Source of the DNA: Carboxylicivirga linearis
GTDB lineage: Bacteria; Bacteroidota; Bacteroidia; Bacteroidales; Marinilabiliaceae
Length of the DNA stretch: 64,000 bases
Direction: 5' to 3'
Assembly: GCF_018271995.1 (NCBI RefSeq)
Contig: NZ_JAGUCO010000015.1
Location: forward strand, 1-64,000
A program made the position numbers and the translations under genes. The notes beneath the pieces were generated by a model that saw nothing but the letters and a program-made list of their open reading frames with translations, did no database searches and had not been told where the DNA came from. Each line of letters starts with the position of its first letter. Positions within the stretch are counted from its first letter, which is position 1. This document shows, one piece after another, positions 1 through 64,000 of the stretch.

Positions 1-71
1 CGATGAGGGAGTCGAACCCCCGACCCCTTGGGTGTAAACCAAGTGCTCTAAACCAACTGAGCTAATCGCCC
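1..71 (-). tRNA. tRNA-Val (anticodon TAC), 3' end cut by window edge
   Basis: Read on the minus strand, this folds as a tRNA: acceptor strand GGGCGAT, D stem GCTC/GAGC, anticodon stem CTTGG/CCAAG around loop TTTACAC (anticodon TAC, valine), and a T arm with loop TTCGACT. The last three acceptor bases lie outside the window. Over the shared length it is identical to the second copy at 129-203. Confidence 0.93.
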
Positions 72-128
72 TGAAATATTATTCAGGTTATTTAAAATTA
101 AACCTCACAGTCACCTTTGACTGATGAG

Positions 129-203
129 TGGGCGATGAGGGAGTCGAACCCCCGACCCCTTGGGTGTAAACCAAGTGCTCTAAACCAACTGAGCTAATCG
201 CCC
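129..203 (-). tRNA. tRNA-Val (anticodon TAC)
   Basis: Complete cloverleaf on the minus strand: 7-bp acceptor GGGCGAT/ATCGCCC with discriminator A, D arm, anticodon stem CTTGG/CCAAG with loop TTTACAC (TAC), 5-base variable loop and a standard T arm. CCA is not encoded, so it must be added after transcription. It lies 57 bp upstream, in the transcription direction, of an identical copy at 1-71, and the two are probably co-transcribed. Confidence 0.95.
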
Positions 204-266
204 TTTATCAAGATCTCTCCTGAAAAGCGATGCAAAAATATATCTCTTTTTTATCACCTCCAAATA

Positions 267-1571
267 TTATTGAATGTTTTCCAAGGTGTCAGCAACAATG
301 AATGTGCTTCCTCCGATGAATATCAAATCATTAGCATCTGCTATTTTTTTTGCTTTTTCTAAAGCTTCATGAGGAGTTGGGTAACAATCGCCTTCTAGTT
401 GATGATCTTTTGCCATTATTTGAAGCTTTTCTGATGCTATACTTCTTGGAATAGCAGCTTTAGTGAAATAATAAATGGCATCTTTAGGTAGTTGCGATAA
501 CACCTTTGCGTGATCTTTATCGTCCACCATTCCAATTATGAAATGCAAGGTTTTATAAGCAGTGTTTTTTATTTGCTCTACTATTAATTTAATACCTTCG
601 GCATTATGACCTGTGTCACAAACTATCCTTGGATTATATCCAATAGTTTGCCAACGTCCCAGTAGTCCAGTATTTGATACTACATTCTGCAGACCCTTGT
701 AAATATCATCTATTGAAATTGGAAAGCCTTTTTGTTGAAGTGATTCGATTGTGCATAAAGCTGTAACAATATTTTTACGTTGATAATTACCCAATAAATC
801 CAGTTTTAGGTTGGGATATTTTATTTGACCATTTTCAGATATCTGGAAAATTTGTTTTTCGTCAATACTAAATGTAGAGTAAGGTGCTTCCAATTTCTGA
901 TCTGCGAATGTAATGGGAGTAGATTTTGATTTTGCCAACTCAATAAATATTGGAGATGTTTCTTCCTGTGTTTGTCCAATAATAACAGGAATGTTCTCCT
1001 TGATAATACCTCCTTTTTCAGCTGCAACTTTGGGTAAGGTATCTCCTAAAAAAGTTGTATGGTCCAGTCCTATGTTAGTAATTACAGATAATTCAGGAGA
1101 GATGATGTTAGTTGAATCCAATCTTCCGCCCATTCCTACTTCTATTATGGCAATGTCAACTTTCTCATTCTTAAAGTATTCAAAGGCCATTGCAACTGTC
1201 ATCTCAAAAAAGGAAGGCTCAAGAGTGTTGATAATATCCTGATGGTTTTCCACAAAATCAATTACCGCTTGTTCCGAAATCATTTCACCATTCACTTTTA
1301 TTCTTTCTCTGAAATCAACTAAGTGAGGGGAAGTGTACAAACCTGTTTTATATCCGGCCTGTTGTAAAACCGAAGCAAGACAATGCGAAACGGATCCCTT
1401 CCCATTTGTTCCGGCAACATGTATCGTTTTGTAATTTTTATGTGGATGATTGAAATACTTATCCAGCTCAAGTGTAGTGTGTAAATCAGCTTTGTAAGCT
1501 GCTTGACCTACACGTTGATACATCGGTAGTTGACTGAATAAATAGTTCAGCGTTTCTTGATAGCTCTTCAT
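267..1571 (-). CDS. folC: Bifunctional folylpolyglutamate synthase / dihydrofolate synthase
   Basis: A 434-residue Mur-ligase-type enzyme that joins glutamate to dihydropteroate or tetrahydrofolate using ATP in the cytoplasm. The P-loop reads AGTNGKGSV (about residues 53-61), followed by the family's SPHL segment and the C-terminal ligase domain with CDTGHN near residue 317. Length is typical of FolC. The ATG at 1571 is supported by a perfect -7 box, TACATTTG, at 1602-1595, which gives a leader of about 17 nt. The gene is divergent from the PhoH gene. Bacterial FolC is usually bifunctional, but sequence alone does not prove both activities. Confidence 0.93.
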   Translation of the reverse strand: MKSYQETLNYLFSQLPMYQRVGQAAYKADLHTTLELDKYFNHPHKNYKTIHVAGTNGKGSVSHCLASVLQQAGYKTGLYTSPHLVDFRERIKVNGEMISEQAVIDFVENHQDIINTLEPSFFEMTVAMAFEYFKNEKVDIAIIEVGMGGRLDSTNIISPELSVITNIGLDHTTFLGDTLPKVAAEKGGIIKENIPVIIGQTQEETSPIFIELAKSKSTPITFADQKLEAPYSTFSIDEKQIFQISENGQIKYPNLKLDLLGNYQRKNIVTALCTIESLQQKGFPISIDDIYKGLQNVVSNTGLLGRWQTIGYNPRIVCDTGHNAEGIKLIVEQIKNTAYKTLHFIIGMVDDKDHAKVLSQLPKDAIYYFTKAAIPRSIASEKLQIMAKDHQLEGDCYPTPHEALEKAKKIADANDLIFIGGSTFIVADTLENIQ

Positions 1572-1594
1572 TGTTAATCAAAATTAATAATTCG

Positions 1595-1602
1595 CAAATG
1601 TA
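1595..1602 (-). promoter_or_regulatory. Predicted -7 promoter element for folC (TACATTTG)
   Basis: Exact match to the Bacteroidota -7 consensus TAnnTTTG on the minus strand, 24 bp upstream of the folC ATG. No well-placed -33 TTTG is visible. Confidence 0.55.
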
Positions 1603-1652
1603 CATCACGTCGAAATTTCCTTATCTTTAATAGCAACAGAAACCCTTTTTAT

Positions 1653-2972
1653 ATGGCTAAAAAAATATTTATTCTCGACACCAATGTTCTTCTTCACGAC
1701 CACAAATGTATATACAACTTAGAGGAAAATGATATAATCATTCCAATTGTTGTATTGGAAGAATTAGATAAGTTTAAGAAAGGTAATGATTTAATTAATT
1801 TTCAAGCTCGCGAATTTGCTCGTGAGATGGATAAAATAGCTGGTGAGAAACTTTTTAAGGATGGAGTTGCTCTTGGAAAAGGTTTAGGTAAGCTTTTTGT
1901 AGCAACAGGTAAGCCATTGCCGGAGGAAATGAAAGACTCGTTTAGTGAGCATACCGCTGATCATCGAATTTTAGCTATTGCGCTTCATATTAAATCTAAA
2001 TTTCCTCGACGTCAATCAATATTGATTACTAAGGATATTAATTTACGCTTGAAGGCGAAATCTCTTGGGCTTAAGTCTGAGGATTATGAAAACGATAAGG
2101 TTAAAGATATTGATATACTAAGTCATGGAGTCGAGATTCATGAAAATTTCGATAAAAGTATGATTGAGGCATTGTATACCCATCCGGGAATACCTGAAGT
2201 GGAATTTCCTGCCGATGAAGACTTGCCTCCAAATCAATACTTTGTGCTTCGTAATGGCAATCAAAGTGTATTGGCTTTTCATGATAAGGTTTCGGGATTA
2301 ATTAAAAGAGTAGAAAAACATACTGCCTATGGAATTGAACCGCGAAATGCCGAGCAAACTTTCTCATTGGATGCTTTACTAAATCCTGATATAAAATTAG
2401 TATCCTTAACCGGTAAGGCCGGGACTGGTAAAACATTATTGGCTTTGGCCGCTGCAATGCAGCAGTTTCAGATGTATAATCAAATATTATTAGCACGCCC
2501 AATAGTGCCTTTGGCAAACCGCGATTTAGGTTTTCTACCTGGCGACGTTAATGAGAAAATTGGTCCGTATATGCAGCCGTTATTTGATAATCTGGGGGTG
2601 ATAAAAAGTAGATTTAAGCCAACTAGTAAAGAAGTTAATCGGATAGATGAAATGGTGAAGAATGAGCAATTAGTAATTACTCCTTTGGCATATATAAGAG
2701 GTAGAAGTTTATCAGATGCCTATTTTATTATTGATGAGGCTCAAAACCTGACGCCTCATGAGGTAAAAACCATAATTACTAGAGCTGGTGAAGGAACTAA
2801 GCTTATATTTACCGGAGATGTTCAACAGATTGATTCACCTTATTTGGATATGCAATCGAATGGTTTGGCCTATATGACAGATAAAATGCGTGGTCAGGAG
2901 TTATTTGCGCATATAAACCTGGTTAAAGGGGAAAGAAGTTATTTGGCTGAATTAGCATCAAATCTTCTATAG
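1653..2972 (+). CDS. PIN-domain / PhoH-family ATPase
   Basis: A 439-residue cytoplasmic protein with two domains. The N-terminal PIN domain (about 1-150) opens with ILDTNVLLHD and has further acidic residues (VLEELD, TKDINLRLKAK), as in PIN ribonucleases. The C-terminal PhoH domain (about 230-439) has Walker A GKAGTGKT and Walker B FIIDEAQ followed by TGDVQQID. This is the PhoH2-like architecture, in which a nuclease-type domain is fused to a helicase-like ATPase. Such proteins are inferred to act on RNA; the substrate here is unknown. A strong terminator follows, so the gene is probably monocistronic. Confidence 0.9.
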   Translation: MAKKIFILDTNVLLHDHKCIYNLEENDIIIPIVVLEELDKFKKGNDLINFQAREFAREMDKIAGEKLFKDGVALGKGLGKLFVATGKPLPEEMKDSFSEHTADHRILAIALHIKSKFPRRQSILITKDINLRLKAKSLGLKSEDYENDKVKDIDILSHGVEIHENFDKSMIEALYTHPGIPEVEFPADEDLPPNQYFVLRNGNQSVLAFHDKVSGLIKRVEKHTAYGIEPRNAEQTFSLDALLNPDIKLVSLTGKAGTGKTLLALAAAMQQFQMYNQILLARPIVPLANRDLGFLPGDVNEKIGPYMQPLFDNLGVIKSRFKPTSKEVNRIDEMVKNEQLVITPLAYIRGRSLSDAYFIIDEAQNLTPHEVKTIITRAGEGTKLIFTGDVQQIDSPYLDMQSNGLAYMTDKMRGQELFAHINLVKGERSYLAELASNLL

Positions 2973-2998
2973 AGAGAATACTAATAAATTATGAAGTT

Positions 2999-3034
2999 TA
3001 GCCCTTAACATTTCTTAAGGGCTAGTTTTTTTTT
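2999..3034 (+). terminator. Rho-independent terminator after the phoH gene
   Basis: Perfect 10-bp stem TAGCCCTTAA/TTAAGGGCTA (2999-3008 and 3015-3024) with a 6-nt loop and a run of nine T at 3026-3034. Confidence 0.9.
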
Positions 3035-3063
3035 AGAAAGCCTTTAAATAGCTTACTTTTTCA

Positions 3064-3071
3064 TAATTTTG
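3064..3071 (+). promoter_or_regulatory. Predicted -7 promoter element for the mtaB operon (TAATTTTG)
   Basis: Exact TAnnTTTG match between the preceding terminator and mtaB. It overlaps the upstream in-frame TTG at 3069, so transcription should start near 3078. That excludes the TTG as initiator and supports the ATG at 3090. Confidence 0.6.
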
Positions 3072-3089
3072 GCGTCTAAAGTAAGGCAG

Positions 3090-4412
3090 ATGATTGACCA
3101 ATCGGTTTTTAAAAACAGAAAAGTAGCATTCCATACATTTGGTTGTAAATTAAATTTCAGCGAAACTTCAACCGTTGCAGCAACTATGATGGAAGCTGGG
3201 TTTTCAAAGGTTTCACTAACTGAAAAAGCGGATGTTTATGTTTTTAATACTTGCTCAGTTACTGAGTTGGCCGATAAAAAATGTAAGCAGGTAATTCGTA
3301 AAGCCATCAAGCAAAATCCTGATGCTTATATTGTCGTGACAGGGTGTTTTGCTCAGTTAAAACCCGAAGATGTTGCCCATATTGAGGGTGTTGATTTGGT
3401 GTTGGGATCGGATGAAAAATTCGACATTCTGCAATATATGCATGATGGAAAAAAACATGAGACTACCGAGGTATTTGCCGGAAATATTGGTAAGAATAAG
3501 AAGTTTCAACCATCATTTTCTTTTGGTGATCGTACTCGTTGTTTTTTGAAGGTACAGGATGGGTGTGATTATTTTTGTTCGTATTGTACCATACCTTTGG
3601 CACGAGGTAGAAGCCGAAGTGATAGTGTGGTTAATACTGTTTTGCAGGCAAAGAAGGCAGCTAAGTCAGGTGCAAAGGAAATTATTTTAACAGGTGTAAA
3701 TATTGGTGATTTTGGAAAAGGAACGGATGAAACATTTTTTGACTTGATTAAAGCATTGGATAAAGTTGAGGAAATAGATAGATTTCGTATTTCGTCAATT
3801 GAACCGAACCTGTTAACGGATGAAATAATTGAATTTGTTGGTCAGTCAAAAAGATTTATGCCACATTTTCATATTCCACTTCAGTCGGGGTGTGATAAAA
3901 TACTTACGTTGATGAAGCGAAAGTATGACACACAACTTTTTAAGCAGAGGGTTGAAAAAGTAAAATCTGTAATGTCGAATGCCTTTATTGGAGTTGATGT
4001 GATAACTGGTGTGAGAGGTGAGTCAGATGAAGATTTTGAAACAACCTATCAGTTTTTAGATAATCTGGATATTACGCAACTACATGTTTTTACGTATTCT
4101 GAGCGGCCTAATACTAAGGCTTTAAAAATTGAAGGAGTGGTGCCTATTCATGTTCGAAAAGAGCGTAGTAAGAAACTTCATGAGTTATCTGATCAAAAGA
4201 CTCTAGCTTTTTATAAGCAGCATGTGGGGACTGAAACGGAGGTGTTGTTCGAGAAATCTGAACACGAAGGCTATATGACAGGGTATACACCTAACTATTT
4301 GAAATCAGAAATAAAATATGATTCAGCATTGGTTAATCAAATCGCAAAAGTTAAGTTAAAACATTTGACTTTAAACGATATGGCTATGAGTGTTGAAATG
4401 ATCAAACCATAA
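3090..4412 (+). CDS. mtaB: tRNA t6A37 methylthiotransferase MtaB
   Basis: A radical-SAM methylthiotransferase that converts t6A to ms2t6A at position 37 of tRNAs reading ANN codons. The N-terminal domain contains HTFGCKLNFSE and later cysteines in NTCSVTE and VTGCFAQ, the ligands expected for the second Fe-S cluster. The radical-SAM CxxxCxxC motif is CDYFCSYC followed by TIPLARGRSRS, the MtaB signature. A C-terminal TRAM-like region follows. From ATG 3090 the product is 440 aa. An in-frame TTG at 3069 lies inside a promoter box and is rejected as the start. First gene of an operon with the next three. Confidence 0.93.
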   Translation: MIDQSVFKNRKVAFHTFGCKLNFSETSTVAATMMEAGFSKVSLTEKADVYVFNTCSVTELADKKCKQVIRKAIKQNPDAYIVVTGCFAQLKPEDVAHIEGVDLVLGSDEKFDILQYMHDGKKHETTEVFAGNIGKNKKFQPSFSFGDRTRCFLKVQDGCDYFCSYCTIPLARGRSRSDSVVNTVLQAKKAAKSGAKEIILTGVNIGDFGKGTDETFFDLIKALDKVEEIDRFRISSIEPNLLTDEIIEFVGQSKRFMPHFHIPLQSGCDKILTLMKRKYDTQLFKQRVEKVKSVMSNAFIGVDVITGVRGESDEDFETTYQFLDNLDITQLHVFTYSERPNTKALKIEGVVPIHVRKERSKKLHELSDQKTLAFYKQHVGTETEVLFEKSEHEGYMTGYTPNYLKSEIKYDSALVNQIAKVKLKHLTLNDMAMSVEMIKP

Positions 4413-4415
4413 TAT

Positions 4416-5207
4416 ATGAATTACAAAAATATCTGTGAATCTGTTTGTGAGATTGCTCGATCAACAGGTTTATTTATCAAAGAAGAAAGGCAAAATGCAA
4501 TCTTAAATATTGAGACCAAAGGAAGTAATGATTTTGTTACACACATCGATAAGGCTTCGGAAAGAAGAATTGTTGATGGTCTTAAAAAGCTTCTTCCGGA
4601 AGCTGGTTTTATTGCTGAAGAAGGAACAGAGGATGTTCGTGGTGATAAATTTAATTGGATAATTGATCCGATTGATGGGACAACCAATTTTATTCATGGA
4701 TTATCTCCTTATGCAGTCAGTATTGCCTTGATGGAAGATGATAAAATGGTTGTTGGTGTGGTTTATGAAGTAGGTCTTGATGAGTGCTTTTATTCGTGGA
4801 AAGGAGGGCAAGCTTACTTGAATGGGAAAGTTATTGAAGTGTCAAAGGCACCAACCGTAGCTGATAGTTTGGTTGCAACCGGATTTCCTTATTCTAATTT
4901 TAGCAGAATGGATGGATTTAAGGAGTCGCTCGATTATTTTATGATGAATTCCCATGGTTTGCGCCGCTTGGGCTCTGCTGCTACTGATTTAGTTTATGTA
5001 GCCTGTGGACGTTTTGAATCTTTCTATGAATATGATTTAAAACCTTGGGATGTAGCTGCCGGAGCTTTTATTGTGGAACAAGCAGGAGGAAAGGTTTGCG
5101 ATTTTTCAAAAGGTGACAATTACATTTTTGGTCGCGAGATTATTGCAAGTAACAAGGCTACATTCGATGAATTTAGCAACGCTATTTATAAATTGATGGT
5201 TAAATAA
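4416..5207 (+). CDS. Inositol monophosphatase family protein (SuhB-like)
   Basis: A 263-residue cytoplasmic Mg-dependent sugar or inositol phosphatase. Metal-binding motifs are present in order: EEGTED, then DPIDGTTNF, then PWDVAAGAFIVEQAGG. Length and motifs fit the SuhB/IMPase superfamily, which includes inositol monophosphatases and related phosphatases such as CysQ; the true substrate cannot be read from sequence. It starts 3 bp after mtaB and ends directly against the acyltransferase ATG, so it belongs to the same operon. Confidence 0.88.
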   Translation: MNYKNICESVCEIARSTGLFIKEERQNAILNIETKGSNDFVTHIDKASERRIVDGLKKLLPEAGFIAEEGTEDVRGDKFNWIIDPIDGTTNFIHGLSPYAVSIALMEDDKMVVGVVYEVGLDECFYSWKGGQAYLNGKVIEVSKAPTVADSLVATGFPYSNFSRMDGFKESLDYFMMNSHGLRRLGSAATDLVYVACGRFESFYEYDLKPWDVAAGAFIVEQAGGKVCDFSKGDNYIFGREIIASNKATFDEFSNAIYKLMVK

Positions 5208-6089
5208 ATGAAGGCTTTTTTTACTAACATTTTCATTGGTATACTATGGGTAGGTAGTTTGTTGCCAATGCGTGTGTTGTATGTTTTTGCTGATTTCTAT
5301 TATATCCTAATACGTCTGGTAGGTTATCGTCGTAAGGTAATTGAGGAAAACCTAAAATATTCTTTCCCGGAAAAGTCTTTTAAAGAGATTAAAAAGATAC
5401 GTAATAAGTTTTATCGTCATTTTTGCGATTTGTTTGTTGAGACTACCAAGATTCAAACCATGAGTGAGGCTGAAATGAAGAAAAGAGTTAAGTATAATAA
5501 CTTGGAGTTTATTGATAAAGCTTATGATGAGGGGAAAGATGTTGTTGCAGTAATGGCGCATTATAATAACTGGGAGTGGGTTCCAAGTATTAACTTACAT
5601 TGTAAAGCCTTAGGGTGTGATGTTTATCGTCCTTTAAAAAATAAGCAGTTTGATGCTTATATGTTGAAACTGAGAGAGCGATGGGGGAATAAAAATTTTA
5701 CAATGAAAGCAACTTTGAAAGAAGTGGTTAAGTTAAAGAAAGCCAATCAGCGTTTTATACTGGGGTTAATTGCAGATCAAAGTCCAGGAAGAAAAGAAAT
5801 TCAATATTGGACAAGTTTCTTAAATCAGAATACCCCTGTTCTTACCGGGCCTGAAAAAATTGCGAAGTTAACCAAGTCGCCCGTTGTTTATTTAGACATG
5901 CAAAAGGTAAAACGAGGTTATTATGAGGTGAATATTGTTCCTATGGTTGAGGATAGTGAAGTTAGTAGTGGACACGAAATTACCGATAAATATATTCAGT
6001 ACCTTGAGCAGGTTATAATTAAAAAACCAGAAAACTGGTTGTGGTCACACCGTAGATGGAAATACGTAAACGAAAGAAGAATTAACTAA
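5208..6089 (+). CDS. Lipid A biosynthesis acyltransferase family protein (LpxL/HtrB-like)
   Basis: A 293-residue inner-membrane acyltransferase of the lysophospholipid acyltransferase superfamily. There is an N-terminal hydrophobic anchor (about 5-25), the catalytic HxxxxW-type motif AHYNNWEW (about 118-125), the DQSPG motif (about 195), and the TGPEKIAKLT segment seen in LpxL/LpxM homologues. Expected role: adding a secondary acyl chain to lipid A at the cytoplasmic face. The start codon immediately follows the upstream TAA, suggesting translational coupling. Acyl-chain and position specificity are unknown. Confidence 0.88.
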   Translation: MKAFFTNIFIGILWVGSLLPMRVLYVFADFYYILIRLVGYRRKVIEENLKYSFPEKSFKEIKKIRNKFYRHFCDLFVETTKIQTMSEAEMKKRVKYNNLEFIDKAYDEGKDVVAVMAHYNNWEWVPSINLHCKALGCDVYRPLKNKQFDAYMLKLRERWGNKNFTMKATLKEVVKLKKANQRFILGLIADQSPGRKEIQYWTSFLNQNTPVLTGPEKIAKLTKSPVVYLDMQKVKRGYYEVNIVPMVEDSEVSSGHEITDKYIQYLEQVIIKKPENWLWSHRRWKYVNERRIN

Positions 6090-6105
6090 CCTAGCATTGT
6101 AACTG

Positions 6106-7137
6106 ATGTCAAAAACTGCTGTTGTAATTTTAAACTGGAATGGAAAAACATTGCTTGAAAAATTCCTTCCGGTTGTTATTAAAAATTCCAATCGTCCGGA
6201 TGTTGAAATTATTGTGGCAGATAATGCTTCTTCAGATGAAAGTGTTGACTATCTAAAAAATAAATTTCCTGATGTTCAGATAATATCATTAGATAAAAAC
6301 TATGGTTTTGCCGGAGGATATAATAGAGCACTAAAAAAAGTTGATGCCGATTATTATCTCTTATTAAATAGTGATGTAGCACCTGTTGAAGGCTGGCTCG
6401 ATCCTTTAATAAAGGCAATGGATACCGATCATAATTTGGCTGCCTGCATGCCTAAAATCAGAGCCTATAATCAACCTGAAAAATTTGAGTACGCGGGTGC
6501 TTCTGGTGGATATATGGATGTGTTTGGCTATCCGTTTTGTCGAGGAAGAATTCTAAACGAAATAGAGCAGGACAGAGGTCAGTATAATGATCCTCAATCT
6601 GTATTCTGGGCTACTGGTGCTTCCTTAATGATAAGAGCTGATTTGTATCAACAGGCAGGAGGATTGGATGAGTCATTTTTTGCTCATATGGAAGAAATTG
6701 ATCTTTGTTGGAGGATAAAAAATATGGGTTACAGCATAAAAGTCTTTCCATCATCAGAAGTGCTGCATGTTGGAGGTGCTACCTTAGATCAGCAGCATCC
6801 TCGTAAAACGTATCTTAACTTCCGGAACAACCTGCTGATGATGTTAAAGAATTTAAGTGGGAAAAGCATCTTTCCTGTTATTGTTTTCAGAATGATTTTA
6901 GACGGAGTAGCCGCATTTCATTTTTTTATTAAAGGTGAGTTTCGTTTTGCTGCAGCTGTATTTAATGCTCATATGTCTTTCTATCGATTACTGCCATCTG
7001 CATGGGTAAAGCGAAGACATCAAAAGCATTTAAGGCGAGTTTCAAAACACAAAGAAATATATCCGCAGAGCATTATCTGGGCATTTTATTTTAAAAAAGT
7101 GAAGCTGTTTAGTGAATTAAAACATTTTCACTTATAG
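6106..7137 (+). CDS. Family 2 glycosyltransferase (rhamnosyltransferase-like)
   Basis: A 343-residue GT-A fold glycosyltransferase. It opens with TAVVILNWNG, has ADNASSD for nucleotide binding, a DxD-like LNSDVAP, and the acceptor-side motif EEIDLCWR near residue 200. The C-terminal 100 residues include a hydrophobic, membrane-associated stretch. The type resembles WbbL-like enzymes of surface polysaccharide synthesis, and the position behind an LpxL-like gene suggests cell-envelope glycan or lipid modification. Its 3' end overlaps murF by 6 bp, tail to tail. Donor and acceptor are unknown. Confidence 0.87.
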   Translation: MSKTAVVILNWNGKTLLEKFLPVVIKNSNRPDVEIIVADNASSDESVDYLKNKFPDVQIISLDKNYGFAGGYNRALKKVDADYYLLLNSDVAPVEGWLDPLIKAMDTDHNLAACMPKIRAYNQPEKFEYAGASGGYMDVFGYPFCRGRILNEIEQDRGQYNDPQSVFWATGASLMIRADLYQQAGGLDESFFAHMEEIDLCWRIKNMGYSIKVFPSSEVLHVGGATLDQQHPRKTYLNFRNNLLMMLKNLSGKSIFPVIVFRMILDGVAAFHFFIKGEFRFAAAVFNAHMSFYRLLPSAWVKRRHQKHLRRVSKHKEIYPQSIIWAFYFKKVKLFSELKHFHL

Positions 7138-8421
7138 GAAAGGTAGAAGTTCTTCCAGTTTATTGCTTCTAGATCCCTTAATGAGAATATACGCCTCTTT
7201 AGGGGGATTCTGTTTGATAAAATTAATGCAATCATTATTATTTGAAAAATGATTGTAAGATCCATTAATTCCTGAGAACTCATCGCCAATTAGTAAGACC
7301 TTTGAAAACTCACAATCGTCAATAGTTTTAATGAGTTTTTTATGTTCCGAAAGAGAGTCGTTTCCTAATTCTTTCATCCCTCCAAGTATAATCCACTTTT
7401 TATTTTCCTGAATCTGATTGAAGTTGTCTAACGCAACAGCCATGCTTGATGGATTAGCATTGTACGCATCCATAATAATCCTGTTGTTTTTAGAATTTAT
7501 GAATTGAGAACGATTATTTGTTGGTTGATAGCTGCTGATTGCATGATTTATTGCCTCAGGGCTAATATTAAAATATCTTCCAATAGCTATTGCCGCATTT
7601 ATGTTTTCAAGATTATATGCTCCAATCAAATTAGTTGATGTATTATATTCTTTATTTAGTTGTTTATCAGTCCAGTTAATTTTTACAAAAGGTGCAGCAT
7701 TCGTAAGTTGAACTTCAATATCAGTTTTTCTTCCGAACTCGAACCTCAATTTGTTTTGAGTAGCCATTTCCTGCAGATGCGAATTCTCATGGTTGATAAA
7801 TATGAGTTTATCATTTTTAGCAGCATAATCATACATCTCCCCTTTGGCTTTTTTTACTCCTTCGAATGAGCCAAATCCTTCAAGGTGTGCTTTTCCTACG
7901 TTTGTTATGATGCAGTAATCAGGCTCAGCTATGGCGCATAAAAGTCCTATCTCTCCTATATGATTGGCACCCATTTCTACAATTCCCATTGCCATTTCTT
8001 TAGTAAAAGATAAAAGTGTCAGCGGAACTCCAATGTGATTGTTGAAATTACCTTTGGTTGCTTTGGTTTTAAATTTTTCAGAGAGTACCGCATTAATTAA
8101 TTCCTTAGTGGTGGTTTTACCATTGGTACCTGTTATGGAGATAATAGGGAATGAAAGCTGTCTGCGGTGAAATTGTGCAAGTTCTTGAAGTGTCTTTAAT
8201 GTGTCTTCAACAATAAATACATTCTTGAGATGTGCAAGATTTGGATTATTAGTGATGGCATATTTTGCTCCTTTTAATAATACCTCCTCTACATATTTAT
8301 TACCATCAAAGTTTTCTCCCTTGAGAGCGACAAACATAGCTTCATCAGGACAGTTTCTGCTATCTGTAGAAATACCGGTTGAGTCACAAAACGCCTTATA
8401 TATATCATTTATTTCAGCCAT
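7132..8421 (-). CDS. murF: UDP-N-acetylmuramoyl-tripeptide--D-alanyl-D-alanine ligase
   Basis: A 429-residue Mur ligase that adds D-Ala-D-Ala to the UDP-MurNAc tripeptide in peptidoglycan synthesis. Visible features are an N-terminal substrate domain with STDSRNCPDEAMFVALKGENFDGN, the ATP loop ITGTNGKTTTKE, EMGANHIGEIGLL, and AYNANPSSM in the C-terminal domain. Length is normal for MurF. It lies downstream of gldJ on the same strand, but a strong terminator separates them. No exact TAnnTTTG was found directly upstream. Confidence 0.95.
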   Translation of the reverse strand: MAEINDIYKAFCDSTGISTDSRNCPDEAMFVALKGENFDGNKYVEEVLLKGAKYAITNNPNLAHLKNVFIVEDTLKTLQELAQFHRRQLSFPIISITGTNGKTTTKELINAVLSEKFKTKATKGNFNNHIGVPLTLLSFTKEMAMGIVEMGANHIGEIGLLCAIAEPDYCIITNVGKAHLEGFGSFEGVKKAKGEMYDYAAKNDKLIFINHENSHLQEMATQNKLRFEFGRKTDIEVQLTNAAPFVKINWTDKQLNKEYNTSTNLIGAYNLENINAAIAIGRYFNISPEAINHAISSYQPTNNRSQFINSKNNRIIMDAYNANPSSMAVALDNFNQIQENKKWIILGGMKELGNDSLSEHKKLIKTIDDCEFSKVLLIGDEFSGINGSYNHFSNNNDCINFIKQNPPKEAYILIKGSRSNKLEELLPFL

Positions 8422-8450
8422 AAACCAAGAATATTTATTTAGCGAAAATA

Positions 8451-8484
8451 AAAAAAAGAGGTTGACTTATAAAGTCAACCTCTT
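8451..8484 (-). terminator. Terminator after gldJ
   Basis: Perfect 13-bp stem AAGAGGTTGACTT (8456-8468) with its complement (8472-8484) and a 3-nt loop, followed on the minus strand by a T run (8457-8451). It should separate gldJ from murF transcription. Confidence 0.9.
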
Positions 8485-8508
8485 ATATCTATGGAATTAT
8501 CTGCTATT

Positions 8509-10008
8509 TTATTTTTTTGTGTTTGACATTGGGCTTCCAACTCGTGTCATAGCACAGCGGAATCCAAGGTCATCACGGCTTTCTCTCTCATCAAGGTAAC
8601 GACGAGCACCTGGGCTTAGCCAGTAAGCACGATCTCTCCAACCACCGCCTTTATATACTCTTGAACGGTCGCTTACTAAACTTCCTAGGCTACTGTTAGG
8701 AGCTCCGGAGTACATATCTCCAGTGCTTGATTCAGATTCAACCCATGAGTCTGCACCTGAAATATTTGTTACTGCATCACCATCTTCAAAGTTTCGGTTA
8801 TCAGCAGTACGGTAGTTCTTACGGTTCATAATGTCTTTGTCAGTCTCTGCTCTATATCTAATACGACCTAAACTGTCTTTTTCAACAATATAACCTTCTT
8901 CGTCAAGAACCTTTTGTTTGAAAACATTACCACGGTAAGGACTAAACTCATCCATGTCTTCGAATGATAATGGACGATAAACGTCAGCTACCCACTCGTT
9001 AACATTACCAGCCATACAGTATAAACCGTAATCGTTTGGATAATATGAGTGTACATCAACAGTAATGTCACCACCGTCATTTAAGTCTCCGGCCATACCC
9101 ATCATATCACCATTACCTCTTACAAAGTTGGCCATCATCTTACCGCGTTCTTTTTTATCGGCATTACGTAAGATATGTCCATCCCAAGGGTAAATACGAC
9201 GACTTGTCATTCTTTCATCGTAAGAATTACCAATCAAACCTAAGGCTGCATATTCCCATTCAGCTTCGGTTGGGAGGCGGTATTTAGGTAATAACAAACC
9301 ATCATCCCATCTTACACGACGGCTTTCGTTATTTGGATTAAGGTCTTCCATGGGTCTTTTCCCTTGGATACCTTCGTATTGTCCATATAAGTAGGCTTCC
9401 GTATCAAAAACGTTCTCATTTTGTTGGTTTACATCCAATTCAAGAATGCCTTCGTTAACAAGAATCATTTCATTGACTCGGTCGGTACGCCATTTACAAT
9501 AGTCTTGTGCCTGAATATGGTTAACTCCCACTACTGGATATTCAGCATAAGCAGGGTGACGAAGGTAGTTTTCAACCATTGGCTCATTATAAGCCATTGG
9601 ACGACGCCATACCAATGTGTCAGGCAATGCTTTTCTGTAAACTTCGGGATAATCAACATAAACACGGTTGATCCAGAATAAATATTCAAGGTAGTCAACA
9701 TTTCGTACTTCTGTTTCATCCATATAAAACGAAGGTACTGTAACGCGTCGAGGAGCATTGTTCCATTCATAAAGAACATCTTGCTCTACACGTCCCATTA
9801 TAAAGGTACCTCCTTCAATAAATACAAGGCCTGGTCCGGTTTCTTGCTCGTAGCCGGCTTTGTATTCGAATCCACCATTGTCAGGGGTATTATAGTCCCA
9901 ACCAGTAGTTGATGAAACACTTTTGTTGCCTTTACCACTTTTGCATGATGAAAAACTAATCATACTTAAAGCAAAAACAGCCAGAATAATTCCGTTTTTA
10001 ATCCTCAT
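8509..10008 (-). CDS. gldJ: Gliding-motility / T9SS lipoprotein GldJ
   Basis: A 499-residue lipoprotein with lipobox SFSSC (Cys22), predicted at the periplasmic face of the outer membrane. The body is an FGE-sulfatase (SUMF1-like) domain from about residue 55, with FIEGGTFIMG, DETEVRN, YRLPTEAEWEYAA, the CMAGNVNEW segment and C-terminal VYKGGGWRD...DLGFRCAM. This matches GldJ, which with GldK forms part of the T9SS and gliding apparatus in Bacteroidota. Neighbouring porU and porV, divergently oriented, strengthen the call. Whether the organism glides is not shown. Confidence 0.9.
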   Translation of the reverse strand: MRIKNGIILAVFALSMISFSSCKSGKGNKSVSSTTGWDYNTPDNGGFEYKAGYEQETGPGLVFIEGGTFIMGRVEQDVLYEWNNAPRRVTVPSFYMDETEVRNVDYLEYLFWINRVYVDYPEVYRKALPDTLVWRRPMAYNEPMVENYLRHPAYAEYPVVGVNHIQAQDYCKWRTDRVNEMILVNEGILELDVNQQNENVFDTEAYLYGQYEGIQGKRPMEDLNPNNESRRVRWDDGLLLPKYRLPTEAEWEYAALGLIGNSYDERMTSRRIYPWDGHILRNADKKERGKMMANFVRGNGDMMGMAGDLNDGGDITVDVHSYYPNDYGLYCMAGNVNEWVADVYRPLSFEDMDEFSPYRGNVFKQKVLDEEGYIVEKDSLGRIRYRAETDKDIMNRKNYRTADNRNFEDGDAVTNISGADSWVESESSTGDMYSGAPNSSLGSLVSDRSRVYKGGGWRDRAYWLSPGARRYLDERESRDDLGFRCAMTRVGSPMSNTKK

Positions 10009-10059
10009 AGCTTATAGTATTGTGATCTAATATTCAACTTTTTATAAAATAAATTAACT

Positions 10060-10067
10060 CAAAAGTA
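10060..10067 (-). promoter_or_regulatory. Predicted -7 element for gldJ (TACTTTTG)
   Basis: Exact TAnnTTTG on the minus strand, 52 bp upstream of the gldJ ATG, in the 324-bp divergent gap between gldJ and porU. A TTTG is present 25 bp further upstream (10096-10093), slightly far for the -33 element. Confidence 0.5.
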
Positions 10068-10214
10068 AAGTTCAATTGCCTTTGTTATACTGCAAAAATA
10101 AAAAAAGGTTATACCAATCGAAGGTTTAATGCTTTTTTTTATCTGTAATTTATCAACGAGCAATTTTTCTTAAGTCTAAACGTTAAATATAACAAAATCT
10201 TGTGCTGAAAGAGT

Positions 10215-10222
10215 TATTTTTG
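10215..10222 (+). promoter_or_regulatory. Predicted -7 element for porU (TATTTTTG)
   Basis: Exact TAnnTTTG in the divergent gldJ-porU gap. It would give a leader of about 100 nt before the ATG at 10333. Apart from the two promoter boxes the gap (10009-10332) is AT-rich with no further clear element. Confidence 0.45.
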
Positions 10223-10332
10223 CTGCTTTTGTAATTTTTACTCAAAAATGCATTGTGTAAAAATTGCTCAAAGGAACCGCAAGATAAACTTTTAACACAT
10301 TAGTAACGTTAGTATTACTCATTGAAATTAAT

Positions 10333-13300
10333 ATGGTAAGGATAATCACGATAGGATTTATTTGCTTTTTGTTAACTTTTGGATTAGAAGCGCAATCTTT
10401 AAAAGAGAATCTAATAATTAATTGGAATACATTTGATGAGTCACAATCATACATGAGCTTTTCAAATCAGGCAGGAGAAACTGAAGAAGGGCTTCCATTA
10501 ATGTTATGGCAATATCCTATAGAAAATAATTATGTTTCAATTGATGATATAGAGGTTTTTGTAACCCCAAAAGAAAAGCAAGCCTTGAGTTCAAAAGAGA
10601 CATTATTGATAAAGGATGTTGATTTGAATTCGGTTAAGTTAATTGAAAAGGATATTGTTACTATTCGTAAGAAAAAGTTTCTTGAAGTAAGTATAGTTCC
10701 ACTTGCGTATGATGAACAACTTCAAGTATATAATAGAATTACCAAGCTACAGTTACAAATCAATATTCCTGATAAAGATAGTTCTAATTCTACTTTAAAA
10801 TCGTCAATAAACAAAACGGTTACATCTAATTCAGTACTTAGTAGCGGGAGGTGGATTAAAGTTTCAATAAGTGAATCCGGGGTGCATAAAATACCTTATT
10901 CTACATTAACTACTTGGGGATTTAGTAGTGGTCAGAATGTAAAAGTTTTTGGGAACGGAGGAAATATGTTACCCAAAAGCAATAGTACTGACAGATATGA
11001 TGATTTACAAGAGAATGCTGTAATGCATTATAATAATGCTATTTATTTTTATGCTCAGGGACCAACAACCTGGAAATATGATGGTCAGCGGGATATGTTT
11101 GTGCATCAAATACATGATTATACCGATGAGGCATACTATTTTTTAACTGAAGATGTTGGAGTAGGGAAAACGGTTCAGACAACATCTGATATGTATGACT
11201 CATTTACTAACGAGACTGATGAGTACGATAGTTATACTTATTATGAGTTGGAACTATACAATTTAATTCACTCTGGTCGTACATGGTATGGAGAAAGAAT
11301 AGAAGTTGGCAGGCTGCAAAATTATGATTTTAAATTTTCTAATTTAAACACAGAAAAGCCACTCAAGCTTTTAACTAGTGTCATTGGTCGTTCTAATACG
11401 GGAGCTATCCTAAAAACTTTTATTAATGGTTCAGGTAATCCATTACAAGAAATAACTATCCCATCTGTTGATTACAGTACGACAACAGGTAGTTGGGCTA
11501 ATTCAGGAATTGCACAGTCATCTTTTTATAGTAATGGAAGTGATGTAAGTGTTGGTTTACTGTTTAATACTTCAGCTAATGGAGCGTTTGGTAATCTTAA
11601 TTACCTTACTTTAAACGCAAAGGAGTATTTAACACTAAATAATCAACTGGAATTTAGAAATAAAGATGTTGTTGGAGAAGGGAATGTAACCAGGTTTTAC
11701 TTGGATAATACCAATAGTAACACAGTATTGTGGGATATAACTGATCATATTGATCCTGTCAAGATTGAACTTGAAAGTTATGGTAATAAAAAAGGTTTCA
11801 CTGCTTCAACTGACAAATTAAAGGAATTTATAGTGTTTGATCCATTGGCTAGTTTACCACAACCTTCTATGGTTGAAGAAGTGGCGAATCAGGATTTACA
11901 TAGTGTATCTGTTCCTGATATGTTGATTGTTGTTCATCCATTGTTTAAAGAGCAAGCAAATCGTTTGGCAGAACTGCATAATCAGAATTCAGGATTGGAA
12001 TGCTTAATTGTAGAGCCTCAACAAATTTATAATGAGTTCTCATCGGGACAACCTGATGTTAGTGCCATAAGAGATTTTGCTAGGTTCTTATATCAGAAGG
12101 ATGATAAATTCAAGTATTTATTACTATTTGGAAATGGTTCCTACGATAATAAAAGTAACGATGAAGATAATACTAACTTCATTCTTACATATCAATCTGA
12201 AAATTCAACTAATATTACCAATTCATACACTTCAGATGATTTCTTTGGTTTTTTAGATGAAGGAGAAGGAGGTGGTTCGATACAAAAGTATAAATTAGAC
12301 ATAGGTATTGGGCGATTCCCTGTGAACTCTCAAGAGCAGGCAAAAATAGTTGTAGATAAAATAGAGAACTACCTGTTTAATCCTCTGTATAGTAATTGGA
12401 AGTCAACTTTAACTTTTGTGGGAGATGATGGAGACAATAATCTTCATATGCGGCAAGCTGAATCGCTTACTCAAAAAGTGATGAATGAACACCCAGAATT
12501 TGATATTACAAAGATTTATTTAGATGCTTATAAAAAAGAAACAAATATATCCGGAGGTGCATATCCTGATGTGAATATAGCTATACAGGAAGCGCTCAAT
12601 CAGGGGACTTTAATATTTAACTATACAGGTCATGGTGGCGAAAATCAGCTGGCTCATGAAAATATACTAGATAGAACGGATATTGAAAAACTAACAAATA
12701 CCAACCGACTTCCATTATTTGTAACAGCAACATGTGAGTTTAGTCGGTATGATAAAAAAGATCTTACAGAAGGATCGGCAGGTGAGAAAGTGATAGTAAC
12801 ACCCAATGGAGGTGGAATAGGATTGCTTACAACAACAAGGGTAGCGTGGTCATCTTCAAATTTTAACCTTAATAATAATCTTTATAATTACATCTTTGAA
12901 AAAGATACAAACGGGGAGAAGCTTAGGTTAGGAGATATCATAAGAGAAACAAAGAATGCTTCAAGTACAACTATTAATAAGCTGAATTTTACTTTGCTGG
13001 GAGACCCCGCTTTGCGATTGAATTATCCTGTTAATAGTATCTCAATTGATAAAATAAATGGGGAATCAGATCCTGCTAAACAAGATACATTAAAGGCTCT
13101 TGATTTAATTGAAATAGAGGGGGTAATTGCTGATGGGAATAGTTCCATGTTTGAAGATGGATTAGTTGAAGTGAAGGTGTTTGATAAGCCGGTTACTGTT
13201 GCAACATTAGGAAACGGAGGGATGGTGCCTTTCGAATATGAATTATACCAGAATAGAATTTATAGAGGAGATGTAAATGTAAATAATGATCATTTTTCTG

Positions 13301-14100
13301 TATCCTTCATGGTTCCTAAAGATATACGCTATAATGTTGGAAATGGAAGAATAAGTTTTTACGGCTCTGATGCGAATCAGGTAGAGGCATTTGGTGCAAA
13401 TAATAATATTAAAGTGGGTAGTATTACCAATAATCCACCAGATGATAATGAAGGGCCTGAAATTACTGCATGGTTAAATTCAGAAGGATTTAAAAATGGA
13501 GATGTTACAGGAACAAGCCCCATACTTACGGCTCATTTTTTCGATGAAAGTGGTATTAATACAAGTGGTGTAGGAATTGGTCATGATATTACCTTAACAA
13601 TAGATGATGATCGATCAAAGTCAATAGTTTTGAATGATTATTATGTGTCGGAGACTGGTGATTATCAAAGAGGAAGTTTGTCTTACCAATTACCAACTCT
13701 GGAATCCGGAAAACATGTTCTTCAGTTAAAAGCATGGGATAATGTTAATAATTCATCAACCATTGAATTAGAATTTAGGGTTGAAATTACAGGTGAGTTG
13801 AAAATTGATAATGTTCAGGTTGAACCAAACCCGGTGGCCTCCGGTGAGACAGTTAAAGTGTCATTTGATCATGATGCTCCTAATTCAATTTTAGAAACAA
13901 CTTTAAGGCTTTATGATCTAAGTGGTCGATTGATTGATGTACTAAAACAGCAGAATATATCAGTTGGGGGTGCGGTTACTCCATTTGACTATAAGATTCC
14001 GTCCGGCCTTCAGCGGGGAGTGTATATCTTGCACGGAGAATTTAACACAGATGATGGTCAACAAGGCGTATTTTCAAAAAAAATATTAGTAATTAAATAA
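10333..14100 (+). CDS. porU: Type IX secretion system sortase PorU
   Basis: A 1255-residue C25 (gingipain-like) peptidase that removes the C-terminal sorting domain of T9SS cargo and attaches cargo to the cell surface. A signal peptide (about 1-20, ending LEAQS) is followed by a long beta-rich N-terminal region. The catalytic dyad is visible as His767 in YTGHGGE and Cys801 in TATCEFSRYD. The C-terminus has a sorting-domain-like fold (EPNPVASGETVKV to the final KKILVIK), which PorU is known to keep. Divergent gldJ and following porV are the usual neighbours. Confidence 0.95.
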   Translation: MVRIITIGFICFLLTFGLEAQSLKENLIINWNTFDESQSYMSFSNQAGETEEGLPLMLWQYPIENNYVSIDDIEVFVTPKEKQALSSKETLLIKDVDLNSVKLIEKDIVTIRKKKFLEVSIVPLAYDEQLQVYNRITKLQLQINIPDKDSSNSTLKSSINKTVTSNSVLSSGRWIKVSISESGVHKIPYSTLTTWGFSSGQNVKVFGNGGNMLPKSNSTDRYDDLQENAVMHYNNAIYFYAQGPTTWKYDGQRDMFVHQIHDYTDEAYYFLTEDVGVGKTVQTTSDMYDSFTNETDEYDSYTYYELELYNLIHSGRTWYGERIEVGRLQNYDFKFSNLNTEKPLKLLTSVIGRSNTGAILKTFINGSGNPLQEITIPSVDYSTTTGSWANSGIAQSSFYSNGSDVSVGLLFNTSANGAFGNLNYLTLNAKEYLTLNNQLEFRNKDVVGEGNVTRFYLDNTNSNTVLWDITDHIDPVKIELESYGNKKGFTASTDKLKEFIVFDPLASLPQPSMVEEVANQDLHSVSVPDMLIVVHPLFKEQANRLAELHNQNSGLECLIVEPQQIYNEFSSGQPDVSAIRDFARFLYQKDDKFKYLLLFGNGSYDNKSNDEDNTNFILTYQSENSTNITNSYTSDDFFGFLDEGEGGGSIQKYKLDIGIGRFPVNSQEQAKIVVDKIENYLFNPLYSNWKSTLTFVGDDGDNNLHMRQAESLTQKVMNEHPEFDITKIYLDAYKKETNISGGAYPDVNIAIQEALNQGTLIFNYTGHGGENQLAHENILDRTDIEKLTNTNRLPLFVTATCEFSRYDKKDLTEGSAGEKVIVTPNGGGIGLLTTTRVAWSSSNFNLNNNLYNYIFEKDTNGEKLRLGDIIRETKNASSTTINKLNFTLLGDPALRLNYPVNSISIDKINGESDPAKQDTLKALDLIEIEGVIADGNSSMFEDGLVEVKVFDKPVTVATLGNGGMVPFEYELYQNRIYRGDVNVNNDHFSVSFMVPKDIRYNVGNGRISFYGSDANQVEAFGANNNIKVGSITNNPPDDNEGPEITAWLNSEGFKNGDVTGTSPILTAHFFDESGINTSGVGIGHDITLTIDDDRSKSIVLNDYYVSETGDYQRGSLSYQLPTLESGKHVLQLKAWDNVNNSSTIELEFRVEITGELKIDNVQVEPNPVASGETVKVSFDHDAPNSILETTLRLYDLSGRLIDVLKQQNISVGGAVTPFDYKIPSGLQRGVYILHGEFNTDDGQQGVFSKKILVIK

Positions 14101-14151
14101 TAATTGGAAAAAATTATAGTTACATCTATATCACTTTGGGGAAAACTGGTG

Positions 14152-14159
14152 TAAATTTG
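14152..14159 (+). promoter_or_regulatory. Predicted -7 element for porV (TAAATTTG)
   Basis: Exact TAnnTTTG in the 70-bp porU-porV gap. With a start site near 14166 only about 5 nt would precede the ATG at 14171, whereas the ATG at 14189 would have a leader of about 23 nt. The box therefore favours the second ATG. Confidence 0.5.
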
Positions 14160-14188
14160 AACTTTCAAAAATGTATAATAAAATAAGT

Positions 14189-15289
14189 ATGAAAAGGAAA
14201 TTATTAAAGATTGGTGTTTTATCAGTAATCCTGTCTTTAAACTTTATATTCACTAAGGCGCAAACAACTACTCAAACAGCTGTTCCATTCTTAAATATCA
14301 ATCCGGAATCAAGAGCCGGAGGTATGGGAGATGTTGGTGCTGCTACATCACCGGATATGAACTCTCAGCATCTGAATCCTGCAAAATATGCTTTTATTGA
14401 GAGCAGTATGGGGGTGTCTCTGTCATTTACGCCTTGGTTAAGACAGTTAGTAAATGATATTAACATGTCCTATTTATCATTTCATTATAGACTTGATAAA
14501 ATGCAGACAGTTAGTGCGTCGTTAAGGTATTTTTCTTTGGGGCAAATTACTTTTACCGGAGCCGATGGTACGGCACAATACACGGGTAATCCCAATGAGT
14601 TTGCTTTAGATGCTGCCTATTCAAGAGTGTTGTCTGAAAAATTTTCAGGAGCAGTAGCTTTTAGATATATCCGATCTGATTTAACCAACGGTTATGGAGA
14701 TAACGGAGCATTGCAAGCAGGAAACGCTTTTGCAGCCGATGTTGCTTTTTACTTTGTAAATCCAATGCGAATCAATCGTAATGATGCCGAATTTAGTGCT
14801 GGTATTAATATTTCTAATATTGGTTCCAGAATTAGTTACGATAATGTTAATAAAGAATATATTCCAACTAATCTTAAGTTAGGAGTTGGATTTGCAATGG
14901 ATATGGACAAGTATAATTCTATTTCATTTGCTTTTGATGCCAATAGATTACTGGTTCCTTACACTCAGGTTGATGATGAAGGGGTTTCATATGCTACAGC
15001 CGATGGTTTGAAAGGTGAATTGCAGAAGATAACCATGTCACTTGGGGCAGAATATTGGTATGATAAACAATTTGCTTTACGTGCCGGATATTTCCATGAG
15101 GATGAGAGTCAGGGGAATAGGAAGTTTGCATCAGCGGGAGGAGGTTTGAAATTTAATATGTTTCAACTTGATTTCTCTTACCTGATACCAATGGTGGCAA
15201 ATAATCCATTAGCTAATACCATGCGTTTCTCTCTGTCATTTGATTTAAGTGAAATGAATGGTGGTAAGTCAAAAAAGCGTAGAAGATAA
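14189..15289 (+). CDS. porV: T9SS outer-membrane protein PorV (LptO)
   Basis: A 366-residue outer-membrane beta-barrel of the PorV/FadL-like type, the shuttle that carries cargo from the T9SS translocon to the PorU sortase complex. A signal peptide (MKRKLLKIG to FTKAQ) leads into the family motif SRAGGMGDVGAAT and LNPAKYAF, followed by alternating amphipathic strands; the final strand region reads MRFSLSFDL. An upstream in-frame ATG at 14171 would add six residues, but the promoter box favours 14189. PorU and PorV are functional partners, in keeping with the gene order. Confidence 0.93.
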   Translation: MKRKLLKIGVLSVILSLNFIFTKAQTTTQTAVPFLNINPESRAGGMGDVGAATSPDMNSQHLNPAKYAFIESSMGVSLSFTPWLRQLVNDINMSYLSFHYRLDKMQTVSASLRYFSLGQITFTGADGTAQYTGNPNEFALDAAYSRVLSEKFSGAVAFRYIRSDLTNGYGDNGALQAGNAFAADVAFYFVNPMRINRNDAEFSAGINISNIGSRISYDNVNKEYIPTNLKLGVGFAMDMDKYNSISFAFDANRLLVPYTQVDDEGVSYATADGLKGELQKITMSLGAEYWYDKQFALRAGYFHEDESQGNRKFASAGGGLKFNMFQLDFSYLIPMVANNPLANTMRFSLSFDLSEMNGGKSKKRRR

Positions 15290-15298
15290 TTGACTAAA

Positions 15299-15778
15299 AT
15301 GAAAATACGTGTTGGTTTTGGTTACGACGTCCACAAGTTGGGGGAAGGCGAAGAGTTGTGGATCGGAGGTATTCAAATCGATCATATAAAAGGAAGTATA
15401 GGTCATTCAGATGGTGATGTTTTAATACACGCCATCTGTGATGCTTTATTAGGCGCTGCAAATTTACGCGATATTGGTTATCATTTTCCCGATAACGATC
15501 CGTCGTTAAAAGGAATTGATAGTAAGATTCTTTTAAGAAAAACAATAGATTTGATTACCAATAAGGGTTTTACAATAGGAAATATTGATTCAACCATAGC
15601 CTTGCAAAAGCCTAAATTGAAAGATGTGATACCAACTATGCAAAAGGTATTAGCAGATACCATGGCTATTGATATTGAGGATGTAGCAATTAAGGCTACT
15701 ACCACCGAGAAGTTGGGATTTGTTGGTACCGAAGCTGGTATTGCTGCTTACGCTACGGTATTAATTTCAAAGCATTAA
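15299..15778 (+). CDS. ispF: 2-C-methyl-D-erythritol 2,4-cyclodiphosphate synthase
   Basis: A 159-residue cytoplasmic enzyme of the MEP isoprenoid pathway that forms the cyclic diphosphate from CDP-ME-2-phosphate. Motifs include RVGFGYDVHKL with the metal-binding Asp-x-His, GHSDGDVLIHAICDALLGA and KATTTEKLGFVGTEAGIAA. Full length for the family. An in-frame TTG at 15290 directly after the porV stop would add three residues; the ATG at 15299 gives the conserved N-terminus. It follows porV by 9 bp, so it is likely transcribed with it. Confidence 0.95.
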   Translation: MKIRVGFGYDVHKLGEGEELWIGGIQIDHIKGSIGHSDGDVLIHAICDALLGAANLRDIGYHFPDNDPSLKGIDSKILLRKTIDLITNKGFTIGNIDSTIALQKPKLKDVIPTMQKVLADTMAIDIEDVAIKATTTEKLGFVGTEAGIAAYATVLISKH

Positions 15779-15781
15779 GTT

Positions 15782-16090
15782 ATGAATGAGGTTGAAAAGT
15801 TAATTCAGGAAAAGGATGCATTAGTTCTTTATTTTTCTCACGATGCATGTAATGTGTGTAAGGTGCTAAAACCAAAAGTAAAAGAATTGATTACTGAAAA
15901 ATATTCCAAATGTGAATTTGCGTACGTTAATACCGTTGAACAACCAGAAGTAGCTGCTAACTTTCAAGTTTTTGCTGTGCCAACCGTTCTTATTTATTTC
16001 CAAGGTAAAGAATATTACAGGTTCAGCCGAAATATAGGTTTAGGACAAATAGATGAGGCAATAGCCCGACCTTATCAACTTTTATTTTAA
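15782..16090 (+). CDS. Thioredoxin-like protein
   Basis: A 102-residue single-domain thioredoxin-fold protein without a signal peptide, so cytoplasmic. The active-site CxxC is CNVC (within SHDACNVCKVLKP), and the cis-proline segment is FAVPTVLIYF. It differs from classical thioredoxin, which has WCGPC, so it is a thioredoxin-like family member rather than TrxA. It starts 3 bp after ispF and is the third gene of a porV-ispF-trx unit. Its partner is unknown. Confidence 0.85.
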   Translation: MNEVEKLIQEKDALVLYFSHDACNVCKVLKPKVKELITEKYSKCEFAYVNTVEQPEVAANFQVFAVPTVLIYFQGKEYYRFSRNIGLGQIDEAIARPYQLLF

Positions 16091-16155
16091 CATTTACCCC
16101 TTCTTCAAGGCAATAATAAAGGGCAACTGTCGTTTTCTCCTTTGTAATAATTGTT

Positions 16156-16163
16156 TATTTTTG
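16156..16163 (+). promoter_or_regulatory. Predicted -7 element for the porE-like gene (TATTTTTG)
   Basis: Exact TAnnTTTG, 22 bp upstream of the ATG at 16186, giving a leader of about 16 nt. Confidence 0.55.
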
Positions 16164-16185
16164 ATTTTTCTAAACACTGGAGTTA

Positions 16186-18171
16186 ATGCCCTTTTTGTCG
16201 AAAACTTACCGAAAAATTGCTTTTCTCTTAATTGCATTCGTTTTATTCTCCTGTGCTGGAGGAAAGAAGATGGGTAATGCCAATAAAGCTTATCTAATAG
16301 GTGAGTATGATCGGGCTGCCAAGCAATTCAAAAAAGCTTACCGTAAAGAAAAGAATAGATACACCAGAGGTGAAATTTCATTTTATTTAGGTAATTGTTA
16401 TCGAATTACTAATAAGCCTAGTAAGGCTGCCAGTAGTTACAGAAGAAGTGTTCGTTATAAATATGAGAATATAGAAGCGGAATTATACTTGGCAGAGTGT
16501 TACTTAGCTTCAGGTAAGTTGGATGACGCTGAAGAAGCTTTTAAAAGTTACTTAGATAAAAAGGCATTAGACCGAAGAGCACAGAATGGTTTGAGTTCCA
16601 TCCGGCTGATACGTACCGACTCAATAAAAACACGGTATCAGGTGGAGAAAATAAAAGATATTAGTACTACAAGATATAGTGATTTCTCTCCTGGTTACGC
16701 CAGTAGCGAGTTTGATCAGGTTTATTTTTCATCGATGCGAACAGAAAAGAAATCCAGAAAAAGAAGCCGTATTACAGGGCAGGGTGCTTCTAATATTTAT
16801 ATGTCAAGAATTGATGCTAAAGGCGACTGGATAGATCCCGAACCTTTGGATGAAACCATCAATACTGAGTATGATGAAGGTTCTGCTACTATGTCATCAG
16901 ATGGCAAAACAATGTATTTTACCCGCTGTCCATATAATAATGAAGAGGCGCTAACTGCTCAAATGTTTGAAGTGAGTCGTTCGGGTGGTAAATGGGGCGA
17001 GCCTACTCAAATAGCTATTGGAGGAGATAGTCTGTTAGTTGCTCATCCTGCTATTTCTCCTGATGGAAATTCCTTGTATTTTGTTAGTGACATGCCAGGC
17101 GGTGAAGGAAGTAAGGATATTTGGAAGGCAGAAAAAGGTGGTGAAAGTGGTTGGAATGAACCGGTTAACCTTGGAAACGTTATTAATACACCTGGTGATG
17201 AAATGTTTCCCTATGTTAGGGAGGACGGAAGTTTGTACTTTGCCTCTAATGGTCATGTTGGTTATGGTGGTTTAGATATTTATCGTGCGGTTTATGACGA
17301 AGAAGCAGGCTATTATAGAGTAACTAATTTAGGAAGCCCGATAAATAGCGAAAGCGATGATTTTGGTATTGTGTTTAAAGGAATGGAAGAAGAGGGGATG
17401 TTTAGTTCTTCGCGGGGAAGTTCTAAGGGAATTGATAATATCTATTCATTTATTCTGCCAAAATTAGAGTTTAGCATGAGGGGGAAGGTCATGCATCAGT
17501 CAGAAGATACTCCTTTAAGCGAATCATATGTGCGACTAATAGGAACCGATGGTACCAATATTAAGCTCAATGTTAAAGATGATGGATCGTTTGGTTTTCA
17601 ACTAAAAAAACAAACGGACTATGTGTTTATGGTAGCATCAAAAGGATTCTTTAACTACAAGCATAAGTTTAGTACCATTGGTTTGAGTGATAATAAGGTA
17701 TTTGAGTTTGAAGTGCCTATGATGCCTATGGAAGATGCAATTATATTTCAGAATATATACTTCGAGAAAGGAGCCTCTGAGTTAAATAATGATTCCAGAC
17801 AAGAATTAGACCGTTTAGCTGCCATATTAGAGGTTAATCAGAATATTGTATTGGATATAGCTGCTCATGCTTCTGGTGAAGGCAATGAAACGGAATCGAT
17901 TGTTTTAAGCCAAAAAAGGGCAGAAGAAGTGATGCAATATTTGCTTGCAAAAGGTGTAAAGACTCAACGTTTATCAGCTAAAGGATACGGAGATAGTGAG
18001 CCTGTGGAGGTGGATAGTAAATTGGCAAATAAGTACGATTTTCTGACAGAAGGAACCGTTTTGACGGAGAGTAATATCAATAGAATCAGAGGTGCATCCA
18101 ACAAACGTGAAGCTCATAAGATTAACCGCAGAATTGAGTTTAAGATAAAGAAAGAAGAGGAATCAGAATAA
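16186..18171 (+). CDS. PorE-like T9SS outer-membrane lipoprotein (TPR, beta-propeller, CRD, OmpA)
   Basis: A 661-residue lipoprotein with lipobox LFSC (Cys23). Domains in order: TPR-like helices (about 30-135), a PD40/WD40-like propeller (about 165-410, with repeats such as SSDGKTMYF and SPDGNSLYFVSD), a carboxypeptidase-regulatory-like domain (about 425-500), and an OmpA C-terminal domain (about 520-661, with IYFEKGASELN and NRRIEFKI). This exact order matches PorE of Porphyromonas gingivalis, which is thought to tether the T9SS trans-envelope complex to peptidoglycan. Other OmpA/TPR proteins share parts of it, so the call is PorE-like; the surrounding T9SS genes support it. Confidence 0.8.
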   Translation: MPFLSKTYRKIAFLLIAFVLFSCAGGKKMGNANKAYLIGEYDRAAKQFKKAYRKEKNRYTRGEISFYLGNCYRITNKPSKAASSYRRSVRYKYENIEAELYLAECYLASGKLDDAEEAFKSYLDKKALDRRAQNGLSSIRLIRTDSIKTRYQVEKIKDISTTRYSDFSPGYASSEFDQVYFSSMRTEKKSRKRSRITGQGASNIYMSRIDAKGDWIDPEPLDETINTEYDEGSATMSSDGKTMYFTRCPYNNEEALTAQMFEVSRSGGKWGEPTQIAIGGDSLLVAHPAISPDGNSLYFVSDMPGGEGSKDIWKAEKGGESGWNEPVNLGNVINTPGDEMFPYVREDGSLYFASNGHVGYGGLDIYRAVYDEEAGYYRVTNLGSPINSESDDFGIVFKGMEEEGMFSSSRGSSKGIDNIYSFILPKLEFSMRGKVMHQSEDTPLSESYVRLIGTDGTNIKLNVKDDGSFGFQLKKQTDYVFMVASKGFFNYKHKFSTIGLSDNKVFEFEVPMMPMEDAIIFQNIYFEKGASELNNDSRQELDRLAAILEVNQNIVLDIAAHASGEGNETESIVLSQKRAEEVMQYLLAKGVKTQRLSAKGYGDSEPVEVDSKLANKYDFLTEGTVLTESNINRIRGASNKREAHKINRRIEFKIKKEEESE

Positions 18172-18603
18172 TTGTTTTATCCATTGAATTATTGGATTGG
18201 CCAGAAATGCCAGTGCAAAGGTCCATGCAATAATTCCAATTATCAGATAAAAAAGAAATTTCTTTCTTTCTGTTAATATCAGCATACCTAACAAAAGAGA
18301 TAAAATTGGGCCGATTAAACCGGTAACCATTAACCCAAGTGTTGCTACCCCATATTTATCCATCCAAGCAGTAAACTTCTTTTTGCGGGTTTCCAGTTTC
18401 TTTTGCCCAAATCGGTGAATTAACCAATTCCGGAATTTATCACCAGCAAAAAACAGTATTAAAATTAAAGAAATAGATCCTGATGAAGTACATATAGCAG
18501 ACGTAAATGGACTTAATCCTAATGCAAGACCAAGTGGTACACCTTTATAGATACCTGTAGCTCCGGTGATATAAACAGCAAAATATTTAGCTAATTCTTC
18601 CAT
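18163..18603 (-). CDS. Small membrane protein, putative small multidrug export family
   Basis: A 146-residue, very hydrophobic protein with about four membrane segments and the motif GVPLGLALGLSP near residue 21, as in the family labelled small multi-drug export protein (Sm_multidrug_ex). That family name rests on weak functional evidence, so transport activity is only a suggestion. The 3' end overlaps the porE-like gene by 9 bp, tail to tail. Confidence 0.65.
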   Translation of the reverse strand: MEELAKYFAVYITGATGIYKGVPLGLALGLSPFTSAICTSSGSISLILILFFAGDKFRNWLIHRFGQKKLETRKKKFTAWMDKYGVATLGLMVTGLIGPILSLLLGMLILTERKKFLFYLIIGIIAWTFALAFLANPIIQWIKQLF

Positions 18604-18688
18604 TTTTGATTTTGAGGCTGCGAAAATAATAATATTAGCTAAGCTATAAAAGTGAATACATATATCAATAGGTAGTTAGTTTGTAGCT

Positions 18689-19684
18689 TTATGATGATTG
18701 AATTTTCTTTGCCATTCTTTGGGCGATAAAACTAATAACTACAAGCTGAAAGGCATGGTATATCATAATGGGAAGTAGCATCAATCCCTGGCTGGCCATT
18801 CCTTTGAATAATACACTCGACATAACTGTTCCGTGTACCAACGATTTTTTAGAACCACAAAAAAGAGCTGTAATACGATCTTTTCTATTGAGGTTTATCC
18901 ACTTGCTGGTTAGGTGAATACTTGTATAAACAAGAGCAAATAAAGTAATTACAGCAGTTGCAATGATGAATAATTGAATCCAGGGAATGGTTTCGAAGAG
19001 GTTATTGTTAAAAGATTTAGAAAAACTTTTATAGACAATGAGTAGAATAATAGCCTTATCAAATATGGCTAGTTGCTTACTGTGCTTTTGAGCTAATCTT
19101 CCCCATATACGATTCAATAAAAGGCCAAAAATTACCGGAAGTACTATTTTAAGGAAAAGACTAAAGAGTATGCCTGATAATTCAAAGTCGATATTGGTTG
19201 TGCTAATAAATAAGCCAATCCAAAGAGGTGTTACAAATATACCTATCAAGCCTGATAAACTGGCATTAAAAATAGCAGGCGGAATATTGCCTTTGGCCAT
19301 AGCAACCATCACAACTGATGATGATACTGTTGAAGGTAAGGTTGCCAGAAAGAATATAGCCAACCATATTAATTTTGAATCTTTTACAAAAGGAAAAAAG
19401 GCTATAACCAAAAGTGGGAAAAGTATAAAAGTGGATGCTTGCACTATTATGTGCACCTTGATGTTATTCATTCCTTTTCGCATTTCTGCCGGACTAAGCT
19501 TCAATCCATATAAGAAAAATATAAGTGCTATCCCAATTTCCGAAAGATTGTCTAATGAAAACCACCCATCGTACAAAGCCGGATTTGGGTATTTCCAACC
19601 TAATGCAATCATAAATAGTAAAGCAATAATAAATGGGTCGATTAACTTTTTCATTTTATGGTTTTGGTAAATATAAGCTTTCAT
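18689..19684 (-). CDS. Bile acid:sodium symporter-like transporter (SBF-like)
   Basis: A 331-residue inner-membrane protein with about ten hydrophobic helices. FLYGLKLSPAEMRKG near residue 58, LPSTVSSSVVMVAMAKGN near 115 and the later CGSKKSLVHGTVMSS segment fit the SBF-like/SLC10A7-type branch of the bile acid:sodium symporter superfamily. The substrate is unknown and unlikely to be bile acid in this context. An internal ATG at 19654 (MKKLIDPF) may be the real start, since a near-consensus -7 box TATATTTA lies just upstream of it. Confidence 0.82.
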   Translation of the reverse strand: MKAYIYQNHKMKKLIDPFIIALLFMIALGWKYPNPALYDGWFSLDNLSEIGIALIFFLYGLKLSPAEMRKGMNNIKVHIIVQASTFILFPLLVIAFFPFVKDSKLIWLAIFFLATLPSTVSSSVVMVAMAKGNIPPAIFNASLSGLIGIFVTPLWIGLFISTTNIDFELSGILFSLFLKIVLPVIFGLLLNRIWGRLAQKHSKQLAIFDKAIILLIVYKSFSKSFNNNLFETIPWIQLFIIATAVITLFALVYTSIHLTSKWINLNRKDRITALFCGSKKSLVHGTVMSSVLFKGMASQGLMLLPIMIYHAFQLVVISFIAQRMAKKIQSS

Positions 19685-19856
19685 TTTTGAAGAGAAACAG
19701 TTTGCATGCTAACACTCTAAGTGTTTAAGTTACCTGTAAAATGGGAATTCACAGTTTTTGCCGCGATAATACTTGTTAATTACTATGTTTTTATAAGCTA
19801 ATATTTAACTATTCTCAGGTTCATGTGTTTAGTAAATAAGTGAATTATGCTATTGG

Positions 19857-19884
19857 TTGAGAAACTTAAAATAATGTACCTTTG
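19857..19884 (+). promoter_or_regulatory. Promoter of the Crp/Fnr gene
   Basis: Exact -7 box TACCTTTG at 19877-19884 with a -33-like TTG 17 bp upstream (19857-19859) and a second TTG 21 bp upstream (19853-19855). The predicted start lies about 25 nt before the ATG at 19915. Confidence 0.6.
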
Positions 19885-19914
19885 GGCATCTGATAATTAA
19901 TTAAAATTTAAAGT

Positions 19915-20577
19915 ATGGCAGTATTTAACTATTCCAGGTTTTTTAATGAGAATACCGATTTGGGGGAGTTGATCTATGAAAAATGTCAGAACTATAAATC
20001 AGGGGAATTGGTTTATGCTCAGGATTCGAACATGAACCATGCTTATTATGTAAAAAGTGGATTGCTAAAAATTTACCGAAATGGTGTAAAGGGTGAACAG
20101 CAGATTGTTCGTCTGGTAAAAGAAGGTAGTTTAATAGGATTTCATTCCATGTTATCTGATGAGCCTGAAGTTACTGGCTGCGAGAGTTTGAACGATTCGC
20201 AGGTTTGTATTATTCCGGGTGATGTATTGAAAGATACTATGAAAAAAGATAAATCCTTGTCTGATTTAATAATGAAACAAACGTGTGAAGAATTAAAACA
20301 GACTTGCAATTCAATGATTGAACTATCACAAAAGACAGTACGTGGTAGGTTGGCTAATCTTTTTTTAAAGCTTCAGGAGTTATTTCAGGCGAAAGATGAT
20401 GAACCTATACCTTTAGTTATTTCGCGCGTGGACATGGCACGATGGATAGGAACCTCAAAAGAATCGGTAAGTCGTTTAATTACCGAATTTAAGGAGGATG
20501 GAATTCTAAGTTTTAGCCGGAGCGAAATAAAAATTAATAGTAAAGAAAAACTCACCAAGATTGTGATGATATCATAA
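19915..20577 (+). CDS. Crp/Fnr family transcriptional regulator
   Basis: A 220-residue regulator with an N-terminal cyclic-nucleotide-binding-type jelly roll (about 15-120, GELVYAQ then YYVKSGLLKIYR and GSLIGFHSML) and a C-terminal Crp-type winged helix (about 150-220), with the recognition helix in ARWIGTSKESVSRLITEF. No Fnr-type N-terminal cysteine cluster is present, so an iron-sulfur oxygen sensor is unlikely. The effector and targets are not visible. Single gene between its own promoter and a terminator. Confidence 0.9.
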   Translation: MAVFNYSRFFNENTDLGELIYEKCQNYKSGELVYAQDSNMNHAYYVKSGLLKIYRNGVKGEQQIVRLVKEGSLIGFHSMLSDEPEVTGCESLNDSQVCIIPGDVLKDTMKKDKSLSDLIMKQTCEELKQTCNSMIELSQKTVRGRLANLFLKLQELFQAKDDEPIPLVISRVDMARWIGTSKESVSRLITEFKEDGILSFSRSEIKINSKEKLTKIVMIS

Positions 20578-20610
20578 AAAATGCCTTCCTGTTATTGGAA
20601 GGCATTTTTT
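20576..20610. terminator. Bidirectional terminator between convergent genes
   Basis: Perfect 9-bp stem ATGCCTTCC/GGAAGGCAT (20581-20589 and 20597-20605), flanked by an A run on the left and a T run on the right, between the Crp/Fnr gene and the convergent BNR gene. Confidence 0.9.
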
Positions 20611-20622
20611 GTATAGTATCTT

Positions 20623-23600
20623 TTATTCTTTCAATATCTTTTTCTTCAGAGTCCGATTTTCACTTTCAATAACTACCAGGTAATACCCACTGCTTACTTC
20701 GGTGATATCAAATTCAAAATTGGTTAAATCATTAGCATCAACAAATGATCTTGAATAAATTAGTTGGCCATTTATACTGTAAATTTTTACCTGAGCAGTT
20801 TCATTGATATTGTTTTCCAGTTGAATTTTAAACAGTCCCTTATTAGGATTAGGATAAATTTTCAAATCTTTACCTGAATATTCGTTTCTCGATTGATTTT
20901 CTAATCCGGTAGTAGCATCCTTGGTGACAGTAACAGAAAAAGTGAACTGGGCCACATCAGTACCCGATGTTGCCTCAATGGTTATCAGTGCCTGACCTTC
21001 AGAGCTGTTGGAATAATCAATAGTTAATAAATTACTGTTTATTGAAGCTGAAGCCACTAATGGATCAGAATTGTTAGCCAATGATAATGAAATTTCAGCC
21101 CCCGTTTGATGCATGAATAAATCACTAATATTGATGGCATCGTTTACAGATGTTGTTAAGCGCTGAAGGTTAGGTAATTTATTGTGGATGTATAATTTAT
21201 TAGCTGATTCACCTTTGAATATTCCCCTTCCATGAGTAGCAATTACAACTTTACCATCAAATTCATTTGCTTTAACTCTATTACAAACAACATTGCCCAG
21301 GTTGTTGTTATCAACATTAACCCACTGTGTTGATGAACCATTCAATAAGTTGGTTTGATAAACTCCTATGCTTGTTGAGATATAATAAGTTTTTTCTCCA
21401 TTCCAATTTAATATGGCTGCACTTCTTATAGAAGGGCCAGGCAAAGATTCTGTTGCAGTAAGATTACCATCTATAATGCTAAAAGTATCTCCGCCATCGG
21501 TAGAATGAAATAATGAAGGAACGCCATAATTGGCGAATACAACTATTATTTCATTTGCATCATATGGGTTAACCGCAATGTAATACGGGTATGAATCCTG
21601 GGCAGCTGAACTTATAGTAATTTCTTCTCTTGTAATTTCTGATTCGACTGCTATACTATTATCAACTTTATACAATTTTGGATAGGTTCCGGTGTAGGTG
21701 GCATAATATAAAATGTGATCGGGCACTTTAGATGAAGTCAGTGCTGTAATTAGTTCTCCTGGTGCATCCAAAGCTGAAGGAGCATACCAACCCTCCATGG
21801 TAGTACCAGAATTGTAATTACTTATTTTATCAACATTAAGATTAATCCACAGTTGTTCGCCTCCGGCATAATACATGGTAGTATCACCCACCGGATCTAT
21901 GCAGAAAGGATTTATGAATAGCTGGCCAGTAGCATCCGTTGGAGTAATTTGCGACCAGTTATAAGGACCTGAACTGGAAAAAGGGTTTAGTGGATCACCG
22001 GTACTTTCGTTGTAACCGGTTCGCATCAAACTTCCATTTTGAGTTGATATATACGCATACGTTGGAGATAGATAGCAATAAGCCCCATCACCAGAACTGA
22101 TATCAGTAGAGGAGGAGTTACTGGTTTTAAAATAAGGAGATCCATTATCCTGAGTTCCTCCCAGGTATCGATCTTCATTAGCTCCCATTGAATTAGCCAG
22201 TGTATAAAACTGAGTTATGTTATAACCATTGTTCATATCTTGCCATGGTAATAATTCTGGGATAGTTGTGCTGAGTGTTATGTCAGTCAGATAGCTTAAT
22301 CCCCCATCATGACCACTCCATACAGCATCTGCATTCTGTGGATCAAACACAGTAATATGGCAATCGGGGTGATGGTTAGGATACATGTAATCGTCAGCTC
22401 CATCTGGTCCATAACCACCAATCCAGCCATAATCTATTTCAGGAGTTGTGGCAAAGGCATCATTTGAACGGAATAATGAGGTGCTGCCAATAATTACAAA
22501 ATCTTCATCATCGGGTTTGACTGCTAAGGTCATGTTGTAGCTTCCCTGACTTCCCAAATTACCATAGCTAGGTAAGTTACCTGTCCGATCGCTTAAATAG
22601 GAATCAGAAACAGTAGTTTGATTGATAGTGGCTACATGAAAATAAGGGGTGGAACCATCTACAGTATATACATAGGCTATATTAGGATTGGAGGGAGCGA
22701 AACGAATAACGCTTCTGTCAAATGATGAAGGAAAACCATCTGGATTTATCGATTCCATATCAATTTTTGTAAAAACAGATGCGCTTGCAGTTTTGTAATA
22801 TACTCCCGCTTCATAATCTTTTTCTATATCGTAACCAGATTCAGATAACACCACAATCATGTTACCACTGGCATCAATGTCAAAATCGGCATAATAATGA
22901 TCATTACTGCCTCCAATAACAGGGCCTATGAGATATTCTCCGTTATCTTCGTATGCATATATAATTCCGTAGCTATTACTGGCAATGAATATGGTTCCGG
23001 TTATTGGGTCAACCATTACCTTTGAAGCATAATCAAGCAAACTGTTCCAGACATAAGGATTGGTATCATCAATAATGGCTTCCCATGTAATACCATTATC
23101 AGTAGAACGATGAAGTCCATATCCAGTATAATTTGCACTTCTTGCATTAGCTGAATTGCCAGAGAATTCTCCGCCTACATAATACCATGTATCCTGATGG
23201 CCAACTCGGGTATCCTGACATATAGAATTTACAGCGAATGATCCTGTTTGAGTGGTTTGTAACGACCAGCTTGCACCTTTGTCGGTTGAATTCCAGATAC
23301 CCCCTGAAACACCGCCTGCAATTACATGATTGGCATCTCTTACATCAATGGCCAAAGCACGGGTTCGTCCTCCAACATCGTGTGGTCCAATTTCTGTCCA
23401 TGTATAGTTTTCGGCCTGCGAACTCTTAAGGTTTAGTGACTTTAAGCTCTTGAATAATTCTGCTTCTTTGCTTCTTATTCCTTTCGGTATTTCGTTTGTC
23501 TCAGGGTTTCTTAATACCTGAAAGAAGTACTCGTTGCGCCCATCGATAGTAGAAGCTTTTGCTTTAGGTGAGAAGCTTGATTTTATTCGTGTTGCGGGTT

Positions 23601-23703
23601 TTACCTTTTGTTCTATTTTAGAATTGTATAAATAGTATAGGCTACTAACGGAAAGTGCACATGCAATGGCAAATGATGTATATTTAAATAACTGTCTTTT
23701 CAT
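20623..23703 (-). CDS. BNR/sortilin-type propeller protein with T9SS sorting domain
   Basis: A secreted protein of 1026 aa from the ATG at 23703. The N-terminus is a signal-anchor-like segment (MKRQLFKYTSFAIACALSVS). The body has repeated propeller blades with Asp-box-like units (STDKGASW, STDNGITW, STDGGDTFS), as in VPS10/sortilin and BNR glycosidase folds. A cadherin/Ig-like domain follows, and the last 75 residues form a type A T9SS sorting domain (YPNPNKGLFKIQ to the final KKKILKE). It should leave the cell through the T9SS encoded nearby. No catalytic residues for a known glycosidase are evident. ATG 23703 lies 1 bp beyond the upstream stop; an in-frame ATG at 23730 overlaps that gene. 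Confidence 0.85.
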   Translation of the reverse strand: MKRQLFKYTSFAIACALSVSSLYYLYNSKIEQKVKPATRIKSSFSPKAKASTIDGRNEYFFQVLRNPETNEIPKGIRSKEAELFKSLKSLNLKSSQAENYTWTEIGPHDVGGRTRALAIDVRDANHVIAGGVSGGIWNSTDKGASWSLQTTQTGSFAVNSICQDTRVGHQDTWYYVGGEFSGNSANARSANYTGYGLHRSTDNGITWEAIIDDTNPYVWNSLLDYASKVMVDPITGTIFIASNSYGIIYAYEDNGEYLIGPVIGGSNDHYYADFDIDASGNMIVVLSESGYDIEKDYEAGVYYKTASASVFTKIDMESINPDGFPSSFDRSVIRFAPSNPNIAYVYTVDGSTPYFHVATINQTTVSDSYLSDRTGNLPSYGNLGSQGSYNMTLAVKPDDEDFVIIGSTSLFRSNDAFATTPEIDYGWIGGYGPDGADDYMYPNHHPDCHITVFDPQNADAVWSGHDGGLSYLTDITLSTTIPELLPWQDMNNGYNITQFYTLANSMGANEDRYLGGTQDNGSPYFKTSNSSSTDISSGDGAYCYLSPTYAYISTQNGSLMRTGYNESTGDPLNPFSSSGPYNWSQITPTDATGQLFINPFCIDPVGDTTMYYAGGEQLWINLNVDKISNYNSGTTMEGWYAPSALDAPGELITALTSSKVPDHILYYATYTGTYPKLYKVDNSIAVESEITREEITISSAAQDSYPYYIAVNPYDANEIIVVFANYGVPSLFHSTDGGDTFSIIDGNLTATESLPGPSIRSAAILNWNGEKTYYISTSIGVYQTNLLNGSSTQWVNVDNNNLGNVVCNRVKANEFDGKVVIATHGRGIFKGESANKLYIHNKLPNLQRLTTSVNDAINISDLFMHQTGAEISLSLANNSDPLVASASINSNLLTIDYSNSSEGQALITIEATSGTDVAQFTFSVTVTKDATTGLENQSRNEYSGKDLKIYPNPNKGLFKIQLENNINETAQVKIYSINGQLIYSRSFVDANDLTNFEFDITEVSSGYYLVVIESENRTLKKKILKE

Positions 23704-23704
23704 T

Positions 23705-24100
23705 CTATTGTTGATTGATTTCATAAACATCTACAATTATCCAAATTGGATTTGTTTCATTGGGGTTGTTACACCTTAAGGTGGCAGTAATAGTTTGGTC
23801 TTTGGGGATTTTAGTTAATTCTTTATCTTTTAATGATAACTTTTGATTGGCCAGAATAGTAGGAGCTTGTCGTCCTCTTTTTATAACTTTTGAAATATTA
23901 AAAAAGTACTTGTTCTGCTCACTAACAATTACACCTTCTGCCAATATGGAATTTATGTCGATAGTTTGCTTACTGTGAGGAGCAGGACCTTCTGTTGAAG
24001 TCGAATTTATGTTCGTATTAGTATTCTTAGATTGTACAGAACAAGATTGTATGGCACACATACAAGCAATGCCTAAAAGGTATTGAAAATGTTTTTTCAT
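23705..24100 (-). CDS. Small lipoprotein of unknown function
   Basis: A 131-residue protein with a clear lipoprotein signal (MKKHFQYLL to lipobox IQSC, Cys20). A Ser/Thr/Asn-rich linker follows, then a small domain with YFFNISKVIKRGRQ and TATLRCNNPNETNPIW. No family is recognised. The stop codon sits one base before the preferred start of the large T9SS-sorted protein, so the two are co-transcribed and probably translationally coupled, suggesting they act together at the cell surface. Confidence 0.75.
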   Translation of the reverse strand: MKKHFQYLLGIACMCAIQSCSVQSKNTNTNINSTSTEGPAPHSKQTIDINSILAEGVIVSEQNKYFFNISKVIKRGRQAPTILANQKLSLKDKELTKIPKDQTITATLRCNNPNETNPIWIIVDVYEINQQ

Positions 24101-24205
24101 TAGATTGTTTTCCTTAAAACTGCAAGATATAGCAATATTTTCATTAACTCAAGATGGTTATGAGGAATGTTTTTGATAGTTTGATAAGCGGCAATTTTAG
24201 AATGT

Positions 24206-24235
24206 AAAAAAGGACACCCAACGAGGATGTCCTTT
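24206..24235 (-). terminator. Terminator after the GH127 gene
   Basis: 8-bp stem AAAGGACA/TGTCCTTT (24209-24216 and 24228-24235), followed on the minus strand by a T run (24211-24206). Confidence 0.8.
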
Positions 24236-24257
24236 AAACTTACTTTTATATTTGACT

Positions 24258-26609
24258 TTATTTCATTAATCTCACTCCATAGATGCCTCCAGCAACTGAT
24301 CCTGGTTCAGCAACAAACTTAAGCTCAATTTTACCTGTTTTAATTTTATCCTTTATATCTTCTAAGGGATAATCTACAAAATAGAAACCGTCTTTACCTC
24401 CTTCTAAATGGACTTTTGCCAAAAGATTACCATTTAGTTCTATTCTGAATTTACGCCCCGTATCTCCACCAAAATATTCAATTCGTAAGGTTTTAGCTTC
24501 AGCTTTTTTGTCATTTAAAATGTAGCTAAACCAACCTGTAGCATCTCTCCAGAATCTTTCCTGATGGATGCCGGAATTGGTTTTTTCTCCTTTGAAGAAA
24601 TGATCTGATTCAGGCTGTTGTTCTCCCGGTGCTACTTTATCGATGGTTTGTCTTTCTAAAGCTAAGGCAGCCTCTTCTTCTATCCTTAGTTTTTCCATCT
24701 CGCTTTCTAATTCAGCTTTAGTATAAACCGGCCAATAAACCATGTATCGAGCATCGTGTACTTCATAAAATGGTTGCAATTCTAATCTTTCGTTATCTTT
24801 TAGATCAATCCAAAAGTGCAATGGTTTATTTTCAATAGGGTGAATCTTATCACTGAAATCTCTATTGTCTGCAAGAATAGCAGGAGCTTCCTCTAATGGT
24901 CGCATTTCACCTTTAGCAATATGCCCCATACGACTGTCATCAGCGTATAAACCGTCTAAATCAGTAGTGTCGGTTTTTGAACCTAAGACTATAGGGCCGT
25001 AGGATACAGAAGCGTAATTTGAATTATCAGGAAGATATTCAATGGTTGTATGCATAGGCATTTTTACTGAAACTAAATCTCCTTCTTGCCATTCTTTCTT
25101 TTGTAGTTGTAAATAGCCATTCAATTTTTTTGTTTGAGCAGTTTCTCCATTAATAATTACTTCAGGCGACTTATCGCCTAACCATGCAGGAATACGGATG
25201 TTAAGGTTAAATGATTTAGCTGCTTTTTGAATAACAAAATTTATTTCATCGGAGTATGGGAATTGTGTTTCCTGTAGTAACACAACGCCATTTTCTTTCC
25301 AACTAAGTTGTGAAGGAATAAAAAGGTTTACAAATAATTCATCTGATGTATGCGTGTAAATCATTTCACCATATTTAGTGTGGTTCTCAAGTCCTGAACC
25401 AACGCAACACCAAAATGAAGTATGAACCTGCGAATAAACTCTGTAGTGTTGAGGACGCATTGGTGTGAAATACACAAATCCACCTGTTTCAGGATGTTGA
25501 GTTGAAAGAATATGGTTGTATAAAGCACGCTCGTAATAATCCATGAATTTATTATCATTCTCACTCAAGAATAACATTTTACTCAAACGAAGCATGTTAT
25601 ATGTGTTGCAAGTTTCAGGACCTTGTTCTGATTTAATCATTGAAGAATAATCATCAGGTGAGTGAAAATGCTCTCGAACACTGTTCCCTCCGATAGAAAT
25701 TGTCATGTCATTAATAACTTTATCCCAGAAATATTCCGAGGCTGCGTTCCATGTGGTGTCATGAGCAGCGTCAGCATATCGTTTAAATCCAATAACTTTA
25801 GGTATTTGAGTGTTGGCGTGCATACCAACCAGATTGATATTTTTGTCGATTAATGGATTTAAAATTGAATAATCAGAAAATCTTTTGGCGAAGACAAGGT
25901 ATTTATTATCACCTGATAATTCTGCTACATCCACAAAAACCTCGTTCATGCCACCATGTTCACTAATCAACATTTGTTGTAATTGTTCATCGCTAAGGTG
26001 GTCGGTAATGCTCATAAACCAATCAGATAATTTTATCAGCATATTTAAAGCTTCTTGATTATGCGCAAATTCATAGGCATCTCTTAGGCCGGCAAAAATT
26101 TTGTGAATATTATATAATGGTACCCAGCCTTTATTTAAAGAAAAACTTCCGGCTTCTATTTTGCCATCCGATATCTCGTTCCAGATTCTTTTACCGTCAG
26201 GTACACCACTTAAATAACCATCGCCATTGGCATCCTGGCATTTTTTAAGTTGGGTAACAAAATAGTTAACTCTATTTAAAAGTTCCTGGTTCCCGGTAGA
26301 AGCATACATCATTGATAAAGCAGAAAGATAGTGGCCACCAATATGCCCATCTAATCCGGTGTTTTCCCAGTTTGTATAGTTATCTTTTACAGGTTCAAGG
26401 CCAGCTTCTTTAAAATATGGAGCCAATAAACGGTCAATATCCAGCTCCAATAAGTATTTGTGATCAACTTTTTGGGCATTTAAAAAAGGTGAAGGTTGTA
26501 ACTTGACATCTTCTAGCGAAAATGTCTGCATTTTTTCTTGTTTTTTAACACATCCTATAAACAAAGGGATGATTGCTAAGAGTAAAATAGATCTTCTCAT
26601 ATTGTTCAT
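24258..26609 (-). CDS. GH127 beta-L-arabinofuranosidase-like lipoprotein
   Basis: A 783-residue glycoside hydrolase of family 127 (old DUF1680) that releases terminal beta-L-arabinofuranose. The lipobox is LFIGC (Cys20). The family's zinc site is visible as Glu332 and Cys334 in GPETCNT and the Cys401-Cys402 pair in FWCCVGSG; by homology to the studied Bifidobacterium enzyme the first of the pair is the nucleophile. An (alpha/alpha)6 barrel covers about 30-430, and beta domains fill the C-terminal third. Its promoter carries the same operator design as the divergent SusCD operon, tying it to arabinose-containing glycan use. Confidence 0.9.
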   Translation of the reverse strand: MNNMRRSILLLAIIPLFIGCVKKQEKMQTFSLEDVKLQPSPFLNAQKVDHKYLLELDIDRLLAPYFKEAGLEPVKDNYTNWENTGLDGHIGGHYLSALSMMYASTGNQELLNRVNYFVTQLKKCQDANGDGYLSGVPDGKRIWNEISDGKIEAGSFSLNKGWVPLYNIHKIFAGLRDAYEFAHNQEALNMLIKLSDWFMSITDHLSDEQLQQMLISEHGGMNEVFVDVAELSGDNKYLVFAKRFSDYSILNPLIDKNINLVGMHANTQIPKVIGFKRYADAAHDTTWNAASEYFWDKVINDMTISIGGNSVREHFHSPDDYSSMIKSEQGPETCNTYNMLRLSKMLFLSENDNKFMDYYERALYNHILSTQHPETGGFVYFTPMRPQHYRVYSQVHTSFWCCVGSGLENHTKYGEMIYTHTSDELFVNLFIPSQLSWKENGVVLLQETQFPYSDEINFVIQKAAKSFNLNIRIPAWLGDKSPEVIINGETAQTKKLNGYLQLQKKEWQEGDLVSVKMPMHTTIEYLPDNSNYASVSYGPIVLGSKTDTTDLDGLYADDSRMGHIAKGEMRPLEEAPAILADNRDFSDKIHPIENKPLHFWIDLKDNERLELQPFYEVHDARYMVYWPVYTKAELESEMEKLRIEEEAALALERQTIDKVAPGEQQPESDHFFKGEKTNSGIHQERFWRDATGWFSYILNDKKAEAKTLRIEYFGGDTGRKFRIELNGNLLAKVHLEGGKDGFYFVDYPLEDIKDKIKTGKIELKFVAEPGSVAGGIYGVRLMK

Positions 26610-26637
26610 TTTGCTATTGCTGCAATTATTGTTTATT

Positions 26638-26696
26638 CAAAAATGCTAATAAAATCTAACTTGTAACGGTACAAATTTACTAAATAGGTGGACAAT
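26638..26696 (-). promoter_or_regulatory. Promoter with tandem HTCS-type half-sites, GH127 gene
   Basis: On the minus strand: half-site ATTGTCCACCT (26696-26686), a second TTTGTACCGTT (26675-26665) 21 bp downstream, then exactly 19 bp to the -7-like CATTTTTG (26645-26638). The predicted leader is about 22 nt. The second half-site is the weaker match. Assignment to the HTCS encoded at 37376-41656 is inferred from the AraC-type spacing and from the other three promoters. Confidence 0.6.
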
Positions 26697-26715
26697 AATA
26701 TATATGAATTATTCA

Positions 26716-26726
26716 ATTGTACACCT
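26716..26726 (+). promoter_or_regulatory. Extra lone half-site (ATTGTACACCT)
   Basis: 10 of 11 bases match ATTGTCCACCT. It points towards the SusCD operon, is inverted relative to 26686-26696 with 19 bp between, and has no partner 21 bp away on its own strand. Confidence 0.35.
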
Positions 26727-26792
26727 TTTCATATTTACGGGTGTTTATATCTCTGGTTGATTTCTTAAAATATTGATTATCAGCTGTCATTA

Positions 26793-26851
26793 AAAGTCCA
26801 CCAAAAAGAATTAATTGTGAACCTTAGGATAATCTGCGTCACCTACTTTTG
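26793..26851 (+). promoter_or_regulatory. Promoter with tandem HTCS-type half-sites, SGBP-susC-susD operon
   Basis: Half-sites AAAGTCCACCA (26793-26803) and ATTGTGAACCT (26814-26824) are direct repeats with a 21-bp period, followed after 19 bp by an exact -7 box TACTTTTG (26844-26851). The predicted start near 26858 leaves a leader of about 200 nt before the first large gene. The rest of the 26610-27056 gap holds the GH127 promoter, one extra half-site and a 19-codon ORF. Confidence 0.65.
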
Positions 26852-26883
26852 AATTAACATTTCGAAACATATTCAGAGGTAAA

Positions 26884-26943
26884 ATGAAAAATACCTTAAA
26901 AAGGAGAAGGAAGTGTTTTGATGCTTGTGTTAAAAGGAGTTGA
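26884..26943 (+). CDS. Possible leader peptide ORF, 19 codons
   Basis: ATG to TGA encodes MKNTLKRRRKCFDACVKRS, a basic peptide with two cysteines. The ATG is about 26 nt after the predicted transcription start, the same position where the other three promoters of this type place the main start codon (21-24 nt). No homologue is recognised and there is no direct evidence of translation. Confidence 0.3.
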   Translation: MKNTLKRRRKCFDACVKRS

Positions 26944-27056
26944 ATATTCTCTGCGGAGTTGAGTTTTATTAAGCATTCTGATATGCTGAGATCGCTAAGA
27001 TTTAGGCATTCTTATATATAATGAATATACATTGAAAATTATTGTTAACTAAAGCT

Positions 27057-28790
27057 ATGAAAATGAAAATTAGAAACAAACTGATTAGGCGCGCTTTGTA
27101 CGCAACAGTTTTTGCTGCATTTGGCTTAGTTGGGTGTGAACAATCAGATAGGTATTTGATTGATGCACCCTCTGATCTTCAAGACAGGATCGACTCTATT
27201 GCAGATGCGAATGCAAGTAAAGATACTGGAGATACTACTTATATTAATATCTCTACATCGTTAGTTGGCCAGGAAGATTACAGTTCTGGCTGGTGGGCTG
27301 ATTTTTCAGATTACTTCACTATTCCAACAAATAAGCTATTACATCTTGAGTTTATTAACCATAATGGAGGTAGTGAAAATAATTGGAATAACTGGAATCT
27401 GGCTGTCACCAATGAAGTAGCAGATCGTGATGGTGATGGTTATGCAGAATACTTTGTATTACGCTCAGATGCTTACGGTTGGGGAGGTGGAATGGCTGAT
27501 ATAGATGAACGCTACGCTTTCGATCTGAATATGGTGTCACATGACTATCCTGATACGGATGGAGATGGTGATATTTGGAATGACTTCCGAGCTACCATGG
27601 ATGGAGCAACGGTTTCTATCGATATTGATCACTCAGCTACAGGTAATGTATTTGTTACGGCTACTGCTGTAGGAACAAATGGTACAACAATAACTGAAAC
27701 ATATCATCAAGGTGTTTCTGCATCTGATGATATTACAGCATTCTTAATTTGTGATGCCAGTTATTTCGAGATGAATACAGCATATTTGATTCCTTCAAAA
27801 GTAACTGTAGTAGAAGATGTAAGTCCGATATCAATTGAAGTTACAGGAACTCCGAAATTTGTTGAAATAGGAAATGAAGATTTCTGGGGAGATGGAGTGG
27901 CAACCGTAACCTTTGCAGATGGTTCAAGTGCTGAAGTAGACACAGCTGATGTCTCGTTTAGTGTAATACCAGATATGACTACATTGGGAGAAAAAACAGT
28001 TGCGGTAGCATACAGTAAAACCAAGCAAGGTAATTATGGTCCGGCAGTAACAACTTCTTACACTCTTGAGGTTACAAATGCAGTTACTTCATTGGAAATA
28101 ACTACTATGCCTGAAATGACAATCTATGCATTTTATGGCACAGAATCACCTGCATTTGATCCTGCTGGATTGGTTGTAACAGCTACTTATTCTGACGGTT
28201 CAACGGGTATACTTGAGAACTCAACTTTAGAATTTGAAATTCCTCTTGTTGCAGGTGATCAAAATGCGACGGTTTCATATGTAGGTGCAACAGGCACGGT
28301 AAGTACAACTTTACCGCTTACTATTGTAGAAGGTACCAGTCAGGTAGGAGCGATAGATTTCTCTACTGCCTGGTGGACTGAATTCTCAGATGATTATGCT
28401 GTAGCATCAGGTGAGAGTAAAGTAATTACCATGTACTGCTATTCAAACGAGGTTAATAACTGGCATAGCCCATGTACTATTCTTCGTAAGGCTGATAATG
28501 CTGAATATGGCGTAGTTCGTATGGATAACTTTGGTTGGGGTGCTGGTTACGAAGGTATTGCCACTGCAACAAATGATTGGAACTTTGATGTATTTGCATC
28601 CAATTTAAATGGTTCTAAAGTGGTAATCACAGTAACAAACAATGGCGACAATACGGCTGATATTAATTACGATGTTACCTATGCTACGGGAGAAGTTCAT
28701 TTCCAGAAATATGAAGGTATAGAAGTTGACAGCTCTGATTTGAATTGTGCTCTGGTTATTGAGGGTGCTTATGTCGTGATTACTGAATAA
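27057..28790 (+). CDS. Surface glycan-binding lipoprotein with duplicated aromatic-rich module
   Basis: A 577-residue lipoprotein (lipobox LVGC, Cys27). Two related modules of 145-175 residues lie at the ends (about 70-245 and 430-577). Both contain WWxxFSD, an NNW segment, AEYxVxRxDxxGWGxG, and a closing AYxxI-like strand. Copy 1 also has two acidic loops (DRDGDGYAE and DTDGDGD) that look like calcium sites. Between them lie two Ig-like domains (VTFADGSSAEV and TYSDGSTG). Position before susC and the exposed aromatics suggest a glycan-binding protein (SusE/F-like role, not homologous by eye). ATG 27057 is preferred over an in-frame TTG at 27042. Confidence 0.75.
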   Translation: MKMKIRNKLIRRALYATVFAAFGLVGCEQSDRYLIDAPSDLQDRIDSIADANASKDTGDTTYINISTSLVGQEDYSSGWWADFSDYFTIPTNKLLHLEFINHNGGSENNWNNWNLAVTNEVADRDGDGYAEYFVLRSDAYGWGGGMADIDERYAFDLNMVSHDYPDTDGDGDIWNDFRATMDGATVSIDIDHSATGNVFVTATAVGTNGTTITETYHQGVSASDDITAFLICDASYFEMNTAYLIPSKVTVVEDVSPISIEVTGTPKFVEIGNEDFWGDGVATVTFADGSSAEVDTADVSFSVIPDMTTLGEKTVAVAYSKTKQGNYGPAVTTSYTLEVTNAVTSLEITTMPEMTIYAFYGTESPAFDPAGLVVTATYSDGSTGILENSTLEFEIPLVAGDQNATVSYVGATGTVSTTLPLTIVEGTSQVGAIDFSTAWWTEFSDDYAVASGESKVITMYCYSNEVNNWHSPCTILRKADNAEYGVVRMDNFGWGAGYEGIATATNDWNFDVFASNLNGSKVVITVTNNGDNTADINYDVTYATGEVHFQKYEGIEVDSSDLNCALVIEGAYVVITE

Positions 28791-28813
28791 TTATAAAGAA
28801 TAATACAAATACT

Positions 28814-31800
28814 ATGAAATATATATATATAATCCTGTTGGGATTGTTGACACTACTACCGTCAATATATGCAGAAGGAAACGGCAAAGCCGACCAGACC
28901 GCAATGATTCAACAAGGGGAAATAACTGTGATGGGTAAAATCGTTGATGAAAACGGAGAACCCCTAATTGGTGCTACTATTCAGGAAAAAGGTACTACAA
29001 ATGGTATTATTACTGATATTGATGGTAATTTTTCTCTAAATGTTTCTTCCGATGCAACTCTAATACTATCATTTATTGGATACAATAGCGTTGAAATAAA
29101 TGTTGAAGGTAAAACAGCCCTCGGAAATATTACGATGGTAGCAGATACCAGAGAAATAGACCAGGTAGTTGTTATTGGTTATGGTACACAAAAGAAAGCT
29201 GACCTTACAGGTTCAGTAGCCATTGTTGATGCTGATGAGATGAAGAAACAATCGAATTCAAATATTTCAACAATGTTACAAGGTAAAGCATCTGGTGTTC
29301 AAATTACTTCAGATGGTCAGCCGGGAGCAGATCCAACCGTGCGTATTCGTGGTATTGGTTCATTTGGTAACACTAATCCTCTTTACGTTATTGATGGAGT
29401 ACCTATGGGAACAACCATTCGCGATTTCTCTCCAAACGATATCGAATCAATACAAATTCTTAAGGATGCCTCTGCTGCGGCAATCTATGGTTCTCGTGCA
29501 GGTAATGGTGTGATTATCATCACTACTAAACAAGGTAAGAAGAACTCACCAATGAAGATTGACTACAGCGGTTATTATGGTATAGATCAGATTCAAAAAG
29601 GAGTATACGATGTTATGAATGCTGATCAATACAAAGAATACTTAACCATGGCCTATGCAAACAGTGAAGTTGCTCTTCCGGGCGGTTATGATCCTGCAAG
29701 TAGTAATTATTTATGGAATACGCTTGCTGATGGTACCGAAGTTGCTTCAGTTGATACTGATTGGGTTGATGAAGTGTTTAAAACAGGGATTCGTCAAAAT
29801 CATAATATTAACCTTTCTGGTGGTGGTGAAAATAATACTTACAACATTGGTCTTGACTATTTTAGTCAGGAAGGTACGATGGAAGGTGCCGGTCCCAACT
29901 ACGACCGTTTCACAGCTCGTGTGAATAATACGATGGATGTTAAGTTTATTAAAATCAAAACAAGTTTGGTTTATAGCCATAGCGATCAGGATAATATGGC
30001 TCTTAGTAACGCCAACGAGTATGTACAAGGTCTTTATGGAGGTCAATATCCGGTAATGGCTTCAGCACTTCTTTTACCTTCTACTATTAAGGCGTATGAT
30101 GAATCAACATGGGTGCTTGATGACAGACTTTCTTCTGCCGTTGGATGGAGATATGATGCTTACGGTTATGGTACTTACTACGACGATGTTCATGGTGACT
30201 TGCGTATGACCAATGTGTTGATGACAAACAATTTATTGGAAAGAAATGTGAAAGTGGATCGTTTTGTTGGTTCTGCCAATACAAGTTTTGATATTTTAGA
30301 TATGCTTGGTGTGGCAGCCGGCAATCACAAGTTGTCATACAATCTTAACCTGGCATACAATAAAACAATAGTTAAGAATTATTCATTTGTACCGGCCTTT
30401 ATATCAAGTACAATCAACTATTTACCTAAAGAAAGTGAAGTTCTTAATCAGGAATATAGATACACAAGTAATTCTTTAATTGAAAACTATATAAACTATA
30501 GTGGGACATTTGGGAAGCATAACATTGATGCCGTTTTAGGGCAAACCTATCAGAGTGAATATTATCACTCGCTAAGAGGAACGGGTAATAACTTGTCTGA
30601 ACCCTATTATTTGCAGCTGGATAATGCGTCTGAAAGAAATTCATATAGTTATGAAAGCGATTGGATGATAGCGTCATATATTGGTCGTTTTAACTATAAT
30701 TACGATGGTAAGTACTTCTTTTCAGCAACAGCTCGTCGTGATGGTGCAAGTCATCTTTCACCAGAAGATCGTTTCGATATTTTCCCATCAGTATCAGCAG
30801 GATGGCGAATTGAACGAGAAAGCTTCTTTCCTGTAGATCCTTCTACCATCAGCTTGTTTAAGATTCGCGGTAGTTATGGAGAGTTGGGAAGTATTGAAAA
30901 CCTAGGAGTATATGATTATATGGCTACAATGCGCAGAAACGATTATACTTACAGTTTCGGTAATAATAAGGTGACGGGATCTGCTATTTCGGACTTTGTA
31001 AATACAGCCCTAAGATGGGAAAGCAAAAAAACGCTTGACTTTGGTTTTGATCTGGCTATGTTCAATAATCAGTTTGAGTTTAATTTCGACTGGTATGAAG
31101 CAACATCGGAAGCTTTGCACTATGGTGTAAAAGTTCCATCTTCAGGTGGTTTTACAAATGATAGAGTAAGTATGAATGCATCCACTATGGTTAACTCAGG
31201 ATTGGAATTCTTATTTACTTATCGCAACTACAACCATGCAGTTAAGTACGATATTTCTGCAAATGTTTCAACACTATCCAATGAGGTAACTAGTTTAGGA
31301 GTTGCCGATGAGCCTCAAAATGATGGAATATGTCGCACAGAGGTTGGTCGCGAAGTGGGATCATTCTATGGTTGGGTGCTAGAAGATGATGTGAAAAATG
31401 AAGATGGAACTTACAATATCAGAAATGGTATAGCTCAAAATCAGGCTGCTATCGATGGTCGTCAAAACGAAGACGGCATGTTTATTTCTCAACCGGGAGC
31501 TGAGGCAGGTGATCTTTTGTACAAAGATTTGAATGGCGATGGAACCATTAATGCCGAAGACAGAACCTTTATAGGTAGTGGTTTACCTGATGTTAACTTT
31601 GGTTTAAATGCACGTGTTGAATGGAATGGTTTCGACTTAAGTGTTGCTACATTTGGTGCTGCCGGTTTTAAAGCAGTTGATTTTGTTGATATGGAATTAC
31701 GTAATTCTTATGGTGCTACAAATAAAGATGTTAGTCTGTTAAATGCTTGGACACCTACTAATACAAATACTAATGTTCCGCGAGTGCAATATAAATCGGC

Positions 31801-32077
31801 TAATGCAACAAATAATTATTTCAGTGATAGATACATACAGGACGCATCCTATTTGAGGATTGCAAACGTGCAATTAGGTTATAATTTCCCTGATCAATGG
31901 TTTAATGGTGTGGTTAGTAATGTTCGTGTTTACGCTTCAGGTCAGAATTTATATACATTCAGCAAATACAAAGGTTATAATGTAGACTTTGCAGGCGGTA
32001 CATATACACCAGGTTATAATTATGCATCGTATCCAACACCGCGATCATTTATGTTTGGATTAAACCTATCATTCTAA
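28814..32077 (+). CDS. SusC/RagA family TonB-dependent outer-membrane transporter
   Basis: A 1087-residue outer-membrane importer that takes up oligosaccharides with TonB energy, paired with SusD. A signal peptide (about 1-20) is followed by a carboxypeptidase-regulatory-like domain (VMGKIVDENGEPLIGATI, about 37-115), the plug opening with VVVIGYGTQKKADLTGSV and holding VRIRGIGSFGNTNPLYVIDGVP, then the beta-barrel ending in FMFGLNLSF with a terminal Phe. Size is typical of SusC. It follows the glycan-binding gene by 23 bp and precedes susD by 30 bp, forming one operon under the 26793-26851 promoter. Confidence 0.96.
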   Translation: MKYIYIILLGLLTLLPSIYAEGNGKADQTAMIQQGEITVMGKIVDENGEPLIGATIQEKGTTNGIITDIDGNFSLNVSSDATLILSFIGYNSVEINVEGKTALGNITMVADTREIDQVVVIGYGTQKKADLTGSVAIVDADEMKKQSNSNISTMLQGKASGVQITSDGQPGADPTVRIRGIGSFGNTNPLYVIDGVPMGTTIRDFSPNDIESIQILKDASAAAIYGSRAGNGVIIITTKQGKKNSPMKIDYSGYYGIDQIQKGVYDVMNADQYKEYLTMAYANSEVALPGGYDPASSNYLWNTLADGTEVASVDTDWVDEVFKTGIRQNHNINLSGGGENNTYNIGLDYFSQEGTMEGAGPNYDRFTARVNNTMDVKFIKIKTSLVYSHSDQDNMALSNANEYVQGLYGGQYPVMASALLLPSTIKAYDESTWVLDDRLSSAVGWRYDAYGYGTYYDDVHGDLRMTNVLMTNNLLERNVKVDRFVGSANTSFDILDMLGVAAGNHKLSYNLNLAYNKTIVKNYSFVPAFISSTINYLPKESEVLNQEYRYTSNSLIENYINYSGTFGKHNIDAVLGQTYQSEYYHSLRGTGNNLSEPYYLQLDNASERNSYSYESDWMIASYIGRFNYNYDGKYFFSATARRDGASHLSPEDRFDIFPSVSAGWRIERESFFPVDPSTISLFKIRGSYGELGSIENLGVYDYMATMRRNDYTYSFGNNKVTGSAISDFVNTALRWESKKTLDFGFDLAMFNNQFEFNFDWYEATSEALHYGVKVPSSGGFTNDRVSMNASTMVNSGLEFLFTYRNYNHAVKYDISANVSTLSNEVTSLGVADEPQNDGICRTEVGREVGSFYGWVLEDDVKNEDGTYNIRNGIAQNQAAIDGRQNEDGMFISQPGAEAGDLLYKDLNGDGTINAEDRTFIGSGLPDVNFGLNARVEWNGFDLSVATFGAAGFKAVDFVDMELRNSYGATNKDVSLLNAWTPTNTNTNVPRVQYKSANATNNYFSDRYIQDASYLRIANVQLGYNFPDQWFNGVVSNVRVYASGQNLYTFSKYKGYNVDFAGGTYTPGYNYASYPTPRSFMFGLNLSF

Positions 32078-32107
32078 TATTTATAATCTGAAAAATAAAG
32101 AAGCTAT

Positions 32108-33949
32108 ATGAAACGTTTAAATATATATCTAGTAATATTCGCGATTATCGCAGGCCTTACAGCTTGTGATGACCAACTCGATGTTGAAAACCCGAATAGT
32201 CAAACAACTTTCGATTTTGGAAATACGGAGTCGGAACTTCAGGAGGCTGTAATTGCTTGTTACAATCGAATTCGTTTAGAAGGTACTTTTGCCCGTGTTG
32301 GTTATGTTATTGATGCTGTGCGTGGTGATGAAGTCTGGAACTCATCTCAACAATGGTATATAGATGCTGATAACCTTAATCATACATCTGCTTATTTTAT
32401 GGCTGAATGGCCATGGCGTGATAACTATCATGTGGTAAACCGTGCCAACTTTGTACTTAAAAAAGTGGAAGATGTTGAAATGTCAGAGGATTCCTATAAT
32501 GAGATTAAAGGACAGGCTCTTTTCTTAAGGTCATTGGCATACTACAATTTAGCTACTATTTATCAGGATGTTCCGTTGATTACTAATTACGACGATTATG
32601 TTGATATTAGCACTTTGTATGCAACTACTGCCAGCCAGGACTCAGTTTTAAATAAAGTAGAGGAAGATCTTACTGAAGCCATGAAAATATTGCCTTCACG
32701 CAATGAAGGTGGCGAATGGGCCAGTGGTCGTGCTACTTGTGGAGCTGCTGCAGGATACATGGCTCGCACGCTGATGTTCCGTCAGAAATATGCAGAAGCC
32801 TATACTGTATTAAAAGATATAATTGCCGGCGAATATGGAAATTATGCACTGGCTGCCGATTTTGGTGACAACTTTAAAGAAAGTACCGAGAATAATTCAG
32901 AGAGTCTTTTTGAAGTACAGTTTATGGACTTTGGAACCGGTGGAACTGATGAAGAATGGACTCCGGTAAATATAAGTCCAAATGCAACACAAGGGCATGC
33001 TGTTGAGGCTAACTATGCTCCTCAGGATAAAGGTAGTTGGGGTGACTGTGCAGCAGCACCATGGTTGTATAACCTATTTAAAAAAGAAACCTGTACAGAT
33101 GGATTCCCTGATCCACGATTGTATTGGACATTGGTTACATATGAGCCAGAATATAACGTTGTAACAGATGTTGCAACAGCGGCCTATCCTAATGGTGACC
33201 CTCGTACAAATGTGGCTTATAAATCAGAACTATCAGCAGTTACAGGTGATAAGGATAATGATTGGGTTCTGAATTATCGTTCCAACACTTCACAGGGAGG
33301 CATATCAATTGCTAAATGGACTTACGCTCGATTAGATATATCAGAAGATGTTATTGTGGGGTTAAGATCCGGTATTAACTTACGTTTGATGCGTTATAGT
33401 GATGTTTTATTACGTGCCGCAGAATGTGAGAATGAACTTAACGGACCAACACAAACAGCTATCGATTACATTAACGAAGTTCGTCAACGTGTAGCTCTAC
33501 CAGATCTTCAACTTTCTGATTTTCCAACAGCAGATGCTCTTTTTGAGCAAATTGCAAATGTGGAACGTCCAAAAGAGTTTGGTTGTGAAAACGGTCGTGG
33601 TACTGACTTAATTCGTTGGGGATTCTTCTATGATGATGGTCGTATGCAGCAGATTAAAGAGCATGCTTATTATAAATTGGCACCGAAACAACTTTATACC
33701 TGGGAAGAGGATGGAGAAGAAAAGCAAGAAGAGTTTGTTGTTGTTGATTTAGAGGAATTAACTTCAGAAAATGCCAGTGGTTCATCATACGATAGTTATG
33801 TTGTTGGACATGAGTATTTCCCTGTATGGCAAACAAATTTGGATACTAATCCTAATCTTACTGGAAACTCAGCCAATAATAACTCAGATAACAGTGTTGC
33901 ATTCTTTGAAAAAGGATATACTGTTCGCCCTGTTTATAATTTAGATTAA
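32108..33949 (+). CDS. SusD/RagB family surface glycan-binding lipoprotein
   Basis: A 613-residue lipoprotein (lipobox LTAC, Cys20), followed by an acidic DDQLDVENPN stretch typical of the Bacteroidota surface-export signal. The helical TPR-like SusD fold is seen in IKGQALFLRSLAYYNLATIYQDVPL (a shortened form of the conserved FLRAxxYFxL motif) and the C-terminal RLMRYSDVLLRAAECENEL and VERPKEFGCENGRGTDLIRWG. SusD caps the SusC pore and binds the glycan. A strong terminator follows, so this closes the operon. Confidence 0.95.
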   Translation: MKRLNIYLVIFAIIAGLTACDDQLDVENPNSQTTFDFGNTESELQEAVIACYNRIRLEGTFARVGYVIDAVRGDEVWNSSQQWYIDADNLNHTSAYFMAEWPWRDNYHVVNRANFVLKKVEDVEMSEDSYNEIKGQALFLRSLAYYNLATIYQDVPLITNYDDYVDISTLYATTASQDSVLNKVEEDLTEAMKILPSRNEGGEWASGRATCGAAAGYMARTLMFRQKYAEAYTVLKDIIAGEYGNYALAADFGDNFKESTENNSESLFEVQFMDFGTGGTDEEWTPVNISPNATQGHAVEANYAPQDKGSWGDCAAAPWLYNLFKKETCTDGFPDPRLYWTLVTYEPEYNVVTDVATAAYPNGDPRTNVAYKSELSAVTGDKDNDWVLNYRSNTSQGGISIAKWTYARLDISEDVIVGLRSGINLRLMRYSDVLLRAAECENELNGPTQTAIDYINEVRQRVALPDLQLSDFPTADALFEQIANVERPKEFGCENGRGTDLIRWGFFYDDGRMQQIKEHAYYKLAPKQLYTWEEDGEEKQEEFVVVDLEELTSENASGSSYDSYVVGHEYFPVWQTNLDTNPNLTGNSANNNSDNSVAFFEKGYTVRPVYNLD

Positions 33950-33971
33950 GAGGTTTTTTTGATAAAATACT

Positions 33972-34020
33972 ACTTCCTTATCGATGTACTTTTGTATGTT
34001 GATAAGGAAGTTTTTTTTTT
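33972..34020 (+). terminator. Terminator after susD
   Basis: Perfect 11-bp stem ACTTCCTTATC/GATAAGGAAGT (33972-33982 and 34001-34011), an 18-nt loop and a run of ten T. Confidence 0.92.
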
Positions 34021-34159
34021 GCCCAAATTGTTTGAGATGTAGGATAGAAATGGACGGTTTCTTCTCTTTCTTAGCCAGTACTAATAAGAAATTTCATCTT
34101 TTTTTTCTTATTGGATCAGTGGTAGTGGATGTTGGCATAATAGTAAAAGAAGGTATCTA

Positions 34160-34218
34160 TTTTTCTACATGAAATAAGATATAGTCCACCTCTGTAGATT
34201 ATTAATTACCTTATTTTG
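34160..34218 (+). promoter_or_regulatory. Promoter with tandem HTCS-type half-sites, GH43 lipoprotein gene
   Basis: Half-sites TTTTTCTACAT (34160-34170, weak) and ATAGTCCACCT (34181-34191, 10 of 11) are 21 bp apart, followed after 19 bp by TTATTTTG (34211-34218), one base from TAnnTTTG. The predicted leader is about 21 nt. The rest of the 33950-34245 gap is the susD terminator and unremarkable AT-rich sequence. Confidence 0.5.
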
Positions 34219-34245
34219 AATCAAAATCTTTTAAGCTTGTGAAAT

Positions 34246-35892
34246 ATGAAGAAATTTATTTGGGGATTGAGTGCAATAATGATTTTTGCCTGGATTGGAT
34301 GTTCTGATAGTGGAACAGACCCAAAGCCAGATCCAGATCCAGACCCGGATCCAGACCCGGAATATGTGATTCCAACATATAATGATGATTATACATGGTC
34401 AGGTGATGATATTGCCTCATGGAATAACAGATCACAATGGAACTTAGCTAATGTGCATGATCCATCTGTAGCTTATTACAAAGGATATTACTATATGTAT
34501 AATACAGATGCTTCGTTTGGAAACGAGCATGAAGGTCATGGGCATTTTCAAGGAAAGCGTTCAACTGATTTAGTTAATTGGGAATGGATTGGTGGACCTT
34601 TTTATGATCCTCCTGCTTGGGTGGCTGATTCACTGAATAATATTCGTTCACGAATGGGGTTAGATGCAATAGCTGAAAATGATATTCAGTATGGATATTG
34701 GGCTCCTGTAGTGCGAAAAATTACTGTTGGAGGGCAAGAAAAGTTACGCATGTATTATAGTATCATTATCGATAACTATATTAAAACGGGTAATCCTATA
34801 TCAGAAGCTTTTGATGGAAGCTGGACAGAGCGTGCATTTATTGGTATGTGCGAGTCAATTGATCCTGCCGGAGCTGTATGGGAAGACAAGGGATTTGTTA
34901 CTTGTTCATCATCAGACAGAGGATTAGATTATAGTCGTGCCAGTACATCGGACTGGAGCGGATATTTTTACTACAATGCAATCGATCCAACGTACGTTGT
35001 TACAGATGATGGAAAGCATTATTTAGTGCATGGCTCGTGGCACAGTGGCTTTAGTATCTTAGAAGTAAATGCCACAACAGGAAAGCCAATTAATGAGTTA
35101 GGCGAACCTTATGCATATAGTGTTAGTGCGTTAACCGCCAGATATGGTAAGAGGATTGCAACTCGCACACCTGGTTCACGTTGGCAAGGTAGCGAAGCAC
35201 CGGAAATAGTGTATAAAGATGGTTACTATTATCTGTTTATGGCTTATGATGGTTTAGATGTGCCTTATAACACTCGTGTTTGTCGATCTACTTCAATTGA
35301 TGGACCTTATTATGGTAGCGATGGAGCTAATGTAACCGAAGGAGCAGATTGTTACCCCATAATAACACATCCTTATCAGTTTAATAATCATTCTGGTTGG
35401 GTGGGTATTGCTCATTGTGCCGTTTTTCAGGATGAAGATGGCGATTGGTTTTATGCATCGCAAGGTCGGTTACCTGCTGGAACCAATGGTAATGATTATG
35501 CCAATGCCAATATGATGGGGCATGTACGAAAAATTCGCTGGACTGTAGGAGGATGGCCGGTAGTTATGCCTGAAAGATATACAGGTGTGCCAGAAAAAGA
35601 AATAACTGTTGATGAAATGGTTGGAAAATGGGAGTGTATAACCTTAAAATATAGTTATGGAAATATGCAAACATCAACTGACTTGATATTAGCAGACGAT
35701 GGAACTGCAAGTGGTGCTTTAAATGGAAGTTGGTCATTTAATAGCTCAACCAATAGATTAACCGTTGGTAATTTGACTTTGTATGTAGAGCGCGAAGTTG
35801 ATTGGGAGGCAAATCCAAGAGAGGTTACCATTGTATTCACAGGTCTTACCGATGATAGTAAGTACTCTTTGTGGGGTAAAAAGGTAGAGTAG
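34246..35892 (+). CDS. GH43 arabinan endo-1,5-alpha-L-arabinosidase-like surface lipoprotein
   Basis: A 548-residue lipoprotein (lipobox IGC, Cys19) with an acidic Pro-Asp repeat linker (six PD units), suggesting export to the cell surface. The five-bladed GH43 catalytic domain shows the three family acids: Asp72 in VHDPSV, Asp247 in AIDPTYV and Glu320 in SEAPEIVYKDGYYYLF. A C-terminal beta domain (about 455-548, ending YSLWGKKVE) is typical of extracellular endo-arabinanases of this group. Likely role: first cut of the arabinan backbone outside the cell. Endo activity is inferred from similarity. Confidence 0.88.
   Translation: MKKFIWGLSAIMIFAWIGCSDSGTDPKPDPDPDPDPDPEYVIPTYNDDYTWSGDDIASWNNRSQWNLANVHDPSVAYYKGYYYMYNTDASFGNEHEGHGHFQGKRSTDLVNWEWIGGPFYDPPAWVADSLNNIRSRMGLDAIAENDIQYGYWAPVVRKITVGGQEKLRMYYSIIIDNYIKTGNPISEAFDGSWTERAFIGMCESIDPAGAVWEDKGFVTCSSSDRGLDYSRASTSDWSGYFYYNAIDPTYVVTDDGKHYLVHGSWHSGFSILEVNATTGKPINELGEPYAYSVSALTARYGKRIATRTPGSRWQGSEAPEIVYKDGYYYLFMAYDGLDVPYNTRVCRSTSIDGPYYGSDGANVTEGADCYPIITHPYQFNNHSGWVGIAHCAVFQDEDGDWFYASQGRLPAGTNGNDYANANMMGHVRKIRWTVGGWPVVMPERYTGVPEKEITVDEMVGKWECITLKYSYGNMQTSTDLILADDGTASGALNGSWSFNSSTNRLTVGNLTLYVEREVDWEANPREVTIVFTGLTDDSKYSLWGKKVE
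34323..34362 (+). repeat. Hexanucleotide tandem repeat encoding a Pro-Asp linker
   Basis: Degenerate tandem CCAGAT/CCAGAC/CCGGAT units inside the GH43 gene, encoding the (PD)n linker after the lipid anchor. Such units can change copy number by slippage. Confidence 0.7.
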
Positions 35893-35900
35893 AATAATTG

Positions 35901-35926
35901 AAAGAGTATTGTTAAGTACTCTTTTT
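35901..35926 (+). terminator. Terminator after the GH43 lipoprotein gene
   Basis: 8-bp stem AAAGAGTA/TACTCTTT (35901-35908 and 35917-35924), loop of 8, T run to 35926. Confidence 0.7.
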
Positions 35927-35944
35927 AGACTAAAAATTAAATAT

Positions 35945-35990
35945 AAGCCCCGGTAAAGGATTAAAAACCTTTATCGGGGCTTATTTTATT
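35945..35990 (+). terminator. Second, stronger terminator before the epimerase gene
   Basis: 15-bp stem with one G-T pair (35945-35959 and 35968-35982, core AAGCCCCG/CGGGGCTT), followed by a T-rich tail. Confidence 0.85.
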
Positions 35991-36092
35991 CACCTCTCAG
36001 ATATATAATCAAGAAAAAAAGTTAATTTTACTTTTAATAAATTAATCAACCAGGGAATAATCCCTTGAAGTTAAACTAATATTTAGATTCAT

Positions 36093-37217
36093 ATGAAAAA
36101 ATTGCTATTTGCCTTGACAATTGCTTCTTTTTTTACGGCATGTCAATGCGATAAAGCTAAGCTTGACTTAATTGATGCTAATGCTTTTGAAACAACCCTT
36201 AACGATAAGGCTATCAAGTTGTATTCCATTACCAATGCCAATGGTTTAACAGCTCAGTTAACCAATTACGGAGCCCGTGTTGTTAGCCTTTGGGTTCCAG
36301 ACAAAGAAGGTACCTTTGCTGATGTCAGTCTTGGTTTCCGCACTGGTGATGAATACCTTAATAATAAAGAAAACTTCTATGGAGCAACCATTGGTCGTTA
36401 CGGCAACCGTATTGGAAAAGCGCAGTTTGTAATTGAAGAAGATACTTTCAATATCGATATGAATGATGGAGAAAATACTTTGCACGGTGGTGCCGGAGGG
36501 TTCTTCTCAAAAATTTGGGATGTAAAACCAGTTGGAACCAACTCATTGGAGTTTACATATACATCTGTTGATGGTGAGCAAGGATATCCGGGTAATGTTG
36601 ATGTAAAAGTTGTTTTTGAATTAACAGATAAAAATGAGTTAAAGATTGAGTATTTTGCTTCAACAGATAAAACAACTCATGTTAATTTAACAAACCATAC
36701 TTATTTTAACTTGGGTGGCGAAGCTGCAGGTACTATTAATGATCACTTATTAATGATAAATGCTGATGCTTTTACTCCTGTTGATGGCGGATTAATACCT
36801 ACAGGTGAATTGGCTCCGGTTGAAGGAACTCCATTTGATTTTAGAAAAGCTACAGCAATTGGTGATCGTGTTAATGCTGATGATGAACAATTAAGGCTAG
36901 GTGGTGGATACGATCATAACTGGGTGCTTAATCAGGCTGTTGATGGATTAACATTAGCTGCAACATTAAAAGAACCGGTTTCAGGTCGTGTAATGGATGT
37001 ATACACTAACGAGCCTGGTATTCAGTTTTATGGCGGTAACTTTATTGATAATAAAGATATGGGTAAGTATGGTAAAACTTTAAATTATCGCGAGGCTCTT
37101 TGTTTAGAAACTCAACATTTCCCAGATACACCAAATAAACCTGATTTTCCTTCAACTTTGTTAAATCCTGGAGAAGACTATTATTCAATTTGTGTTTACG
37201 CTTTCAAAGCAGAATAG
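36093..37217 (+). CDS. Aldose 1-epimerase (mutarotase), lipoprotein
   Basis: A 374-residue GalM-type enzyme that interconverts alpha and beta anomers of free aldoses such as arabinose, galactose or glucose. Lipobox FFTAC (Cys17) places it in the periplasm or on a membrane rather than in the cytoplasm. Family motifs: NYGARVVSLWVPD, YGATIGRYGNRIGKA, LHGGAGGF, the catalytic His in LTNHTYFNLGG and catalytic Glu in LCLETQHFPDTPNKP. It stands alone between terminators. A near-consensus -7 box TACTTTTA lies at 36029-36036, and the tandem half-sites seen at its neighbours are absent. Confidence 0.93.
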   Translation: MKKLLFALTIASFFTACQCDKAKLDLIDANAFETTLNDKAIKLYSITNANGLTAQLTNYGARVVSLWVPDKEGTFADVSLGFRTGDEYLNNKENFYGATIGRYGNRIGKAQFVIEEDTFNIDMNDGENTLHGGAGGFFSKIWDVKPVGTNSLEFTYTSVDGEQGYPGNVDVKVVFELTDKNELKIEYFASTDKTTHVNLTNHTYFNLGGEAAGTINDHLLMINADAFTPVDGGLIPTGELAPVEGTPFDFRKATAIGDRVNADDEQLRLGGGYDHNWVLNQAVDGLTLAATLKEPVSGRVMDVYTNEPGIQFYGGNFIDNKDMGKYGKTLNYREALCLETQHFPDTPNKPDFPSTLLNPGEDYYSICVYAFKAE

Positions 37218-37236
37218 CTCAAAAAAAATATTTTAT

Positions 37237-37276
37237 AAAGAAAAGAAGGTTGTTTTTGCAACCTTCTTTTCTTTTT
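37237..37276 (+). terminator. Terminator after the epimerase gene
   Basis: Perfect 16-bp stem (37237-37252 and 37259-37274, core GAAGGTTG/CAACCTTC), a 6-nt loop and a T-rich tail. A-rich on the left, so possibly active in both directions. Confidence 0.9.
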
Positions 37277-37291
37277 CATGGCAGTCTCTGT

Positions 37292-37299
37292 TATATTTG
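37292..37299 (+). promoter_or_regulatory. Predicted -7 element for the HTCS gene (TATATTTG)
   Basis: Exact TAnnTTTG just after the terminator, giving a leader of about 70 nt before ATG 37376. No ATTGTCCACCT-like half-site occurs at the -19 bp spacing. Confidence 0.6.
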
Positions 37300-37375
37300 T
37301 ACATAACTTTAAATAACAAATCAGCCCAGGTAAGATAAGAGTTAAAGAGTTTGTTTGGTTGTATTAAAGCTGTGT

Positions 37376-40300
37376 ATGAAAAAATTCCCTCTTAAAATAG
37401 TATTATTTCTTTTCTATGCTTTTGTCTCATTAAAAGTTTCTGGTCAGAGAAATCCTCGAATCGAATATATTAATATCGAAAACGGATTGCCGCAAAACAC
37501 GGTTCAATCCATTACAAAGGATGCTTATGGATTTATTTGGTTCGGAACCGATAATGGTTTATGCAGATACGATGGTTATGGATTTGAATATTACTATTCA
37601 AATGGTGCTGAAGATCAATTATGGCATAACCGCATTTTACATTTAACCACCAACGGCAAAAATTATTTATTTGTTTCCAATCAAAAGGGCCTGCAAATTC
37701 TTAATCTATTAACCGGAAAGTTTGTTACAATACAACAAAGTAAGGTTAATCTAATCTTTAAACAAGATGTTGTAAATAGCTTTTTTGATGGAGATAATCT
37801 GTGGGTAATTACAAGAACCAATGGGATATATAAAATATCCGAAAATACAAATGTCTTTGAGGTGATTGGTCATTACTGGACTTCTGAAGAATCTCCTTCT
37901 CCGCTTAATATCTATAAAAGTAAAGAAGGAGAAATGTTATTGGGTACAGAAGCAGGGATATTTAAGTTTGATTCTTCGAAGGAGAAGTTTGTTGCTTACC
38001 AACTAAATCACAATACAATAAATTCTGAAACGATTCAAAGTATCTTTGATGATGAAGAAAACCTTTATTTAGGTACAACTAATGGCATGTACCTTTGCGG
38101 GAAACAATCAGGAGCAATAGAATGGTTTAGTCATGATACAGATAGAAAGAAAAGTATAAACCACTCAAATGTTACAGCTATCTCAAAAGTATCTGATAAT
38201 ATTTTGTTAATTGGTACCTTGGGTGGGTTAAGTACATTAGATATCAAAAGTGGTGATGTAAACAGGTTCAGGCTTTTTAATAATCGGGAAGAGCAATATC
38301 AGGCTGAATTTATTCGCTCTATTTATGCCGATAATCAAGGTAGTATATGGATTGGAGGGGATAAAATTGGATTGGCTTATTTTAATGTGCATCAAAAAAA
38401 CTTCAATTCATTAGATAATTCTAACCCCGATTTTGCAGTTGTCAACAGTAACATTATAAATTCTATTTATAAAAGCAATAAAAATCTTTGGGTTGGAACA
38501 GCGGGTTACGGTTTGGTTCGTATCAATCAAGAGAGCAATCAGACAAAAGTGTATCGTACCCAATCAGATAATTCTAATTCTATTGAAAGTAATTTTATCA
38601 CTTCAATCTATGAAGATGAAAGCAACCAAATATGGGTTGGTACATGGGGAATGGGTATTCAGGTGCTCCAAAATAATGGTCGTTTTAAGGCCTTACATGA
38701 AAGTGATGGATTAGTAGGAGAGTTTATTTCTACTATGTATGTGAATCGTCAAGGTGACTTGATAGTGGGTGCACAGCAAGGACTTTGTATTTACAATAAG
38801 CAAGAGGGACGATTCTATCAAATAAGGCCGCTTGGCGGAATTCCACAGGATTGGGAAGTGGGGTGTATTCAGGAAGATAAGAATGGTTTTTACTGGATAG
38901 GTACAACCAATGGTCTATACCGCTTTGATGGTAAGTTGGTGAATAAAAATGAGATGACTGTAATGTCTCGTTACGAACTAGTTGAGTATAAAGAAACGGA
39001 TGGCAAGAATAGTTTGCCCAACAACTATATTACTTCACTTACAACCGATATTGATGGAAATATTTGGATGGGCACCTATGGTGGAGGTATTGCCCGGTGT
39101 GTTGAAACCAGTAATGGCAATTATGAGTTTATCAGCTTTGGGCAAGAAGATGGATTGGCAAATAATGTGGTTTATAGTGTTTTGTGTGATGACGAAAATA
39201 ATTTGTGGATAACGACAGAAAATGGCTTATCGAAATTTAATATTAAAGAAAATCATTTCACCAATTACTATCGGCAGGATGGCTTAAGAAACAATCAATA
39301 TTACTGGTCGGCCGGATTTAAAGATAAGGAAGGTAACATATATATTGGGGGGTTGAAAGGGCTTAATTACTTTCATCCCAATCAAATTTATAATTATCCG
39401 TACGATACACGAGTTGCCATAACGGCATTGAATATTTATAATCATAAAGTAACCCCCGGCGATAAATATCATGGTCAGGTGCCTTTAAAAAGAGCATCGT
39501 TTGCCAACGATACAATTACATTATCATATAAGGATAACGTGTTTTCTATGGAGTTTTCAGCAATGAATTTTCTTCATTCTTCTAAAATAAAATATGCCTA
39601 TCGTTTGTCAGGTGTTGATAAAGACTGGGTTGAAGTGGATTCAAAGCGAAGGATTGCATCGTATACAAATCTTGCTGGTGGAACCTATTTATTTCAATTG
39701 AAATCTACCGATTTGGAAGGGGTATGGAACGATGAATCTACCGAAGTATACATCGAAATTATTCCACCATTCTGGCAGGAAGTATGGTTTAAATTGTTAC
39801 TTATTTTGGTATTAATCGTGCTAGGTTCATCCTATGTTAGATATCGTTCTTTTAGAATAACAATGCAGAAGAAACGCCTTGAACAATTGGTTAAAGAGCG
39901 AACAATTGAAATCGACAAGAAAAACAAACAGCTAGAAGAAACATCTGAGCGTTTGCTTGAAAACAATGAGCAACTGGAAAAACGAAGTGCTAAAATCGAG
40001 AAGCAAAAGGTACAGTTAGAAGAGAAAAATAAGGAAATTGTTTCGCAAAGAGACCAGCTAATTGATCTTAACAAGCAGGTGGAAAGTATTCATCAAATGC
40101 GGATGCAGTTTTTTACTAATATATCTCACGAATTCAGAACACCATTAACACTTATTCTTTCGCCAATAGAACGTTTGTTAACCGGAAAGAATAGTACGTT
40201 ACCTTCAGGAGTGCGAAATTCAATTGAGGTTGTAAAGCGAAATGCCGAACGATTATTATTGTTAACAAATCAGATATTAACTTTTCGAAAGCTGGAAGCA

Positions 40301-41656
40301 GGTAAATTAAAAATCATGCTTCACAAAGCGATATTAGATGAAGTGATAGTTGAAATTGGTGAGGCTTTTAAAGTTTTGGCTGACGAAAAGGATATCGACT
40401 ATTCAATTAATGTTGAAGTAGCTGATTACAGTGGTTGGTGCGATAAATCAAAGTTGGAAGACATACTTTTTAATCTTTTGGCCAATGCTTTCAAATATAC
40501 TCCCGAAACGGGTAAAGTGGATCTGTCATTGCGTTTGAAAACCAGTAACAATCACAAAAAAACGATTGAGGTAGTCGTAACCGATAGTGGGCAAGGAATA
40601 AAACCAGATGTTATTGAAAAAGTGTTTGATCGTTTCTATCGCGCAGATAATAACCTGGGATTTGGAACTGGTATTGGTTTATCGTTAGTGAAAGAATTAG
40701 TAGATAAACAAAATGGAAATATATCAGTATCTAGCGAGTATGGAAAAGGTTCAACTTTTGTGTTGGAATTACCTATTGAACTGGAAGGATTCGATGACTA
40801 TACTGTAATAGAAGATGAAGTAGCAGAATCGGTATCGATAGATGAAAAAGTTAGTCTAATAAAAAAGGTGGCTGACGAAGATCAAACATCACTAAATGGC
40901 GATACTGATAAAGCAAAAGTATTAGTTGTTGAAGATAATGATGATCTTAGGTATTTTCTGGCTGAATCGCTCGCTGATGAATACAATGTTTATACAGCAA
41001 AAGATGGTAAGGATGGTTATGACTTATCTTTGAAGCAAGAGGTTGATTTGGTAGTTAGTGATATAATGATGCCACGCTTGAATGGCCTGGATTTATGTAA
41101 ACAATTAAAAAATAATTTAAATACCAGTCATCTTCCTGTTATTCTGCTGTCGGCAAAAGGAATGGAAGAAAATCAAGTAGAAGGTTTAGGAGTAGGAGCG
41201 GATGATTATATTACCAAACCGTTTAATCTTAGTCTGCTGCTGGCCAAGATGAAGAGCTTGATAGAGAACCGTCAGAAGCTTAAATCCATTTATCTCCAAG
41301 ATACCACCGGAGAAGAGGAACTTAGGGGAGGTTCGCTGGACGATGATTTTATGCAGAAGGTTAATGCTGTAGTTTCGGAATTGTATGCCGATCCTTCTTT
41401 TGATATTGAGACATTCGCTTCAAAAATGTACGTAAGTCGGAGTTTATTATATAAAAAATTGAAAGCATTAACAAATGTATCGCCAAACGAATATATTAAT
41501 GTCTTCCGATTGAAGAAGTCAATTGCTTTGTTAAAAACAAAAAAATACCAGGTTGCAGAAGTTGCCGTTATGGTTGGCTTCAATGATCCAAAATACTTTA
41601 GTCGTGTATTTAAAAAATTCTATAAATGTTCACCAAGTGAATATGCTAATTCTTAA
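37376..41656 (+). CDS. Hybrid two-component system sensor/regulator (HTCS)
   Basis: A 1426-residue one-protein signalling system. Order: signal peptide (about 1-24); periplasmic two-component propeller repeats (about 25-680, units such as GFIWFGTDNGL and NIWMGTYGGG); Y_Y_Y domain (about 720-797); one membrane helix (about 803-823); coiled coil (about 828-908); HisKA with His918 in NISHEFRTPL; HATPase (NLLANAFKYTPETG, DSGQGI, GTGIGLSLV); receiver with Asp1229 in VVSDIMMPRLNG; and an AraC-type DNA-binding domain to the C-terminus. HTCS proteins sense oligosaccharides in the periplasm and activate their own PUL. ATG 37376 gives a clean signal peptide; an in-frame TTG at 37355 is rejected. Confidence 0.96.
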   Translation: MKKFPLKIVLFLFYAFVSLKVSGQRNPRIEYINIENGLPQNTVQSITKDAYGFIWFGTDNGLCRYDGYGFEYYYSNGAEDQLWHNRILHLTTNGKNYLFVSNQKGLQILNLLTGKFVTIQQSKVNLIFKQDVVNSFFDGDNLWVITRTNGIYKISENTNVFEVIGHYWTSEESPSPLNIYKSKEGEMLLGTEAGIFKFDSSKEKFVAYQLNHNTINSETIQSIFDDEENLYLGTTNGMYLCGKQSGAIEWFSHDTDRKKSINHSNVTAISKVSDNILLIGTLGGLSTLDIKSGDVNRFRLFNNREEQYQAEFIRSIYADNQGSIWIGGDKIGLAYFNVHQKNFNSLDNSNPDFAVVNSNIINSIYKSNKNLWVGTAGYGLVRINQESNQTKVYRTQSDNSNSIESNFITSIYEDESNQIWVGTWGMGIQVLQNNGRFKALHESDGLVGEFISTMYVNRQGDLIVGAQQGLCIYNKQEGRFYQIRPLGGIPQDWEVGCIQEDKNGFYWIGTTNGLYRFDGKLVNKNEMTVMSRYELVEYKETDGKNSLPNNYITSLTTDIDGNIWMGTYGGGIARCVETSNGNYEFISFGQEDGLANNVVYSVLCDDENNLWITTENGLSKFNIKENHFTNYYRQDGLRNNQYYWSAGFKDKEGNIYIGGLKGLNYFHPNQIYNYPYDTRVAITALNIYNHKVTPGDKYHGQVPLKRASFANDTITLSYKDNVFSMEFSAMNFLHSSKIKYAYRLSGVDKDWVEVDSKRRIASYTNLAGGTYLFQLKSTDLEGVWNDESTEVYIEIIPPFWQEVWFKLLLILVLIVLGSSYVRYRSFRITMQKKRLEQLVKERTIEIDKKNKQLEETSERLLENNEQLEKRSAKIEKQKVQLEEKNKEIVSQRDQLIDLNKQVESIHQMRMQFFTNISHEFRTPLTLILSPIERLLTGKNSTLPSGVRNSIEVVKRNAERLLLLTNQILTFRKLEAGKLKIMLHKAILDEVIVEIGEAFKVLADEKDIDYSINVEVADYSGWCDKSKLEDILFNLLANAFKYTPETGKVDLSLRLKTSNNHKKTIEVVVTDSGQGIKPDVIEKVFDRFYRADNNLGFGTGIGLSLVKELVDKQNGNISVSSEYGKGSTFVLELPIELEGFDDYTVIEDEVAESVSIDEKVSLIKKVADEDQTSLNGDTDKAKVLVVEDNDDLRYFLAESLADEYNVYTAKDGKDGYDLSLKQEVDLVVSDIMMPRLNGLDLCKQLKNNLNTSHLPVILLSAKGMEENQVEGLGVGADDYITKPFNLSLLLAKMKSLIENRQKLKSIYLQDTTGEEELRGGSLDDDFMQKVNAVVSELYADPSFDIETFASKMYVSRSLLYKKLKALTNVSPNEYINVFRLKKSIALLKTKKYQVAEVAVMVGFNDPKYFSRVFKKFYKCSPSEYANS

Positions 41657-41739
41657 ATACTACCAGTAATGAGGAATATATTCCATGTAGATTGAATAAT
41701 ACACCATTAAGGCACTTTTAATTGTAGGTATATTGTACA

Positions 41740-41798
41740 TCTATCCACCTTATAAAAACGATTGTCCTCTTAATAGCGGCCTTCCCGAGCTACTTTTG
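41740..41798 (+). promoter_or_regulatory. Promoter with tandem HTCS-type half-sites, GH43-GH51 operon
   Basis: Half-sites TCTATCCACCT (41740-41750) and ATTGTCCTCTT (41761-41771) are 21 bp apart, followed after 19 bp by an exact -7 box TACTTTTG (41791-41798). The predicted leader is about 24 nt. A further ATTGTACATCT at 41732-41742 overlaps the first half-site. Confidence 0.65.
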
Positions 41799-41828
41799 TT
41801 TTCATTAATATGAAAAACTAAAGGCGAG

Positions 41829-43307
41829 ATGAAATATATACCTTACATACTTTTATGTGCTTTCGGACTTCAGGCATGTACGATGGAAGTAAAAAAAGAG
41901 GAGAAAAAAAATCCTTACACCGATGATTATACCAATATTTCAAGTTTAAGTCATCGTCATGAGTGGAATGCTGCTAATGTGCATGATCCATCATGTGTTA
42001 AGGTTGGCGATACCTACTATGTATATGCTACGGGAGCTTATTTTACTCCACCTAATATTAACTTTATGGATGACACCATTCATATAGGGAAGTTACCAAT
42101 TCGGAGTTCTAAAGATTTAGTTAATTGGAAGTTTGAAGGATGGGTATTTGATCAAACACCTGCTGAAGCACTAGAGTATGTTAAAAAAGTAAATGGTGGT
42201 CATGCCGCAGATAATATGTGGGCTCCATTTATTCGTCAGGTGGGAGATGAGTTTCGCTTGTACTATTCAGTATCCTTCTTTGGATCCAATGCATCTTATA
42301 TAGGTATGGCAACAGCCAAATCACCTCTTGGACCATGGGAAAATAAAGGTGAAGTTGTAAAAACAACTCGCGAAAGCAAGATGAATGCCATCGATCCATC
42401 GGTTATTACAGATCATAAAACAGGCAAAGACTGGATGATGTACGGTTCGTTCTTTGGTGGATTATATTGCATGGAACTGGATCCGGAGACTGGTTTGGCC
42501 TTAACAGCTGGTGATGAAGGTCATTTGATTGCACGCTTGGAAAATGGCCATCAGAGAGTTATTGAAGCTCCTGAAATAGTGTACAATGAAGAACAGGATA
42601 TGTACTATCTTTTTGTGTCGTACGATTCGCTGTTTAGTTTTTATAATATTCGTGTTGGACGATCAAAAATACCAACCGGTCCGTTCCTCGACTATTTTGG
42701 GAATGATATGGTAGATACAAAAGATAACTATCCGATTCTAACGCATAGTTATATGTTTAACAATCATCCTGGGTGGAATGGAAATGCACATAATGCTGTA
42801 TTAAATGATGATGGTAAGTATTATGTGATGCACCAGGGACGTTTGGCTCCTGAAAATTTAGCGTTGCAAATGCATGTGCGCGAAATAAAGTGGTTATCCA
42901 ATGGCTGGCCTGTGCTTTCTCCTGAGCGATATAATATCATTGATAACCATAAAGAAATTAAAGCAGAGGAATTAGCCGGATCATGGGAAGTAATTGTTTT
43001 GGATGATATACCGGATAAAAAACTATATGCCGAAGGAGGATGGGTGTATAAGCCTGAGGCATTTAACTTATCAGAGGAAGCAAAATGGAGTGAAGATGGA
43101 AAGATTGAAGTTAAAAAATCAGGAAATATCGTATCTTACGAGTTGAAAAAGGAAACTTTATACCTGGTTGACGAAAACAAGAATAAAATTGAATGTGCAG
43201 TATTTAGAGGATGGGACTGGGAGCTTGAGAACGAAACAATTCTTTTTAGTGGAATCTTGCCAAACGGCCGTGGTATTTGGGGTAAAAAAGTAACATCAGT
43301 TAAATAA
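41829..43307 (+). CDS. GH43 arabinanase/arabinosidase-like lipoprotein
   Basis: A 492-residue GH43 enzyme with lipobox LQAC (Cys17), followed by lysine-rich rather than acidic residues, so more likely periplasm-facing than the 34246 paralogue. Catalytic acids appear as Asp53 in VHDPSC, Asp189 in AIDPSVI and the Glu in [20 protein letters not shown]-terminal beta domain (about 380-492) ends in GIWGKKV, as in the paralogue. Likely role: cutting imported arabino-oligosaccharides. First gene of an operon with GH51, 7 bp apart. Confidence 0.88.
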
Positions 43308-43314
43308 ATTAATA

Positions 43315-44841
43315 ATGAAACTTCAATCTATTCTTACAGCTGCAATATTGTTGTGCACATCAACAATTTTTGCACAAAACAAAATTACGGCCCATACCGA
43401 TAAGGCCGAAACAACTATCAATAGAGATATATACGGTCATTTTGCTGAACACCTTGGGCGTTGTATTTACGACGGGTTCTACGTTGGAGAAGGATCGTCT
43501 ATTGAAAATGTTAGAGGTTTTCGCGTAGATATCATCGATGCATTGCGCGAAATGCAAATTCCACTGTTACGCTGGCCGGGAGGATGTTTTGCCGATACTT
43601 ATAACTGGAAAGATGGAATCGGACCTAAAAGTGAGCGTCCTTCCATTGTAAATGTTCACTGGGGAGGAGTAACCGAAGATAACAGCTTTGGAACACACGA
43701 ATTCCTTGATTTTTGTGAATTAATTGGAGCTGATGCTTATATCAACCTGAATGTAGGTTCGGGTTCTGTACGCGAAGCAAAAGAGTGGGTTGAGTATGTT
43801 ACTTCGGCCAACAAAAGCCCAATGACCGAATGGCGTAAGCAAAACGGACGTGAAGAACCCTGGAAAGTAAAATACTGGGGAATTGGTAACGAAAACTGGG
43901 GATGTGGTGGTAACATGACTCCTGAGTATTATGCAGATCTTTACAGAAACTATGCTACTTATTGTCATGGTGCTGATTATAAAATTGCCGGTGGTGCCAA
44001 CGTTGCAGATTACAACTGGACAGAAGTATTGATGAAGAAATTGGAACGTTACAAGCATATTGTTGATGGTTTGTCACTTCACTACTATGTTCACCCGGGA
44101 GGTTGGGGAAACAAAGGGTCAGCCAGAGATTTTGATGAAGCCGAATATCACCTTACTATGCAAAAAACTTACTATATGGAAGAGTTGATTAATAATCACT
44201 CGGCTATAATGGATAAGTACGATCCTAAAAAACAAATCGACATGATTGTGGATGAGTGGGGTGCATGGTATGATTGTGAACCAGGTACAAACCCGGGTTT
44301 CCTATATCAACAAAACACCTTAAGAGATGCCATCTTAGCCGGAATTCATTTGAATATTTTCAATAATCATGCTGATCGTATTAAAATGGCTAACATAGCT
44401 CAAATGGTGAATGTTATCCAATCGGTTATTCTTACTCGTGAGGATAAGATGTTATTAACGCCTACTTACTACATCTTTAAAATGTACAGTGTTCACCAAG
44501 ATGCTACTTTGGTGCCATTGGATGTTGAAACAGAAATGTATACAGTAGACGGAAAAGAAATACCTGCTTTAAATGCATCAGCTTCGGTTAAAGATGGAAA
44601 GTTAAATATGACGGTTTGTAATTTGAATCCTAACCAGGAAGAAGAAATTGAATATGCTTTTGATGGTGATTATAAAAATGCCACAGGTATGATTGTAACA
44701 GGTGATAAATTACAATCGTTAAACGATTTTGATCAGCCTGAAGAAGTATCATTAAAAGAATTCAAGGTTGGTAAACCAAAGAATGGAAAGATTAAATTAA
44801 AAATACCAGCGAAATCAGTTGTGTTGATTACATTGGATTAG
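43315..44841 (+). CDS. GH51 alpha-L-arabinofuranosidase
   Basis: A 508-residue (beta/alpha)8 enzyme removing alpha-L-arabinofuranose from arabino-oligosaccharides. The signal peptide [21 protein letters not shown] indicates a periplasmic location. Catalytic residues are visible: acid/base Glu193 in [11 protein letters not shown] and nucleophile Glu314 in VDEWGAWYD; the N-terminal GRCIYDG and [19 protein letters not shown] segments are characteristic. A C-terminal beta domain follows. Operon partner of the upstream GH43, together turning arabinan fragments into free arabinose. Confidence 0.95.
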
Positions 44842-44850
44842 TATTTTGGT

Positions 44851-44879
44851 AAGGCAGGTCGGGTTGACCTGCCTTTTTT
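44851..44879 (+). terminator. Terminator after GH51
   Basis: Perfect 10-bp stem AAGGCAGGTC/GACCTGCCTT (44851-44860 and 44866-44875) with a 5-nt loop and a T run to 44879. Confidence 0.92.
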
Positions 44880-44905
44880 AATCGGATAGTAATCACTTAA
44901 GATAT

Positions 44906-44945
44906 AAATGTCACAAGACCTTGTTGTTTTGTGGCATTTTTTGTT
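44906..44945 (+). terminator. Second terminator-like hairpin
   Basis: 11-bp stem AAATGTCACAA/TTGTGGCATTT with one G-T pair (44906-44916 and 44929-44939), followed by T-rich sequence. It lies in the 520-bp gap 44842-45361; apart from a short direct repeat near 45250, I see no gene or other clear element in the rest of that gap. Confidence 0.6.
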
Positions 44946-45240
44946 TCTATAAATATTTATTGAATATTGATTCTTCACAAAATGAAATTCGAACGGAGTT
45001 GTATATCAACCAAGCCCTACAATGTATGATGAAATTGTTGTTGTACAAAAAGATATAGAAACTGAATAGTGGGTGAACTATAGGTTGTATTAACATTTTC
45101 CTACCCAATCGGAAACAAACAATAAACCAAGGCACTTCAATAAATACTATTTTCGTAAACGACGAAATAATGCTTTGATTGAAGAATGTCTGGTCTTAAT
45201 ATGCTGTAAAAAGTCTTGATACTTTGTACTCATTGCATTT

Positions 45241-45264
45241 CTACTGACTAAAATCTACTGGCTA
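45241..45264 (+). repeat. Direct repeat upstream of GH2 (CTACTGACTA / CTACTGGCTA)
   Basis: Two 10-bp direct repeats differing at one base, 14 bp apart, about 100 bp before the GH2 start. A possible activator or repressor site unlike the half-sites of the arabinan PUL. Confidence 0.35.
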
Positions 45265-45361
45265 GTACTTTGACATAATCCATCAAAAAAACGATCGATT
45301 TTCATTATTTCGCCACAAATGATTAAAGTAAATTGCTGAAGTTGAAAAGAACTGTTTACAT

Positions 45362-48172
45362 ATGAATTTGAATCAAAAGGCTATCTTATTAATTGGGTTA
45401 TTAACACTAATGCCCGGTTTGTTTGCACAAGTTGTTAGAGAAAGAATCAATTTTGATAAGGATTGGAAATTTGCGTTTGGCCATCCATGCGATGTAGAAA
45501 AGGATTTTAACACCGGAACCAGCTATTTTACTTATCTGGCCAAAGCAGGATTTGGCGATGGGGCTGCGGCTGTTGCATTCGACGACCGAACCTGGCGTCC
45601 GCTTAATTTACCTCACGATTGGGCTGTTGAAGTGCCTTTTGATGCAAAAGGAAGTCATAGTCACGGATACAAAGCAATTGGTCGGAATTTCCCCGATGTT
45701 AGTGTGGGCTGGTATCGGAAACACTTTACGGTTGATGAAGCTGATTATGGAAAGCAGTTTTATATCGATTTCGAAGGAGTATCGAGAGATGCAAAAGTAT
45801 GGGTGAACGGTCATTATTTAGGAAATGAACCAAGTGGTTACCAAAGCTTCGGATATAATATTACCGACATATTAAACTACGGTGGTGAGAATGTGGTGGC
45901 CGTTCGTGCTGATGTTACTCTGGAAGAAGGTTGGTACTACGAAGGAGCTGGTATTTATCGCCATGTTTGGTTGCAAATGAACGCACCTTTGCATGTTCGA
46001 AAAAACGGAACATTTGTTATTGCCGACATTGATGCCGATAAAGCTAAAGTTACGGTTAAAACAGAGGTCGAAAATCGTAATCAGGAAGCATCAACTTATA
46101 TCGTTTCTCAACAAATAGTAAATGCCGAAGGTAAGGTGCTGGCCAAAGCTAAGAGTGGCGAAAACACTATAGCAGCTATGGCTAAAGGAGAGGTTGATCT
46201 AACGATGGATGTGGCTAATCCTCATTTGTGGTCGTTAGAAGATCCGTATTTGCATAAGGTCATCACGCAGATTGTAGTGGATGGAAAAGTAATTGACGAG
46301 TACAAAACGCGCACAGGGTTTCGTACGGTTCATTTCGATGCCGATAAGGGCTTTTTCTTAAACGGGAAGCATGTGAAGTTGAAAGGAACCAATAATCATC
46401 AGGATCATGCGGGAGTAGGCTGTGCCATGCCCGACGAACTTATTCGCTGGCGTTTGCAACAGTTGAAAAACTTTGGGAGCAATGCTTATCGTAGTTCACA
46501 CAATCCGGCAACGCCTGAGTTATTGGATATGTGCGATGAAATGGGAATTTTAGTGATTGACGAAAACCGCTTGATGGGAAGTCATCAGGAGGCTTTTGAT
46601 GAAGTGGAGCGATTAATTCGTCGAGACCGCAACCATCCTTGTATTTTTGTGTGGTCGATGGGTAACGAAGAGTGGGGCATCGAGTGCAATGTGTTAGGTG
46701 AACGTATCACCACTACTATGCAGAATTTTGCACGTACTCTTGATCCAACCCGCCCAATGAATGCAGCTGTTAGTGGTGGTTGTAATCAAGGCGTTTCGGC
46801 TGCTGTTGAAGTAATGGGTTACAATTATCTGGGCCAATGGGATACCGATAAGCATCACGAGTTATTTCCTGATCAACCATCGATGGGTACTGAAGAAGGA
46901 TCAACCTGGGCAACACGCGGAATCTATTTCGACGATCCCGACAAACACTATATGAGAGCTTACGATCATTTGCCTCGTCCATCGTGGGAAACTATTGAAA
47001 CTAGTTGGAAGCATTATGCTGAGCGCGATTACCTAGCCGGTATGTTTATATGGACAGGATTTGATTACCGTGGCGAACCAACGCCTTATGCATGGCCATC
47101 TATCACTTCCTATTTTGGTATGATGGATTTATGTGGATTTCCCAAAGACAATGTTTTCTACTTGAAATCGTGGTGGGGTAACGAACCTGTTTTGCATCTT
47201 CTTCCTCACTGGAATTGGGCCGGAAAAGAAGGTGATACCATTCAGGTTTGGGCGTATAGTAATTGCGATGAGGTGGAGCTATTTCTCAACGGTAAAACAT
47301 TAGGTCGTAAAACCATGGAAGTAAATGAGCATCTCGAATGGCCTGTGATCTACAAGCCCGGTAAATTAAAGGCTGTGGGGTACACTAAAGGTAAAAAGGT
47401 AATGGAAGAAACCGTTGAAACAACAGCTGATGCATATCGTGTTGAGTTAACAGCTCATAAAACCAGACTAAAAAACAGTGCTAACGATTTGGCAGTGGTT
47501 ACCGTTAAAGTGCTGGATAAAAAAGGTCGTTCGGTTCCTGTGGCGGATAATTTAATTAAGTTTTCGGTAGAAGGACCAGCGCACTTGATAGGTGTTGGAA
47601 ACGGTAATCCAACATCGTTAGAAAAAGATAAATTCTTCGACGAATATGAAGTGATTCAAACACCCAATATCGAAAAATATGGTTTAGGTGAAGCAGATAT
47701 TGATCTGCCATCGGAGGCAACGGATGTGTTAGAGAAAGATTCGAAAAACAAGATGATGGTTACTCAATTTGATTTAACCAAAGACGATGTTGCTAAGGGT
47801 AAATTTATTTGGTACTCTAAAAAGGTAGGCGATCATCTACAAGCTTATTTAAATGGAACCGCCATTCAACCTATGGATGGTAATTTAGATGAGATGGCTG
47901 TGTTTAATATCGATAATGCGTTGTTGAAAGAAGGAACCAACAAACTTGTTTTGGTGGGTGTGCCATTGCCTCCTCCAAATCAATGGGACGAGCCTAATAA
48001 GCACCTTGGCGATATTCAAATGGTGAAGGCTGCCGATCAGTGGCAACGTAAATTGTTTAATGGATTGGCGCAAGTTATTGTTCAGCCCGACGAAAGCGGT
48101 ACGGGCGAAATTATCCTGAATGCTACAGCAGAGGGCTTGAAAAGTACAAAGTTGATTTTAACGGTTGAATAG
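45362..48172 (+). CDS. GH2 beta-galactosidase-like enzyme
   Basis: A 936-residue secreted glycosidase (signal peptide to GLFAQ). Domains: N-terminal sugar-binding jelly roll (about 40-200, LPHDWAVEVPFD), an Ig-like domain, the TIM barrel with acid/base Glu436 in SMGNEEWG and nucleophile Glu511 or Glu512 in GTEEGSTW, then Ig-like C-terminal domains with VELFLNGKTLGRK. The last Ig domain is interrupted by about 140 residues (about 756-898) with a jelly-roll-like HLQAYLNGTAI segment. Beta-galactosidase is the likeliest activity, but GH2 also holds glucuronidases and mannosidases. Confidence 0.85.
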   Translation: MNLNQKAILLIGLLTLMPGLFAQVVRERINFDKDWKFAFGHPCDVEKDFNTGTSYFTYLAKAGFGDGAAAVAFDDRTWRPLNLPHDWAVEVPFDAKGSHSHGYKAIGRNFPDVSVGWYRKHFTVDEADYGKQFYIDFEGVSRDAKVWVNGHYLGNEPSGYQSFGYNITDILNYGGENVVAVRADVTLEEGWYYEGAGIYRHVWLQMNAPLHVRKNGTFVIADIDADKAKVTVKTEVENRNQEASTYIVSQQIVNAEGKVLAKAKSGENTIAAMAKGEVDLTMDVANPHLWSLEDPYLHKVITQIVVDGKVIDEYKTRTGFRTVHFDADKGFFLNGKHVKLKGTNNHQDHAGVGCAMPDELIRWRLQQLKNFGSNAYRSSHNPATPELLDMCDEMGILVIDENRLMGSHQEAFDEVERLIRRDRNHPCIFVWSMGNEEWGIECNVLGERITTTMQNFARTLDPTRPMNAAVSGGCNQGVSAAVEVMGYNYLGQWDTDKHHELFPDQPSMGTEEGSTWATRGIYFDDPDKHYMRAYDHLPRPSWETIETSWKHYAERDYLAGMFIWTGFDYRGEPTPYAWPSITSYFGMMDLCGFPKDNVFYLKSWWGNEPVLHLLPHWNWAGKEGDTIQVWAYSNCDEVELFLNGKTLGRKTMEVNEHLEWPVIYKPGKLKAVGYTKGKKVMEETVETTADAYRVELTAHKTRLKNSANDLAVVTVKVLDKKGRSVPVADNLIKFSVEGPAHLIGVGNGNPTSLEKDKFFDEYEVIQTPNIEKYGLGEADIDLPSEATDVLEKDSKNKMMVTQFDLTKDDVAKGKFIWYSKKVGDHLQAYLNGTAIQPMDGNLDEMAVFNIDNALLKEGTNKLVLVGVPLPPPNQWDEPNKHLGDIQMVKAADQWQRKLFNGLAQVIVQPDESGTGEIILNATAEGLKSTKLILTVE

Positions 48173-48199
48173 CAGTTTTCAGTTAACTCTATAATTAAT

Positions 48200-48232
48200 A
48201 AGCAGAAGGATTTCGGTTCTTCTGCTTTTTTT
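48200..48232 (+). terminator. Terminator after GH2
   Basis: Perfect 9-bp stem AAGCAGAAG/CTTCTGCTT (48200-48208 and 48219-48227), a 10-nt loop and a T run to 48232. Confidence 0.88.
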
Positions 48233-48270
48233 AGCTTTCTACCCAAAGTAGCTAAGTTAGATATTGCCCT

Positions 48271-48375
48271 TTAAATCCTAAAAGGATTTAATTTGAGTAG
48301 CCATGGGTGAAACCTATGGTATATACGTATTGCATTTGAACCCCGAACTGGGTTCAATCGATGATTCATTTGTGC
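48271..48375. repeat. Composite three-hairpin repeat, copy 1
   Basis: Three hairpins in a row: TTAAATCCT/AGGATTTAA (48271-48291), CCATGGGT/ACCTATGG (48301-48319) and TTGAACCC/GGGTTCAA (48336-48357). About 105 bp align closely with 53598-53702. It lies in the 543-bp GH2-GH31 gap (48173-48715). The remainder of that gap shows a GTTAAC pair (48636-48641 and 48655-48660) and no gene. Confidence 0.75.
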
Positions 48376-48715
48376 ATGACACATCAAAATCAATTTTAAG
48401 GTGTTATTATCATTCCCTAATGCCACCCATTCGTCACCACACTCGTTAGTACTCCATAAAAGGCTCACCAATCGTTCGGAGAAGTAATTATTGAATCATA
48501 AAAGCCTTTCCGATTTTTTGGTGAGGCAATTATTAAATACTAATGCACTTCCTTAGCAAGGTGAGTATTTAATATTTGATAATGATAGGGTAGCTGTGCA
48601 TAAATAGATGTTTTGGATACCAAATATCAGCCATTGTTAACATTTTATACATGTGTTAACTTATTGAGACTTGTATTTTTAAGCTTTGATCAGAAAATAC
48701 TAAATCTCATACGAA

Positions 48716-51103
48716 ATGAATAAATATATCTACTGGCTGTTTTCAGTATCTGTATTGCTGATGATGTCCAATTCGATGTTAGCCCAACTTCAAAATATTG
48801 GTCTGGTAAACGAACCCATCGACATAAGTAAAGACTTCTACGATTTTAAAAACACCTACTACTTTGCCGATGAGCTTTCATCCTTCGATCCCAAAACAGG
48901 GTCAGGAGAAGTTAAATACTCGCGGTACGAATATAAAACCCGCTATGCTTTTAACAACATGTTGGGGGTTCTTCGGCCTGTTGAGCCTAACGAGTTTCCT
49001 GAAGGCGAATACCAGTCAACACCTACTTTACCTTTTAAGCTGGAGTTTGTTTCTCCACGTACTGTACGATTGCGTATGCAAACAGGTATGGATAAATCGG
49101 TAGATCAACCGTCGTTGATGTTGGTTGATGGTACGGCACCGGTCGATCATTCGTGGAAGTATTCTTCAGCAGAAGGAAAGCATACCTATACTTCGAAATA
49201 TGGCAAGGTAGTTATCAGCGTTAATCCGTGGAGGGTTTCATTCTATGATGTGGATGGAAAGTTGCTGACGCAAACCAATCATCACATCGATAATGCCGAA
49301 ACCACTTACACACCTATCATGCCGTTTTCTTTTGTTCGACGTGCTGAAGATTATTCGCGAAGTGTAAATGCGGCTTTTACTTTGGAGCCAAACGAAATGA
49401 TTTTTGGTTGTGGCGAGTCGTATACCGGGTTTAATAAGCGTGGACAAAAAGTGGTGTTATGTACCGATGATGCCAACGGTATTCAAAACGAGACCATGTA
49501 CAAGCCCATTCCGTTTTTTATGAGTAACCGCGGTTACGGAATGTTTATGCATACATCAACGCCCATCACCTGCGATTTTGGTAAATATTTCGGCGGTGTT
49601 AATTCGTTGATGATTGGTGATGAATCATTGGATTTATTCGTTTTTCTGGGCGATCCTAAAGATATATTGGATGAGTACACCGATTTGACCGGAAAAGCTG
49701 CCATGCCGCCGCTTTGGAGTTTTGGTTTTTGGATGAGTCGTATTACCTATTTCTCAGAAGAGGAAGGACGAGAAGTGGCTAAAAAGCTTCGCGATAATGA
49801 AGTGCCTTGCGATGTAATTCATTTCGATACCGGATGGTTCGAAACCGATTGGCGTTGCGATTATCAATTTTCCGAATCGCGTTTTGATGATGCTGCTTCG
49901 ATGATTAAGGATTTGAAGAAGCAAGGCTTTCAGACTTGTTTATGGCAACTACCTTATTTTGTTCCTCAAAACACACTGTTTAACGAGATTGTTGATAAAG
50001 GTTTGTACGTAAAAAATGCCAAGGGGAATCTTCCTTACGAAGATGTAGTACTGGATTTTTCTAATCCTGAAACAGTAGCATGGTATCAGGAAAAAATTGG
50101 AGGACTGTTGAAATTGGGTGTGGGAGCCATTAAGGTTGATTTTGGTGAAGCGGCTCCATACAATGGTATTTATGCCTCAGGCAGAACAGGATTTTACGAG
50201 CATAACCTGTATCCATTACGATATAACAAAGCCGTTGCCGACATTACTAAAGAGATCAAAGGCGAGCAGATTATGTGGGCTCGAAGTACCTGGGCTGGCA
50301 GTCAGCGATATCCTTTGCATTGGGGTGGCGATCCGGCCAATACCAATACAGCAATGACGGCCGCTTTACGAGGAGGTTTATCAATTGGTTTAAGTGGATT
50401 TTCATTCTGGAGTCACGATATTGGTGGATTTGTTTTGAAAACGCCCGAAGAGCTTTATCGTCGTTGGACACCCTTTGGAATGCTAACATCGCATACGCGT
50501 AGCCACGGAGCACCGCCAAAAGAACCATGGGAATACAGCAAAAGCTTTTTGGAAGATTTCAAAAAGGCTGATAATATGCGTTATGAGTTGATGCCGTATA
50601 TCTATGCGCAAGCCAAACAGTGTACCGAGCAAGGTCTGCCCATGATGCGCGCTTTGTTTGTTGAGTTTCCTGATGATCCGGGTTCGTGGTTGGTTGATGA
50701 TGAGTATTTATTTGGTTCCGATATTTTGGTGGCTCCATTGTTTGAAGAAGTAAGCGAACGTAATGTATATCTGCCCAAAGGAAACTGGATCGATTATCAA
50801 ACCGGAAAATCATATGCCGGTGGATGGCATAGTATCGAAGCGGGTGAAATACCTATTGTAATGTTGGTTCGAGAAGGAAGTGTTATACCTCACATCAAGC
50901 TTGCACAAAGCACCAAAGATATGGATTGGTCAAAATTGGAACTGCGTGCATTCTGCGGTACTACCAATAAAGCAGAAGGAATCATTTGCTTGCCATCCAA
51001 CAATCAATTGGTTGAGGTAAGTGTCGAAAAGAAAGATGATCAACTGTCGTTAACCAAAGGATCGCTTAAAGGAGTAAAATTCAATATTACTGAGAACCAA
51101 TAG
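48716..51103 (+). CDS. GH31 alpha-xylosidase-like glycosidase
   Basis: A 795-residue GH31 enzyme with a signal peptide (to SMLAQ). The N-terminal beta-sandwich (about 70-320) carries GCGESYTGFNKRGQ. The catalytic barrel shows nucleophile Asp475 in KVDFGEAAP and acid/base Asp539 in YPLHWGGDP, with WARSTWAGSQRYP resembling the YicI-type alpha-xylosidase segment more than alpha-glucosidases. Expected role: removal of alpha-linked xylose (as in xyloglucan side chains) in the periplasm. Alpha-glucosidase or alpha-galactosidase activity cannot be excluded. Confidence 0.85.
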   Translation: MNKYIYWLFSVSVLLMMSNSMLAQLQNIGLVNEPIDISKDFYDFKNTYYFADELSSFDPKTGSGEVKYSRYEYKTRYAFNNMLGVLRPVEPNEFPEGEYQSTPTLPFKLEFVSPRTVRLRMQTGMDKSVDQPSLMLVDGTAPVDHSWKYSSAEGKHTYTSKYGKVVISVNPWRVSFYDVDGKLLTQTNHHIDNAETTYTPIMPFSFVRRAEDYSRSVNAAFTLEPNEMIFGCGESYTGFNKRGQKVVLCTDDANGIQNETMYKPIPFFMSNRGYGMFMHTSTPITCDFGKYFGGVNSLMIGDESLDLFVFLGDPKDILDEYTDLTGKAAMPPLWSFGFWMSRITYFSEEEGREVAKKLRDNEVPCDVIHFDTGWFETDWRCDYQFSESRFDDAASMIKDLKKQGFQTCLWQLPYFVPQNTLFNEIVDKGLYVKNAKGNLPYEDVVLDFSNPETVAWYQEKIGGLLKLGVGAIKVDFGEAAPYNGIYASGRTGFYEHNLYPLRYNKAVADITKEIKGEQIMWARSTWAGSQRYPLHWGGDPANTNTAMTAALRGGLSIGLSGFSFWSHDIGGFVLKTPEELYRRWTPFGMLTSHTRSHGAPPKEPWEYSKSFLEDFKKADNMRYELMPYIYAQAKQCTEQGLPMMRALFVEFPDDPGSWLVDDEYLFGSDILVAPLFEEVSERNVYLPKGNWIDYQTGKSYAGGWHSIEAGEIPIVMLVREGSVIPHIKLAQSTKDMDWSKLELRAFCGTTNKAEGIICLPSNNQLVEVSVEKKDDQLSLTKGSLKGVKFNITENQ

Positions 51104-51180
51104 TACTAAACAGGGACATATGAAGGCGTAGATAAAGTGAATGGATCTGCGTTGTAAAAGTAAAACTATGCTAAAAATGA

Positions 51181-51265
51181 TATCCCAAAGGGATAAAACA
51201 ACAATAACCATAGATTAACCCCCATGGTTATTGAACAACATTTACGACAACCCTGAAGTGGGTTG
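51181..51265. repeat. Composite three-hairpin repeat, copy 2 (diverged)
   Basis: Same hairpin order as copies 1 and 3: TATCCC/GGGATA (51181-51195), AATAACCAT/ATGGTTATT (51203-51232) and CAACCC/GGGTTG (51248-51265). More diverged in sequence. It fills much of the 230-bp gap between GH31 and GH3. Confidence 0.6.
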
Positions 51266-51333
51266 AATAATTAGTTTAAGCATCAGGTAAATCAGTCTGA
51301 CTTCTAAAAGTCTAAAATCTATAAGTCTGTTAA

Positions 51334-53469
51334 ATGAAGCAACCTATATTAATATTACTGTTTTTAATTCTCCCGATAAGAATGTTTTCTCAATCCTATC
51401 CTTTTCAAAACCCAAAATTGGAAGCCGAAAAAAGGATTGATAATCTGCTTTCGTTAATGACGCTAGAAGAAAAGATTGTTTGTTTAAGTACTAATCCATC
51501 TGTTCCACGATTGGGATTAGAGGCAACGAGTCATGTAGAAGGATTGCACGGACTGGCGATGGGAGAACCGGGAGGTTGGGGCAAAGATAATCCTGTGCCT
51601 ACAACTACGTTTCCCCAATCGTATGGAATGGGACAAACTTGGGATACTACCCTGATGCGGCAAATGGGGGAAATTGAAGGATATGAAGTTCGCTATATGG
51701 CTCAATCGCCCAAATACAAAAGGGGAGGTTTGGTGGTTCGGGCTCCTAATGCCGATTTAGGTCGCGATCCTCGTTGGGGCAGAACAGAAGAATGCTACGG
51801 CGAAGATCCGTTTTTGGTAGGAACCATGTCGGTGGCTTTTATAAAGGGATTGCAAGGCCCGGATGAGAATCATTGGCAAGTAGCCTCATTAATGAAACAT
51901 TTTCTGGCGAATAGTAACGAGGATAGCCGAACCTGGTCAACCTCCAACTTTAACGAACGTCAGTTGCGCGAGTATTATGCTTTGCCTTTTCAAATGGGAG
52001 TAGAGGATGGAGGTTCACGAGCCTACATGGCTGCGTACAATAAGGTGAACGAAGTACCTATGATGGTTAGTCCTTTACTAAAGGAATTAACCGTTGACGA
52101 GTGGGGGCAAAACGGAATTATCTGTACCGATGGTGGTGCTTTGAAGTTATTGATCTCAGATCATAAATATTACGATTCCATTGAGATGGGAGCTTCCATG
52201 GCGGTTAAGTTTGGTATCAACCAGTTTTTGGATGATTATAAGGGCGCCATCACCCAAGGTGTGGAGAACGGATTTGTATCGGAAGATGAAATTGATGAGG
52301 TTTTGAGTGGCGTTTTTCGGGTGATGATAAAACTGGGTTTATTGGATGATCAAACCAATAATCCATATGCATCAATCGGTGGTAATGATGAAACAGAACC
52401 ATGGTTGAATGAAGAATCGAAGAAGATTGTAAGAGAAGCAACGCAAAAATCTATTGTGTTATTAAAGAATAAAAATTCAACCTTGCCCATCAACAAAAAG
52501 AAAATAAATAAACTGGCAGTAATTGGTCAGTTGGCTGATCAGGTATTATTGGATTGGTACTCTGGTTCGGATCCTTATGTGGTGACTCCATTGCAAGGTT
52601 TGCAAGAGCGTTTCGGAAAGAATATGGAAATTACCTATGTACCCGATTCTTTATTTAGCGATGCTCTTACTGCAGCTAAAGAAGCGGATATGGTTTTGGT
52701 GTTTGGCGGTAATCATCCAACAGGCGATGCAGGATGGGCTAAAGTAACCCGCGATAGCTACGGTAAAGAATCGGTGGATCGAAAATCCATCAATCTCGAA
52801 GATGAAGAATGGATTAAAAAGATTTATGAGCAGAATCAGAATACAACTTTAGTGTTGGTGAGCAGTTTCCCGTATGCCATTAACTGGTCCAACCATAATT
52901 TACCTGCAATAGTTCACATCACACACAATAGTCAGGAAATGGGGCATGGGTTGGCCGATGTGCTGTCAGGTGATTATAATCCTGCAGGTCGTTTGGTACA
53001 GACATGGCCTATGAACATAGGTCAATTGCCCGATCTGTTGGATTATAATATATGGAATAATCGAACCTATATGTATTCAACCGAACCTCCGTTATATGCC
53101 TTTGGTTACGGCTTGAGTTATACTCAGTTTGAATATCAAAATTTGGATGTAAAGAAAGATGATGATCAATTGTTGGTTTCTTTAGATGTTGCCAATATTG
53201 GTAAGGTAGATGGTGATGAAGTGGTTCAGGTATATGTTTCTTTCCCTGATTCTAAAGTAATCAGACCAATAAAAACATTAAAGGGATTTCAACGCGTGGA
53301 GATCAAAAAAGGAAAAACCGAGCGCATTGAAATACCGGTTAAATTCAAAGATCTTTGTTATTGGGATGAGGTTGCAAAACAGATGGTATTGGAAAAAGGA
53401 ACTATTACCGTTTTGGTTGGAAGTTCATCTGATAATATCAGACTAAAGAAGAATATAGAAATAAACTAA
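51334..53469 (+). CDS. GH3 beta-glycosidase (beta-xylosidase/beta-glucosidase-like)
   Basis: A 711-residue GH3 enzyme with a signal peptide (to RMFSQ). The N-terminal barrel shows SHVEGLHGLAMG, the DLGRDPRWGRTEECYGEDPFL segment in shortened form, and MKHFLANS. The nucleophile is predicted as Asp266 in IICTDGGAL, where Gly replaces the Trp common after this Asp in many GH3 enzymes. A second alpha/beta domain and a fibronectin-III-like C-terminal domain (GYGLSYTQFEY to the end) follow. The RWGRTEE variant recalls beta-xylosidase/arabinosidase branches, but substrate is uncertain. Confidence 0.88.
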   Translation: MKQPILILLFLILPIRMFSQSYPFQNPKLEAEKRIDNLLSLMTLEEKIVCLSTNPSVPRLGLEATSHVEGLHGLAMGEPGGWGKDNPVPTTTFPQSYGMGQTWDTTLMRQMGEIEGYEVRYMAQSPKYKRGGLVVRAPNADLGRDPRWGRTEECYGEDPFLVGTMSVAFIKGLQGPDENHWQVASLMKHFLANSNEDSRTWSTSNFNERQLREYYALPFQMGVEDGGSRAYMAAYNKVNEVPMMVSPLLKELTVDEWGQNGIICTDGGALKLLISDHKYYDSIEMGASMAVKFGINQFLDDYKGAITQGVENGFVSEDEIDEVLSGVFRVMIKLGLLDDQTNNPYASIGGNDETEPWLNEESKKIVREATQKSIVLLKNKNSTLPINKKKINKLAVIGQLADQVLLDWYSGSDPYVVTPLQGLQERFGKNMEITYVPDSLFSDALTAAKEADMVLVFGGNHPTGDAGWAKVTRDSYGKESVDRKSINLEDEEWIKKIYEQNQNTTLVLVSSFPYAINWSNHNLPAIVHITHNSQEMGHGLADVLSGDYNPAGRLVQTWPMNIGQLPDLLDYNIWNNRTYMYSTEPPLYAFGYGLSYTQFEYQNLDVKKDDDQLLVSLDVANIGKVDGDEVVQVYVSFPDSKVIRPIKTLKGFQRVEIKKGKTERIEIPVKFKDLCYWDEVAKQMVLEKGTITVLVGSSSDNIRLKKNIEIN

Positions 53470-53509
53470 TAATGCGAATCAATAGTTCAAATTGTTTTAT
53501 AGCAAAGTT

Positions 53510-53702
53510 CAACCCACTTTCGGGGTTGTATCATTAGTCAAATAGTCACCTCGCGCTCCGCACGAGGCTATTATTGTTAATGTCCTTTAGACATTTTCAA
53601 ATCCTGAAAGGATTTAATATGAATAGCCACGGGTGGAACCCGTGGAATATGAACGTATGATAAAGGAACCCCAAAGTGGGTTCAACTGTTGATTCGTTTC
53701 TT
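53510..53702. repeat. Composite three-hairpin repeat, copy 3, with extra hairpins
   Basis: Core copy at 53598-53702: AAATCCT/AGGATTT (53599-53615), CCACGGGT/ACCCGTGG (53627-53645) and GAACCC/GGGTTC (53666-53683). Upstream lie CAACCC/GGGTTG (53510-53528) and CCTCG/CGAGG (53549-53567). The word GAATAGCC recurs near 53621 and 53764. The 375-bp gap (53470-53844) holds nothing else recognisable. Confidence 0.75.
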
Positions 53703-53844
53703 GTGTCAAAACAAGAATTGAAAATTGTGAATTCGATAAAAGGTATGCACCATGTGAACAAATGAATAGCCTCCGCGGCTTGAGCGGTTTGTAATCTTTA
53801 AATGTGTTAGAATATATTGTTTAAAAAGGATAAACTAAAATAGA

Positions 53845-55923
53845 ATGTTGAGAAAGATTTTGAGTCTGTTATTGATAGCTTTCATTGCAGGAAGCATCAA
53901 TGCACAAGAATTTTTTAATAAGAAAGATCTAATGTCGGTGGGGGTTTATTATTACCCTGAACATTGGAATCCTGAACAATGGGAACGCGACATTAAGAAT
54001 ATTGCTGATCACGGATTTGAATTTATCCACATGGCCGAATTTGCCTGGGCTATGATGGAGCCAGAGGAAGGTAAGTATGATTTTTCGTGGCTGGATAAAG
54101 TGATCGATCTGGCAACAAAATATAAGTTGAAGGTGATTTTAGGAACACCAACACCTTGTCCACCTGTTTGGATGGGAATTAAATATCCCGAAATCTATTT
54201 GATGGATGCCAACTATCAACGCGAGGAGCATGGAGCTCGTGCTAATATGTCGTTATCAAATCCGGTTGTTTTGGAGAAAACACAGCAGATTGTGGCTGAA
54301 ATGGCCAAGAGATACGGTAAAAATAAAACAGTAATTGGTTGGCAAATCGACAACGAACCCGAAGCTAAAGAAGATTACAGTCCATCGTCACAAAAGGCTT
54401 TTAAAGAATGGTTGAAAGAAAAATATACAACCGTTGAAGCATTAAATGATGCTTGGGGAACACGGTTTTGGAGTCAGTTATTTTCATCGTTTGATGAGGT
54501 ACATATTTATAATGCTACATCAGTAGGATGGTGGGGTGCAAATCCTATTGCTTTGCTTGACTTTAAACGATATACAGCCGATACACAAGGTGCTTTTCTT
54601 GATTTTCAGGCTGAGGAATTACGTAAATACATTGAGCCTTCGCAGTATATCACCACCAACTACGTGGCCAAAGGCGGACAGACAGATCCTCGAAGAAGTA
54701 ACAAAATGGATTTTGCCTCTTTTACAGCTTATCCGAATTATGGCAGCAATAATCTTGGTGATTTAGGCTTTCGTTTAGGTGATCATACTGTTTTGATGTA
54801 TGCCAACGATTATTATAAGTCGGTTGATGGAGTAACGGGAGTGATGGAATTGCAGCCGGGGCAGGTTAATTGGGCCAATCATAATTCATTGCTTCAGCCC
54901 GGAACGGTAAGAATGTGGTTGTGGCATTGCTTTGCTGGCGGAAGCTCTTACGCTTGTACTTATCGTTATCGTCAGGTGTTGTATGGCTCAGAGCAATATC
55001 ATCATGGCATTGTTACCACCGATGGAGTTACTCTAAGTCAGGGTGGCGAAGAATATGTGCAGGTGGTTAATGAAATGAAGCAGTTAAGAAAGCAATATTC
55101 ATCAAAAGCTAAAACTCCTGAGATACTGAAAAACCGTAAAACAGCAGTGATGTGGTCGTTCGATAATTTGTGGAATCTCGATCGTCAGCGTCAGACATAC
55201 CAATGGAACACCTGGAGCCATATGCAGCGTTATCAGGGTATTTTACATTCGTTGGGTGCTCCAGTTTCGTTTATCACCGAAGAAGATGACTTTGAAGACT
55301 ATGAGTTTATTGTAGTACCAGCCTACGAAATGGTGGATGAGGCTTTGGTTGCCAAATGGACAAAGTATGTTGAAAAAGGTGGCAACTTGATTATTTCAAC
55401 GCGTACCGGAGCAAAAGATAAAAATGCCCATTTATGGGAAAGCAATCTTTCAGGAATAATGAATGATTTGATTGGAGGAGAAATTGAGCAGTTTGATATG
55501 TTGCCCGGCGGCAGAACGGGTAATATTGTTGCAGGAGATAAAACCTACCAATGGAGTTCATGGGGCGATTTAATTAAGCCATACAAAGATACTAATGTAC
55601 AGGCATCGTACGACGATCAGTTTTATAAGGGTACTGCATGTGTGCTGAAGAAAAAAATTGGTAAAGGTACGTTATGGTACATTGGTACTGAATCAACCGA
55701 TGGTCAGTTGGAAAAAGATATCCTGAAAAGTGCTTATGAAGCAAATAATGTTGAGGTTGAAGATTATCCCGAAGGAGTATTTGTACAATATCGAGATGGA
55801 TTCTGGGTGGCTGTTAATTATTCATCCGAAAATTATGAATTGAAATTAGATGAACAAACCAACGTATTAATTGGTGAAAAAGTGGTGCCACCTGCTGGTG
55901 TGACTGTTTGGCAAGAAAAATAG
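53845..55923 (+). CDS. GH42 beta-galactosidase
   Basis: A 692-residue GH42 enzyme with a signal peptide (to SINAQ), suggesting a periplasmic location, whereas many GH42 enzymes are cytoplasmic. The barrel starts VGVYYYPEHWNPEQWERD and has MAEFAWAMMEP. Catalytic residues are acid/base Glu171 in QIDNEPEA and nucleophile Glu335 in GVMELQPGQVNW. A trimerisation-type alpha/beta domain (about 410-620) and a small beta domain follow. It would remove beta-galactose from galactan or galactosylated oligosaccharides. Confidence 0.93.
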   Translation: MLRKILSLLLIAFIAGSINAQEFFNKKDLMSVGVYYYPEHWNPEQWERDIKNIADHGFEFIHMAEFAWAMMEPEEGKYDFSWLDKVIDLATKYKLKVILGTPTPCPPVWMGIKYPEIYLMDANYQREEHGARANMSLSNPVVLEKTQQIVAEMAKRYGKNKTVIGWQIDNEPEAKEDYSPSSQKAFKEWLKEKYTTVEALNDAWGTRFWSQLFSSFDEVHIYNATSVGWWGANPIALLDFKRYTADTQGAFLDFQAEELRKYIEPSQYITTNYVAKGGQTDPRRSNKMDFASFTAYPNYGSNNLGDLGFRLGDHTVLMYANDYYKSVDGVTGVMELQPGQVNWANHNSLLQPGTVRMWLWHCFAGGSSYACTYRYRQVLYGSEQYHHGIVTTDGVTLSQGGEEYVQVVNEMKQLRKQYSSKAKTPEILKNRKTAVMWSFDNLWNLDRQRQTYQWNTWSHMQRYQGILHSLGAPVSFITEEDDFEDYEFIVVPAYEMVDEALVAKWTKYVEKGGNLIISTRTGAKDKNAHLWESNLSGIMNDLIGGEIEQFDMLPGGRTGNIVAGDKTYQWSSWGDLIKPYKDTNVQASYDDQFYKGTACVLKKKIGKGTLWYIGTESTDGQLEKDILKSAYEANNVEVEDYPEGVFVQYRDGFWVAVNYSSENYELKLDEQTNVLIGEKVVPPAGVTVWQEK

Positions 55924-55956
55924 GTTTTTTTCATAGATAAATTAGTGATCAATTGA

Positions 55957-57258
<1,302 letters not shown>

Positions 57259-57414
57259 GATGAAAATATTGATGGAACGGTTCTTTTTTAACAATTTGCT
57301 ATAAAGAACTGTTTCTTCTTATTTTCGGTCTTCCGTCATCGGTCTCCGATCTTTTAACTTTTGCATTTTGACTTTCTCCTTCTGTCTTCTGACGAATAAC
57401 TAACAAACTGTGTT

Positions 57415-58164
57415 TTACCATCCGCTTTTTAAACCATTTTCTAAAGCTTTCTGATAATTCTCCAGATCAAATTCATATAGATAAGGCGATTTATGTGCAA
57501 CGCCAACTCGTTTTTCATCCAATCGATTAAGGATATTGTACGATAATATTTTTCGCTGAAAATTACGTCGGTCGAGCTGTTTACCCAAAATAGTTTCATA
57601 AAGCTTCTGAAGCTCGGGCATGGTAAATTTTTGAGGAAGCAGGTTGTATCCAATGGGCGAATAGTTTAGTTGAATTCGTAAAGCTTCCAAGGCACCGTTA
57701 ATTATATCGCTATGATCGATTATAACATTTTTTGCATCATCAATATTTACCCATTCACATTTAATAGATAATTCATCCGGATTTGGATTTACCAAAGTGT
57801 ATTCAACCAAAGCAAAAAATCCTATTGAGATAAAACGATCATTATAAAAAGATATATCAATGTTGGGAATAAGTGATTTGATAATAGGAATGGTTGGATT
57901 ATCCTTTGATCGGTCAGGTGAACTAAAAACTTTAAACTGTTGTAGAAAGATTTCATCTAAACCCGTTCTCCATTTTAAAATCCTTGAGGCAGCATCTTCA
58001 ATGGTTTCATCTTTTTTGACAAAACCACCCGGGAGAGCATATTTTTCCAAGTCTTTTAATTCAAGCAATAAAACTTTCAATTCATTCTCGTGAAAGCCAA
58101 AAACAACTGAATCAATTGATATATGGGATAAAAATTCCTGATTGTTATGGTAAGGCGTATTCAA
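57415..58164 (-). CDS. Nudix-related transcriptional regulator (NrtR/AraR/XylR type)
   Basis: A 249-residue protein: N-terminal Nudix fold (about 10-150) and C-terminal winged helix (about 160-230, LPQKFTMPELQKLYETIL and RRNFQRKIL). The Nudix box starts GGFVKKDE but continues RILKWRTGL where active hydrolases have REUxEExGU, so the metal-binding glutamates are missing and a regulator is expected. In Bacteroides such proteins (AraR, XylR) respond to arabinose or xylose and control catabolic genes. It is divergent from a GH3 gene. The only visible start is TTG at 58164. Confidence 0.85.
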   Translation of the reverse strand: MNTPYHNNQEFLSHISIDSVVFGFHENELKVLLLELKDLEKYALPGGFVKKDETIEDAASRILKWRTGLDEIFLQQFKVFSSPDRSKDNPTIPIIKSLIPNIDISFYNDRFISIGFFALVEYTLVNPNPDELSIKCEWVNIDDAKNVIIDHSDIINGALEALRIQLNYSPIGYNLLPQKFTMPELQKLYETILGKQLDRRNFQRKILSYNILNRLDEKRVGVAHKSPYLYEFDLENYQKALENGLKSGW

Positions 58165-58177
58165 TATCTTTTTATTT

Positions 58178-58185
58178 CAAAAGTA
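58178..58185 (-). promoter_or_regulatory. Predicted -7 element for the Nudix-type regulator (TACTTTTG)
   Basis: Exact TAnnTTTG on the minus strand ending only 13 bp before the TTG start, implying a leader of about 7 nt. Confidence 0.5.
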
Positions 58186-58231
58186 TAAAAAAATAACAAT
58201 CCAATTTTGATGATTTATAAAATGTTATTAT

Positions 58232-58254
58232 CATTGTGTAACCATGACGCAATG
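58232..58254. promoter_or_regulatory. Inverted repeat, candidate operator in the divergent gap
   Basis: CATTGTG and CGCAATG form an inverted repeat (6 of 7 pairs) around a 9-bp spacer, upstream of the GH3 gene. A flanking pair AATAACA/TGTTATT lies at 58192-58198 and 58223-58229. Candidate site for the adjacent Nudix-type regulator. Confidence 0.3.
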
Positions 58255-58286
58255 TAAGCGTATTGGCTAATACTAAATTAATTAAT

Positions 58287-60722
58287 ATGAAAAGAGATCG
58301 CCTTAAAAAAACTGTCCTCGTCATGTCGACAGTTGTTTTATCATTACTACTGATGAATTGTAGTCCTTCTAATAAACACCAAACGCAAGAAGAAAAGGCT
58401 GCTATGATAGTATCAAAAATGAATTTGGAGCAAAAAGCTCAGGTGTTGATTGGAACAGGAATGTTTATGGATTTGCCTGATTCTGTTGCCAAACTTTTCT
58501 TTCCTGAAGAGAAAAAAGAAATCATTGATACCGCCTATCAACAAATGGTGGATCATATACGCACTTATCTTCCAGGAGCAGCTGGTTTTTCAGCCGAATT
58601 TCCGGAATTAAATATTAGTTCACAGGTATTGGCCGATGGTCCAGCCGGATTACGTATTCAACCAACTCGAAAAGGGGAAGATCAAACCTATTATTGTACG
58701 GCATTTCCAATTGCTACTGTTTTAGCTTCCACTTGGGATACTGATTTGATTTATAAAGTGGGGCAAGCAATGGGAAATGAAGTGTTGGAATATGGAGCAG
58801 ATGTTTTATTGGCTCCGGGTATGAATATTCAACGTGATCCTCTTTGTGGTCGTAACTTCGAATATTATTCTGAGGATCCATTAGTGACTGGTAAGATGGC
58901 AGCCGCTATGGTAAATGGTGTTCAGTCTAATGGAGTGGGTACTTCAATTAAACACTTCGCTGTTAATAACCAGGAAACCAATCGTCTTTCTGTTGATGCA
59001 ACTGTTAGTCAGCGTGCCTTGCGCGAAATTTATTTGAAAGGATTTGAAATTGCTGTTAAAGATGCTCAGCCATGGACAGTGATGTCATCATATAATAAAG
59101 TAAATGGGACCTATACTTCTGAAAGTCATGATTTATTAACCAAGATTCTTCGAAATGACTGGGGATTTGAAGGATATGTAATGACTGACTGGGGCGGAGG
59201 TAGTGATGTTGTGGCTCAGATGAAGGCCGGTAACGATATGATTATGCCGGGTACACCTGAGCAAATAGAGAGATTGCAAGCGGCTGTAAAAGAAGGGCAG
59301 TTAGATGAGAAGGTATTGGATCAAAATCTGATTCGCATCTTTACCGTCATGTTTAAATCGCCTAAGTTTAAAGGTTATCAAAATAGTAATAAACCAGATT
59401 TAAAGGCACATGCTCAAATAACCCGTCAAGCGGCAACTGAAGGAATGGTGTTGTTGGAAAACAAAGAAAATACGCTTCCTTTCTCTATTGCCAATGCGGC
59501 TGTTTTTGGCACAACATCATATGATTTTATTGCAGGAGGAACGGGTAGTGGTGATGTAAATGAGGCATACACTGTATCGTTGATGGAAGGATTATCAAAC
59601 GGAAATATTGCTGTAAATGAGGAATTAGCAACTACTTACGAGGACTATATTAAGAAAGAACAGGCCAAGGGTGAAAAATCAGATAATTGGCTGACTGTGT
59701 TGATGGGAGGAAAAGTGCCCGTTGCTGAAATGGAAGTAAGTACATCATTAGCAAAGAAAATGGCAGCTACCAACGAAATGGCTTTAATAACCATTGGTCG
59801 TAATTCAGGAGAAGGTGGCGACAGAGAGCCAGTTGAAGGAGATTTCTATCTTACCGCAACCGAAAAAGGAATGATCAAAACGGTAACAGATGCTTTTCAT
59901 GCTGTAGGTAAAAAAGTGGTGGTTATTTTAAATGTGGGTGGAGTGATAGAAACAGCTTCGTGGAGTAAAATACCTGATGCTGTATTGTTAGCCTGGCAAG
60001 GTGGTCAAGAAGGTGGTAATTCGGTTGTGGATATTTTAACCGGAAAAGTAAACCCATCTGGTAAGCTGGCTATTACATTTCCTGTTTCTTATGATGATAC
60101 ACCAACTCATACTACTTTTCCCGGACATGAAATTGAAGGAGAAGTGGATGAAGCGGAAGATTTGTCTGGGTTTTCATTTATGAAACGTGTGCCTTGGGAA
60201 GTATTTCACGAAGAAGATATTTACGTAGGATACCGTTATTACAACACATTTGATGTGCCGGTGGCTTATCCATTCGGATATGGACTTTCATACACTTCGT
60301 TTAAATATGATAATATCAAAACCGACAAAGATGCATTTGACGGAAAAATAACTGTTTCTGTTGATGTAGTTAATGCCGGTGAGGTTGCTGGTAAAGAAGT
60401 AGTGCAGGTTTATTTACACGCACCATCAGAAAAAATGGAGAAGCCCGAAGCTACTTTGATTGACTTCGGAAAAACCGGTTTACTACAGCCGGGTGAATCG
60501 CAAACGCTATCTTTTGAAATTGAAGCAAAAGATTTGGCTTCATTCGATACAGCAACATCGTCGTGGGTGGCTGAAGATGGTGATTACCAACTGTTGGTGG
60601 GTAGTTCAAGCCTTGATATTAAAGGGGCAAAAGATTTTAGTTTGCCTGAATTTACTGTGGTAGAAAAAGTATCAGAAGCTATGAAGCCTATAAAGGAGTT
60701 AAATATTTTAACTAAAAAATAA
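58287..60722 (+). CDS. GH3 beta-glucosidase-like lipoprotein
   Basis: An 811-residue GH3 enzyme from ATG 58287, with lipobox LLMNC (Cys25). The barrel has LADGPAGLRIQPT, LLAPGMNIQRDPLCGRNFEYYSEDP in shortened form, IKHFAVNNQETNR and nucleophile Asp301 in YVMTDWGG, the standard form. The alpha/beta sandwich carries TIGRNSGEGGDRE, and a fibronectin-III-like domain (YGLSYTSFKYD onward) follows. It resembles the multi-domain beta-glucosidase type. The in-frame TTG at 58263 is less likely as the start because it gives no proper lipoprotein signal at the terminus. Confidence 0.9.
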   Translation: MKRDRLKKTVLVMSTVVLSLLLMNCSPSNKHQTQEEKAAMIVSKMNLEQKAQVLIGTGMFMDLPDSVAKLFFPEEKKEIIDTAYQQMVDHIRTYLPGAAGFSAEFPELNISSQVLADGPAGLRIQPTRKGEDQTYYCTAFPIATVLASTWDTDLIYKVGQAMGNEVLEYGADVLLAPGMNIQRDPLCGRNFEYYSEDPLVTGKMAAAMVNGVQSNGVGTSIKHFAVNNQETNRLSVDATVSQRALREIYLKGFEIAVKDAQPWTVMSSYNKVNGTYTSESHDLLTKILRNDWGFEGYVMTDWGGGSDVVAQMKAGNDMIMPGTPEQIERLQAAVKEGQLDEKVLDQNLIRIFTVMFKSPKFKGYQNSNKPDLKAHAQITRQAATEGMVLLENKENTLPFSIANAAVFGTTSYDFIAGGTGSGDVNEAYTVSLMEGLSNGNIAVNEELATTYEDYIKKEQAKGEKSDNWLTVLMGGKVPVAEMEVSTSLAKKMAATNEMALITIGRNSGEGGDREPVEGDFYLTATEKGMIKTVTDAFHAVGKKVVVILNVGGVIETASWSKIPDAVLLAWQGGQEGGNSVVDILTGKVNPSGKLAITFPVSYDDTPTHTTFPGHEIEGEVDEAEDLSGFSFMKRVPWEVFHEEDIYVGYRYYNTFDVPVAYPFGYGLSYTSFKYDNIKTDKDAFDGKITVSVDVVNAGEVAGKEVVQVYLHAPSEKMEKPEATLIDFGKTGLLQPGESQTLSFEIEAKDLASFDTATSSWVAEDGDYQLLVGSSSLDIKGAKDFSLPEFTVVEKVSEAMKPIKELNILTKK

Positions 60723-60773
60723 AGATTTGGGTTTAGGAGGTTTGAATGTTATGAAGTTTGCATTCAGACAATG

Positions 60774-60819
60774 AGGCCTGGCAAGTTGATATTATTCAAC
60801 TTCGTCAGGCCTTTTTTTT
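60774..60819 (+). terminator. Terminator after the second GH3 gene
   Basis: Long stem: AGGCCTG/CAGGCCT (60774-60780 and 60806-60812) extended after a small internal loop by AAGTTGA/TCAACTT, then eight T. It touches the stop codon of the convergent LytTR gene. Confidence 0.9.
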
Positions 60820-61525
60820 ATAAGAAATTCTTATCCAGAAAGTCTTTGAACTGCTTTTTGTATTGATCGCTGACAGGAATATATTCTTTACCAAATACAA
60901 TTCGGCTTCGGTCAATGGTTTCTATCTTTTCGAGATTAACGATAAACGAACGATGTACCCGCATAAATTTCTCATCAGGTAGTTTTGATTCCAATGCTTT
61001 TAGTGAATTCAATGACATTATTGGTTTGTCCTGATGTTGAAGAAAAACTTTTACATAGTCCTTCAGTCCTTCAATGTAATGTATATCATTAAAGTTGATG
61101 CGTCGGATTTTGTAATCAGATTTTAAGAACAAAAAGGAATTATTTGCATCAACGGTTTCCTGCGATTCTAAGTCAATTTGTTTTTCTGCTTTTTTAGCAG
61201 CTTTCAAAAAATCATCATAACCAAAAGGTTTTAACAGGTAATCAATGGCTTCAAGTTTAAAACCTTCCAGTGCGTATTTTTCATAGGCTGTAGTGAAAAC
61301 CAATTTAGGTGGTTTTTCCAGAATCCGTGCAAACTCAACACCTGTTAAATCGGGCATCTGAATATCAATAAACATCAGGTCGACTTCTTCATGATTCAGA
61401 AATTCCAATGCATCAATTGGGTTATCAAAGGCACCTATTAATTCAAGAAAAGGTGTTTTCTCAATATAGCTGGTAAGCAATTGTAATGCTAGCGGTTCAT
61501 CATCTATGGCAATGGTTCTGATCAT
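60818..61525 (-). CDS. LytTR-type response regulator
   Basis: A 235-residue regulator: receiver domain (1-120) with phospho-acceptor Asp54 in MFIDIQMPD and the conserved Lys in LLKPFGYDD, then a LytTR DNA-binding domain (about 135-235) with INFNDIHYIEGLKDYVKVF and MRVHRSFIVNL. It lies 4 bp after its kinase gene. The pair probably controls the adjacent ABC exporter genes, a common arrangement in Bacteroidota, but no target site was identified. Confidence 0.93.
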   Translation of the reverse strand: MIRTIAIDDEPLALQLLTSYIEKTPFLELIGAFDNPIDALEFLNHEEVDLMFIDIQMPDLTGVEFARILEKPPKLVFTTAYEKYALEGFKLEAIDYLLKPFGYDDFLKAAKKAEKQIDLESQETVDANNSFLFLKSDYKIRRINFNDIHYIEGLKDYVKVFLQHQDKPIMSLNSLKALESKLPDEKFMRVHRSFIVNLEKIETIDRSRIVFGKEYIPVSDQYKKQFKDFLDKNFL

Positions 61526-61529
61526 GTTT

Positions 61530-62624
61530 TTAATCTATCTCAATACTTAAATAAACACTAAATTCATCATCTGTTTGCGAAATATCTAAACGATGTTTGA
61601 GTGGAAATAACAGTTGTAGTCGCTTTTTTACATTCTCCAGCCCAATGCCAGAGTGTTTTTCATCTTTTTTACTTTCAGCTGATGATGAAACACTATTTAT
61701 ACATTTAAATAATATTTGGTTGTCGATCACCTTCATCTCTATCTTGATAAATGATTTTTCGCGATAACTGATACCATGTTTAAATGCATTTTCGATGAAT
61801 GGAATAAACAATAATGGCGGAATTTGTAAATGAAGATGATTATTAGGAAGTTCAATCTCGAATTCCACTTTTGAAGAAACCCTTAATCGCATTAGATCAA
61901 TGTAATGATTCAGAAAATCAACCTCTTGTTTTAGTTCAGTTTTTCCACTTTCCGAATCGTAAAGCAGATAACGCATCATTTTTGAGAGCTTTAAAACAGA
62001 AGCCTGCGCATCTTTTGAACTAATTTCGATTAGCGCATATATATTATTGAGGGTATTAAAAAAGAAATGCGGACTAATCTGGTTTTTTAAAAAAGCCAAC
62101 TCCGAATTGAGCTTTTCCTTTTCCAGTTCTTTTTGCTTTTTTTCAGTTGTAATATGTTCTTCAATCACACGTAATCCTAATGAAAATCCACTGATAATAA
62201 CAGATGTTAGGGCAAAGAAATACACTTGCATTTGTCTTAGTGGCGGTTTGGGGATGATTTTGTCCTCGCTTAGTTTTTCAAATGCTTCTGCAATTTTTTG
62301 ATCTCGTTCCGGATTATGAATAAAAGTTTCATTTAGCAGTTCGGACACAAAATAAAAAATACCAATGCATGCTATGCCAAGCAGAAAATAGACAAGTCTT
62401 TGTTTCTTCAGGTAAAAACGAGGTACTAACCATAAATAGTTGATGTAAAAAATGATTCCGTAAATGGTGGCATTCAAATAAAAGCCCCAGGCAATAAAAT
62501 TCTGATTTCCCCAGTAACGATTAATGATTAACTGAGGCAGAATTACCAGCCCTAACCACGCTAAAACATGCATTACAATTGTTAAAGCCTTTTTATGAGG
62601 AGTGTTGATCATTTTATCTTTCAA
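61530..62624 (-). CDS. LytS-type sensor histidine kinase
   Basis: A 364-residue inner-membrane kinase with four hydrophobic segments in the first 150 residues and no large sensor domain, a cytoplasmic coiled coil (about 155-178), the His_kinase domain with His186 in NQISPHFFFNTLNN, and an ATPase domain with PPLLFIPFIENAFKHG and GIGLENVKKRL. The signal is unknown. Directly precedes its response regulator. Confidence 0.92.
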   Translation of the reverse strand: MKDKMINTPHKKALTIVMHVLAWLGLVILPQLIINRYWGNQNFIAWGFYLNATIYGIIFYINYLWLVPRFYLKKQRLVYFLLGIACIGIFYFVSELLNETFIHNPERDQKIAEAFEKLSEDKIIPKPPLRQMQVYFFALTSVIISGFSLGLRVIEEHITTEKKQKELEKEKLNSELAFLKNQISPHFFFNTLNNIYALIEISSKDAQASVLKLSKMMRYLLYDSESGKTELKQEVDFLNHYIDLMRLRVSSKVEFEIELPNNHLHLQIPPLLFIPFIENAFKHGISYREKSFIKIEMKVIDNQILFKCINSVSSSAESKKDEKHSGIGLENVKKRLQLLFPLKHRLDISQTDDEFSVYLSIEID

Positions 62625-62680
62625 GTTTTAGGTATTGCCAAAATACACATTAAAAATAGTTTATCATACCTGGATTTACA

Positions 62681-63901
62681 TTACTCATGTCTGATAGCAT
62701 CAATAGGATTCAGATTGGCTGCTTTGCGGGCTGGATACCACCCAAAGAATACCCCGATTGCCGTACAAACCAGGAATGAAAGAATAATGGCATTCTCCAT
62801 AATCAGAAATGGAAGATTTAATGCATTGGTAGCTACTAGCGAAACCAATAAACCAAACACAATTCCAATAATTCCTCCGAAGATACTTAGGATAACCGCT
62901 TCAATAAGGAATTGCATTAAGATATCGTTGCCACTTCCTCCAACCGACATACGTAAACCAATCTCTTTGGTGCGCTCGGTTACCGATACAAACATGATGT
63001 TCATAATGCCAATACCACCCACCAATAAAGAGATGCCGGCAATGGCTCCCAATAACATAGTAAGCATATCGCTTACCGAGGTAAAAGCCTGCACCATCTC
63101 GGCTTGAGAACGAACCTCAAAGTCATCATTAGCATCTGCTTTTAATTTATGCTGAGAACGTAGCATGGTTTCAATCTCTTCAATGGCCTGATCAGTGCTT
63201 TGTTCATCAATAGAGGAGGCATAAATAGCTTGAATATGTGTAATGGCTAACATACGTCGTTGAACCGTGGTGTACGGGGCCAGAATCAAATCATCCTGAT
63301 CCATACCCATACCATTCTGACCTTTTTCTTTTAGCACTCCAATAATTTTTAAAGGAATGCCTTCGAAACGAATGGTTTGGCCTACGGGATCAATGCTGGT
63401 ACCAAAGATGTTTTCAACAACTGTTTTACCTACCAGGCAAACCTTTCCAAGACTGTTGATTTCCTGTTCGGTGAAGATACGGCCATCTTCAATTTCGTAT
63501 TTTCTTATTTCCAAATATTCATCATTCACACCGTAAATACTGGTTGGCCAGTTTTTATTTCCTTTAATGGCTTGTCCACTGGTTGAAACTTGTGGTGAAA
63601 TGCGGCTTAAGTATTGAGTGCTTTTCTTCAATTGCTCAACGTCTTTGAGGGTTAATGATTTTGAATTGGAGTTACCCATCATCACACCGCCTCGATGTTG
63701 AGAGCCTGGCATTACAAATATCATGTTCGATCCCATGCTTGAAATCTCATCCTGAATGTTCTTTTTCGATCCTTCACCAATGGAAAGCATCCCAATTACC
63801 GAGCCTACTCCAATGATGATACCCAACATGGTTAAAATAGCCCTGAATTTATTTCGCTTCAATGCGTTGACTGCTATTTTAGTAAGATTTATATAATTCA
63901 T
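62681..63901 (-). CDS. MacB-type ABC transporter permease
   Basis: A 406-residue inner-membrane protein: N-terminal helix (ILTMLGIIIGVGSVIGMLSIGEG in shortened form, about 20-42), a periplasmic MacB-type core domain (about 45-270), and three C-terminal helices of the FtsX domain, with SVTERTKEIGLRMSVG before the last two. There is no ATPase domain, unlike E. coli MacB, so a separate ATP-binding subunit is needed. ATG 63901 lies 10 bp after the upstream stop; an in-frame TTG at 63949 overlaps the previous gene and is rejected. Substrate unknown. Confidence 0.9.
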   Translation of the reverse strand: MNYINLTKIAVNALKRNKFRAILTMLGIIIGVGSVIGMLSIGEGSKKNIQDEISSMGSNMIFVMPGSQHRGGVMMGNSNSKSLTLKDVEQLKKSTQYLSRISPQVSTSGQAIKGNKNWPTSIYGVNDEYLEIRKYEIEDGRIFTEQEINSLGKVCLVGKTVVENIFGTSIDPVGQTIRFEGIPLKIIGVLKEKGQNGMGMDQDDLILAPYTTVQRRMLAITHIQAIYASSIDEQSTDQAIEEIETMLRSQHKLKADANDDFEVRSQAEMVQAFTSVSDMLTMLLGAIAGISLLVGGIGIMNIMFVSVTERTKEIGLRMSVGGSGNDILMQFLIEAVILSIFGGIIGIVFGLLVSLVATNALNLPFLIMENAIILSFLVCTAIGVFFGWYPARKAANLNPIDAIRHE

Positions 63902-63911
63902 TGTTGATTGT

Positions 63912-64000
63912 TTAAAAGTCAATATCCGTTTCTGCAGGTAGCTCGGCAATCAGCTGCGTGGCATTGTGTCTTGCATCTACAGCCATTTCTTTCTTTATTA
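63912..64000 (-). CDS. 3' end of an upstream gene, possibly the ABC ATP-binding subunit
   Basis: An open frame runs from the window edge to a TAA at 63914-63912, encoding a tail ending in AELPAETDIDF. It lies 10 bp upstream of the permease in the same direction. Such tails can follow the last strand of MacB-partner ATPases, but too little is present to identify the family. Confidence 0.5.
   Translation of the reverse strand, partial: IKKEMAVDARHNATQLIAELPAETDIDF

What the first reader, a model, noticed from the sequence alone, without database searches (positions are those of the whole stretch)
26638..41798. Four PUL promoters share one exact operator-promoter geometry, a candidate HTCS regulon code
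Seen: at 26696-26638 (-), 26793-26851, 34160-34218 and 41740-41798, two direct 11-bp half-sites resembling ATTGTCCACCT start exactly 21 bp apart, and the downstream one ends exactly 19 bp before a TAnnTTTG-like -7 box (CATTTTTG, TACTTTTG, TTATTTTG, TACTTTTG). Known: AraC-type domains bind direct half-sites about two helical turns apart, next to the promoter. Inference: these are the binding sites of the HTCS at 37376-41656, controlling GH127, SGBP-SusC-SusD, GH43, and GH43-GH51. Individual half-sites vary (7 to 11 of 11 matches); the constant spacing is the strongest argument.
Basis: partly seen in the sequence, partly recalled or inferred. Interest (0 to 1): 0.8.

Follow-up and report, generated by a model that had tools for sequence, protein, structure and literature searches.

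The report
Arabinan regulator operator-promoter signature
Four promoters in a plant-polysaccharide (arabinan) gene cluster carry the same pair of repeated DNA boxes at a fixed distance from the start signal, very probably the landing site of the sensor-regulator encoded in the cluster; the arrangement is of a known kind but is unusually rigid and recurs in many related bacteria.

Summary
A model trained only on 12 orthologous sites from three congeneric genomes, this genome held out, ranks the four sites 1-4 in the window and 1, 2, 3 and 6 in the 6.05 Mb genome; the best hit elsewhere has E 0.064. Across 16 orthologous promoters the gap to the -7 box is 19 bp in all 16 and the period 21 bp in 15, while the 19-bp spacer has diverged. 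The same half-site and geometry recur before arabinan-type PUL genes in other Bacteroidales.

Best reading: activator operators of the window's HTCS, at the -33 position of sigma-ABfr promoters of an arabinan regulon. Direct repeats averaging 21 bp were already predicted for 16 B. thetaiotaomicron HTCSs (Ravcheev 2013, PMC3878776), so this is a new member of a known kind. The fixed phase to the -7 box and its depth of conservation are the additions; my searches did not find them in print. Binding, phosphorylation dependence and start sites are untested.

The parts
26686..26696 (-). GH127 promoter, half-site box 1 (ATTGTCCACCT)
   Evidence: island conserved in G001, G002, G013
26665..26675 (-). 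GH127 promoter, half-site box 2 (TTTGTACCGTT, weakest box, 6 of 11)
26638..26645 (-). GH127 -7 box CATTTTTG (CAnnTTTG in 4 of 4 genomes)
26793..26803 (+). SGBP-SusC-SusD promoter, half-site box 1 (AAAGTCCACCA)
26814..26824 (+). SGBP-SusC-SusD promoter, half-site box 2 (ATTGTGAACCT)
26844..26851 (+). SGBP-SusC-SusD -7 box TACTTTTG
34160..34170 (+). GH43 (34246-35892) promoter, half-site box 1 (TTTTTCTACAT)
34181..34191 (+). GH43 promoter, half-site box 2 (ATAGTCCACCT)
34211..34218 (+). GH43 -7 box TTATTTTG (identical in 4 of 4 genomes)
41740..41750 (+). GH43-GH51 promoter, half-site box 1 (TCTATCCACCT)
41761..41771 (+). GH43-GH51 promoter, half-site box 2 (ATTGTCCTCTT)
41791..41798 (+). GH43-GH51 -7 box TACTTTTG
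37376..41656 (+). HTCS regulator: Reg_prop and Y_Y_Y sensor, HisKA, HATPase_c, receiver, AraC-type HTH_18; recognition region GFNDPKYFSRVF
   Evidence: Pfam; C-terminus; nearest solved receiver-DNA-binding chain 12aw, E 4.5e-57
37292..37299 (+). Putative -7 box TATATTTG of the HTCS gene itself, without the operator pair (internal negative control)
   Evidence: box conserved in 4 of 4 genomes; best period-21 pair score 14-15 of 22
24258..26609 (-). Target: GH127 beta-L-arabinofuranosidase
27042..33949 (+). Target operon: SGBP-like protein (no Pfam hit), SusC, SusD
   Evidence: terminator-like hairpin 33972-34011 after SusD
34246..35892 (+). Target: GH43 + GH43_C; nearest solved relatives include endo-1,5-alpha-L-arabinanases
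   Evidence: terminator-like hairpin 35943-35984
41829..44841 (+). Target operon: GH43 arabinanase-like and GH51 alpha-L-arabinofuranosidase
   Evidence: terminator-like hairpin 44851-44875
26716..26726 (-). Additional conserved inverted half-site (AGGTGTACAAT) 30 bp upstream of GH127 box 1; role unknown
   Evidence: A(G/A/T)GTG(T/C)ACAA(T/A)T in 4 of 4 genomes

Best explanation
The four elements are operator-promoters of one arabinan regulon, each bound and activated by the AraC-type output domain of the HTCS encoded at 37376-41656. Inferred working: an arabino-oligosaccharide binds the periplasmic propeller sensor, the fused kinase phosphorylates its own receiver, and the freed AraC domains of the dimeric protein sit head to tail on one face of the DNA on two half-sites (deep consensus TTTGTCCACCT) 21 bp, two helical turns, apart. 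Box 2 ends 19 bp before the TAnnTTTG -7 box of the sigma-ABfr promoter, so it covers or abuts the place of the -33 element, and the regulator can contact RNA polymerase there in the manner of a class II activator. Shown here: sequence, spacing, conservation, genome specificity, target functions, and co-occurrence with one HTCS recognition-helix type. Inferred: binding, activation (not repression), phosphorylation dependence, ligand, and start sites.
For: Held-out model R1, from 12 sites in 3 other genomes, finds the four sites as ranks 1-4 of the window: E 2.2e-10, 2.8e-10, 5.3e-5, 0.0016, next 0.043; in the genome ranks 1, 2, 3 and 6, best elsewhere E 0.064. Pairwise identity among orthologues: box 1 209/264, box 2 197/264, -7 box 179/192, 19-bp spacer 223/456; gap 19 in 16 of 16, period 21 in 15 of 16. 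In 80 related loci, 1.43 Mb: half-site pairs at period 21 = 32, in 25 loci; 28 other periods from 12 to 40 have 0-5 each; 18 of the 32 have a (T/C)(A/T)nnTTTG at exactly 19. A test blind to half-site letters: 24 of 159 TAnnTTTG anchors (21 loci) have a period-21 repeat, other periods at most 6 of 159. Upstream of SGBP in 62 usable of 80 loci, (21,19) occurs in 22; the other 335 combinations have mean 0.10, maximum 8. Scan of 295 genomes of the order, E <= 0.001: 32 hits in 18 genomes, about 0.3 expected from the stated E-values; of 27 hits outside this genome with loci, genes behind them include SusC 3, GH43 4, GH51 2. HTCS homologues lie beside the hits in L204, L205, L215, L223/L298 and L297. 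20 of 20 strong-motif loci with a readable HTCS carry NDPKYF in the second helix-turn-helix, against 1 of 20 HTCS C-termini in other HTCS regions of the genus. In print: 16 HTCS motifs as direct repeats averaging 21 bp (PMC3878776, section 8); EMSA of the arabinan HTCS BT0366 on its PUL promoters (PMC5061871, passages).
Against: No binding or start-site data for this organism. Box 2 of GH127 is poor (6 of 11), and that site does not stand out at genome scale (E 0.39). In 40 of 62 relatives the SGBP upstream region has no scored (21,19) hit at threshold 18. The helix is not a marker of the motif alone: 13 of 14 HTCS C-termini in the related loci WITHOUT a strong motif also carry NDPKYF (10 of those 13 loci show weaker boxes in the geometry), L197 of G013 and L292 of a no-hit genome carry it without a strong motif or R2 hit, and only 9 of 30 fetched HTCS loci from hit genomes carry it. 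At a looser threshold (19 of 22) the other-HTCS regions also show more pairs at period 21 (13) than at other periods (mean 3.96, maximum 9), so half-site specificity rests on the strict threshold (0 there). The link of motif to HTCS is correlation plus adjacency, and the helix comparison was made after seeing the data.
Confidence: 0.86

Rival explanations
1. The boxes bind a different regulator of arabinose or arabinan genes, such as an AraR-type (NrtR family) repressor, a Crp-like protein (BT4338 type) or a stand-alone AraC protein, not the HTCS.
For: In B. thetaiotaomicron three PULs are under dual HTCS and AraR control, and BT4338 is also needed (PMC4666351 and PMC5061871, passages). In 5 of 25 strong-motif loci no HTCS was read in the fetched stretch (L033, L036, L061, L100, L106).
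Against: The printed 41-bp AraR probe contains AGTGTAAAAAAGACACT, inverted and of other letters. A direct repeat at 21 bp is what was predicted for HTCSs. HTCS homologues lie next to hits even where the rest of the PUL differs, and in 20 of 20 strong-motif loci with a readable HTCS the helix type is one.
Confidence: 0.08
2. Ordinary sigma-ABfr promoters whose upstream conservation reflects shared ancestry or chance, with no operator.
For: The four genomes are congeners and gene order is partly conserved. The inter-box spacer is conserved too (179/240), so conservation is not confined to the boxes. Two -7 boxes fit the housekeeping consensus.
Against: The 19-bp spacers diverged (223/456 identical) while boxes and distances stayed. 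The HTCS gene's own promoter keeps TATATTTG in 4 of 4 genomes but has no operator. A period-21 peak blind to letters appears in the 80 loci.
Confidence: 0.03
3. The HTCS binds these sites as a repressor when unphosphorylated, with box 2 blocking the -33 region.
For: Box 2 lies at the -33 position. One HTCS, BT2391, is reported to repress its PUL (PMC11253607, passages).
Against: That paper links possible repression to deviation from the S/CHIP-DK inhibitory motif; this HTCS has SHLP at that place (alignment), a conservative variant (my judgement). The arabinan HTCS BT0366 activates.
Confidence: 0.06

Closest known systems
HTCS_Ara-1 (BT0366) and HTCS_Ara-2 (BT3049) regulons of Bacteroides thetaiotaomicron (Ravcheev et al. 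2013, PMC3878776; RegPrecise)
   Same: HTCS with AraC-type output, arabinan genes as targets, direct-repeat sites averaging 21 bp apart
   Different: Different family of Bacteroidales. Their logos and site letters were not available to me, so identity of the half-site is untested. The passages I read state no fixed distance to the -7 box
BT0366 arabinan control (Schwalm et al. 2016, PMC5061871)
   Same: HTCS binds promoters of its own PUL in EMSA; the legend of its Fig. S3 says predicted sites and -7 boxes are marked together (figure not seen)
   Different: BT0366 mRNA rose 15-fold, taken there as positive autoregulation; here the HTCS gene's promoter has no operator
E. coli AraC at araBAD (recalled, no call)
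   Same: Direct half-sites two helical turns apart, the promoter-proximal one touching the -35 element
   Different: Soluble one-component sensor, sigma-70 promoter, looping through a distant site
sigma-ABfr promoters of Bacteroides (Ryan et al. 2020, PMC7366714)
   Same: TAnnTTTG -7 element
   Different: The TTTG -33 element is here replaced or overlapped by box 2 (inference)

Membership tests
HTCS regulator family | Reg_prop/Y_Y_Y sensor, HisKA, HATPase_c, receiver and AraC-type HTH in one chain | tested here: met
   Pfam; nearest solved sensors 4a2l and 3v9f, nearest receiver-DNA-binding chain 12aw
HTCS operator (direct-repeat site) | Two direct half-sites about 21 bp apart upstream of PUL genes | tested here: met
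   15 of 16 orthologous promoters at 21 bp, one at 22
HTCS operator (direct-repeat site) | Conservation across genomes that hold the orthologous HTCS | tested here: met
   G001, G002, G013 (HTCS 66-68% identical) keep all four sites (they are R1's training genomes); the 10 other congeners, whose best HTCS matches are at most 42% identical, have best R1 hits of E 1.1e-4 to 0.22
HTCS operator (direct-repeat site) | Specific binding by the cognate HTCS output domain | not testable with these tools
   needs EMSA or footprinting
sigma-ABfr promoter | TAnnTTTG at -7 | tested here: inconclusive
   2 of 4 exact, 2 of 4 one base off but conserved; no start-site data
HTCS_Ara-1/Ara-2 regulon orthologue | Same half-site letters as the RegPrecise motif | not tested
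Arabinan PUL | SusC/D pair plus arabinan-active enzymes | tested here: met
   by homology only: GH127, GH43 x2 with arabinanases among nearest solved relatives, GH51, SusC/D

The most novel reading that the evidence does not exclude
A rigid operator-promoter grammar, half-site / 21 bp / half-site / 19 bp / TAnnTTTG, holds for HTCS-activated promoters throughout the Bacteroidales or the phylum, while only the half-site letters change with the AraC recognition helices (GFNDPKYF reading TTTGTCCACCT). Regulons of thousands of uncharacterised HTCSs could then be read from sequence alone. In some families of the order this arabinan address has spread to pentose-phosphate genes (transketolase) and pectin enzymes.
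Probability: 0.33. Interest if true: 0.72.

Novelty: new member of a known kind. Interest (0 to 1): 0.52.

Why it matters
Genomes of this group carry many HTCSs (this one has about a dozen full-length ones with an AraC domain), and the DNA address of most is unproven. Here a two-box plus -7 model trained on other genomes picks out one regulon in a 6 Mb genome with little background, gives exact probes for EMSA and 5'-end mapping, and pairs one recognition helix with one half-site, which is a start towards a readable specificity code. The fixed 19-bp phase also predicts how the regulator touches RNA polymerase at promoters where its box takes the -33 place.

Tried and rejected
Generality beyond this HTCS type. 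I took 20 regions: 19 around other HTCSs of the genus and one stretch following the window (L196, no HTCS read). There the -7-anchored period test was inconclusive (37 anchors; cells at period 21 = 11, but period 32 = 14 and period 28 = 10), although unanchored repeats do peak at 21 (18 against a mean of 6.0 and maximum of 14 for other periods; divergent regions are counted on both strands). Footprinting of three groups of orthologous HTCS loci tested 10 genes with upstream gaps of 90 bp or more: one clear conserved period-21 repeat with other letters (before a DUF6055 gene, L184, L199, L202) and one weak. The clear one lies in a stretch that is conserved as a whole, so it proves little.

A first exact-pattern genome search used an over-strict pattern and found nothing; it was replaced by models. 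The first SGBP test (34 loci, 23 anchors) was replaced. In one search one site is counted at several gaps (146 cells at period 21, 0-21 at others); one search recounts distinct anchors and the report uses that. An AraR site as the explanation was rejected from the printed probe. The genome hit at G000 C137:29270 (E 0.064) precedes a SusD-like gene but lacks both TCCAC cores. The best hits in congeners without the HTCS (G009, G011) have at most one good box; G011's precedes an alpha-L-fucosidase. The terminator scan found 9 sites against 6.0 +/- 2.4 in shuffles, so single hairpins are suggestive only.

Rows dropped: 18 of 80 loci had no usable SGBP upstream region; 13 of 40 deep sites were dropped as 80% or more alike before model R2. 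Rumen loci L069, L075-L077 and L079 are near-copies and count repeatedly. R2 contains the window's four sites, so its window hits are not independent (at E 0.001 it returned 3 of the 4 in this genome); of its 27 other loci only L210 is a training site. Genome scans score a capped set of candidates per genome (150), so misses are possible and counts are lower bounds. The G013 GH127 row is framed one base off, which lowers the box-1 figure slightly.
Full report
WHAT IS THERE. The window (contig C66 of a 6.05 Mb genome in 180 contigs) comes from a Marinilabiliaceae-like member of the Bacteroidales. The closest named record found is 'Marinilabiliaceae bacterium A049' (L031), which is the same stretch as G001. 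The cluster holds GH127 (-), then SGBP-like, SusC, SusD, GH43, aldose epimerase, HTCS, GH43 and GH51. Both GH43 proteins have endo-1,5-alpha-L-arabinanases among their nearest solved relatives. Terminator-like hairpins follow SusD, the first GH43 and GH51 (the total number in the scan, 9, is not clearly above shuffles, 6.0 +/- 2.4), and a hairpin visible in the sequence precedes the HTCS gene and is kept in its orthologues.

THE OBSERVATION. All four sites exist at the stated places, with starts 21 bp apart and box 2 ending 19 bp before the -7 box. Half-site matches run from 6 to 11 of 11, slightly wider than stated. Because that consensus and threshold came from these sites, I built a sequence-only covariance model (R1) from the 12 orthologous sites of G001, G002 and G013, leaving this genome out. 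Without filters it ranks the four sites 1-4 in the window (E 2.2e-10, 2.8e-10, 5.3e-5, 0.0016; next 0.043) and 1, 2, 3 and 6 in the genome. The GH127 site is the weakest and would not be significant on its own at genome scale (E 0.39).

FOOTPRINT. G001, G002 and G013 have the orthologous HTCS (66-68% identity) and the same genes, rearranged in G013. Aligning upstream regions shows conserved islands at the two boxes and the -7 box. Gap 19 is kept in 16 of 16 promoters and period 21 in 15 of 16; the G013 GH127 promoter has 22. Pairwise identity is 0.79 (box 1), 0.75 (box 2), 0.93 (-7 box) and 0.49 in the 19-bp spacer. The 10-bp inter-box spacer is also conserved (0.75) and A-rich, suggesting longer half-sites. 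In G013 a further site (E 4.4e-7) that was not in the training set lies before a LamG-domain protein gene divergent from GH127. The HTCS gene itself has a conserved TATATTTG in 4 of 4 genomes but no operator pair, an internal negative control.

DEPTH. In 80 loci of Bacteroidales records that encode a relative of the first GH43 (the best 80 of 177), half-site pairs occur 32 times at period 21, in 25 loci, and 0-5 times at each other period from 12 to 40. Of the 32, 18 have a (T/C)(A/T)nnTTTG box at exactly 19; several others have a near-box such as TAATTTAG or TACTTTTA at 19. The 20 comparison regions of the genus give 0 at period 21 with the same threshold, but 13 (mean elsewhere 3.96, maximum 9) at a looser one. 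A test that ignores the letters and only asks whether any 11-mer is repeated upstream of TAnnTTTG gives 24 of 159 anchors for period 21 and at most 6 of 159 for any other period. In 62 of 80 loci with a usable SGBP start, 22 have (21,19), against a mean of 0.10 and maximum of 8 for 335 other geometries; 40 of 62 do not. Near-identical rumen loci inflate these counts; after removal of sites 80% or more alike, 27 of 40 sites remained. A second model (R2; those 27 plus the window's four) scanned over 295 genomes of the order gives 32 hits in 18 genomes at E <= 0.001, where about 0.3 would be expected from the stated E-values, which are rough. Of 27 hits outside this genome with loci (2 more had none), 26 have a readable ORF behind them and 19 of these have a Pfam match: SusC (3), GH43 (4), GH51 (2), LamG (2), transketolase (2), glucuronate isomerase, GH28, GH3, RGL11, a sorting-tail protein and a fasciclin protein. 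Of the 7 without a Pfam match, L210 is an SGBP homologue (and a training site), L213 has an SGBP homologue and L231 a SusC homologue in the locus. HTCS homologues lie in the same locus at L204, L205, L215, L223/L298 and L297; L213 shows only a kinase part.

WHICH REGULATOR. In strong-motif loci with an HTCS within the fetched stretch, 20 of 20 HTCSs, plus this one and the G002 and G013 orthologues, carry NDPKYF in the second helix-turn-helix; in 5 of 25 no HTCS was read. Of 20 HTCS C-termini in the other HTCS regions of the genus, 1 does (L197, no strong motif found). The signature is not exclusive to strong-motif loci: 13 of 14 HTCS C-termini in the remaining related loci have it, and 10 of those 13 loci show the geometry with weaker boxes. 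In genomes with R2 hits 9 of 30 fetched HTCS loci have the helix, against 1 of 30 in 16 genomes without hits. The nearest solved receiver-DNA-binding chain, 12aw, also reads GFNDPKYFS.

MECHANISM. From family knowledge: in B. thetaiotaomicron HTCSs the receiver masks the DNA-binding domain until phosphorylated (Gao, Wu and Stock 2024, PMC11253607; abstract and passages). BT0366, the arabinan HTCS, responds to arabino-oligosaccharides and shifts its PUL promoters (PMC5061871, passages). Two direct half-sites 21 bp apart place two AraC domains on one DNA face. Box 2 ends 19 bp before TAnnTTTG, at or over the -33 position of the sigma-ABfr promoter (element positions from PMC7366714, section 8), as expected for an activator that contacts RNA polymerase. 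The application to this HTCS is inference.

WHAT IS KNOWN. Ravcheev et al. 2013 (PMC3878776; outline, section 8 and passages) predicted for 16 HTCSs direct repeats with an average distance of 21 bp and same-face dimers, so the architecture is of a known kind. I found no statement of a fixed distance to the -7 box in searches or in the passages read; supplements were closed, and subscription papers are mostly not in the library. PMC10766802, PMC10994844, PMC4666351 and PMC12125979 were read in passages only.

VERDICT. It is a new member of a known kind. The rigid phase to the -7 box, its recurrence across the order and the pairing of one helix type with one half-site are the parts worth following. 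On checking I lowered two odds slightly (best explanation 0.87 to 0.86, novel case 0.35 to 0.33), because the helix also marks related loci without a strong motif and the looser pair scan is raised at period 21 in other HTCS regions too.

Noticed in passing
window 26716-26726 (-): A third, inverted half-site (AGGTGTACAAT) 30 bp upstream of GH127 box 1, kept in 4 of 4 genomes, also in G013 where GH127 is not beside SGBP. Could bind a further AraC domain or serve the divergent promoter.
   Followed up: partly
window 26852-27041: The SGBP mRNA leader would be about 165-218 nt in the four genomes, mostly unconserved except TTAACATTTnGAAACA just after the -7 box. Possible initial-transcription or leader element.
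   Followed up: no
window 37216-37375: The HTCS gene has its own conserved hairpin-plus-TATATTTG arrangement without operator, so it seems outside its own regulon, unlike BT0366, whose mRNA rose 15-fold in B. thetaiotaomicron.
   Followed up: partly
L220 (G217) and L225 (G298): Operator-like hits 24 and 77 bp before transketolase genes in two other families of the order, in L225's genome followed by a ribose-5-phosphate isomerase-type gene (E 3.2e-4 and 1.4e-4): possible extension of the arabinan regulon to pentose metabolism.
   Followed up: partly
L143:15902-15968 (+): In G013 a fifth operator (E 4.4e-7) precedes a LamG-domain protein gene divergent from GH127.
   Followed up: partly
L184:10970-11170 (-), L199, L202: Promoter beside another HTCS (helix GFSSPTYFTRRF) has a conserved period-21 repeat with other letters and a TGTTTTAG box about 19 bp on: candidate for the same grammar with another address.
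   Followed up: partly
window 20623-23730 (-): A 1035-residue protein with only a C-terminal sorting domain recognised by Pfam lies downstream of GH127.
   Followed up: no
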